A DNA stretch of 34,519 nt from a virus, in the IMG/VR virus record IMGVR_UViG_3300020171_000640, positions 1 to 34,519 of that record; one strand, written 5' to 3'. The position numbers and the translations under genes were made by a program. Shown here piece after piece: positions 1 through 34,519 of the stretch. Position 1 is the stretch's first letter. Every line of letters begins with the position of its first letter. The notes under the pieces are model-generated. The model worked only from the letters and a program-made list of their open reading frames with translations, ran no database searches and was not told where the DNA came from.

Positions 1-174
1 AAAACATAGTTTAAAAAACCGACAACAGCAAAGGCACATTTTTTATCTTATCCATGGAGGGTAGGGTAAACGACCACTTTTAGGTAAAATAATGCGTTAG
101 GAATTACTGCTATCGGTTTCAAAATCGGCATCAGCAATATTACTGATATCGGTTTTTTCTGTCAAATTTTATAA
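1..174. other. Left-edge segment with repeats, no confident gene
   Basis: This stretch follows the last minus-strand gene. It contains two copies of a 17-base word (attactgMtatcggttt, M = c or a) at 103-119 and 139-155, exactly 36 bases apart. It also holds an imperfect inverted repeat, 124-138 against 139-153, followed on the plus strand by six T. On the minus strand a 22-codon ORF with a TTG start (165 down to 97) covers the repeat, but it has no ribosome binding site and is not called. It may be the intergenic end of the tail module or the start of a degraded gene. Confidence 0.4.
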
Positions 175-750
175 TTAAATTTTATAAACTTTATCTAAAA
201 CTATATAAGAATATGGCGAACCAGTACCGTAATCGTAACAATACGCATAAAATTTTATTTTAAGACCATTATAAAGTGTTACTGTTGTTTTTTTAACCCC
301 GCCTATATATATGTCCCAATTACTACCGCCAACGTTTATACATTCAACAGATGTTTTATAACCATTAAAATCTGTATATGCACCTGCTGCTGACCAAACA
401 TCTAATGTACCAACACCAGTCCATCCATCTGTATCATTTCCTATTCTAATATTTACAAATGCATCATCATTCGCTGCTGTTATATACATATCATTTACAA
501 AAACGATTATTTTGCCAGAAGTTAATGCTGTTTTCAAAGTAAGTATAGCATAACTACTTTCATCTTCTCCCGGGTCTGTCGCTATAATTGTACAATTACC
601 GCCTAAAACAGAAACACTTCCTGGTACGTCTCCGCCAACAGAAACATCCCAATTATTTAAATTACTAAAAGCGTCCCAAATAGTTAAGTTATCCCACCAA
701 TGGTCATTTAGTTTCCCAAATGTTATACCGTGAATCGTAAATTGAACCAT
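175..750 (-). CDS. Tail fibre-like protein, paralogue A
   Basis: A 191-aa protein of beta-rich composition (aromatic, Gly, Asn, Thr) at the distal end of the tail module. It aligns by eye along its length with the adjacent 204-aa protein: shared blocks include GITFG near the N terminus, LTLKTALTSG, IGNDTDGWT or VGNDTDGWT, a S(V/L)ECI segment and a final NGL(K/Q)IKFYA segment. I see no enzymatic motif, signal peptide or membrane helix. Its place after the hub-like and small tail genes suggests a fibre tip or receptor-binding protein; this is inferred from position and duplication, not from a recognised family. A GGGATAAT element precedes its ATG, and only one base separates it from the upstream gene's stop. 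Confidence 0.55.
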   Translation of the reverse strand: MVQFTIHGITFGKLNDHWWDNLTIWDAFSNLNNWDVSVGGDVPGSVSVLGGNCTIIATDPGEDESSYAILTLKTALTSGKIIVFVNDMYITAANDDAFVNIRIGNDTDGWTGVGTLDVWSAAGAYTDFNGYKTSVECINVGGSNWDIYIGGVKKTTVTLYNGLKIKFYAYCYDYGTGSPYSYIVLDKVYKI

Positions 751-751
751 A

Positions 752-1366
752 TTATCCCTTTATAACACTATCTATATAACCGTAAAAAATACCATCTTGA
801 CCAGCAATAATATTATTTTCTTGTGTATGCGCATAAAATTTAATTTGTAAACCATTCGGTTTTGATAAATTTTCTGAAATTAAATTATTACCGTAATAAA
901 CATTCCATAAATTATTCCCTTTATATATACATTCTAATGACGTACAAATACTATTATCACTTCTTCCTATTAATTCATCATCATGTCCATCACAAGTTAT
1001 TGTAGTTATTGTTGTCCAACCGTCTGTATCATTTCCGACATACATATAAAAATAACACATTTGTGTACCGACTTCTTCAAAATAAATACTACTAAACATT
1101 GCAATTATCCTACCAGATGTAAGCGCTGTTTTTAAAGTTAAAGTAACATCGCATGGCGTTACTGTATATGCGCTACTTGCTCTTGCATAAATTAAACATT
1201 TATTACCTTGTATTGTTATACTGCCGCCAGTATCAATAGAAGTATCCCATTTAGTTGAATCAACAGGGTCGCCGTTATTTCCTATAAAATCGTCAAAAGG
1301 AACTGACCCGTCATACCAATGATTTTTATTACCGCCGAACGTTATCCCGCCTAAATTTATTTTCAT
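752..1366 (-). CDS. Tail fibre-like protein, paralogue B
   Basis: A 204-aa beta-rich protein, the tandem paralogue of the 191-aa protein downstream. The two share GITFG near the N terminus, LTLKTALTSG, GNDTDGWT, a LECI-type segment, and a C-terminal NGLQIKFYA block, while the sequence between these blocks has diverged strongly. The ATG overlaps the preceding gene's TAA by one base (TAATG), so the two are translationally coupled. A lectin-like or concanavalin-like sandwich binding host surface glycans is a plausible fold but is not shown by any motif I can read. Function is inferred from location among tail-tip genes and from diversification after duplication. Confidence 0.55.
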   Translation of the reverse strand: MKINLGGITFGGNKNHWYDGSVPFDDFIGNNGDPVDSTKWDTSIDTGGSITIQGNKCLIYARASSAYTVTPCDVTLTLKTALTSGRIIAMFSSIYFEEVGTQMCYFYMYVGNDTDGWTTITTITCDGHDDELIGRSDNSICTSLECIYKGNNLWNVYYGNNLISENLSKPNGLQIKFYAHTQENNIIAGQDGIFYGYIDSVIKG

Positions 1367-1746
1367 TAATACACCGTTGTCGTACCTGATATTAAACTGC
1401 CTGTACTTGTAGATAAACTTCCGTTAGTCTGATACCACCAAATGTATTTAATAGTACTTCCAATACTAGTTCCACTAAAAATTACTTCAATTGGGTTATA
1501 CTCACCATTGTAAGAACCAACTACTGTATAATAATGGTCTGTACCGCTAATAGTAGCAGCAGTTATATTTCCAACTGAATCTGTAGTATAAGTCATACTT
1601 TGATTTTGCGGGAAATCGTAAGAACCGAAATTAAATCTTCCAGTTAAATCATTTATACCGCTTGCACCGGTATGCCCGCCAGAAGCGCCTGCTGTAAACA
1701 TATTCCCGCTTGCGAATTTTTCATTTAGTAATGCTATTACAATCAC
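1366..1746 (-). CDS. Small Gly/Ser/Thr-rich tail protein
   Basis: Up to 126 aa, rich in Gly, Ser, Thr and Tyr and without a motif I recognise; probably a minor tail or fibre-associated protein. The only canonical start is GTG at 1746, which overlaps the previous gene's TGA and has no ribosome binding site upstream. Instead AGGTGATT lies on top of that GTG, and the codon placed correctly behind it is ATA at 1737 (ATA GCA), giving 123 aa. The coordinates use the GTG, but ATA may be the real start. The same AGGTGATT-GNA-ATA arrangement precedes the prohead protease gene. It ends in a one-base overlap with the fibre-like paralogue B gene. Confidence 0.5.
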   Translation of the reverse strand: MIVIALLNEKFASGNMFTAGASGGHTGASGINDLTGRFNFGSYDFPQNQSMTYTTDSVGNITAATISGTDHYYTVVGSYNGEYNPIEVIFSGTSIGSTIKYIWWYQTNGSLSTSTGSLISGTTTVY

Positions 1747-1955
1747 CTTTTATATAAAACAAATTTACCTTGCGTTTTTTTAAAATCATTAAACGGTAAT
1801 TGTTTCCGTTTTATAGTGCCTTCTATTATAAATAATTCAATTAAAGTTCGCGCGATAATTTTTTCAAACTGTAAATTATTTTCTTCTATTCCATTTTTCG
1901 TAAGTTCTTCCAATTGTTTTCTTAACGAATTTTCAAATTTAGTCCAAGTAACCAT
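1743..1955 (-). CDS. Small charged tail-module protein
   Basis: A 70-aa protein of mixed charge, predicted largely helical (start MVTWTKFENSLRKQ), with no recognised family. I start it at the ATG that overlaps the preceding stop (TAATG). A longer frame reaches back to 1988, but its upstream part would sit inside the preceding gene, and GGTG lies just before the chosen ATG. Its C-terminal codons carry the AGGTGATT ribosome binding site used by the next gene. It lies between two tail proteins, so an assembly or minor structural role is likely, but nothing in the sequence says which. Confidence 0.5.
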   Translation of the reverse strand: MVTWTKFENSLRKQLEELTKNGIEENNLQFEKIIARTLIELFIIEGTIKRKQLPFNDFKKTQGKFVLYKR

Positions 1956-2317
1956 TAAGCACCACTTCTTGAAAATCGTAATGTGCATTGTATTTGCAAT
2001 TCCATATCGCCATTGAAAGCAACACTTCCAATAACTTCTCTGACAATTAAACTACCTGCTGTTGCAGTATTAAAAAGACCCCATTCTGTTAAAGTAGTAC
2101 CGCTTAATTCTGTTGCACTATAATCAGTTATATAAGTAACGTCTTTAGCAACTGTCGTATCTCTGTTTGTAATATAATTCCTATCTGTCTCGTTTAATAA
2201 CGCAGTGTTACCTGATACAACAGTACTACTTCCTGTTCCTATTGCTATATAACTCGGAATTGCACCAGAACCGCCAAGTATGGCTGCAATCGTTTCAATA
2301 CCGTCATCTGTAATCAT
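1955..2317 (-). CDS. Minor tail / fibre N-terminal-like protein
   Basis: A 120-aa protein that opens MITDDGIETIAAILGG, continues with YIAIGTGSS, then a TALLNETDRN segment, and ends in a beta-rich half. This arrangement (start with a helix, an xIGxGTGxx turn, then a T.L..E..R segment) is one I associate with small tail or baseplate-attachment proteins of tailed viruses. It may form the adaptor on which fibres sit. It follows the hub-like gene by 12 bases with GGAG upstream of its ATG, and its stop overlaps the next start by one base. Family assignment is from pattern memory and therefore moderate. Confidence 0.5.
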   Translation of the reverse strand: MITDDGIETIAAILGGSGAIPSYIAIGTGSSTVVSGNTALLNETDRNYITNRDTTVAKDVTYITDYSATELSGTTLTEWGLFNTATAGSLIVREVIGSVAFNGDMELQIQCTLRFSRSGA

Positions 2318-2329
2318 TTAAATCAACTC

Positions 2330-3898
2330 CTAAAACCCGCCGCTTCCTACAAGAAACGAACCTATTGCTCCTTGCGTTAAATTACCGTTTCCTATTAAAC
2401 TATCAGGACTATTAAGTATCCCGTGTTTAGGTGAATGGAATATAAAACTATTTCCTACACTTCCAGCCCAAACTTCAAAATGGGTATCTACAACTAATTC
2501 ATTCGTAGCAGTTTTAACAACTGCAAAATTACCTTCAAGCGGTCCGACTTCAAGACTTCTGGTTTTTAAAATCTGTTCTTTTAATGTATCTGTAAAATCA
2601 ACTATTTTTTTATTTACTTCAATCGTTAAAACTTTACAACTTAAATTATTAAATTTATTAAATGAATAATTAGATGAAAGGATTGTATAAGATTGGTTAT
2701 CAATACCGTGCCACGGTAGATTTACTTTATAAGTATCGCCCGGATTTACGTTTATAATGCCTTTTACATTAATAGTACCTTGAACTTTCGGGTCTTTATT
2801 TTCAGCTAAAAACGATAACGCTTTTATATTAGCTTCGCCATAACTTTTTATACTACTATCTGAAATTATTTTAGTCTTCGGTCCGTAATCTGTTATACTA
2901 TCATTATCCTGTCTGAATTTAAGTACAGGTACATTTCTATCGTAATCTATTGTAATAGGCAACGTTCCGCTTGCAGGTATATTATCGCCTGCTAAAGTAC
3001 CTGAAACGAAAACTACTTTTCGTTCGTTAAAATCAACTACATATTTCAAATTCGGGTCTGTTGACGGGTCGTTCATATCAAGTATTCCGCCAACTTGTTG
3101 TAAAACACCGTGCGAGGTTACTCTTGTATTATGTGGTTTATCTGAAAGTGTAAATATACTGCCAGTTCCGTCTGCTGCAAACGTTTCTGAATTGCCTGTA
3201 AGTATCCTGTCGCCGTATACCCATACTTTATTATAAATCTCTCTGTCTTCTTTTCTGAAATCAGCGTTATAAACGCATTTATTATCAAACGTTCTATAGA
3301 CTATATTAGAACCCTTTTCTATGAAATTAACGTCTTTATCGTTATCAACGAAAAAATAATAACCAGATAATTCTGCTAATTCTTTTAAAGACTCAAATAT
3401 ATTTTTATGATTAAATCCGATTTTTTCTATATTAGTACCGGTGTTTATATCTATATTATTTACTGTAACTATATCGTCTGCATTATTTTGAACTATAGTT
3501 CTCGCTATTAAACCGGCATCCTGGTTTTTAAAAATAACAGGTATAACAGTCATATCAATTAAAACTGCGCCGTAATCTCTGCCTTTTATTGTAACTTTCT
3601 CGTTTTCAGAATCGCCTGAAAATCTTATATCTTCTATTATACCTGTAAATAACTTCGTAGTAGGCGGATTAGTTCCTATATCAGCGTAAATAATAACTTC
3701 GTCATTTAAACTAAATGAATTATTATGAATACCAGTATAATTATCAAATTCGGCAGTGAAATTTGACGTTGCGTTTGAATCGCCAATAGTTTTCTCTACG
3801 TTTATCTGAAACGCGTCTGAAAATGTAGTTCCGTTAATAGTTAACTTAGTGTATACACTACCTTGACTCGGTACGAAAATCGGATAAAAAGTTACCAT
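2330..3898 (-). CDS. Baseplate hub / tail protein (gpD-gp27-like)
   Basis: A 522-aa protein. The first ~110 residues look like the hub N-terminal domain: TKLTINGTTFSDAFQINVEK, then LNDEVIIYADIG, LFTGIIEDIRFSGDSENE and VTIKGRDYG. A middle part follows with a SLKELAELSGYYFFVDNDKD segment, typical of T4 gp27 / P2 gpD / Mu gp44-type tail hubs. The C terminus is glycine-rich and ends GSFLVGSGGF. The expected role is to close the tail tube at its distal end and carry the fibres or spike. Its ATG directly follows the preceding gene's TAA, with GGAGTCGCTTAA as the ribosome binding region. Codons are CpG-rich, unlike those of the upstream neighbour. Confidence 0.7.
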   Translation of the reverse strand: MVTFYPIFVPSQGSVYTKLTINGTTFSDAFQINVEKTIGDSNATSNFTAEFDNYTGIHNNSFSLNDEVIIYADIGTNPPTTKLFTGIIEDIRFSGDSENEKVTIKGRDYGAVLIDMTVIPVIFKNQDAGLIARTIVQNNADDIVTVNNIDINTGTNIEKIGFNHKNIFESLKELAELSGYYFFVDNDKDVNFIEKGSNIVYRTFDNKCVYNADFRKEDREIYNKVWVYGDRILTGNSETFAADGTGSIFTLSDKPHNTRVTSHGVLQQVGGILDMNDPSTDPNLKYVVDFNERKVVFVSGTLAGDNIPASGTLPITIDYDRNVPVLKFRQDNDSITDYGPKTKIISDSSIKSYGEANIKALSFLAENKDPKVQGTINVKGIINVNPGDTYKVNLPWHGIDNQSYTILSSNYSFNKFNNLSCKVLTIEVNKKIVDFTDTLKEQILKTRSLEVGPLEGNFAVVKTATNELVVDTHFEVWAGSVGNSFIFHSPKHGILNSPDSLIGNGNLTQGAIGSFLVGSGGF

Positions 3899-6800
3899 TT
3901 AAGCGACTCCTACTATATAAAGTTCAGGATTCCATTGCGATTGTAAATTATTGAAATCAGCCCATACCCATAAATATTCAGTTTCGTCAACTTCTAAATC
4001 ATCATAAATCAACTGATAGCTTGTATTTATTGAAACTGAAGTATCATAATCATATTCGTCATTCAGTTTAAGTGTAACGCCATTAGTTGTTTCATTTAAT
4101 TTAGCGTAAATATCTATAGTATAAGTAAGATTATTATTAATCGTAAACATACCTACTGTAGATGTCTGTCCGTATGGTTCCACCTCTAATTGAGTAGGAT
4201 GGTTGGCATAAAATTTAAATACAGTACCACTCGTTTCTGTTATATCAAAAACGCCATTTTGGCAACTACCTATAGTAACATCAGAACAAGCAAGTTCAAA
4301 TATTGAACTATCACAAATAATTCCAGTACTGCCATCTGATATACTATCAGGACATGAATATTCGTAACTATCACAATTGCCAGACCCATCACAATAACCC
4401 ATTGTATCATTCATATAATTACAGGTATATGTTTCATCCCATCCATAATAATAAGGGATATTTGCGTCTTCATCACATTGAACTAATCCACAATAATTAT
4501 TAGTATTTTCAGTACATGAAATAGCATGTTCTGTAATAGCTATAGTTGCATTCTGCGCAACATTTATTGATGTACCTTTAGATTGCCAGTTTGTATCTAT
4601 ACAAGTTACTCCAGCATCAAATCCTGTATAGTATTCTGGTTTAGTACATGCACCCGTAACACATTGATACCATATTGCGCAATAGCAATCTTCTGCATCA
4701 CCACTACCACAATTAGTATCTACACTTACAGTTGTATTCAATCCATCTTTACATACATATCCAGATTGTACTGGAGTTGAAGCATCATTAGTATCTAATG
4801 CACCTGCTCCATCACAATAACCATCTGGTCCTCTACGTGTATATTGATTATCACAATCATCATAACTCGGACTTTTTCCCGTATTAGTTTTAGTACATAC
4901 TGTTGCATGGTTCGTTACAGATATTATATAATTTGCATCTGTATTCCAGTTAGTACCTTGGTCTACCCATCCCGTATCTGTGCATGCGCCTGAATCGTAT
5001 CCTGTATAATATTGGTCTGCATAACAAGCGTCTGTGACACAATCTAATTGTGTCTCGCAACTACAACTTTCAATACTGTTATAACCGCAATCAGAATCGC
5101 CATCTGGATTTTGACTACCAGATGCGCTTTCTATACAAACATCACCAGTAGTTACATGAGTATCCACACCCCACGTTCCTGAAGAACAATCTTCAAAATG
5201 TGTTATATTTAGACATATCGCTAAACCATCTGTTTCTTCGCCATCATGGGTTTCATTTACACAATTAACTGCATTAGGATGGCAATATTTAATAATACTA
5301 TTCCAAGCAATATCGCAATTTTCTGAAATACAATCTGAATCTGAATTACAAATTGAATAATCCATCCCACCTTCGTCACTATATGGTAAATAATCAGTTA
5401 CTCCACTTACTGGAGAATATGGTGTATCACAAAATCCATCGTAATCTGAATCTATACAAATATCAGAATAGTTACCATCCGAATCTGACCAATAATTACC
5501 GCCGATATAATTACCATATGAATATTCTCTAGTTCCTAATTGTTTCGTTGTATTCAGATATGTATCTATGGTATTATAATTATCATAATAATTTATAGTA
5601 TTGTTCAATAGATTATTATAAATTAATGTATTGTTTGGATATGTTTCATCAAGATATTCACTTATATAAATCCCATAATCCGTATTATTATAAATAATAG
5701 AATTTGATATGTTATTATAATCTGAATCTCCCATGATTGTTATACCTGTTCCATTATTTGAATAAGTATAAATATTAGAGATGTTATTATAATTTGAATG
5801 TATCATATACAATCCATATTTCTTATTTAAATATAATGTATTATTCGTAATATTATTATAATTACTGTATAACATTGCAATTCCATGATTAGTTGAACTT
5901 GAACTACTTGTTACATTATTTATAGTATTATTATCTCCATTTGATATTACTACTCCCGCATAATACCAATCACTTAGAATACAATTTTTTATTGTTATAT
6001 TATCATACCCATATGAATATATACAATAACTAGCATCGTCATCTCCGTCTATTGTATGTCCATTACAATCAAATATAACATCATTCGTAGTTATCTCCAT
6101 ACACGGTGATGTAGAACTATCGGTTATACTGGACACCATCGTATAAGTACCCGCAGTTGATAATTCACCGCATGAATCTACACTATAATTCGTTCCACCA
6201 TTACTTTCTTCTGCGCCGAATGAATATGTCGGGGTTGTTGAAAGATACTTTCTAGCAAATGAATAATATAAATTACTTGTTCCACCTACTCTAATAACAT
6301 CCATATACAATCCTAAATTCTCATTTGGAATATTTGTCGTACTTGTTCCTTTTGCAACCCCATCAAAATAAGACCGGAATATTGTTCCATCATAAGTACC
6401 TTTTATTCTATGAGTACCTGCTGAAAATGTTGCTCCTACATTTACTTGTGTAAATGTTGCTTCATTTGCTGTATAGATAACAACAAGATTAGAAGCTTGT
6501 ATAGGTCTTATTGCAAAATTATCATCAGTATTAGTTATCTGTTGATTAGAAAGTCCAAAAAATCCTTCATCTATTATATTACCAACAAATTGAAATTCAA
6601 TATTCATAGGAACTATAACCAACGGGTCAAGATAATCTATTGCTGAGGTACCATGCCAGTCAAGGAATGCATTCTCGCCATTACTTGTACTTGAAACTTC
6701 ACTTGCATTTTTATAATACATATAGATTGTCGTGTTGGTTGTGTTTGTCAGAGTATATGGTATCTTAACCCATACATCGGCATGTTCACTATTTGTTTTA

Positions 6801-8056
6801 TTCTCTATCCAATATCCAAGTTCTGTATCTTCAGAACCATTAGCAAATCTTAAATCAGAAAAGTCGGTATTCATATTTGCATTGTAAGTCACATTAAGAA
6901 GTAAAGAATAGTTGGCTACTTCCAAAGCTGTATTGTTTATCTGAATCTCTTTTTTCTTTTCCCAACTTGCATTCCACCACGTTGCTCCTTCTATATTCTC
7001 GCCCATTATAGTAACATCAGTCCAGACAGAATATCCCCATCCATTATTAGTCTTCCCCCATTTAGTAGATTTTTCAAATACTTCATAGATAGGTTCATTA
7101 TTTCTAAGAACAAATGTATCTGGGTCTATTTCAGTTAATACTTCTTTTGTTGATTCTTCATAGCACACATTACATTTTTCTTCTGTGATATTATACGCAT
7201 CAGTTGTATTTGTTCCATTTATTATTGCTGGATATTCTATGGTTTCATTCCTACATTCGCATCTATAAGAGTCATTCAAGGTTATAGTAATGTAATGCAT
7301 AAGTTTTATATCTGCATCTCCAGAATATAATGTTTTCTTAATATTCAAATAATCCTTTGTTGTCTTATCTTTATTCTTTTCTACTTCATCTTTTAGATTA
7401 TAATCTTTTGTGAGATTGTTGAATATAATTTCAACTGCATCTTTACCATCTATTTTCTTCTTAGTTGTTATAAATTTATCCTTTTCTATTGCGTTCCAAA
7501 CAGGGTCTATATTAATTTCACCTATTATAAAACTCCATTTAATTGTTTCAAATTGGTTATCAGGATAGCCGATTAGTTTAATACGATTATTCTTTAATCT
7601 ATCCCAAGTATCGCCTTCTTTTACAGGTCGCCAGTTGTCTTTTCCAACTGCCGGGACAAACCATTCTACTTTTATGTTTGGATTCGTTTCAATTATATCG
7701 TTAATTTGATTAAGATTCACCCACAGTTTTCTACCGTTAATTGATTTCTTATAAAGAACTGGTGTGAAATTCAATTCACTTACTTTATATTTAATTAATT
7801 TACCTTTAAAATCAACTAAATCAATCGGTAAATAAATATAACTATCAATATCAAGATATTCAAATCCAAAATTCCAATAATTTGTAGTCACATTGATAAA
7901 CGCTTCACATTGATAAATACCTTTTATATATTTACAATCAGTATCACCTGAATGTGTATAATCAACACCTGTAAGTAAAAATAAATATGATAGAAGTCCG
8001 ACTACACCAATTGTTCCTACTCCAGCTAAAATTTTAGATATTTTTTTCCAATCCAT
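3899..8056 (-). CDS. Giant anchored surface/tail protein with DUF2341 and beta-helix
   Basis: A 1385-aa protein. Residues about 7-30 form a single hydrophobic helix (KILAGVGTIGVVGLLSYLF) after a short basic start, so it looks like an N-terminal anchor. Residues about 30-350 are a beta-rich domain with paired Cys; about 358-480 match DUF2341 (WWNASWEKKKEIQIN and YMYYKN); about 480-620 look like a sandwich domain. About 625-890 form a NosD-like right-handed beta-helix ending with GGNYWSDSDG and DGFCDTPYS. About 890-1250 are Cys-rich, with two tandem related blocks (YYTGYDSG / YYTGFDAG), and a beta-rich tail closes the protein. NxS/T sequons are frequent. These domains are typical of archaeal surface proteins. 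By position it could be a tail spike; the helix equally suggests a protein displayed on the infected cell. The TTG at 8062 is less likely than the chosen ATG. Confidence 0.65.
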   Translation of the reverse strand: MDWKKISKILAGVGTIGVVGLLSYLFLLTGVDYTHSGDTDCKYIKGIYQCEAFINVTTNYWNFGFEYLDIDSYIYLPIDLVDFKGKLIKYKVSELNFTPVLYKKSINGRKLWVNLNQINDIIETNPNIKVEWFVPAVGKDNWRPVKEGDTWDRLKNNRIKLIGYPDNQFETIKWSFIIGEINIDPVWNAIEKDKFITTKKKIDGKDAVEIIFNNLTKDYNLKDEVEKNKDKTTKDYLNIKKTLYSGDADIKLMHYITITLNDSYRCECRNETIEYPAIINGTNTTDAYNITEEKCNVCYEESTKEVLTEIDPDTFVLRNNEPIYEVFEKSTKWGKTNNGWGYSVWTDVTIMGENIEGATWWNASWEKKKEIQINNTALEVANYSLLLNVTYNANMNTDFSDLRFANGSEDTELGYWIENKTNSEHADVWVKIPYTLTNTTNTTIYMYYKNASEVSSTSNGENAFLDWHGTSAIDYLDPLVIVPMNIEFQFVGNIIDEGFFGLSNQQITNTDDNFAIRPIQASNLVVIYTANEATFTQVNVGATFSAGTHRIKGTYDGTIFRSYFDGVAKGTSTTNIPNENLGLYMDVIRVGGTSNLYYSFARKYLSTTPTYSFGAEESNGGTNYSVDSCGELSTAGTYTMVSSITDSSTSPCMEITTNDVIFDCNGHTIDGDDDASYCIYSYGYDNITIKNCILSDWYYAGVVISNGDNNTINNVTSSSSSTNHGIAMLYSNYNNITNNTLYLNKKYGLYMIHSNYNNISNIYTYSNNGTGITIMGDSDYNNISNSIIYNNTDYGIYISEYLDETYPNNTLIYNNLLNNTINYYDNYNTIDTYLNTTKQLGTREYSYGNYIGGNYWSDSDGNYSDICIDSDYDGFCDTPYSPVSGVTDYLPYSDEGGMDYSICNSDSDCISENCDIAWNSIIKYCHPNAVNCVNETHDGEETDGLAICLNITHFEDCSSGTWGVDTHVTTGDVCIESASGSQNPDGDSDCGYNSIESCSCETQLDCVTDACYADQYYTGYDSGACTDTGWVDQGTNWNTDANYIISVTNHATVCTKTNTGKSPSYDDCDNQYTRRGPDGYCDGAGALDTNDASTPVQSGYVCKDGLNTTVSVDTNCGSGDAEDCYCAIWYQCVTGACTKPEYYTGFDAGVTCIDTNWQSKGTSINVAQNATIAITEHAISCTENTNNYCGLVQCDEDANIPYYYGWDETYTCNYMNDTMGYCDGSGNCDSYEYSCPDSISDGSTGIICDSSIFELACSDVTIGSCQNGVFDITETSGTVFKFYANHPTQLEVEPYGQTSTVGMFTINNNLTYTIDIYAKLNETTNGVTLKLNDEYDYDTSVSINTSYQLIYDDLEVDETEYLWVWADFNNLQSQWNPELYIVGVA

Positions 8057-8058
8057 AT

Positions 8059-10167
8059 TCAAACCTTTTTATTTAATTCGCTTTGTAATTGATTCGCTAT
8101 ATCTCGTGCATTGAATCCATTAAGATTATTAATATTTATTGTTATTCCATTAGATGATAAATTCTCTGGATGTTGTGTCGCTATAAGAGTATCCATTGGA
8201 TTTGTTTTAATAACATCTCCTCTCTTTGTAATTATTGCATCATCTACTTTCATTGATTGTTGAAGTCCTGTAAATATAGATGTTGATGGTTCTACAATAC
8301 TTTTAGGTAGAAGTTTAGCGGCTGTATTCACAATAGAAGATATTAATCCTACTGTATTACCTGTTGCTATATTCAATAATGTAGATGGGGAAGATATTAC
8401 TGTTTTAGCAACAGATTTAGCTACTTCTTTTTTTTCTAATTCATTTCTTTTATTTATTGCAGTATTATATCTAGCAATAAGATCATCAGTTAGTTTTATT
8501 ATGTCTTGTAAATCATTTTGTTCTTCCTCATTTAATTTTGATTTTACTTCTTGATTTCCTACAAATTTATCAAGTAATTCTTTTTGTTTATCTTGTACTT
8601 CGCCAATTTTTAACCTTATATTTTCTTGTTCTTGTCTTTCTGTAGCAAGTGATTCAAATTTCTTTTGTTGATCGGTTATGAAATTATTAAAGTTAGTTAC
8701 TTCCAATTCTCCTAAAGTTTCTAATTGTATTGCATTTTTATTTTGTTGGATTTCTTTTTCATTTGCATTTTTTTCTTGTTCTAATCTTAATATTTCAAGT
8801 TTATTCTTTGCCTTATCCAATTCATTTTGTATATTATCAAGTGTTTTTGTTGATTCTGTTTGTGATTGTTCAAATTCTTCCCTTTTTGCAATATTTATTT
8901 CTTCTAATTGTTTTTTTTCTTCGTTACGTTTAATGGATAAAATTTTTAATTTATCTTTTTCACTATTTAATTGAGCTCCTATTTCATCTCTTCCATCTTT
9001 TTCTGTAGATAAATATTTTATAGTTAAATCATCAGTTATTTTTTGTTGAGCAAATAATTCTTTTTGTAAATCTGTTTCCGATTCTATTAAAGAAACATAT
9101 TCTTTTTTTGCAGGAATTATATTTTTTTCTTCTAATTTTTTCAATTCTAATTGTCGTACTATTTCTTTTTGTTGTGATATCTCCAATTTTTTTGTTCTTT
9201 CTCCTTCAAATGTTATATCTTTTAAATTTAATAATGAATCAATAAGATTTTTTACATTATCATTGGATACCTTTAATTGTTCTGTATATTCTTTTTGCTT
9301 ATCTGATAATTGTAAAATAACTTCTCCTATTTCTTCATATACTCCTGGCATTCCAGTCATTAGATTAAACATTTCTTCTCTTTGTGTTTTTTCAGCAGTT
9401 GCACCAGATATATAATCCAATGTTGCTATCAATACTTCTCCAATAGCCACTTTTAAGTTATCATATTGTGCGACTACTTTTTCTATTTTTTCTGCATGAG
9501 TTTCTTCAAGAAACATTTGTGCTCTAATCAAACCTTGACTGTCTTCAATAATAGAATTTACCAATGCTTGTTTCTTTTCTAAGTCTGTTAATTCATCTGT
9601 AGTTTTTCCTATTGTTATAGCAAATTCTGAATATGTTTTATCTAAATCTAATATAATACCCAGATTATCAAGTATCATTCTAGATTGTCTTCCTATACCT
9701 ATAGCTAAATCATTAAAGGCTTCTGATGCTGTTCTACCAAATACTTTACTTCTCGCAGTTGCTACTTCTAATAATTCTGGTATTTGATTTTGACTAATTC
9801 CTAAAGCAAGAGCTTTATTAGCATCATTTACTAAATCAAAATCAGATATCATCCCTTGGCTTGCATTTCTCATATCTTTTAACATTGTATCTGCACTGTC
9901 ACCTAATGCTAAATTAAATTGTTGAAATGCTCGTTCTGATTTTAATGCAGATTTAACAGAATCTGCTCCAAATGCAACCATTGCCCCTGCTGCTGCTCCA
10001 ACAAGAAGTTTGTTCTTAGAAAGAACATCTCCTAATTTATCAAATCCGGTCTTCTGTTGTTTTAGACCTTCATCTACTTTCTTAAATTCTTTTGAATATT
10101 CGTCAATAGCTTTAATTACATAGGTTATACCTGCTCCGCCTATTGCCCCACCTAGTATATTCCCCAT
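8059..10167 (-). CDS. Tape measure protein
   Basis: A 702-aa protein that sets tail length and occupies the tube lumen. It begins with a Gly-rich hydrophobic segment (GGAIGGAGITYVI), has another at about 54-68 (LLVGAAAGAMVAFGA), then the conserved-looking tape-measure domain with ALALGISQNQIPELLEVA and FGRTASEAFNDLAIGIGRQS. A long Glu/Lys/Gln coiled coil runs from about 270 to 590, followed by a hydrophobic C-terminal part. At about 0.15 nm per residue a tail near 105 nm is expected. It follows the tail chaperone frames directly, the usual order. Codons are strikingly CpG-poor compared with head genes. The ATG is preceded by TAATAATA and only a weak ribosome binding site, so coupling to the chaperone frames is likely. 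Confidence 0.85.
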   Translation of the reverse strand: MGNILGGAIGGAGITYVIKAIDEYSKEFKKVDEGLKQQKTGFDKLGDVLSKNKLLVGAAAGAMVAFGADSVKSALKSERAFQQFNLALGDSADTMLKDMRNASQGMISDFDLVNDANKALALGISQNQIPELLEVATARSKVFGRTASEAFNDLAIGIGRQSRMILDNLGIILDLDKTYSEFAITIGKTTDELTDLEKKQALVNSIIEDSQGLIRAQMFLEETHAEKIEKVVAQYDNLKVAIGEVLIATLDYISGATAEKTQREEMFNLMTGMPGVYEEIGEVILQLSDKQKEYTEQLKVSNDNVKNLIDSLLNLKDITFEGERTKKLEISQQKEIVRQLELKKLEEKNIIPAKKEYVSLIESETDLQKELFAQQKITDDLTIKYLSTEKDGRDEIGAQLNSEKDKLKILSIKRNEEKKQLEEINIAKREEFEQSQTESTKTLDNIQNELDKAKNKLEILRLEQEKNANEKEIQQNKNAIQLETLGELEVTNFNNFITDQQKKFESLATERQEQENIRLKIGEVQDKQKELLDKFVGNQEVKSKLNEEEQNDLQDIIKLTDDLIARYNTAINKRNELEKKEVAKSVAKTVISSPSTLLNIATGNTVGLISSIVNTAAKLLPKSIVEPSTSIFTGLQQSMKVDDAIITKRGDVIKTNPMDTLIATQHPENLSSNGITININNLNGFNARDIANQLQSELNKKV

Positions 10168-10172
10168 TATTA

Positions 10173-10600
10173 TTATCTCTTTGTTTTAGATTTCTTAGAT
10201 GCTCGTATTCTATCTCTTCTCTCTTTATTTATTATCCGAATGATAGAGTTCCTTTCAAATACTGTGAGTTTATCCACAATATCAAAAGTCCACCCTTGCA
10301 TCTCTCTGCATATTTCCATTTTATTTATTATTCTTTTATATCTTTCTCCACATTCGGCTTCTGAAAATCTTTGTCCTCAGTCTTCCAACCGTTTAGAATT
10401 GCCATTGCATTCTGTATCGCACCACGTTCTTTTAGTGTGAGTGTCGCATAGTCTTCTGTTGTAAGGTCAGCACTCTTAACTATTGTTGCAATTATTCTCT
10501 TTGTGACATTCTCTTCTTCTTGTATCGCATCAAATTCTGTTGCAAGAAGTTCATGTACCTTGAATGTCTTTTTTCCTACTGTTATCTCTTTTGATTCCAT
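10173..10600 (-). CDS. Tail assembly chaperone GT fusion by -1 frameshift (inferred)
   Basis: The frame -1 to the G-like protein is open from 10376 to the stop at 10173 and encodes a charged, Arg-rich helical product: FSEAECGERYKRIINK, then WTFDIVDKLTVFERN, ending KKSKTKR. It overlaps the end of G and stops six bases before the tape measure ATG, exactly where lambda-like viruses place the T domain. Possible slip sites are T TTT C at 10367-10363 and A AAA G at 10337-10333. Neither is a perfect two-codon heptamer, but each re-pairs one codon fully. An internal ATG at 10319 could give a separate 48-aa protein, though it lacks a ribosome binding site. The fusion is inferred from frame arrangement and gene order. 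Confidence 0.6.
10328..10600 (-). CDS. Tail assembly chaperone, G-like
   Basis: A 90-aa protein starting MESKEITVGKKTF, acidic and helical, with ATEFDAIQEEENVTKR and LTLKERGAIQNAMAILNGW. Size, composition and position immediately before the tape measure match the G-type chaperone that coats the tape measure protein during tail assembly. I use the ATG at 10600 because GAGGCGAT lies just before it; the frame extends to 10630, but that part overlaps the stop region of the preceding gene and lacks such a site. A -1 frame entered near its 3' end gives the probable GT product. Confidence 0.65.
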   Translation of the reverse strand: MESKEITVGKKTFKVHELLATEFDAIQEEENVTKRIIATIVKSADLTTEDYATLTLKERGAIQNAMAILNGWKTEDKDFQKPNVEKDIKE

Positions 10601-10610
10601 ATAATCGCCT

Positions 10611-10991
10611 CTATTTCTTAATAATTTCAATTCCTATTATATCACGCATCTTTTTCTGACTTCTATCAGCACTATTACTAAAATGTCTTCTTGCCTTAAT
10701 TTTACTTGTTCCATATTCCAGATGTTTTGAATACTCGGTATTACTTGACATAATAGCCAATTTATTTTCTGTATGGACTTCTACAGAATTAAGGAATTTT
10801 CCACTATCCACACTTCTTTTTTCTGCTCTATTGCCTTTTATAGATGCTTCTATTTCACCCTTTAGATATTTACCTGCATCGGATAATCCATTACTGATGG
10901 ATTTATTCAACTTTATATTTCCATCAGCAATAAATTTTCTTGTTTCTTTAATACCTAATATTGTATATGTAACAGACATATAATCTACCAT
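10611..10991 (-). CDS. HK97 gp10-like head-tail/tail protein
   Basis: A 126-aa protein of the HK97 gp10-like type: an N-terminal helix with GLSDAGKYLKGEIEASIKG, a variable basic stretch, SGKFLNSVEVHTE, then the family-typical ending TEYSKHLEYGTSKIKARRHF. These proteins act in head-tail joining or tail completion in siphoviruses. Here the gene sits between the tail tube and chaperone genes, later than the usual connector position, and a shorter gp10-like protein is encoded at 12816-13049. The frame starts at ATG 10991, overlapping the tail tube stop; ATG 10979 (MSVTYTIL) is an alternative just after that stop and may be the true start. Confidence 0.6.
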   Translation of the reverse strand: MVDYMSVTYTILGIKETRKFIADGNIKLNKSISNGLSDAGKYLKGEIEASIKGNRAEKRSVDSGKFLNSVEVHTENKLAIMSSNTEYSKHLEYGTSKIKARRHFSNSADRSQKKMRDIIGIEIIKK

Positions 10992-12028
10992 GGATTATAT
11001 TTATGCGTACTGTCCCAACTTGAACCTGCTACAGTTTGAGGTCTGATTTCAATTGTAGTTTCAATCGTATCAACGTCAGCCGTACTGGGATTATCCATGC
11101 TTATTATTCTACAGCCGCTTAATATCAATGCTGTATGTTTACTGCCGACATCAGTTATATCAGCGTTCATGTCAAGATTCCCGTTAAAAGAACTACCGCC
11201 TTTATAATATTGATTGTAAAGCCATGCAGCGTCCTGACCGTCCAAGTCCATTGTAACAGATAGTGTATAATCTTTTACGCCAAGATAAGGTGTTCCTATA
11301 CATCTGCTTCCATTTACATAATGTGGCGCAGTTACATTATTATTTACTTCAAATTTTATATCCTTAGCTGTATCCATCGTACTACCTGCAAGCGTAAGCA
11401 ACGAATCTTCCCACATATAAGGCGTTAACGCTTGTGTACCGCTGTTTACTAATGTAGTTGTAGTACCTGAACTGAAAACTAACGTCTGACCGATATAATC
11501 TATGTCAATAGTCGCCTTTTCGCCTTGCGTTAATGTTAAAGCAACTGTATTTATAACAGCGCCGTTTACTGTTCGTATAAAGTTCCTACCAGTTCCAGTA
11601 GATTGTTTAGAATCCTCAAGCGTGAAACTCATCGGTGCAGGGTGTGTATTTGTACCGCTTGTGAATGGACTTTGCCAAACGTCACTATTCACTTCACTTA
11701 CAGCGTGCGTACACGTAGTCGCAGTTGCACCTGATACTTCAACTATTGAACCGATAGCATAAAACAATAGTCTCATATCGTGTGGATGAAACGAAAGCGT
11801 ACCTGTAACGTCACTTGGTCCTAATGTAGTAGTATCATATACTCGTTTTGCTGTACCCATATATCTGTCTATTATATAATTTTCTGAATCGTCAATTGAA
11901 TTATTAGTAACTTGTCCTATCCAGAACGTACTACCTGCTGCGCCAGTTGCGCCTGTTTCCTGTGCACCGTAAGTTCCACTTTCATGGATGCCGACAATTT
12001 TGTTTTGGTCTCCTATATATCGTGCTAT
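10985..12028 (-). CDS. Major tail tube protein (probable AUA start)
   Basis: A 347-aa beta-rich protein. The interior carries Thr/Ser/Gly-rich strands, a LSFHPHDMRLLFYAIGS segment, GVKDYTLSVTMDLDG and a C-terminal IETTIEIRPQT, consistent with a tail tube subunit. The first ATG (11860) lies 56 codons into a frame that clearly continues upstream as coding sequence (ARYIGDQNKIVGIHE, then TFWIGQVTN), and there is no ATG, GTG or TTG in that extension. The upstream stop in this frame is followed by GAGGGG, six bases, then ATA GCA, so I place the start at ATA 12028. The ribosome binding site overlaps the stop region of the 74-aa gene. An ATT at 12031 is the alternative. Confidence 0.65.
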   Translation of the reverse strand: MARYIGDQNKIVGIHESGTYGAQETGATGAAGSTFWIGQVTNNSIDDSENYIIDRYMGTAKRVYDTTTLGPSDVTGTLSFHPHDMRLLFYAIGSIVEVSGATATTCTHAVSEVNSDVWQSPFTSGTNTHPAPMSFTLEDSKQSTGTGRNFIRTVNGAVINTVALTLTQGEKATIDIDYIGQTLVFSSGTTTTLVNSGTQALTPYMWEDSLLTLAGSTMDTAKDIKFEVNNNVTAPHYVNGSRCIGTPYLGVKDYTLSVTMDLDGQDAAWLYNQYYKGGSSFNGNLDMNADITDVGSKHTALILSGCRIISMDNPSTADVDTIETTIEIRPQTVAGSSWDSTHKYNPW

Positions 12029-12030
12029 AA

Positions 12031-12255
12031 TTATCCCCTCAATTCTATTATTTTATTTATTCTGTCTTTTTCGTATTTTGGAATTTCAGTTATTCCAAAT
12101 TCGTTTAATATTTTTATTTGTTCTGTTTTATTTAACCCGTAAAGTTCTTTTTCATTTAAAAAAGTTCGCCACGGTTCGTTTATTTCTATCCATTTTTTTA
12201 AATCTTCTTTTGAATAATGTTTAATTACATATTCGTATTCGTCTATGTCTGAAAT
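12031..12255 (-). CDS. 74-aa charged protein without a canonical start codon
   Basis: An open frame encoding SDIDEYEYVIKHYSKEDLKK, WIEINEPWRTF and finally DRINKIIELRG before TAA. It contains no ATG or GTG, and its only TTG is in the last few codons. It is bounded upstream by an in-frame TAA and by AAGGAGACG at 12270-12262; ATT codons follow at 12261 and 12255. Spacing favours ATT 12255 (nine bases after GGAG). Acidic/basic helical composition and its position between the tail terminator candidate and the tail tube suggest a small tail assembly protein. Its stop sits inside the next gene's ribosome binding site. It would be missed by gene finders limited to ATG, GTG and TTG. Confidence 0.6.
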   Translation of the reverse strand: MSDIDEYEYVIKHYSKEDLKKWIEINEPWRTFLNEKELYGLNKTEQIKILNEFGITEIPKYEKDRINKIIELRG

Positions 12256-12283
12256 ATCAATCGTCTCCTTTTATTTTTCATAT

Positions 12284-12301
12284 GTATTATTTTTATAATA
12301 C
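12284..12301 (-). other. Perfect 7-bp inverted repeat before the 74-aa gene
   Basis: In minus-strand sense GTATTAT-AAAA-ATAATAC is a perfect palindrome with a four-base loop, in the 79-base gap between the tail terminator stop and the 74-aa frame. It ends about 14 bases before the GGAG element. It could be a weak hairpin in the leader, a protein site or, since it contains TTATAAAAAT, part of a promoter. The sequence alone cannot separate these. Confidence 0.35.
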
Positions 12302-12334
12302 ACCCATGTAGACTTGTTTGTCCGGAAGTTTATT

Positions 12335-12781
12335 TTAAATATTAAAAAATTTATATTCTATATTAAGCAATCTTGATTTCGGTTGATTGTCACCTTCTTC
12401 GTCTACTTCAACAGCACTTAATAATTTAAATCTATATAAATAATTTTCTATACTACCATTAGCAGTAAACTGAATATCTCTTAGTTTTATATAGCAATCG
12501 TTCGCTAAATCGTCTTTCTCTTTTTGGTTTCTAGCCCAGATTCTTATTTCAACTGAAATAATAACGTCCATTGCAGTTGTTTGCATACCGGCAGAAGTAG
12601 AACTAAAGTTAGTTAGTTTAATTGTAATAATAGGATATTGAGTTAATCTGGTTGGGTAACTTGTCATTATAAATTTAGACTGCGAACTTCTAGTTGAAGT
12701 AATCGGGTCTGTTACACCAGTAGTTAAATTATCCTTTATGAAAAATAGAATGTCTTTTATGAATGTACTTGAGTCTACCAT
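12335..12781 (-). CDS. Tail terminator / tail completion-like protein
   Basis: A 148-aa protein with an N-terminal helix (STFIKDILFFIKDNL), a central IITIKLTNFSS strand, VIISVEIRIWARNQKEKDDLAND and a C-terminal LLNIEYKFFNI strand. An alpha-beta protein of this size, with a strand-helix run over an EIRIWARNQKEKDDL segment, just before the tail tube gene is the usual profile of tail terminator (gpU-like) proteins, which cap the tube and fix its length. The family call is from architecture and position. GGCGGTAAT precedes the ATG. The following 79 bases contain an inverted repeat and a gene with a non-canonical start. Confidence 0.55.
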   Translation of the reverse strand: MVDSSTFIKDILFFIKDNLTTGVTDPITSTRSSQSKFIMTSYPTRLTQYPIITIKLTNFSSTSAGMQTTAMDVIISVEIRIWARNQKEKDDLANDCYIKLRDIQFTANGSIENYLYRFKLLSAVEVDEEGDNQPKSRLLNIEYKFFNI

Positions 12782-12815
12782 ATTACCGCCTCACTTGCCG
12801 GATTTATATCTAATC

Positions 12816-13049
12816 TCACTTGATTAGATTGCTTTTAATTATTTCTTTGATTTTATCTTTATTTCTGGATTTTGAAGTTGTTAAATCAATTGAATCACGA
12901 AATTCGTCAGTATTTACTTCTTCTTTTATAAATTCGCCCGCTTCTTTTATACCTTTTTCTGTATTTTTACTAACCTGTATTTTTTTTAATACTATATATG
13001 ATACTGCTTTTTCTAGTCCAGTCATCTTGAAAGTCATACCTTTTGCCAT
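12816..13049 (-). CDS. Short gp10-like protein
   Basis: A 77-aa basic protein. Its core, KGIKEAGEFIKEEV followed by FRDSIDLTTSKS, resembles the N-terminal half of HK97 gp10-like proteins, but the usual C-terminal YA-x-x-x-E-x-GT and aromatic ending is absent. It may be a minimal or truncated connector protein, with the full-length version encoded at 10611-10991. GGGTGAG sits seven bases from its ATG, so it appears to be expressed. The HNH endonuclease gene ends just 13 bases upstream, so insertion of that gene may have reshaped this locus. Confidence 0.45.
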   Translation of the reverse strand: MAKGMTFKMTGLEKAVSYIVLKKIQVSKNTEKGIKEAGEFIKEEVNTDEFRDSIDLTTSKSRNKDKIKEIIKSNLIK

Positions 13050-13062
13050 CTACTCACCCAAT

Positions 13063-13626
13063 TCACTCACCCAATAATGACTTTGAATGTCTTAAATTAT
13101 GACATGTTTTACATAATGTCCGACCATTATCTATTGCGAATCTTAGTTCCGGAAATAATGCAAATGGTTTAATGTGGTCTGAATGCAATGTGCCTCCATG
13201 TTTACCACACCAAATACATGTATACTCATCACGTTCAAACACGGCATTATGCCATAATTTATATTCTATTGAATCCCTGATTGCTTTATTAATCGGTGTT
13301 ATTCCACCTTTCCATAAATGACATTTTTCTCCACTATTGTCTCCTTTCTTAAAATTACCTGAATTGAGAGGTCTTCCATTTGGGAACGCCTTTTTCAATC
13401 CGATTATTATTTTCTCTTTAGTTGCTTCGGTCATCCAAGGAATACCCCTTTTATTTCTTGTATCTACTCTTTTTTTAATTGATTCGGGGGTATAGGCTAA
13501 TTTTCTACCATCTTCTAAAGCCTTTGCTTGATTTGAATTTAATTTGTGACCTTTTAAAGATATTGAGTTTTTCAAACCTATTTTCCTTTTATGTTCATCG
13601 GTTTGTTTATATCCTTTTTTAGTCAT
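13063..13626 (-). CDS. HNH homing endonuclease with NUMOD3-like motifs
   Basis: A 187-aa protein. The N-terminal half has three NUMOD3-like DNA-binding helices (TDEHKRKIGLKN, TPESIKKRVDTRNKRG, TEATKEKIIIGLKKAF). The C-terminal half is a zinc-stabilised HNH nuclease: CIWC, the SDHIKP catalytic His, DNGRTL, and CKTCHNLRH. It is a free-standing endonuclease of the type that spreads by cutting alleles lacking it. I start it at ATG 13626, one base after the preceding stop, because GGAGAAG inside the preceding gene's last codons is the ribosome binding site; the frame extends to 13653 inside the neighbour. It interrupts the connector genes and uses more AAG and GGN codons than head genes. Confidence 0.85.
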   Translation of the reverse strand: MTKKGYKQTDEHKRKIGLKNSISLKGHKLNSNQAKALEDGRKLAYTPESIKKRVDTRNKRGIPWMTEATKEKIIIGLKKAFPNGRPLNSGNFKKGDNSGEKCHLWKGGITPINKAIRDSIEYKLWHNAVFERDEYTCIWCGKHGGTLHSDHIKPFALFPELRFAIDNGRTLCKTCHNLRHSKSLLGE

Positions 13627-13627
13627 A

Positions 13628-14059
13628 TTAAACTTCTCCGATAAATGACCCATTATTTAATATACGCACATAAGCCCTTTTATAAATTTGGGTGTTTTCA
13701 ACCTCATACGGTATACCACCAATTGGTATAATCGTATAAGTATCATTACTCATTATAATCTTTGTACTTATATTACTACCAGCACCAGTAAAATCAATAG
13801 AACCATTAACATAAAGTTTCTGGTCTTGCGTTCTTAATTTACCTTGTTCTAATAAATTAACATCTTCGGAACCGTATTTATTACTAATAGGCATTACTAT
13901 TCCAGATATATTTAATCTTGAACCTGTTATTTCAGTTAAAGTAACTTCATCGTCATAAACTGAACCAATCGTATTTAAATAATATTTAATAGTAATAGGT
14001 TTACCTGATTTTGACATTAAACTATTGAATCCATTACTTAAACTTTCACTAATTGTCAT
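13628..14059 (-). CDS. Head closure / stopper-like protein
   Basis: A 143-aa beta-rich protein with SGKPITIKYYLNTIGSVYDDEVTLTE, SGIVMPISNKYGSEDVNLLEQG, an iron-like LYVNGSIDFTG strand, and DTYTIIPIGGIPYEVEN. A small barrel that follows the adaptor gene and precedes the tail terminator fits the head-closure (stopper) proteins of siphoviruses, which connect portal-adaptor to the tail. Assignment is mainly positional. Its last codons include the GGAG ribosome binding site of the HNH gene, which starts one base after its stop. Confidence 0.5.
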   Translation of the reverse strand: MTISESLSNGFNSLMSKSGKPITIKYYLNTIGSVYDDEVTLTEITGSRLNISGIVMPISNKYGSEDVNLLEQGKLRTQDQKLYVNGSIDFTGAGSNISTKIIMSNDTYTIIPIGGIPYEVENTQIYKRAYVRILNNGSFIGEV

Positions 14060-14063
14060 TTAA

Positions 14064-14429
14064 TCAACTTATACTTCTTGCAAATATGAATTTCTTACCA
14101 ATAGATTTAAGTTTTAAATCACCCATCAATCTATACGATTTAGCACTCAAATCGTCGCCACTATCGTCTATACTAAGTTCGCCAAGACTTATCTTTTCGC
14201 CGCCAGATTGAGCTTGAATTAAGTCAATTACATCTGCTTTAACGTAATCAAGTATAACAGGTTGATATTTTGCATCTATATTATTTGAACCTATAGTCAC
14301 ACCGGTATAATTAGCAATATATTGTCTGGACTGGTCTACTATTTCAACCATGTTACCAGATATACCTGCCGGTAATTGAAAACATTCATTCATGAAAATT
14401 GCAATTGAACCACATGTTGATAAACTCAT
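14064..14429 (-). CDS. Head-tail adaptor-like protein
   Basis: A 121-aa protein, mostly helical, with LPAGISGNMVEIVDQSRQYI, a YQPVILDYVKADVIDLIQ helix and a DDLSAKSYRLMGDLKLKSIG helix. Position four bases before the stopper candidate and downstream of the head genes supports an adaptor that docks on the portal. No catalytic motif is seen. AGGTGAAAAA precedes the ATG. Codon use here is CpG-rich, in contrast to the gene immediately upstream. Confidence 0.45.
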   Translation of the reverse strand: MSLSTCGSIAIFMNECFQLPAGISGNMVEIVDQSRQYIANYTGVTIGSNNIDAKYQPVILDYVKADVIDLIQAQSGGEKISLGELSIDDSGDDLSAKSYRLMGDLKLKSIGKKFIFARSIS

Positions 14430-14437
14430 TTTTTCAC

Positions 14438-14941
14438 CTATCTATAAACTACAGTTAAACCAAGTCCTGATTTAGATGTACCTAATCCACTTCCATAAAA
14501 GTGTAGTACGGTATCTGCTAATGGTATTTCAGCCAATACAACATTTGTATCTGCTCCAGATATAGGTGATGCCCATGTATAAATTGTAGTTGCTCTTGGA
14601 AATGTTGCTCCAGACGTAGCTACACCATATCCTCTAGTAGTACCACTCACCATACTCCATATAGTTGTTTCTATACCAGATGCTTTTAAAAATAAACTTC
14701 CTGTAGCTCCTGCAAAGTTATTCTCTTTTATAACAATACATTGAAGCATACCATTGAGTCCTTCTTCAGAATATGCACCAAATTCTCCACCAGCATTTGC
14801 AATCATACTGCCTGTAGGGAATTCATATCTCTTTATTTGATTATTAACTGCAACTATTGTCATAGAACCAGGATGACTAGTCTGTGTTCCACCAAATTTT
14901 GAATATTCACTATCTCTTAATCCACCATGTGTAAACGCCAT
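14438..14941 (-). CDS. Head decoration or minor capsid-like protein
   Basis: A 167-aa Gly/Ser/Thr/Ala-rich, beta-rich protein with VNNQIKRYEFPTG, LQCIVIKENNFAGATGSLFLKASG, TTIWSMVSGTTRG and LADTVLHFYGSGLG. It has no charged coiled coil or membrane segment. It is encoded between major-capsid-linked genes and connectors and is likely a capsid surface or minor head protein. It differs from its neighbours in nearly lacking CpG on the DNA level, suggesting it was exchanged as a single-gene cassette. GAGGAATTATA precedes its ATG. Confidence 0.45.
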   Translation of the reverse strand: MAFTHGGLRDSEYSKFGGTQTSHPGSMTIVAVNNQIKRYEFPTGSMIANAGGEFGAYSEEGLNGMLQCIVIKENNFAGATGSLFLKASGIETTIWSMVSGTTRGYGVATSGATFPRATTIYTWASPISGADTNVVLAEIPLADTVLHFYGSGLGTSKSGLGLTVVYR

Positions 14942-14970
14942 TATAATTCCTCTTTTAATTTTATATTTTA

Positions 14971-15002
14971 ATTGGCGGAGATTCAGAGCGCCTCACGCCA
15001 AT
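14971..15002 (-). other. GC-rich stem-loop between head genes
   Basis: In minus-strand sense ATTGGCG(T)GAG pairs with CTCCGCCAAT, a 10-bp stem with one bulged T and an 11-base loop. It stands out in an AT-rich spacer. It lies directly after the T8 run that follows the 142-aa head gene, 30 bases before the next ATG. It could protect the 3' or 5' end of processed head mRNA. A T-run comes before, not after, the stem, so it is not a classic intrinsic terminator in this direction. Confidence 0.5.
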
Positions 15003-15010
15003 AAAAAAAA
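15003..15010 (-). terminator. T8 tract, possible archaeal-type terminator
   Basis: Eight consecutive T on the minus strand, six bases after the stop codon of the 142-aa head gene. Archaeal RNA polymerase terminates at such T-runs without needing a hairpin. Here the tract would allow partial termination after the highly expressed capsid genes, with the adjacent stem-loop perhaps stabilising transcripts. Confidence 0.45.
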
Positions 15011-15016
15011 CTCCAC

Positions 15017-15445
15017 TCAGTATCCTGCTGCGATGTAGTAATATGTAGCACTCGCATCTCCGATTACAGTTGCGCCGCTTGATGTCGCTGTTCCGCTTAG
15101 TGTCGGTAATGTCGCTGATGCTGCCACTCCACTCATCCCAAATGTAATTGCGTATGTTTTACTTGAGAACGGAACGCCAAACTGAACGTCTGCTTCACTT
15201 CCAGCATCCATAGTTACTGTTCCTGCCTGTACTCTACAGTTATAAACCGCTGGCGAACCGATACTTACAGACTTGATAAGTCCTTCTACGTTCTTTATCT
15301 GGCTGCCGAGCACTGTCGCTGCTGCATATACATTCGGACCGCTTATAATACCGCCAGCTACAACGCTACCAGTAATATAAATCTGCGAGGTCTGTTCTTG
15401 TACTTGGTTTACTTCTTCGCCGCCTAACCCGTCTATTAATCCCAT
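15017..15445 (-). CDS. Probable head decoration/cement protein
   Basis: A 142-aa Ala/Gly/Ser/Thr-rich beta protein encoded immediately after the major capsid gene. It begins MGLIDGLGGEEVNQVQEQ, followed by repeated small-residue strands (YITGSVVAGGIISG, VQAGTVTMDAGSEADVQFG) and ends SATYYYIAAGY. Abundant small residues, no charge clusters and location between the capsid gene and the T8 tract fit a cement or decoration protein made in high copy. It has a strong ribosome binding site, AAGGAGATAATAATT before ATG. I do not recognise a named family. Confidence 0.45.
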   Translation of the reverse strand: MGLIDGLGGEEVNQVQEQTSQIYITGSVVAGGIISGPNVYAAATVLGSQIKNVEGLIKSVSIGSPAVYNCRVQAGTVTMDAGSEADVQFGVPFSSKTYAITFGMSGVAASATLPTLSGTATSSGATVIGDASATYYYIAAGY

Positions 15446-15465
15446 AATTATTATCTCCTTAATTT

Positions 15466-15484
15466 AAAAGGGGGATAAACCCCC
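15466..15484 (-). terminator. GC hairpin after major capsid gene
   Basis: In minus-strand sense GGGGG-TTTAT-CCCCC is followed directly by TTTT, seven bases after the major capsid stop. It is a perfect five-bp all-GC stem and has the form of an intrinsic terminator with a short T-tract, probably partial since the next gene is only about 20 bases away. It would raise capsid mRNA stability or reduce read-through. Confidence 0.6.
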
Positions 15485-15491
15485 ACTTGAT

Positions 15492-16361
15492 TTATGATGT
15501 AGTTATCTCGCAAGTTGCGTAATCACGTAGTGATTCTACATCAAGTCTCATTGTAATAGCAGCACCCTGCATATCAAATGTAGGTAAATCAAAGTTTTCA
15601 ACTGTTATATCCCTTTTATAAGATACAACGTATGAATTACTTCTATCTATTACATATGCGTATTTACAATAAGTAGTCGGTGTAGGTGTCGCATTCCTGC
15701 TAAATCTAACAACGTTCATACCGAATATAGTACCAAGGAAACCGGATTTCAGCATATCTGTATTACCAGCTTTATCTGCTTCTACAAACGTATCTATATT
15801 CCTAAGGTCTTGTAGAACCTCATCGCCAACTAGAACATCTGTCGGTGTATAATCGTATCTTTCAAGATAGTTCATCGCTTCTGCAATATTTGCTATCGTA
15901 ATAGCTGCGCCGCCTGTTACAGCGTTAGTTGTAGAATGCAGTTCTGCTATAATCAGTTCTGTTTCTTTCTCTGCCATTCTCTTACCTGCGTATTTAAGAT
16001 GTCTGCTGAATAAGTCAAACTGACTGTCTTCCATCATCTCTCTTGTTATTCGTACAGCTACACCGTATTTAACAGGTTCAATCGTAACAGTCGTATCGTA
16101 TTCAAGTGCATCCATCGGAATTTCTGCACCTTCACCGACTAACCTAACGTTCATTGAATCTGCCTTGATAAGGTCTATACTCCAACTTGCACCCAAAGTC
16201 GCTGTCTGAGCAGGAGTCTGATAAATCGCTGCAAGTTCTTTAGGAAGTAAATGTTTATCAACTTCGTCAATAAGGACAGGCATGATAAGTTTCGGTATAA
16301 GTAAAGTACCGGCTACACCAGTGTCCCGTGTTATATATTCTTGTATTCTATTAAATGCCAT
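15492..16361 (-). CDS. HK97-fold major capsid protein
   Basis: A 289-aa protein. Signatures of the HK97-type capsid family include an N-terminal helix with IPKLIMPVLIDEVDKHLLPKE, the VGEGAEIPMDALEYDTTVTIEP loop, KYGVAVRITREMMEDS, an ITIANIAEAMNYLERYDYTPTDVLV helix region, and a C-terminal VESLRDYATCEITTS. It is the shell subunit; there is no long delta domain, so scaffolding probably comes from the protease C terminus. ATG 16361 is chosen because AGGTGA precedes it at the usual distance; a GTG at 16370 lies within that site. The gene is followed by a strong GC hairpin. Confidence 0.85.
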   Translation of the reverse strand: MAFNRIQEYITRDTGVAGTLLIPKLIMPVLIDEVDKHLLPKELAAIYQTPAQTATLGASWSIDLIKADSMNVRLVGEGAEIPMDALEYDTTVTIEPVKYGVAVRITREMMEDSQFDLFSRHLKYAGKRMAEKETELIIAELHSTTNAVTGGAAITIANIAEAMNYLERYDYTPTDVLVGDEVLQDLRNIDTFVEADKAGNTDMLKSGFLGTIFGMNVVRFSRNATPTPTTYCKYAYVIDRSNSYVVSYKRDITVENFDLPTFDMQGAAITMRLDVESLRDYATCEITTS

Positions 16362-16371
16362 TTTATTCACC

Positions 16372-16821
16372 TTACAAATTTAAAGCGACAAGACAATAGT
16401 CTTCGCTACCTGCGTTAGTCAGTGACCTTCCGATTATACCAATATAACCAGAACCAACTGCCGTTGTTGCAAGTCCGAGAACTGCGTCTGGTAATGTAAG
16501 ATTTGTAACCAACATACCGCCAGATATTGCTCCGCCTGCTTTAATTAAATATGTACCTCTTGTTGCGATAGTAACAAGGTCTTCAGAACCAGCGTTATTC
16601 AATGCGATACCATTACACATACCCCATTTATCGCATAGCGCTATTTCCAAGTCACCGTCTGCAAAGCTACTTGCCTGCGAACCGACTTGTGCTGTACTAT
16701 CTGCACCTGAAACGTATACGAACTGACCGCCCGATATTGTTTCTCTTGCTTTACCTGTAAATGTACGCGGATTCTCCCCGTCCCATAGACAGACTGCCCC
16801 TAATGGATTTCCTACTGCCAT
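16372..16821 (-). CDS. Capsid-associated DUF2190-like decoration protein
   Basis: A 149-aa protein with AVGNPLGAVCLWDGENPR, ETISGGQFVYVSGADS, an ALCDKWGMCNGIALNN segment, TIATRGTYLIKAGGAISGG and a C-terminal GYIGIIGRSLTNAGSEDYCLVALNL. The order of glycine-rich beta motifs (ISGGQFVYV, G-x-Y-L-x-A-x-G) is that of DUF2190-type head proteins encoded between the prohead protease and capsid genes of many siphoviruses. The likely role is cementing capsomers. It sits in exactly that place, with GAGAGGCGATAAAG before ATG. Confidence 0.65.
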   Translation of the reverse strand: MAVGNPLGAVCLWDGENPRTFTGKARETISGGQFVYVSGADSTAQVGSQASSFADGDLEIALCDKWGMCNGIALNNAGSEDLVTIATRGTYLIKAGGAISGGMLVTNLTLPDAVLGLATTAVGSGYIGIIGRSLTNAGSEDYCLVALNL

Positions 16822-16823
16822 CT

Positions 16824-17777
16824 TTATCGCCTCTCAATTGTAAAAGAGCCGCCTTTTATGCTACCATAACTTTCAACTATATTATATGATGCACTTTCGT
16901 CAACTTCTTCTTCGTCTTCTGCTTTAGCAGAACCAACTATCTTTTCTGTTTTTACTTCTTTAACAGCTTCAACAACTTTTACTTCTTTTGTCTCTGCTTC
17001 CTTAACTGATTTTAATGCTTCTGCTACTGCTTTAGCAACTATATCAGCGACCATTTCCTTTGTAATAATTTCAGTTGTTTTAATTTCAATTTCTTTAGGT
17101 TCAACTTTCTCTATTACATGTGTTTCTTTTGTTTCTATAATATTCACCTTTTTTAAATCTAATGCTTCGTTTAGTGCAATACCAAACGTAGCGCCTTCGT
17201 CAGCACCTACTGCAACTAAACTTAACTCTTTAAAAGTAATACCTCTCATTATAAGCGAATTATCAGTTTCATCTTCTTCTACAGATGCAACCATTGCGCC
17301 TACAGAGACACTATTCACTCTACCGTCTTTTATCATTTCTTGTGTTTGTTTGTCTATAACTTTAGCACGGAAACTTACTTTCTTATCTGAATATAATCCT
17401 TCTTTTACTCTACCTTTAATTGCATCTACTTCATTTCTATGGTCTACCAATAATGGTACACCAGTCAATGTATTCGCAGATAATTTAAGTTCTTCATCTA
17501 AAAATTTATGATTGTTTCCAGTTGTTGTCGCATTTATAGCTATTCCTTCTATAAAGAAACCTTCTTCTTTATTAGATTCTTCTACTTTTGATTCTATTAT
17601 AGGAACACTATAATTGAATTTAATCATTTCTTTCTTTCTAAGTTGTCCATAACAAATAGCAGAACGTTGTTTGTTGTCAGGGTATTCTTTGTTCATTGTA
17701 GTGTCGCCCATGCACCTGCTTATAAAATCTTTATCAACTTCACCTTTCTTTGGTTTCGGTATCGGTATTTCAATCAC
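16824..17777 (-). CDS. HK97-type prohead protease with scaffold tail
   Basis: Up to 317 aa. Residues about 14-48 form the N-terminal module FISRCMGDTTMNKEYPD-QRSAIC seen ahead of many prohead proteases. Residues about 70-200 carry the protease fold, with the likely catalytic His113 (LLVDHRNEV) and Ser156 or Ser158 (GRVNSVSVGAM). Residues about 220-300 are a charged Lys/Glu/Val coiled coil, probably an internal scaffold that is cleaved on maturation. The only canonical start is GTG 17777, buried in the AGGTGATT ribosome binding site; ATA at 17768 is correctly spaced and would give MPIPKPKKGE, the usual kind of N terminus in this family. I list the GTG coordinates but favour ATA. Confidence 0.75.
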   Translation of the reverse strand: MIEIPIPKPKKGEVDKDFISRCMGDTTMNKEYPDNKQRSAICYGQLRKKEMIKFNYSVPIIESKVEESNKEEGFFIEGIAINATTTGNNHKFLDEELKLSANTLTGVPLLVDHRNEVDAIKGRVKEGLYSDKKVSFRAKVIDKQTQEMIKDGRVNSVSVGAMVASVEEDETDNSLIMRGITFKELSLVAVGADEGATFGIALNEALDLKKVNIIETKETHVIEKVEPKEIEIKTTEIITKEMVADIVAKAVAEALKSVKEAETKEVKVVEAVKEVKTEKIVGSAKAEDEEEVDESASYNIVESYGSIKGGSFTIERR

Positions 17778-18130
17778 CTTATTAAATTATTTATAATATC
17801 ACTGTTGCCAGTCAAAATTAAAATTATAGTTCCTAAAATAGTTAAAAGTAAAATAAATTTAATTACTATTTCTTTATCAACTTTCTTATCGTTTTTTTTA
17901 CATAATATTGTTTTAATTTCAGTTATATCGTTTCTCATTTTCAAAACGTTATCGTCTAATTTATTATTAGTTTCCTTTATTGACATTTTGATTTCATTAA
18001 TGTCATTTGTAATTGATTTCATGATAATACTACACATTTCTTTTGACATATAATCTGTTTTTTTAAACATACAAGCATCTTTCGTAACGTATCTATCGTC
18101 AAGTTCAGTATAAGGTCGTTTGGGTTTCAT
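17774..18130 (-). CDS. Coiled coil plus membrane helix protein (XhlA-like)
   Basis: A 118-aa protein with a basic N terminus, a long coiled coil (about 28-80, KSITNDINEIKMSIKETNNK onward) and a single C-terminal membrane helix at about 90-108 (IKFILLLTILGTIILILTG). This layout is that of haemolysin XhlA-like small phage proteins, which work at the membrane during lysis, but it lies between portal and protease rather than in a lysis block. It could be a lysis helper, an anti-host membrane protein or an assembly anchor. Its final codons form the AGGTGATT site for the protease gene; the stop overlaps the protease GTG by four bases. Confidence 0.5.
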   Translation of the reverse strand: MKPKRPYTELDDRYVTKDACMFKKTDYMSKEMCSIIMKSITNDINEIKMSIKETNNKLDDNVLKMRNDITEIKTILCKKNDKKVDKEIVIKFILLLTILGTIILILTGNSDIINNLIR

Positions 18131-18385
18131 CTAGTCACGATTTATACTTCTTTTAACGCGGGTGATAATATTCTTATCTTCGCCAACTTCATTTAAATTA
18201 GGTTCTATGATAGGATTCAATATCCGTTCTCTAGTTAATTTAATAAATTCAGATTCTTCTGAAATAGCAGTATCGCCAATTAGTTGATATGTAATATCGC
18301 CACTGTGTTTTGAACGAACTATACTTTGTCCCGTTAATGGGTCTATTAAAACGCCACGACCTTTTAAGCCAAGTATTTGTCTCAT
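18131..18385 (-). CDS. Unknown 84-aa protein in head module
   Basis: A small charged protein (MRQILGLKGRGVLIDPLTG, then SGDITYQLIGDTAISEESEF and a basic end VKRSINRD). No family is recognised and there is no Cys, membrane helix or signal. Its ATG follows GGAAGAATAAAA, which comes from the end of the 48-aa zinc protein, and its stop abuts the next ATG, so it belongs to the portal-protease transcription unit. Confidence 0.5.
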   Translation of the reverse strand: MRQILGLKGRGVLIDPLTGQSIVRSKHSGDITYQLIGDTAISEESEFIKLTRERILNPIIEPNLNEVGEDKNIITRVKRSINRD

Positions 18386-18388
18386 TTT

Positions 18389-18535
18389 TTATTCTTCCAT
18401 TATCAGTTTCTCTTTCGCTTTCTTTATTCTAGTCTGTAATTCAATAACGCATTTTCCACATAACCACATACCGCTAACTAATGCCAGTGCTGGTTGTCCA
18501 CATTTCTGACAATCAGGTTTATTAATTATATTCAT
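18389..18535 (-). CDS. 48-aa zinc ribbon protein
   Basis: A small protein: MNIINKPDCQKCGQPALAL, then MWLCGKCVIELQTRIKKAKE and end LIMEE. Two CxxC pairs (CQKC and CGKC) spaced about 18 residues apart make a minimal treble-clef or ribbon zinc site followed by a basic helix. Its ATG overlaps the portal TGA by four bases (ATGA), a coupling used widely in this genome. A nucleic-acid or protein docking role in head assembly is possible. It is too short for most gene lists but well supported by overlap, motif and frame. Confidence 0.6.
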   Translation of the reverse strand: MNIINKPDCQKCGQPALALVSGMWLCGKCVIELQTRIKKAKEKLIMEE

Positions 18536-19806
18536 TTAAACAACTTTTTATCTTTTTTCGGGTCAACCTGCGTTCCGGTATTATCCCGCGGTTGTTCTTT
18601 TTCAGGCGGACTTAAATAATCGCTTGCGTTTTCTAAATTAAGTAATTTAGCGATTTCAAGTTCTGCCATTTTTCTTAATGGGTCTGACGTATTCATCGTT
18701 TCTATTAATTTAGTTAGTTTTTCAAGTCTGTTATTTATCTCTTCTTCGCCCGGTAAATTCCAACTAAACTCAACTTCGTCAAGACTACCTGATTGCTCTA
18801 ATATCGGTTTAAATATATGTTCTTCTATTATACTTTCAATCTCGTCCTGAATTGCGCCTATCTTTCTTTGAAAGGCTTCTAATTGGACTTTAGCTAATCC
18901 TTCTGGTATATTACCGCCACCGAATAATACTATCGGAATTTCAAGCCCGTAAGCGAACATTAACATATCATGATTAAGCGTGTCTGTAATATTTTTACCT
19001 ATTTCGCCGAAATCTATTACTTTCATGTCAACATTAGAATCTGTTACCCATTCTGTTTTATTAGTCATGAACTGTAGATTCTTTTTAAACGTATCAACGC
19101 CTGCCGCGTCTATCATCTCGCCGTCACGACCTACTTTAACGTGTATAGGCGCACCAGCTTTTCTGCTGATTAATTTATGTAATTCCTCTTCGTTTAAAAT
19201 CAGGTTCTCTATAACACGTTCGTTTTGCCATATTATTCCAATACCGTACGGGTCGCCTGATATTTTATTGATAGCCAGATGCGCTATTTCCATTGGCTTA
19301 AATGTAATTAGTTTAGAACTAGACCTTGAAAACCGTTTTAAATCGCTGGACCATTGGTTGTACTCAATTACATTACCTTTCGTGTCTCGTTTAACATATA
19401 CGTTATTTGCATTTAAAACTTTAATTTTTCTATTAAGTAAGTCTATTTCTAAAAAACCGTTTCCTTTAGTTAAACTTTCTCTAATCCATTCTCGTAATAC
19501 AGTTGCGAAATTCGTGTTCTTTACGAAATCAGATATTAGTTTATTCGCTTTTTTAGTTTTCGTCTTGATTGCGAAATCGCCAACTATAGAATCAGTAAAT
19601 TTATTAATAGCGCTAGTTACTATTCCAACAGATTTATATATCTTTTCCATATCTTCAAATCTGAACGGATGTTCTGCGCCAAGTTGTTTCGGAAAACTAA
19701 TCGGAACGTCTCTAATTTCGCCCTTGAAACTTTCTTTTATCTCGTCTTTGATTGAAATATAACCGTTTAAACTAGTCTGTTTAGTTTCGTTTTTGAAAAA
19801 AGCCAT
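18532..19806 (-). CDS. Portal protein
   Basis: A 424-aa protein with the features of HK97/SPP1-type portals: PFRFEDMEKIYKSVGIVTSA near the N terminus, IRESLTKGNGFLEID, a RKIKVLNANNVYVKRDTKG wing segment, FKPMEIAHLAINKISGDPYGIG and a helical DEIESIIEEHIFKPILEQSG, with a final Lys-rich tail. It forms the dodecameric DNA gate at one vertex. It follows the large terminase by 70 bases, and a BRE/TATA-like element lies in that gap, so portal may begin its own transcript. AATAGGTATTTTA precedes the ATG. Confidence 0.8.
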   Translation of the reverse strand: MAFFKNETKQTSLNGYISIKDEIKESFKGEIRDVPISFPKQLGAEHPFRFEDMEKIYKSVGIVTSAINKFTDSIVGDFAIKTKTKKANKLISDFVKNTNFATVLREWIRESLTKGNGFLEIDLLNRKIKVLNANNVYVKRDTKGNVIEYNQWSSDLKRFSRSSSKLITFKPMEIAHLAINKISGDPYGIGIIWQNERVIENLILNEEELHKLISRKAGAPIHVKVGRDGEMIDAAGVDTFKKNLQFMTNKTEWVTDSNVDMKVIDFGEIGKNITDTLNHDMLMFAYGLEIPIVLFGGGNIPEGLAKVQLEAFQRKIGAIQDEIESIIEEHIFKPILEQSGSLDEVEFSWNLPGEEEINNRLEKLTKLIETMNTSDPLRKMAELEIAKLLNLENASDYLSPPEKEQPRDNTGTQVDPKKDKKLFK

Positions 19807-19862
19807 TAAAATACCTATTTACAACTATTAAAATCTTCCTATATATAAATTGTTTCCATATC

Positions 19863-19880
19863 TTTATATATGTTTGCTAA
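19863..19880 (-). promoter_or_regulatory. BRE/TATA-type promoter upstream of portal
   Basis: In minus-strand sense TTAGCAAACATATATAAA, overlapping the large terminase stop codon. Purine/A-rich GCAAAC followed by a TATATAAA core is the arrangement of an archaeal BRE plus TATA box. Seventeen of 18 positions match the element at 23050-23067. Transcription should start about 25 bases downstream, leaving a leader of roughly 35 bases before the portal ATG. Confidence 0.55.
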
Positions 19881-21235
19881 AGTGCTATATGTGGTGTATA
19901 TGGTTTCTTTAGTTCAAATATCATTCTCATCATTAATGCATCGCCGTAATCTGTACTTCGCCCTAACGTTTTCTTAATATCCTCTTTTGAAACGATATTG
20001 AGTTTACCGTCTTTATCAGGGTCTTTTTGTTTTATCTGTTCTAAATCTTCTATTATTTTAGTTTTAAAAATAAGCGGTTTAATAGAAATAAGTCCATTAT
20101 TTACTAATTTAGCGAAATAGAAATAACATTGGCTTTTAAGATTTAAATAATTATGTTTAGGAGGTGTTGAATAAATACCTTGCGGGGACTGTTCTATCTT
20201 GAGTTCAAGCGGTCTTGCGTTATTTATAAAACCTCTGACGCCGTGCATTTCGTCAATCAAACCGCCGCCAACACCGTCTTCGTCTATTACTACATTATAA
20301 ACAGGTATTTTATAGACATTAATTAAATTCTCTAATATTAATCTCGTTTCTTTAATAGATTGTTTCTTATAAGTAAATATTTTTTCTACTGTAAAATCTT
20401 TCCAAAGTATTATAGTCGTAACGTCATTACCGAATCTAGCTATATCTGCTGAAATGTAATATTTACCGAAACTACCCGGCAATTCTTTACCGAACATTTC
20501 AATTATTTTATCGTAGTTAAATAAATTAGTTAAATCTTCGTCGTATTCCCAATTACCGTAAAGAAGCCGTTCTTTACTTACTTTATCTAATTTCTGTAAG
20601 TTTTCTATATAATATTTAGAAATAGACTGATTATCTTTAGCTAATGCCTGTAGAAATTTTCTGTACGAAACTAACGTACCAGATTTATACGGTTTGTAAA
20701 AATCGTAATATAAAAAGTTCTTACTGGGATTTGAACATATAAGTATCTTTGGAATAAGTCCAAACTCTTCCAGTTTATATCTAATCCTTGATTTGCATAT
20801 ATTAAACGCTTTAAGCGTAATCTGTGCACCTTCGTCTATGAAAACACCGGTAAACTCACGACTACCCAAATCTGCGAATTCAGGGTCGCTCGGATATTCA
20901 AATAAATCCTTTAAGTAAATTACGCTACTATTATAGAATTTAATCGTACCTTCTATTTGGTTATAATTATAACAACCAGATAATTTCCATTTTGTACAAA
21001 TCTCAAAAAAGGTTAATAATGTACTGTCTTTAAGCGATTTAAGTACCGCTCTACCCATCAGCCATCTTGAACCGGGATATTTTAAACAATTTAAAATCAA
21101 CCATGCACAACCAAGATAAGATTTTCCACCGCCTGCACCGCCACCGAATAATAATTCGTTCGTAGTATTATCTTCTAATATTGATAATGCGTCATATTGT
21201 TTCTTAGTAGGTTTCCAGTCTATATCAAGGTTCAC
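19877..21235 (-). CDS. terL: Terminase large subunit
   Basis: A 452-aa packaging ATPase-nuclease. Walker A is GGGAGGGKS in the first 50 residues, Walker B VFIDEGAQI, and the coupling motif ICSNPS; the C-terminal RNase-H-like nuclease shows SADIARFGND, VIDEDGVGGG and DYGDALMMR, giving the expected acidic residues. It pumps DNA through the portal and cuts it. I start at GTG 21235 (MNLDIDWKPTKKQYDAL) since GAGTGAT precedes it and it falls four bases after the small terminase stop; the longer frame to 21277 would overlap that gene. An ATA codon directly before the GTG is a further candidate. Confidence 0.9.
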   Translation of the reverse strand: MNLDIDWKPTKKQYDALSILEDNTTNELLFGGGAGGGKSYLGCAWLILNCLKYPGSRWLMGRAVLKSLKDSTLLTFFEICTKWKLSGCYNYNQIEGTIKFYNSSVIYLKDLFEYPSDPEFADLGSREFTGVFIDEGAQITLKAFNICKSRIRYKLEEFGLIPKILICSNPSKNFLYYDFYKPYKSGTLVSYRKFLQALAKDNQSISKYYIENLQKLDKVSKERLLYGNWEYDEDLTNLFNYDKIIEMFGKELPGSFGKYYISADIARFGNDVTTIILWKDFTVEKIFTYKKQSIKETRLILENLINVYKIPVYNVVIDEDGVGGGLIDEMHGVRGFINNARPLELKIEQSPQGIYSTPPKHNYLNLKSQCYFYFAKLVNNGLISIKPLIFKTKIIEDLEQIKQKDPDKDGKLNIVSKEDIKKTLGRSTDYGDALMMRMIFELKKPYTPHIAL

Positions 21236-21239
21236 TATA

Positions 21240-21605
21240 TCACTCTGGTTTATGAATAGTAACGTTAATAGATTCAACTCGTTGGTCTATATTCTGTTTA
21301 GAACCGAATATCGTTCTATGTGCATCTGCTAATGCACGTATTAATTGAATCTGTAAAGCTGGTGTTAAATCATCTCGTTCACTTAATACTTTTATCATTC
21401 TCATTATAGTAATAGCACTTGTAGTCGGATTAGTTGCAAGTTCAAGCGCTTTCTGTTCTATTTTATTAGGTGATGCTCTTTTTATACCTGATATTTGTTG
21501 TGCTATTTTTCTCTTATCGCTTGAACTGCCTTTAACCTTAGCTCTAATATCGTCACTATATTTATCTCCTTTTGATTTTAGTGGAATTAGATTTTTCGTA
21601 TTCAT
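21240..21605 (-). CDS. Probable terminase small subunit
   Basis: A 121-aa basic, helical protein directly upstream of the large terminase, the standard place for the DNA-recognition subunit. It begins MNTKNLIPLKSKGDKYSDDI and carries KRKIAQQISGIKRASPNKIE, a helix-turn-helix-like stretch TTSAITIMRMIKVLS and LTPALQIQLIRALADAHRT. The family cannot be stated from sequence alone. A short GAGT site precedes its ATG, and its last codons overlap the upstream part of the longer terminase frame. Confidence 0.55.
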   Translation of the reverse strand: MNTKNLIPLKSKGDKYSDDIRAKVKGSSSDKRKIAQQISGIKRASPNKIEQKALELATNPTTSAITIMRMIKVLSERDDLTPALQIQLIRALADAHRTIFGSKQNIDQRVESINVTIHKPE

Positions 21606-21632
21606 ATTAAACTCTTTTATATCTTTGATATA

Positions 21633-21815
21633 TTAGATACAGTTCACATTTTTTGCAGATTTGCCTCTACTGTTCTCGGTTGGTTCAAATTCAACTTTAT
21701 CGTCTTGTTTTATTTCACTATTTAGTTCGCTTATATGGAAGAAATAATCATTTCCATCGTTTCCGCTAATAAATCCGTATCCTTTTTTACTATAAAATTT
21801 TACTATTCCGTTCAT
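21633..21815 (-). CDS. Cold-shock domain protein
   Basis: A 60-aa single cold-shock domain with both RNA-binding signatures: KKGYGFISG (RNP1) and YFFHISELN (RNP2), opening MNGIVKFYS and ending in a typical basic strand. Such proteins bind single-stranded nucleic acid and melt RNA structure. The sequence is compact and complete. AGAGGATTTA precedes the ATG, which overlaps the neighbouring stop by one base. In a virus, a role in early mRNA handling or DNA-packaging accessory activity is possible; its location between regulatory-type genes and terminase is unusual. Confidence 0.85.
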   Translation of the reverse strand: MNGIVKFYSKKGYGFISGNDGNDYFFHISELNSEIKQDDKVEFEPTENSRGKSAKNVNCI

Positions 21816-22006
21816 TAAATCCTCTTCTTTTCTTTAAATTCTATTGGTTTTATATAAGCTTTACTTATTTTTTCAAATAATCTATTACATCCTTTACATT
21901 TATAGATTCCTTTATGGATAACATAGTCAAAACTAAATAAACTTATTTTCTTACCGCAACCATAGTCGCACCAAAAAGTTTTAGCTTTTTTGGTTTTTTT
22001 TTCCAT
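21815..22006 (-). CDS. 63-aa zinc-binding protein
   Basis: A basic protein with CDYGC and CKGC pairs: CxxxC at about residues 13-17 and CxxC at about 37-40, in a Lys-rich frame (starts MEKKTKKAKTFW, ends EFKEKKRI). A single zinc ribbon with basic flanks suggests nucleic-acid binding. Its ATG follows AGGTATATT and precedes a run of nine A (GAA AAA AAA ACC), a place where polymerase slippage may occur. It overlaps the cold-shock gene start by one base. Confidence 0.55.
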   Translation of the reverse strand: MEKKTKKAKTFWCDYGCGKKISLFSFDYVIHKGIYKCKGCNRLFEKISKAYIKPIEFKEKKRI

Positions 22007-22013
22007 AATATAC

Positions 22014-22538
22014 CTATTTATATAGTTCGCTTATCTTTTCTGTTTCTGTTTTTTCTTTAAAAGATACATTTTCATATTGCGCTTTACAACGTTTCACTGC
22101 ATCTTGTTCATTTTCCATAATAGATATATTATACATTCCATCAACACCGTAATTTTTATATTTATATCTGAATACTTTAACAAATACATCAAAAGGATGT
22201 TTTTTACTTGCATGTGAATCTCGTTGTTCTATTATTTCAATCAGTTTAATATTTTCAGGCGAACTATATTTTTCCCAATTGATTTTAATCGGTTTAATTT
22301 CGTCTGGTTTAACGAATCCGTTTTTTCGTACTGATTTTTTAACTTCTTCTTTGTAATATTCGTCAAAGTCGTCCATTGCAGCTTTCTTGAAGAAAGGTAT
22401 TTTCTTATTAGTTTTCTCTTCTCGTTTAGTTGCAAGTTCTGCTAAAAAAACAGTCTTTGCATCCTTTTTACTATACGGACCGATATCTTTGAAGTCACGC
22501 TGTTCATCTACTGTCGGGGGTCTGAATATTCCTGCCAT
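22014..22538 (-). CDS. Unknown 174-aa charged protein
   Basis: A Lys/Glu-rich protein (MAGIFRPPTVDEQRDFKDIG, ... KYSSPENIKLIEIIEQRDSH, ... VFRYKYKNYGVDGMYNISIM) with no recognised domain, Cys cluster or membrane helix. Its predicted alpha-beta pattern and neighbourhood just before the packaging genes suggest a DNA- or terminase-associated function, but nothing decisive is visible. AAGGTGATTAA precedes the ATG and lies in the last codons of the coiled-coil gene upstream. Its final codons (SELYK) contain a TATA-like string that I do not take as a promoter. Confidence 0.55.
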   Translation of the reverse strand: MAGIFRPPTVDEQRDFKDIGPYSKKDAKTVFLAELATKREEKTNKKIPFFKKAAMDDFDEYYKEEVKKSVRKNGFVKPDEIKPIKINWEKYSSPENIKLIEIIEQRDSHASKKHPFDVFVKVFRYKYKNYGVDGMYNISIMENEQDAVKRCKAQYENVSFKEKTETEKISELYK

Positions 22539-22542
22539 TTAA

Positions 22543-22830
22543 TCACCTTGTTTCTATACCGTTTTTAATCTGGTCTTTTAGATTATTTATTGTATTAGTT
22601 TTATTTTTTAGTTCGCTTTTTAGATAATCCATTGTCTTTTTATTATCGTTTTCCTTTTTCTTTTTAATATAAGGTTTAATAAATTCCTGATATTCGTCTT
22701 GTGCTTTTTGAAATTCTATCGTCTTTTCGTTAAATTCTATATTTTCGTTTAGTTCAACAATTTCTTTTTCAAGTCGTTCTATACCTTTATTTGTACTATC
22801 TAACTCATCAGTTTCTAACTTTCTTTTCGT
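22543..22830 (-). CDS. Coiled-coil protein lacking a canonical start
   Basis: An open frame of 95 codons: begins with codons for TKRKLETDELDSTNKGIERL, then EKEIVELNENIEFNEKTIEF and a long Lys/Glu coiled coil ending KNGIETR. There is no ATG, GTG or TTG before a late ATG at codon 67. The 64-aa gene upstream ends inside this frame (its stop at 22808-22810). Either a +1 shift from that gene, an AUA start at 22782, or a sequencing or indel event explains it. Composition and continuity leave little doubt that it is coding. It could be the C-terminal part of the 64-aa protein. Confidence 0.5.
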   Translation of the reverse strand, partial: TKRKLETDELDSTNKGIERLEKEIVELNENIEFNEKTIEFQKAQDEYQEFIKPYIKKKKENDNKKTMDYLKSELKNKTNTINNLKDQIKNGIETR

Positions 22831-23002
22831 TTAAATCACCTAAATACTTTTCGTCTATTAATTCTATCTGTAAATCAATAGCTATCCTACAATATATATC
22901 TGGTTTAAAATCCGGATGTTCGTTAAAAAATTCTATTTGTCTATTATTAAACCCGATACTTCTATTAGTTATTTTTTCTCTAAAGTCAACAATTTTTCCC
23001 AT
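22808..23002 (-). CDS. Unknown 64-aa protein, first gene after a promoter
   Basis: A 64-aa protein: MGKIVDFREKITNRSIGFNN, RQIEFFNEHPDFKPDIYCRI, AIDLQIELIDEKYLGDLNEK and end KVRN. Helical with a possible regulatory fold, but no family recognised. It is the first gene after the BRE/TATA-type element, with GGTGTA before its ATG. Its 3' end overlaps the +1 frame of the coiled-coil ORF, and the two may be one protein joined by a +1 shift. Confidence 0.5.
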   Translation of the reverse strand: MGKIVDFREKITNRSIGFNNRQIEFFNEHPDFKPDIYCRIAIDLQIELIDEKYLGDLNEKKVRN

Positions 23003-23049
23003 TACACCACATTAATTAATTAATCCTAATATTATATTGGTTATACAAG

Positions 23050-23067
23050 TTTATATAAGTTTGCTAA
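23050..23067 (-). promoter_or_regulatory. BRE/TATA-type promoter before the packaging operon
   Basis: In minus-strand sense TTAGCAAACTTATATAAA, matching the element upstream of portal at 17 of 18 positions. It overlaps the last codons and stop of the GT4 gene. An archaeal TATA promoter here would start a transcript near 23028, about 25 bases before the 64-aa gene ATG, and so separate the glycan island from packaging genes. Confidence 0.55.
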
Positions 23068-24157
23068 TTTTAATAGCGGTTTTATTCCAAGTATTATCTT
23101 TAGCTGTTTGTAACGCTTCTTTACCCATTTGTTCAATAATTAATGGATTATCATAAACGTATCTTAATTCTTTTCTAAGACTATTTATATCAGGTGTAGC
23201 CCATTTAATTCCTTCGTACATCACTTCGTGTTTTATTTCTTCTAATTTATAATCTATAAATAATCCGTTTGTTTTGTTAACAAAATCAGTTTGCCCACCG
23301 TAATTTGTAGTTATAACAGGAAGCCCGCACGCCATCGCCTCTATACACGGTAAATTATACGCTTCTGCTCTTGTAGGACTAATGAATACATTCGCAGAAT
23401 TATATAAATCAACCATATTTCTATAATTTATATTATTTGTATTTATAATAAGTTTAGGTAAATTTACAGTCCGCGGACTTATTTTAGTTATTAATTTATT
23501 TAAATCAGGTATACCATAGGCGGGATTGAGTTTCAATATTAATTCAACATCGTCTTTATCAGTAAATTCTTCAAAATATGCGTTGATAAGATATTGTATT
23601 CCGCCCCTATCTTGTAAATTCCTAAATCCTTTATTCGCTAAGAATGTGCATTTCTTCGGTTTCTCTTTCGGATAGAATAATTCAAGGTCTACACCATGCG
23701 GAATAAGTTTAATCTTTTTTCGTAAGTTTTCAATATCACCACATAAATGAGTATTTATGTATGTAGAAGAACTGGATGATTCACGAAAAGGAGTATTATA
23801 TAATGCATCCATTGTATGTTTACTAGGTACAAAGATATATTCTATATCTGGATTCATGCATTCTTCTATAAAGCATTTCGGTACTTTATCTCCTTCCCAT
23901 ATCAGATATACCCAATTCCTTTTAGCATTTGTATTCAATCTCCAATGTAATGGATTTGTTATAATCAAGTTTATTTCATCTTCTATAGGAGGAGATTTTA
24001 GTAATTTAAGTTCTTCATCATCCACCATTCTTTCCCAATTAGGTACTCCACCTGTTGTTATTCTAACTTCTGTTACTTTATTCAATGCTCTTGCTAAATT
24101 GCGTGTATGTGAATCATATCCTGAACTACCAAAAAAGTTACCTATTATGTTTATCAT
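23051..24157 (-). CDS. Glycosyltransferase, GT4-type
   Basis: A 368-aa GT-B fold enzyme. The N-terminal part begins MINIIGNFFGSSGYDSHTRNLARAL; KLIPHGVDLELFYPKEK is the mid-domain signature, and PTRAEAYNLPCIEAMACGLPVI is the EX7E motif that binds the donor nucleotide-sugar in GT4. It should transfer a sugar from a nucleotide donor to a growing glycan or protein in the cytoplasm. It is the last gene of the glycan island, five bases after the GT2 gene. A 460-base segment at its 5' end is CpG-poor relative to the rest. Confidence 0.8.
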   Translation of the reverse strand: MINIIGNFFGSSGYDSHTRNLARALNKVTEVRITTGGVPNWERMVDDEELKLLKSPPIEDEINLIITNPLHWRLNTNAKRNWVYLIWEGDKVPKCFIEECMNPDIEYIFVPSKHTMDALYNTPFRESSSSSTYINTHLCGDIENLRKKIKLIPHGVDLELFYPKEKPKKCTFLANKGFRNLQDRGGIQYLINAYFEEFTDKDDVELILKLNPAYGIPDLNKLITKISPRTVNLPKLIINTNNINYRNMVDLYNSANVFISPTRAEAYNLPCIEAMACGLPVITTNYGGQTDFVNKTNGLFIDYKLEEIKHEVMYEGIKWATPDINSLRKELRYVYDNPLIIEQMGKEALQTAKDNTWNKTAIKISKLI

Positions 24158-24162
24158 CTATA

Positions 24163-25044
24163 TCACTTCCTCGTTATTAAATTAGTCTCTTTTAATAAAC
24201 TTAATTCGTCTGGAATATTTTCTTTTATAAAAAAATTATTAAGTTTATCTTTATTTTCTTTTGTGAAATCTTCAAATATCCTTTGGTTAAACATAATCAG
24301 TTCATTTTGATTCTGGCTACGTTCGCCACCACTTGGTGTCATTTGATGATAATTTACAGCCATTGTATCTACACCTATTTTAAAACCAGCCATAACAGCG
24401 TTATAACTAAAAAACTGTTCTTCTCTAAATCCGTGTTTTGTTATTTTAGTCGGGTAATAACTTACTTTATCATGTACTTCTTTTTTAACAAGTGCGCAAC
24501 TTCTGAAATGATGCGCCGGTAGAATAACTGAATCTGTATACATCCAGCCGCAGTCGTCACCGTTCATAATATAATTACCATTGTCATCTAAAATTACTCT
24601 GTTTACAATTCCGTTAAGAAATTTCGGGTCGCGTTTGAATACCGGACCAGACATTGGCGTAGTAATACCGCTTGCTATATCATATCCTGCTTTTATGACA
24701 TCCAACAATCTATCTATATAATCTGGTTCTAAAATAACATCATCATCTACTCTTAATGTATATTTATAACAATCTTTACTAAACGCATAATCTACTATAG
24801 ATTGACGCGCTTTACTTACACCATATTGAAACTCGTTTCTTGTTAAAAAAACTTTATGGTTTTCTAATCTAAATCTCGTTACCATACAATTAAAAAAATG
24901 ATAATTGTTTAAATTAGTACCAGATGCGTCATCCATTATAAAAATATCAAAATTCTGATATGTTTGCGTACGTAAACTTTGCAATAATAAACATAATTCA
25001 GTTGGTCGGTCACGCGTATTAATTAATATAGCAATTTCTTTCAT
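24163..25044 (-). CDS. Glycosyltransferase family 2
   Basis: A 293-aa GT-A enzyme: IAILINTRDRPTELCLLLQS at the N terminus, DIFIMDDASG and YKYTLRVDDDVILEPDYIDR (DxD metal site), then a C-terminal LPAHHFRSCALVKKEV acceptor region and HGFREEQFFSYNA (the ED-type catalytic base). It transfers a sugar with inversion. It overlaps the aminotransferase gene by four bases (ATGA), with GGAGATAATTAA before its ATG, showing coupling. The substrate cannot be told from sequence. Confidence 0.8.
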   Translation of the reverse strand: MKEIAILINTRDRPTELCLLLQSLRTQTYQNFDIFIMDDASGTNLNNYHFFNCMVTRFRLENHKVFLTRNEFQYGVSKARQSIVDYAFSKDCYKYTLRVDDDVILEPDYIDRLLDVIKAGYDIASGITTPMSGPVFKRDPKFLNGIVNRVILDDNGNYIMNGDDCGWMYTDSVILPAHHFRSCALVKKEVHDKVSYYPTKITKHGFREEQFFSYNAVMAGFKIGVDTMAVNYHQMTPSGGERSQNQNELIMFNQRIFEDFTKENKDKLNNFFIKENIPDELSLLKETNLITRK

Positions 25045-26102
25045 TTAATTATCTCCTTTAAATTTATTATAAATTCTTTTACATCTGATTCTGTTATTGT
25101 TCCGATAGTTGCAATATGCATAACTTTATCTTTTAATTCAGATTTACCAGCGTAAATTATGAACCCTTTATTCTTAAGACCGTCGTGAATTGAATTATAA
25201 TTTAAACCAGCCGGTATTAAAACGTTTACCATTATATTTGACATGTTATCTTTTAAATAAAGTTCAAAACCGAGTTTCGTTAATTCTGATTTAAGTAAAT
25301 CGCAGTTTGATTTGAATCTATTTAATCTATTTTCAAGACCTTCTTTTAATAATTCTGTTAAATTTTCGTTTAATATATAAAATAACGGTATTGACGGCGT
25401 AAAGGGTGTTTGATTGAATTTACCATATTTTAAATAAGAATCTAAATCAAGATACATATTTCTACGTTGTAATTTAATTAATTTATTTTTCCTACAACAT
25501 ATTATTCCAATTACAGGCGGACCGCCTATTCCTTTATTTGAACTAACAGCGCAGAAATCAATATTGAATTCTTCCATATCAAGTTTTTCGCAACCTATTG
25601 CGCAAACTGCATCTATTAAATATGTTTTATTATATTTTTTACATAGTTCTCCAACTTCTTTTATTGGATTTAGCATACCAGTACTTGTTTCCATATAAAC
25701 CATTGAAACGAATTCAATATCTGGGTTTTCTATTAATATCTTTTCAATTTCTGTTATTTTAGGATATTCGCCCCATTCATAACGTAAATAAATTCTCGGT
25801 AGTCTATAAATTCTGCATATTTCATATGCACGTTCACCAAATGCGCCGTTTGAAATAACTAAAATCTTTTTGTTTACAACAGATGAAAACATTGTTTCCA
25901 ATGCTGACGTTCCAGAACCGCTTATAATTGCTATATCAAAACTCTTTTTATTACTATTAAATACTTTAAATAATTTATCTTTCATATCTTTATATAATTC
26001 TTCAAATTCTCGTTCTCTGTGTACTATATCAGGAAACTGTATAATCTTTTTAAGATTATCAGTTTTACTAACCGGACCGGCTACAAAAAGTTTATAATTC
26101 AT
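25041..26102 (-). CDS. 2-aminoethylphosphonate-transaminase-like aminotransferase
   Basis: A 353-aa class V PLP enzyme. Starts AGPVSKTDNLKKIIQFPDIVHREREFEEL, followed by IISGSGTSALETMFSSVV and ILVISNGAFGERAYE, VSMVYMETSTGMLNPI, LIDAVCAIGCEKLD and SSNKGIGGPPVIG with the PLP lysine. That chain of motifs is close to PhnW, which interconverts phosphonoacetaldehyde and 2-aminoethylphosphonate. No PepM or decarboxylase is encoded here, so any phosphonate would need host enzymes; the true substrate could be another small aldehyde. Four-base overlaps on both sides tie it to the HAD and GT2 genes. Confidence 0.65.
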   Translation of the reverse strand: MNYKLFVAGPVSKTDNLKKIIQFPDIVHREREFEELYKDMKDKLFKVFNSNKKSFDIAIISGSGTSALETMFSSVVNKKILVISNGAFGERAYEICRIYRLPRIYLRYEWGEYPKITEIEKILIENPDIEFVSMVYMETSTGMLNPIKEVGELCKKYNKTYLIDAVCAIGCEKLDMEEFNIDFCAVSSNKGIGGPPVIGIICCRKNKLIKLQRRNMYLDLDSYLKYGKFNQTPFTPSIPLFYILNENLTELLKEGLENRLNRFKSNCDLLKSELTKLGFELYLKDNMSNIMVNVLIPAGLNYNSIHDGLKNKGFIIYAGKSELKDKVMHIATIGTITESDVKEFIINLKEIIK

Positions 26103-26371
26103 TCAATCTCCTCAAATTCTTTTATACTTATATTTTTATCATCTAAATAATAATCCGCCCTTAATTTGTCCATTACAAGTAAATGATAATTAACGCCAAG
26201 TATTTTGAGATATTCTATCGTTCTTTCTCTGATAGTTGAATTTCTTGAAGTATGAATTATAACAATTGTATCCTTTTTTTCGTAAAGTTTATTAACTATA
26301 TTAATAATCTTTTTAATCGGTTTACCTTTGTTTACAAGTGTTCCGTCTAAGTCTATGGCTATCACTCTCAT
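26099..26371 (-). CDS. Small HAD phosphatase
   Basis: A 90-aa minimal HAD-superfamily protein: IDLDGTLVN (motif I nucleophile), HTSRNSTIRER (motif II) and DKLRADYYLDDKN (motifs III-IV). No cap domain is present. Similar small phosphatases occur in capsule and surface-polysaccharide clusters, removing phosphate from sugar phosphates or nucleotide-sugar precursors. ATGA overlaps link it to the aminotransferase and the preceding ORF. Confidence 0.75.
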   Translation of the reverse strand: MRVIAIDLDGTLVNKGKPIKKIINIVNKLYEKKDTIVIIHTSRNSTIRERTIEYLKILGVNYHLLVMDKLRADYYLDDKNISIKEFEEIE

Positions 26372-26472
26372 TTTTTAATCACCTTATCATGTTTTCTATG
26401 ACATTTCTTGCATAATTGTTGCCAGTCTTCTCTTATTCTTTTTTGCATATCCAATATAATAATTTCATTCAA
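26368..26472 (-). CDS. 34-aa Cys/His ORF, HNH-like remnant
   Basis: A tiny frame between the CapK-like and HAD genes. It encodes LCKKCHRKHDK, the LCxxCHxxxH end common to HNH nucleases, preceded by the helix RIREDWQQ. The start is TTG 26472, overlapping the previous gene by eight bases, or an internal ATG near 26448. Both ends overlap flanking genes as expected for an expressed gene, but it lacks the rest of an HNH domain, so it may be the C-terminal remnant of an excised endonuclease. Confidence 0.35.
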   Translation of the reverse strand: MNEIIILDMQKRIREDWQQLCKKCHRKHDKVIKK

Positions 26473-27637
26473 TTATCTCCAGTAATTTCATCCTTCCTTT
26501 ATTTGTCATCTTTTTTAATGTTATTATTTCAAGGTCAAGACCGGATTCTTGTTTAATCCATTCTTCATACCATAAAAACTTATAACTTATACTATTCCAT
26601 ACTATATATAATTTAAACTTATTATTCTTAAGGTCAACAATTACTTTCCATTTCTTTATGCTATCTCCGTATTTGTTACTTATCGGGCTTAATATCCACC
26701 ATCCTAATGGTTTCTTAGTTAACGGTCCGTCATAATAGTCTATTCCTCTGCCTACAATATCATACATAATATCATGCTTCCTACCACATTGGCAATCACT
26801 TTTCCTTAATTTGCCATAATCCTTTGTTTTATATCTTAAAATTGGTGTGATTGTATTGAACAAATCTGTGACTATAATCTCGCCATTTATAATCTCTACA
26901 ATACAAGTCTCCATATTGACGTGATAATTCCCATATTTACACTGAGACGCAACTGTGCATAATTCAGCAAGTCCATAACCAGAATAAACAGCTTTATAAT
27001 ATTGTTTTAAATAATTAGTATGTTTTCTCGTATCTTCACTCATAAGATATAAAGTAATGTTTTTCATTATATCTTCTTTGCCAAGTTTAATTAAACCAGT
27101 AGTTATCTCCCTGATAGCACCAGAACCGCCATGTATCAAGAATGGTTTATTTTTTATTATCCAATTATAATGTTCGTTTCCAATAATTCTGTAATTCATC
27201 GGTTTAACATTTCGTAACAAATCAAAAAATTTCCATTGCGGTTCACCGGCTGTAAGTCTTAGAATCCAATCTTTACCATTCCAGCCAACAGATTTCCACG
27301 CACGTTCAAATACTGCCGATTTAATATATTGTAATTCTTTCGGACCATATGTTTTAAGCGGTTCGCCAGTAGAACCAGATGAAAAATGTGTTGTTTCGTC
27401 ACCTTTAAGGTTGGGGTTGAATTTACGTAACTGTTTTTTTGTAGTTAAAGGTAATTTTTTAAAATCGTCAAATGAATTTATATCAATACCAAACGTTTTA
27501 CAAACTCGTACTAATTTAATTAATTGTAATGTATCTAACATTTCATTATTAGAATATTCATAATTATTTAAATATTTACTCCATTTTATTGTATTTTTCG
27601 TCATTTTATCGTATATTTTAAATAAATTATTTTTCAT
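26465..27637 (-). CDS. CapK/PaaK-like adenylate-forming enzyme
   Basis: A 390-aa protein of the phenylacetate-CoA ligase / CapK family. FSSGSTGEPLKTYG is the ATP P-loop, RLTAGEPQWKF and GGSGAIREIT follow, YSGYGLAELCTVASQC is the second adenylation signature, and ITPILRYKTKDYGKL with CQCGRKHD ends the N-terminal large domain. It activates a carboxylic acid as AMP ester. In capsule loci CapK-like enzymes modify sugars. ATG 27637 is used, since it overlaps the dehydrogenase stop by four bases and GGAG lies nine bases upstream; the frame continues to 27655 in the neighbour. Confidence 0.75.
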   Translation of the reverse strand: MKNNLFKIYDKMTKNTIKWSKYLNNYEYSNNEMLDTLQLIKLVRVCKTFGIDINSFDDFKKLPLTTKKQLRKFNPNLKGDETTHFSSGSTGEPLKTYGPKELQYIKSAVFERAWKSVGWNGKDWILRLTAGEPQWKFFDLLRNVKPMNYRIIGNEHYNWIIKNKPFLIHGGSGAIREITTGLIKLGKEDIMKNITLYLMSEDTRKHTNYLKQYYKAVYSGYGLAELCTVASQCKYGNYHVNMETCIVEIINGEIIVTDLFNTITPILRYKTKDYGKLRKSDCQCGRKHDIMYDIVGRGIDYYDGPLTKKPLGWWILSPISNKYGDSIKKWKVIVDLKNNKFKLYIVWNSISYKFLWYEEWIKQESGLDLEIITLKKMTNKGRMKLLEIIE

Positions 27638-28818
27638 TTGACCATTCTCCAACAATCAATCAATCTATTCTTTTTATATTTCATTTTAAGATATTCATCG
27701 TAAGGAATAGTTAATACAGTTAAATCTGCACTTTTAATTCCTTTTTGTACTTTTTTAATATAAGAAACACTATTACCAAGAAGTTCTTTAGTATTATCAA
27801 TCGCCAATGGGTCGTGTACTGTTATATTAAATCCATTACAAAATAGTTTTTTAATTATTTTAATAGACGCGCTTTCCACAACAACATCTGTTCCTATTTT
27901 AAATGCTGTTCCAAGTACTAATATTTTATTACCCCTTATATCTTTCATTCTTTCTGTTATTTTAGCTACTATTCTATCTATTTGCCTATCGTTCATTTCT
28001 ATTAAAACATCCGGGAATTTAGTATCTATTTCCAATTGTTTTAAATAATAAGATAACGCTTCATTATCTCTTGGGAAACACGTCCCGCCATACGATAATC
28101 CGGCAGTTAAAAATTTCCTGCCTATTCTGCTATCGTGTCCAAGTATATCACTTATAATATCCGGATTTGTATTCGGAATCTTATCGCAAATTTCGCCAAT
28201 AAAGTTTGCAAAATTCATTTTCATTGTAATATAATTATTCGCCATTAATTTAGCTAATTCTGCGTTTATTAAATTAGTCCTTATTATAGGCGCATTATTT
28301 TCCATAATAGATTTGCAAATGGGTTCATATAAATTACCAGAATTTTTATCGTATTCACCGATTAGTATATATTCTGGGTTTCGTATATTTTCTGTTTCAG
28401 TACCAAGCGCTAAAAATTCAGGATGATGTATCATTCCGAAATCTTTACCGCATTTCTTACCTGAAATGCTTTCTATACGTATTATTATTCTTTCTGTTGA
28501 ACCCGGTAAAACAGTACTTCTTAATACAATTAAATGATATGAACTTTTATTTTTTAATGCTTTCCCGATATTATCTGCAACTTCATTAACATAAACCAAA
28601 TTAAATGCACCTTCTTTAAGATTAGGTGTATTTACAAAGATTATACTAACATCTGTATTTTTAACTGCATATTCAGAATCATTTGTAGTTTTAATTTCAG
28701 TATCGCTTAATTTATTTATATCTACATCAACACCAATTACGTCAAATCCTTTTAAAGACATGAATTCTGCTAATGGTTTTCCAAGTTTCCCTAATCCAAA
28801 TACTGATATTGTTTTCAT
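27634..28818 (-). CDS. UDP-glucose/GDP-mannose 6-dehydrogenase family
   Basis: A 394-aa NAD-dependent dehydrogenase: SVFGLGKLGKPLAEFMSLKG (Rossmann), VLRSTVLPGST, HHPEFLALGTE, AELAKLMANNYITMKMNFAN and the catalytic YGGTCFPRDNEAL, and an NAD-binding C-terminal domain with ILVLGTAFKIGTDVV. It oxidises a nucleotide-sugar C6 to the uronate. Substrate choice between UDP-glucose, UDP-ManNAc and GDP-mannose cannot be fixed; the neighbouring epimerase makes GDP-mannose or its product plausible. Four-base overlaps on both ends. Confidence 0.8.
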   Translation of the reverse strand: MKTISVFGLGKLGKPLAEFMSLKGFDVIGVDVDINKLSDTEIKTTNDSEYAVKNTDVSIIFVNTPNLKEGAFNLVYVNEVADNIGKALKNKSSYHLIVLRSTVLPGSTERIIIRIESISGKKCGKDFGMIHHPEFLALGTETENIRNPEYILIGEYDKNSGNLYEPICKSIMENNAPIIRTNLINAELAKLMANNYITMKMNFANFIGEICDKIPNTNPDIISDILGHDSRIGRKFLTAGLSYGGTCFPRDNEALSYYLKQLEIDTKFPDVLIEMNDRQIDRIVAKITERMKDIRGNKILVLGTAFKIGTDVVVESASIKIIKKLFCNGFNITVHDPLAIDNTKELLGNSVSYIKKVQKGIKSADLTVLTIPYDEYLKMKYKKNRLIDCWRMVK

Positions 28819-30146
28819 TTTATCGGCACTCCTATACAGTTTACACCTGAACTACCTATTAGACTATAATTCAAATCAATTAATATCTTCTCTACTTCTG
28901 CTTTCTCAACATGATTTGTTTCTATAATAACAATAGGTTTATTCTTCTTGATTATATTAATTGCGCCCTTTAGGACTTCCAAATCAGCACCCTCTGCATC
29001 TATCTTTATAAGTTTTATATTTGGTACTCCTTTGAACATCTCGTCAAGGACAATCGCCTGTGGAGTTGATTTATCCTCTGATATAAGAACCTCATCTAAT
29101 CCATAATGGTCGCCTTGTTTTATAGTATAATTAACAGGACTACTAAAGACCGCTCTATGTATTGGAACAACTTTTATAGATGGATTAAGTTTCATATTAG
29201 TAAGAAGATGTTTATAACATCTCGGTGATGGTTCAAACGCAAAACAAGTTCCTTTATCATGCCAAACAGATGTATCACCGACTCCTGCACCTATATCTAA
29301 CATTATATCATCATTTTTAAATGTTTTAACTACATTTGTTATCATATTGAATACTTCTTTATCGTGATGTACATAACCTAATTTATCTATCTGATAACCC
29401 TCATCTAGTAATGTAAATCTATCAAATGTTTTTGTTATACCATTAATTTCAAGTTTAACTAAAACAGACGGTTTATCTAATCCCCATTTTTTTTTGAAAT
29501 AAATTGAGTTTCTTTTTTTAATTTTTTGACTTTCATGTTCATGCTGGTCAATATTGAATTTTCTATGATGTTCTATAAACATATCTATTTCATAAACTTT
29601 AAGACCATTTGAAAATACATTATAAGTATAATCTATATCGTCACCGTCGCCGGGGTTAAGACATTCGTCAAGCATACCTATTTTATTAATAGTCTTACGT
29701 GAAATGAACATACACCATGTACCCACCCATTTAAATCCGTCTAAATACATTTCGCCAGATGTACCGCCACCGTTTCTAACAGTTACAATTCCGCAATCTG
29801 GATATTCAGAATAACTTACCATTTCATATAACATATCTCTTCCAAGAAACTTATGAAATATTACATCATCTTGTGTTAAAAATACGTCCATATCTCCTGC
29901 GCATTTTATACCGTAATTTATAGCCAAAGTCGTTCCTTCTGCTTTTATATGATGAACTTCAATCTTATCAGGATGCGCATTTGCTAATCTATCACAATAA
30001 TCTGCCGTTCCATCATTACTTTCACTTTCAATTAATATTATTTTATACGGATATACAAAATTTTGTAATATACTATTAATCGTCATAGATAAACTATTAC
30101 CAGAATTCCTACACGGGATTATTATAGCTACCGGTTTCTCATTCAT
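28815..30146 (-). CDS. GT2 glycosyltransferase - FkbM methyltransferase fusion
   Basis: A 443-aa two-domain protein. Residues 1-200 are GT2 (IIIPCRNSGNSLSMTINSIL, IILIESESNDGT, MDVFLTQDDVIFH). Residues about 270-443 are an FkbM-type methyltransferase: MLDIGAGVGDTSVW, CFAFEPSPRCYKHLL and IKLIKIDAEGADLEVLKGA, ending VNCIGVPIK. It probably transfers and then O-methylates the same sugar. The two halves use different codons: the FkbM part prefers AAG, GAG and CTN, while the GT2 part is AAA and TTA-rich, suggesting fusion by recombination. Confidence 0.8.
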   Translation of the reverse strand: MNEKPVAIIIPCRNSGNSLSMTINSILQNFVYPYKIILIESESNDGTADYCDRLANAHPDKIEVHHIKAEGTTLAINYGIKCAGDMDVFLTQDDVIFHKFLGRDMLYEMVSYSEYPDCGIVTVRNGGGTSGEMYLDGFKWVGTWCMFISRKTINKIGMLDECLNPGDGDDIDYTYNVFSNGLKVYEIDMFIEHHRKFNIDQHEHESQKIKKRNSIYFKKKWGLDKPSVLVKLEINGITKTFDRFTLLDEGYQIDKLGYVHHDKEVFNMITNVVKTFKNDDIMLDIGAGVGDTSVWHDKGTCFAFEPSPRCYKHLLTNMKLNPSIKVVPIHRAVFSSPVNYTIKQGDHYGLDEVLISEDKSTPQAIVLDEMFKGVPNIKLIKIDAEGADLEVLKGAINIIKKNKPIVIIETNHVEKAEVEKILIDLNYSLIGSSGVNCIGVPIK

Positions 30147-31132
30147 TTCATAACCTCTTTATTTAATTTTTCGTCTGTTTCATCAATCTTAGATTTAATC
30201 CAATTATATGTTATAGTCAACCCATCTTTCATACTCCACTCCGGTTCCCAGTTAAACTTCTTCTTGAACATTGTATTATCAGAATTACGACCTCTAACGC
30301 CAAGCGGACCGTCTATATGAACTATACCCAATTTGGCGTTTCCTATTTCCATAATTATTTTAGCAAGTTCGTTTATAGAAAGCATATCATCACGACCTAT
30401 ATTAATAGGTTCTGATATATCAGAATACATTACCATTTCAAGAGCCTTTAAGCAATCATCTATATAACAAAAACTACGTGTTTGATTACCGTCTCCCCAT
30501 ATTTCAATTGTAGTTTTGCAATCTCTTTTAGCAATTATAACTTTTCTGCATATAGCAGCTGGCGATTTTTCTCTGCCACCTTTATAAGTTCCTTCCGGTC
30601 CATATATATTATGGAACCTAACAATTTTAATATCCATACCATAATTTCTATAAGATTGACATAACTGTTCCATCATAATCTTTTCCCAACCATAAGTATC
30701 CTGAGGGTCTGCTGGATAGGCATCAGATTCTTTTAGTCCGGCTATATCAGTTTTAGTTTGTTTATAATTCGGATATATACACGCGGAACTTGAATATAAT
30801 ACTTTCTTGATACCGTTTAATTTACATTCTTCAAGCGAATTAAAATCTATCATTGTATTATTATACATTATTTTCGCCTGATTATCTTTATTTTGTATAA
30901 AACCCATACCGCCCATATCTGCCGCAAGTAACCATGCTTCGTCAATACCTTCAAATGCTTTAATACAATTATTCCTATATCGTAAATCCAGTTTAAGAAA
31001 TTCGTCACATTCAAGACCGTATTTTGGTTCTTTCCAATCTACACCCCTTACAAAGTGTCCTTGTTCTTTCAGTCTCTTACATAGGTGATGCCCGATAAAT
31101 CCTGCGGCACCCGTTACTATTATCCTTGTCAT
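30143..31132 (-). CDS. GDP-mannose 3,5-epimerase-like NAD epimerase
   Basis: A 329-aa extended SDR enzyme that closely follows the plant-type GDP-mannose 3,5-epimerase: ITGAAGFIGHHLCKRL, LLAADMGGMGFIQ, YNNTMIDFNSLEE, SSACIYPNYKQ with the catalytic Cys, DTYGWEKIM (YxxxK), FHNIYGPEGTYKGGREKSPA and INIGRDDMLSINE, ending GVRGRNSDNTMFKKKFNW. The product would be GDP-L-galactose or GDP-L-gulose. Conserved Ile residues here are encoded by ATA, showing the standard code. ATGA overlaps join it to both neighbours. Confidence 0.85.
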   Translation of the reverse strand: MTRIIVTGAAGFIGHHLCKRLKEQGHFVRGVDWKEPKYGLECDEFLKLDLRYRNNCIKAFEGIDEAWLLAADMGGMGFIQNKDNQAKIMYNNTMIDFNSLEECKLNGIKKVLYSSSACIYPNYKQTKTDIAGLKESDAYPADPQDTYGWEKIMMEQLCQSYRNYGMDIKIVRFHNIYGPEGTYKGGREKSPAAICRKVIIAKRDCKTTIEIWGDGNQTRSFCYIDDCLKALEMVMYSDISEPINIGRDDMLSINELAKIIMEIGNAKLGIVHIDGPLGVRGRNSDNTMFKKKFNWEPEWSMKDGLTITYNWIKSKIDETDEKLNKEVMK

Positions 31133-32517
31133 TTCTTTTCACCTATTAATAATTGTTTTGAAAATAACATATTAGTCGGCGTTTCTTTTATTTTTATACC
31201 AATAGACTCTATTAATCTAATCCAGTTTTCTTTTGTTTTAAATTGTTTATGGGTTTTATCTGCCATAAGATTTGGGTCGTCTATAAATGGTATACTAAAT
31301 AAAAAATTAGTACCGAATTTTTTCATATTATTTAATGTTTTTTTAAGTTCATCATCTGTTAAATGCTCTAATACATCTATAGCAGTAATCAAATCTACTT
31401 TTTTATAATTTTTTCCGTCTGAAATATCGCCACAAATTATATCATTACAAAACGCATGGTCTACAGCAAATTTGCTTTTTTCTATTCCAATTGAATTCGC
31501 AAACCATTTCCAAAAATATAAATACGCACCTCTACCGCAACCTAATGTAAGAACACTATTAGGTTTAAAATAATCGTTCCACTGTTTTACCATTAATACA
31601 TTTTTTAATTCAATACCTCTATTATCAAAATATAGTTCATCTTTATCTACACAAAATTCATTTAATATTATTTCAGGTATATCAATTGGGTTTACTTTAG
31701 TAATAGGATAATTACCAAATAAATGGTCGTTTCGCCATTTACGTAAATATTCAGCAGTATGCATTTCAGACTTTTTCATATGATTTAAATATCGTTTTTT
31801 AATTTCAAACATACCCGGACAATATGCTAAATGCCAAATAGTTACTCCACTAAATTTACCAACTCGTTCATTATATTCTTCTATAGTAACATCTTTACCG
31901 TTTTTTATATGTAAAACAGGATGTTCTACTTCTGGATAAATCAAATCTTCTTTTACTATAAATAATCTATTTAATACAAAATGTTCTTTAACAGTTGCGT
32001 CTTCATAACCTAAACTTTCAATGAAATGTCTCATTTTAACTGAAATAACGTTTTTTGTAAATATCATATTTCTTTCGTTAAAATATTCATTACGTTCAGT
32101 TTCTTCATCTATAAATTTTTTAAGTTTAATTATATCATCTAATACTTCGTCTGCGTCAAGTACAAGTACCCATTCCCCCATATGATGCTTCTTGAGATAA
32201 TCAAGATAATAATTACGTTGTTTGCCGTTCATGCCTTTGTCTGATTGGTCATAATTGTTGTGTATTATTATTCTATTTCTGTTTGCATAAATACTTCCAT
32301 TAGTTTTATTTTTAGAAGAAACCCACCCTGTTTCTATTTCTAAAACACCATCACCGTTATCAAACATAAACCCATTTTCTTTTAATATATTTAGAGTATT
32401 ATCTGTACTCCCACCGTCACAAAAAATAATATTGTCTGCACCTTGGACACTCTTCAAACACATAGGTAAGAACTTTTCACAATTCTGTCCCATTATAACA
32501 ACATTAAGTTTAGTCAT
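31129..32517 (-). CDS. GT2 glycosyltransferase - SAM methyltransferase fusion
   Basis: A 462-aa protein. Residues 1-about 250 are a GT2 of the DGGSTDNT type (VVIMGQNCEKFLPMCLKSVQ, IIFCDGGSTDNT, EWVLVLDADEVL with a DxD-like DAD, IWHLAYCPGMFEIKKRY). Residues about 310-462 are a class I methyltransferase: SVLTLGCGRGAYLYFWKWF, DLITAIDVLEHLTDDELKKT and FSIPFIDDP. Transfer and methylation of one sugar would again be linked. It is the second such fusion in the island. AGGAGGATTTGAA supplies a strong ribosome binding site. Confidence 0.8.
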   Translation of the reverse strand: MTKLNVVIMGQNCEKFLPMCLKSVQGADNIIFCDGGSTDNTLNILKENGFMFDNGDGVLEIETGWVSSKNKTNGSIYANRNRIIIHNNYDQSDKGMNGKQRNYYLDYLKKHHMGEWVLVLDADEVLDDIIKLKKFIDEETERNEYFNERNMIFTKNVISVKMRHFIESLGYEDATVKEHFVLNRLFIVKEDLIYPEVEHPVLHIKNGKDVTIEEYNERVGKFSGVTIWHLAYCPGMFEIKKRYLNHMKKSEMHTAEYLRKWRNDHLFGNYPITKVNPIDIPEIILNEFCVDKDELYFDNRGIELKNVLMVKQWNDYFKPNSVLTLGCGRGAYLYFWKWFANSIGIEKSKFAVDHAFCNDIICGDISDGKNYKKVDLITAIDVLEHLTDDELKKTLNNMKKFGTNFLFSIPFIDDPNLMADKTHKQFKTKENWIRLIESIGIKIKETPTNMLFSKQLLIGEKK

Positions 32518-32648
32518 TTCAAATCCTCCTTGTAATATTCTTTCTCAAATGCTGCGCATCCTTCTTCCGAATCGCATACGACTGTTCCTCCAACGCATGC
32601 GAACTTACCGGCATGCGGACCTGATTCTACTTTAAAATATTTTCTCAT
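32514..32648 (-). CDS. 44-aa Cys-containing protein
   Basis: A complete small gene: MRKYFKVESGPHAGKFACVG, GTVVCDSEEGCAAFEKEYYK and end EDLK. It has three Cys and a Gly-rich start but no recognised fold. The ribosome binding site AGGAGGATTTGAA-ATG is among the best in the window; the same 17-base string ending in TGA also closes this gene and supplies the site for the next. ATGA overlaps at both ends prove coupling. It is shorter than most automatic cut-offs. Confidence 0.6.
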   Translation of the reverse strand: MRKYFKVESGPHAGKFACVGGTVVCDSEEGCAAFEKEYYKEDLK

Positions 32649-32950
32649 TTCAAATCCTCCTCTGTGATATTGAATTTCTCTTTGATGTATTCTATTTTAC
32701 TTTTGCGCTTAGCACGGCATGTGCAATCATACGAACCCATTCTGCATATCTTGCAAAGATTGGTAGTTGGTTTATGTTCATCTGATTTTATTGCCTGATA
32801 TATTTCTTCTATTTCCTTATGATATTGTTTTATGTCTTCTATTGCTGATTGTCTCATAATGATTAGAGCATATTGTTTCCCTTGTTCATATTCATAATAT
32901 TTATTTTTTATAGGTAAATCAAATTGTTTTATGTCTTTTATAGTATTCAT
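32645..32950 (-). CDS. 101-aa protein with a CxxC zinc-like pair
   Basis: A helical N-terminal part (KQFDLPIKNKYYEYEQGKQY, IEDIKQYHKEIEEIYQAIK) followed by NLCKICRMGSYDCTCRAKRK, a Cys-rich site of four Cys (CxxC, then CxC), and a basic end ITEEDLK. It may be a regulator or protein adaptor. The final GAGGAGGATTTGAAATGA encodes EEDLK and also serves as the next gene's ribosome binding site. The ATG has only a weak upstream site. Confidence 0.5.
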   Translation of the reverse strand: MNTIKDIKQFDLPIKNKYYEYEQGKQYALIIMRQSAIEDIKQYHKEIEEIYQAIKSDEHKPTTNLCKICRMGSYDCTCRAKRKSKIEYIKEKFNITEEDLK

Positions 32951-32969
32951 TTAATCGCTTCTAATTTCT

Positions 32970-34223
32970 TTATTCATTTCTCTTAAGTTCCCACGGCGTG
33001 TTCGTGCCTTTAAACTTGCGCCATTTAGTGTTTATATCTTTTGCTATTCTTTCTATTTCTATATTACTAAATCCTTTTATTTTAACATTAGTTTTACCTG
33101 ACGTTTGATAAATATTATAATCTTTTGATATTAATTTAACACCAAATTTATCTGGATTTTTCCAGACAGGCGTTCCGGGATATGCAACTAATGTATAAAA
33201 ATCTGCAAAATCAAGATTTTCTTCAATCGCAAAATGTAAACAATCATACATTGTTTCTTTAGTCGCACCGGGAAGATTTAAAACAAAACTTCCTCTGATT
33301 CCTATATCATATTGTTTCGCTAATCTAACAGCTTTTATATTATTTTCTCGTGTATTATTCTTTTGTATATTCTTCAATACATTATTATCCATGTGTTCAA
33401 GACCAAATGATATAGACCTTATACCTGCATCCTTGAGTGCAATCATCATCTCTTCGTCTATTGTATCTGTTCTGCTTGTTAATCTAAATGAACCTAGTTT
33501 CTCTTCTTGCATCCGCTTAGCAAACTCCAATACTCTTGTCTTGTTTATAGTGAAGCAATCGTCTATGAAGTAGAATGACCTGAAACCATAATTGTCATGC
33601 AGTATCTTCATCTCTTTCATTATACGGTCTACGCTATGCATCCTATAGCCTTCACCCATTATTGTCTTGCCACAGAAGAAGCATCTAAATGGGCATGACC
33701 GTGAGCTTAATATCACGCCAGTCCTTATCCCTTCTTGTATAATCCCGTATCTTTCTACCGGCACTAAATCCCAGGCAGGCATAGGTAGTGTATCTATATC
33801 CTTTATTAGAGGATACATAATAATCCCGTGTTTTAATTTACCTTCAACTATATCTATAATTGCTCTTTCTCCTTCTCCTTTAACAATATAGTCAAACTGT
33901 TCTATAAGGGAATCTGGATCTGCACTCGCATGTGGACCGCCTGCTATAAGTTTAGCATTAGGATAATTGTGTCTTAGATGACTTGCATAATTCTTACACC
34001 ATGCAAGATATGGTGTAGTTGTTGTTATGGCTATGAACTCTGGCTGTATGAAGTTTAGTTTCTGCTTCAAGGTATAATAACTATCATGATTCAAGTCACA
34101 TATAGTTGGTCTATGTCCTGCTCTTCTTAATGCGCCTGCTAGATATAGAGCACCCATTGGTGGTCTGTCTCCTGCTTCAACAAGCATTGCCTGTTCTGGG
34201 GGGGTAATAAGTACTATATTCAT
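32970..34223 (-). CDS. B12-binding-type radical SAM enzyme
   Basis: A 417-aa protein. Residues 1-130 form a B12-binding-like Rossmann domain (MNIVLITPPEQ, MGALYLAGALRRAGHRP, KLIAGGPHASADPDS). Cys177, Cys181 and Cys184 form CPFRCFFC for the 4Fe-4S cluster; RMHSVDRIMKEMK and SISFGLEHMDNNVL follow, as in the B12 radical SAM group (methylation or related radical chemistry). The frame reaches 34325, but GGGTGAC precedes ATG 34223 (MNIVLITPPE, the normal N terminus), so I start there. Codon use changes within the gene: first two-thirds AAG/GAG-containing, last third almost only AAA and TTA. Confidence 0.8.
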   Translation of the reverse strand: MNIVLITPPEQAMLVEAGDRPPMGALYLAGALRRAGHRPTICDLNHDSYYTLKQKLNFIQPEFIAITTTTPYLAWCKNYASHLRHNYPNAKLIAGGPHASADPDSLIEQFDYIVKGEGERAIIDIVEGKLKHGIIMYPLIKDIDTLPMPAWDLVPVERYGIIQEGIRTGVILSSRSCPFRCFFCGKTIMGEGYRMHSVDRIMKEMKILHDNYGFRSFYFIDDCFTINKTRVLEFAKRMQEEKLGSFRLTSRTDTIDEEMMIALKDAGIRSISFGLEHMDNNVLKNIQKNNTRENNIKAVRLAKQYDIGIRGSFVLNLPGATKETMYDCLHFAIEENLDFADFYTLVAYPGTPVWKNPDKFGVKLISKDYNIYQTSGKTNVKIKGFSNIEIERIAKDINTKWRKFKGTNTPWELKRNE

Positions 34224-34242
34224 TCTAAATGTCACCCTTTTA

Positions 34243-34395
34243 TTATTTTGTAAATTTGGCTCCGCAAAACTTACAATAATAATCCCACATAATAACACTG
34301 TTTTGATCTCTATATTCATAACCACTTTGGTATATTATACCATATTTTTTACATGCAGGACATTTATCTTCTTTATTAATCAGTACCATTTTCAT
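34243..34395 (-). CDS. 50-aa zinc ribbon protein
   Basis: A compact zinc ribbon: MKMVLINKEDKCPACKKYGI, then a beta hairpin and DYYCKFCGAKFTK. Two CxxC knuckles (CPAC, CKFC) about 28 residues apart. ATG 34395 is chosen because AGGTGATATT lies immediately before it; a longer frame to 34431 would overlap the upstream ORF. A nucleic-acid binding or transcription role is possible but unproven. Confidence 0.6.
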   Translation of the reverse strand: MKMVLINKEDKCPACKKYGIIYQSGYEYRDQNSVIMWDYYCKFCGAKFTK

Positions 34396-34403
34396 AATAT
34401 CAC

Positions 34404-34519
34404 CTAACAATCTTTTAAAATATCTAACCAATCTCTGTTATCTTTGATGACTCGTTCTATTGTTTTTTCATAATTACTCGTATAAAATATATATCCTATT
34501 GTCATTAAGAATATAAATG
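34404..34519 (-). CDS. Partial ORF at window edge
   Basis: The C-terminal part of a frame that enters from beyond the window: FILMTIGYIFYTSNYEKTIE, RVIKDNRDWLDILKDC, then TAG. The first residues form the end of a hydrophobic helix, so a small membrane protein with a cytoplasmic charged tail is likely. Its last codons contain GGTGAT used by the zinc ribbon gene. Confidence 0.5.
   Translation of the reverse strand, partial: FIFLMTIGYIFYTSNYEKTIERVIKDNRDWLDILKDC

Follow-up and report, generated by a model that had tools for sequence, protein, structure and literature searches.

A putative modular glycan-assembly island with exchangeable sugar slots in a tailed virus that probably infects DPANN archaea

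Megavirinae giant viruses carry clade-specific glycosylation clusters of 6–33 genes that are used on virion fibrils (PMC10117803), and a GDP-mannose 3,5-epimerase (GME) has already been described in the cyanophage S-SCSM1, so that a GME in a tailed virus is not new in itself (PMC9602691). Mycobacteriophage glycosyltransferases (GTs) are cited as glycosylating the capsid and tail tube (Freeman 2023, as cited in PMC12619734). Head-tailed proviruses of DPANN archaea are known from the Woesearchaeales, in a text without mention of glycosyl genes (PMC11705971), and the Cj1435–Cj1441 genes of Campylobacter jejuni form a glucuronamide (serinol/ethanolamine) capsule pathway (PMC13276843). We analyzed a 34,519-nucleotide stretch of viral DNA (hereafter the window; IMG/VR record IMGVR_UViG_3300020171_000640, positions 1 to 34,519). 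Though viral glycan clusters are known, the literature searched gave no description of small tailed viruses, with ultra-small archaea as probable hosts, in which a fixed set of GTs is combined with exchangeable sugar modules.

Layout of the island and its relatives

The ORF list of the window holds eight predicted enzymes on the minus strand at 24163–32517, and the original prediction of an eight-enzyme chain with mostly 4-base overlaps held for every ORF. As annotated, five of the seven junctions between these ORFs are ATGA overlaps, and a CapK start at the ATG at 27637, a methionine that is also the CapK start in relatives, would create a sixth with the stop of the 6-dehydrogenase (UGDH) gene; the exception is the HAD/CapK junction, a gap of 93 bases. 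The Pfam domain inventory comprised three GT2 domains, Epimerase, the UDPG_MGDP_dh set, Aminotran_5, and a HAD-like protein, and the two methyltransferase domains claimed alongside the three GT2 domains were likewise found, one being FkbM and the other a class-I SAM domain that Pfam matched weakly. The island reaches beyond the bounds first read, spanning 23051–34325 once a conserved GT4 at one end and a B12 radical SAM enzyme at the other are included, and adjoins the head operon in the same orientation. Its features, with the supporting evidence, are as follows:

32970..34325, minus strand: B12-binding radical SAM protein, optional island member (Pfam Radical_SAM 2e-21, B12-binding 1.6e-17)
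32645..32950, minus strand: small protein that recurs in sister islands (L036 6537-6800, 47%; L029 7577-7930, 34%)
31129..32517, minus strand: GT2-MT, a GT2 fused to a class-I methyltransferase, chassis gene 1 (Pfam)
30143..31132, minus strand: GME, slot 1 payload (phmmer 2c59)
28815..30146, minus strand: GT2-FkbM fusion, chassis gene 2 (Pfam; fkbM_fam above cut-off; gene order)
27634..28818, minus strand: NDP-sugar 6-dehydrogenase of UGDH/AlgD type, slot 2 payload (three Pfam domains)
26465..27655, start probably 27637, minus strand: CapK/PaaK-like adenylate-forming (ANL) ligase, slot 2 payload (hmmsearch 9s3l)
26099..26371, minus strand: cap-less HAD phosphatase of 90 aa, slot 2 payload (Pfam Hydrolase_3)
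25041..26102, minus strand: PhnW-like class-V aminotransferase (AT), slot 2 payload (Aminotran_5 5.9e-20)
24163..25044, minus strand: GT2c glycosyltransferase, chassis gene 3 (Pfam Glycos_transf_2)
23051..24157, minus strand: GT4 glycosyltransferase, chassis gene 4, beside head genes (Pfam Glycos_transf_1)
15492..21277, minus strand: head module (terminase, portal, protease, capsid), directly downstream of the island (PHROGs; syntenic in sister viruses)

A search for the same gene set in related genomes, suggested at the outset, recovered 39 related loci, nearly all on viral contigs; alignments of chassis genes retrieved IMG/VR relatives better than the single GME sequence, which as a query against IMG/VR gave no match. 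The chassis consists of soluble GTs (GT4b, GT2-MT, GT2 with or without FkbM, GT2c, and GT4) just upstream of the terminase/head operon, and its order, GT2-MT, GT2, GT2c, GT4, terminase, was the same in 17/17 loci with all four GT genes. GT4, among the most conserved island genes, occurred together with GT2c in 36 of the 39 loci, GT2-MT was present in most islands (with an orthologue 55% identical in one sister virus), and in chassis gene 2 the GT2 part was constant and the FkbM part optional. Homologues of the B12 radical SAM protein, possibly a C-/P-methylase or similar as judged from its domains, were present in many sister islands. Recurrence of this gene set, in unchanged order, across dozens of viral contigs shows that the island is not a chance arrangement.

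Within this constant GT order the contents of two slots differed among loci. Slot 1 was occupied by GME, by a SPASM-type radical SAM enzyme, or by a TPP-cupin-dehydratase module, and slot 2 held a UGDH-CapK-phosphatase-aminotransferase module, a C-terminally short dehydrogenase, or nothing; in the window virus, GME fills slot 1 and the four-gene module fills slot 2. CapK was found only alongside the AT (6/6 records; Fisher p 7e-6, uncorrected for relatedness), the slot 2 module was contiguous in several contigs, and in two members (G020 and 3300035698_018016) a 6-dehydrogenase was not visible beside the slot 2 module. Viruses whose capsids are 84–85% identical to that of the window nevertheless carried other payloads (G014, as well as G017 and G019, which lack GME, CapK, and AT). 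Exchangeable modules on a fixed GT set imply that the sugars displayed may differ even between related viruses whose capsids are nearly the same.

Predicted chemistry of the payload enzymes

The epimerase is strongly indicated to be of the GDP-mannose 3,5 type, in keeping with the original prediction, as it matched Arabidopsis GME (2c59) over residues 3–320 with a phmmer E of 2.8e-113 compared to ~1e-27 (3e-27) for the next family. The motifs SSACIYP, YGWEK, GGREK, and GVRGRNSDN align to 2c59 and are kept in viral copies, and the catalytic C, YxxxK, K, and R are conserved in the alignment, with viral orthologues 51–85% identical; we take the positions of the catalytic Cys/Lys acid-base pair and YxxxK from the Arabidopsis enzyme. 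The claimed 6-dehydrogenase has N-terminal, central, and C-terminal domains, a TIGR03026 score above cut-off (284 bits vs 189.8), and its catalytic Cys in GGTCFPRD; its best PDB matches, AlgD and Pyrobaculum UGDH, were tied. The ligase, read at first as CapK-like, had no match in Pfam and was placed among PaaK/ANL-type ligases by a profile search against solved structures (hmmsearch 9s3l, E 4.5e-15) and by NCBIfam. Its adenylate motif (SSGTTG-like) reads SSGSTGEP, of which SGSTGEP is invariant in viral copies; its predicted structure (pLDDT 43) was unusable.

A phosphatase-like protein is present where a HAD phosphatase had been proposed, with a Hydrolase_3 match, the DxDGT, T, K, and DD motifs, a BT0820 family match below cut-off, and copies in sister islands at 78% and 70%. 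One sister island (L029) has a 120-aa protein in the place of HAD, and its ORF (14922-15284) was considered as a low-molecular-weight phosphatase from a Cx5RS motif seen by eye, a candidate we dropped because Pfam and PDB searches gave no match. GT2c, without a match among 50,697 phage records, gave an AlphaFold model (pLDDT 81) whose closest folds are polypeptide GalNAc-transferases (Z 20.7) and which drew only generic GT-A matches from a viral structure library; this predicted GalNAc-transferase-like fold is no proof of function. That the enzymes might be inactive had been raised against the earlier reading, and their catalytic motifs are intact.

The original prediction of a PhnW-like transaminase and perhaps a phosphonate-bearing glycan fared less well, in that a class-V aminotransferase is present but misses both PhnW cut-offs (TIGR03301, 283.3 bits vs 360.8; TIGR02326, 215.6 vs 400.8). 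The Arg of the FRIGNIG motif, the residue that binds the substrate carboxylate in PhnW, is a His (HIATIG/HIATMG) in the viral copies covering the site. Production of 2-aminoethylphosphonate by this enzyme, giving a glycan that carries phosphonate, would fit its best solved relatives, which include PntC-AEPT (6pd1) and PhnW (1m32), the full-length match to TIGR03301, and the PhpK-like similarity of the nearby B12 radical SAM protein. However, no PEP mutase, phosphonopyruvate decarboxylase, or cytidylyltransferase domains were seen; together with the low scores and the Arg-to-His change, this led us to drop the phosphonate route as the favoured reading, and we consider it improbable.

Virus identity and probable host

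The contig carries genes for terminase, portal, protease, HK97-type capsid, tape measure, and tail hub (PHROGs) as well as Phage_tube_2, and the virus is a tailed virus (Caudoviricetes) of an uncultivated lineage. These genes confirm that the cluster is virus-encoded, and the window capsid gene was also found on 15 of 20 contigs bearing the island GT2. The portal matched 43 records, 42 of them haloarchaeal by name, proviruses in DPANN contigs have protease/MCP/hub synteny in common with the window virus, and a chassis relative lies alongside PCNA and PolB in a Pacearchaeota MAG. The portal, capsid, hub, and PCNA evidence points to a DPANN archaeon as the probable host. The terminase, closest to Bacteroidota phages (49%), raised a Bacteroidota host, which is disfavoured by the portal, hub, and capsid evidence and by Shine-Dalgarno motifs, found with a stricter count in 21 of 35 genes versus 4.5 expected; an earlier count that took in AAAG was uninformative, and a GGAGG-N6-ATG pattern had no match.

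The contig is linear and has the island at one of its ends, and cellular glycan loci hold similar enzyme types, as might be seen if the genes were host chromosome flanking a provirus or the product of a chimeric assembly. We regard this as barely credible, since in dozens of independent viral contigs, some of them near-complete, the island occupies the same place beside terminase, and the sole match in a scan of 84,980 genomes was itself a virus contig. Among 371 DPANN genomes, CapK had one distant relative (26% identity) without an adjacent AT or HAD, and GME occurred in four, where the ~4-kb loci examined did not hold the rest of the cluster. The intact host-chromosome cluster that would have spoken against the original prediction was thus not found in either set, and no glycan island was found in the DPANN proviral stretches examined.

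Function of the island and comparison with known systems

We suggest that the island most likely serves to glycosylate proteins of the virus itself, with a glycan that varies by type: a modular glycan-assembly locus of a DPANN-virus lineage, in which exchangeable modules set the virion glycan type and the acceptor is a viral protein (probability roughly 0.5). GME would convert host GDP-mannose to GDP-L-galactose/L-gulose, and a chassis GT would add the sugar. A uronic acid would be formed and then transferred, the aminotransferase may yield an amino-alkyl phosphate, and the CapK ligase could couple this to the uronate carboxylate as an amide, with the HAD phosphatase stripping the phosphate after the amide bond is made, as in the serinol-glucuronamide pathway of the C. 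jejuni capsule. Methyltransferases would cap the glycan, the acceptor would most likely be capsid, the tail tube encoded at 10985–11860, or a large exported-looking adhesin encoded at 3899–8062, and a module swap would give another virion glycan type. The closest folds of GT2c and the position of the island beside the head operon count in favour of this proposal; the two members without a visible 6-dehydrogenase and the different protein at the HAD position in L029 count against it. An amidated uronate like that of the C. jejuni capsule is our favoured inference for the product, based on gene neighbourhood and analogy with C. jejuni; CapK could instead form a CoA ester or carry out another acyl transfer. 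More tentatively, and with somewhat less than even odds, the island may be a 'virion serotype' locus of DPANN tailed viruses, with a conserved GT line and two swapped donor/decoration slots giving near-identical capsids different elaborate glycans (e.g., L-galactose plus amidated uronate) that may be beyond the biosynthetic reach of their genome-reduced hosts.

The main rival, which we judge unlikely, places the action of the island at the host envelope: by altering surface glycans or the S-layer glycoprotein of an infected cell, it would change receptors and block superinfection, much as serotype conversion does. The payloads GME, UGDH, CapK, TPP enzyme, and dehydratase resemble O-antigen/capsule modules, one GT2 has a weak GtrB-like match, and similar genes in methanogen viruses and cyanophages have been read in this way (PMC9723712, PMC9602691). 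However, no flippase, polymerase, oligosaccharyltransferase, or membrane GT was seen, the island sits beside the head operon in late-gene orientation, and neither the window nor the near-complete sister genomes listed yielded an identifiable integrase. The eight enzymes and GT4 had no membrane segments, which along with the lack of a visible flippase or polymerase makes a cytosolic acceptor plausible. Hypermodification of viral DNA by the island GTs is a further rival, as DNA-glycosylating phage GTs are known (Pyle 2024, as cited in PMC12619734) and some sister contigs encode DNA methyltransferases, but thymidylate synthase/hydroxymethylase (PF00303) was absent in 14 viral records with a positive control in 9 genomes, and we consider it highly improbable; a Tet_JBP search also had no match, but neither did its control, which voids that test.

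Taken as a whole, the earlier reading is partly supported; it did not extend to the constant chassis and its exchangeable slots or to the probably archaeal host. Should the virion carry the glycan, this would show that viruses can have sugar coats of variable type even when their hosts lack antibodies, and would indicate that receptors, competing viruses, or environmental decay exert the selection. The PhnW-like transaminase with its altered substrate site and the viral CapK ligase are candidate new enzymes for testing, and the island is a source of genetic markers for DPANN archaeal viruses.

We know of no sugar-nucleotide payload modules for virion glycosylation in mycobacteriophages, which are other viruses with another probable host than the window virus. 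The Woesearchaeales proviruses are comparable in that the DPANN-contig proviruses share the structural-gene synteny noted above. The C. jejuni pathway similarly combines a 6-dehydrogenase, a PLP enzyme, an ATP-dependent ligase, and a phosphatase to give an amidated uronic acid, though it serves a bacterial capsule, and the window ligase is PaaK/CapK-like and its PLP enzyme PhnW-like, so the likeness is one of proposed enzyme types. S-SCSM1 is also a tailed virus with GME (44% identical), other sugar enzymes, and GTs, but it is a T4-like cyanophage for which a CapK/AT module is not reported and whose genes are not described as an exchangeable cassette beside terminase (PMC9602691). Like the Megavirinae clusters (PMC10117803), the island comprises predicted virus-encoded nucleotide-sugar pathways and GTs that vary between close relatives, a likeness by kind that does not imply orthology of the enzymes or a common acceptor. 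Whereas Megavirinae are eukaryotic NCLDVs, the island described here is compact, with a fixed GT order and two slots, in tailed viruses of ~45 kb.

Glycosyltransferase chassis and variable slots

The original prediction of an eight-enzyme chain with mostly 4-base overlaps was borne out by eight minus-strand ORFs occupying 24163-32517, which overlap by 4 bases at 5/7 junctions and at a sixth if the CapK (PaaK-type ligase) gene starts at the Met at 27637 that is common to its relatives. Pfam searches of these ORFs detected three GT2 domains, FkbM, a weak class-I methyltransferase domain, and an NAD-epimerase; they also identified an NDP-sugar dehydrogenase with three domains, a class-V aminotransferase, and a HAD (phosphatase-like) protein of 90 aa. 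CapK had no Pfam match, though a profile built from three viral copies related it to PaaK-type ligases of known structure, with NCBIfam concordant. The functional unit exceeds the predicted span, as two flanking genes are also members:

23051-24157, minus strand: GT4 glycosyltransferase, island member
24163-32517, minus strand: the eight ORFs
32970-34325, minus strand: B12 radical SAM enzyme, island member

A small cold-shock-domain protein is encoded at 21633-21815, just upstream of the terminase region.

The gene set was sought in related contigs, further ones being gathered by scans using the chassis (the recurrent glycosyltransferase genes). Our central new result is that viruses with nearly the same capsid carry other payloads: three of them, at 84-85% capsid-protein identity to the window, bear payloads that differ from its own. 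A presence matrix and gene orders gave the constant order GT4b - (radical SAM) - GT2-MT - [slot 1] - GT2 +/- FkbM - [slot 2] - GT2c - GT4 - terminase - portal, where "slot" is a descriptive label drawn from gene orders rather than mapped recombination breakpoints. The order GT2-MT, GT2, GT2c, GT4 was kept in 17/17 loci with all four, and GT2c and GT4 co-occurred in 36/39 loci.

Payloads in the window and related loci (L numbers); GME, GDP-mannose 3,5-epimerase; UGDH, NDP-sugar 6-dehydrogenase
Slot 1, GME: window, L025, L026, L043; L063 at 51%
Slot 1, SPASM-like radical SAM enzyme: L077, L045, L029, L027, L052
Slot 1, TPP-enzyme pair, cupin, and GDP-mannose-dehydratase-type enzyme: L021, L091, L054, L069
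Slot 2, UGDH-CapK-HAD-aminotransferase: window, L077
Slot 2, CapK-HAD-aminotransferase: L045, L040, L036
Slot 2, HAD-aminotransferase: L043
Slot 2, dehydrogenase without C-terminal domain: L025, L026, L063
Slot 2, nothing recognisable: L052, L046, L091

CapK was always accompanied by the aminotransferase in related loci, although the Fisher p values computed for the gene associations take no account of relatedness. The UGDH of L036 (72%) lies outside slot 2, at the contig edge before the SPASM gene. The dehydrogenase homologues that adjoin GME islands at L025:11704-12606 and L026:10993-11847 lack the C-terminal nucleotide-binding domain and keep the catalytic Cys, and a 120-aa protein with a Cx5RS motif (L029:14922-15284) sits exactly at the HAD position of other islands. 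Several sister islands are interrupted: an RRXRR and HNH protein (IscB-type) lies between the aminotransferase and GT2c genes at L024:8314-9816 (contig 3300033143_003234), and HNH-type or other insertions split GT4, TPP-enzyme, and GME genes (L036:8289-9101, L037:1327-1797, L021:4443-4847, L024:3475-5478), as if homing endonucleases repeatedly targeted the island.

Predicted glycan and its acceptor

The epimerase was of the predicted GDP-mannose 3,5 type (E 2.8e-113 to Arabidopsis GME, catalytic residues aligned), and the expected 6-dehydrogenase passed a curated NDP-sugar dehydrogenase model; judged by sequence, its substrate may be either UDP-glucose or GDP-mannose. The HAD protein is very small yet has all four motifs, with close copies occupying the equivalent position in L077 and L045. 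The suggested phosphonate did not hold up and is unlikely in this glycan, because searches of the window found no phosphonate-forming enzyme and the PhnW-like aminotransferase scores below PhnW cut-offs, its viral copies having His where PhnW (1m32) and PntC-AEPT (6pd1) have an Arg that holds the substrate carboxylate. We favour a glycan that would bear an amidated uronate, because the slot 2 set comprises the same four enzyme kinds (dehydrogenase, PLP enzyme, ATP-dependent ligase, and phosphatase) that place serinol amide on glucuronic acid in C. jejuni (PMC13276843), a likeness by analogy, not homology.

Hydropathy marks the eight enzymes and GT4 as soluble, and neither a flippase nor a polymerase nor an oligosaccharyltransferase was found; these results therefore favour a cytosolic acceptor, and thus make viral protein or DNA a likelier target than a lipid-linked envelope glycan, although the enzymes may instead modify the envelope. 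Glycosylation of DNA is in turn disfavoured, because the thymidylate synthase/hydroxymethylase family was absent from 14 records in a search whose controls gave matches. The solved folds closest to the GT2c model (pLDDT 81) are those of polypeptide GalNAc-transferases (Z about 20, against at most about 19 for others), a likeness that may be a lead to the acceptor, but only a lead. Between the tape measure and hub, 3899-8062 encodes a protein of 1387 aa that carries a hydrophobic segment at its N terminus, DUF2341, and a NosD/beta-helix region (LamG3 and DUF2341 in its counterpart on related contig G014), possibly an adhesin and the glycan acceptor.

Viral context and host

That the cluster is virus-encoded, as predicted, is supported by its contig, a virus record encoding terminase, portal, protease, capsid, tape measure, and hub, with late genes and island all on one strand. 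A 44.6-kb sister contig, G002, shares these late genes (terminase 59.5%, capsid 60%) and bears its own island at the same position with differing enzymes in the middle. The window's capsid gene was present in 15/20 tested contigs that bear the island's GT2, and the sole match in a chassis scan of 84,980 cellular genomes was a contig itself viral (hub, tape measure). An HNH endonuclease lies within the window's head-tail genes (13063-13653), and close to its tail-fibre genes and to two tRNAs G002 has a second small glycan-like group (L023:3342-6306) made up of GT2, a possible methyltransferase, and a short-chain dehydrogenase.

An archaeal host is probable (about 0.8), and a DPANN host likely. 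Portal tblastn against 50,697 phage records matched 43, of which 42 were haloarchaeal tailed viruses by name; the hub had no match among these records, and its profile led to proviruses in DPANN genomes, one of them within a contig of 421 kb, whose homologues of protease, capsid, tape measure, and hub lie in this order. A chassis relative in a Pacearchaeota MAG, an assignment subject to fallible binning, encodes full-length PCNA (E 8e-11 to sliding clamp) and a family-B polymerase. The terminase is nearest those of Bacteroidota phages (about 49%), which would suit a Bacteroidota host, but Bacteroidota genes generally lack Shine-Dalgarno sites, whereas Shine-Dalgarno-like sites precede 21/35 genes here (4.5 expected), and we disfavour that host. 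In the Pacearchaeota MAG, the ~61-kb virus contig G007:C11 (L087-L089, L039) carries the same glycan chassis and also encodes PolB, PCNA, RNA ligase, QueD/QueE-like, and DNA methyltransferase genes. The DPANN proviruses L106-L107 (G120:C2) and L108-L109 (G112:C29) encode distant relatives of the window's capsid, protease, and hub; DndA/DndC-like genes lie near the former, as near published Woesearchaeales proviruses (PMC11705971).

Comparison with known viral glycan genes

The proposed novelty of the gene combination stood in part. GME is known in cyanophage S-SCSM1 (PMC9602691), glycan clusters in giant viruses (PMC10117803), and sugar-nucleotide genes in methanogen and groundwater viruses (PMC9723712, PMC10980836). 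The literature searched contained no description of the chassis-and-slot arrangement or of a CapK/PhnW-like module in a virus. In a phage collection, CapK and the aminotransferase had just two and ten matches, respectively, all of them distant. Viral glycan clusters themselves are already known; what appears to be new here is the chassis-and-slot layout and the viral CapK/PhnW-like module.
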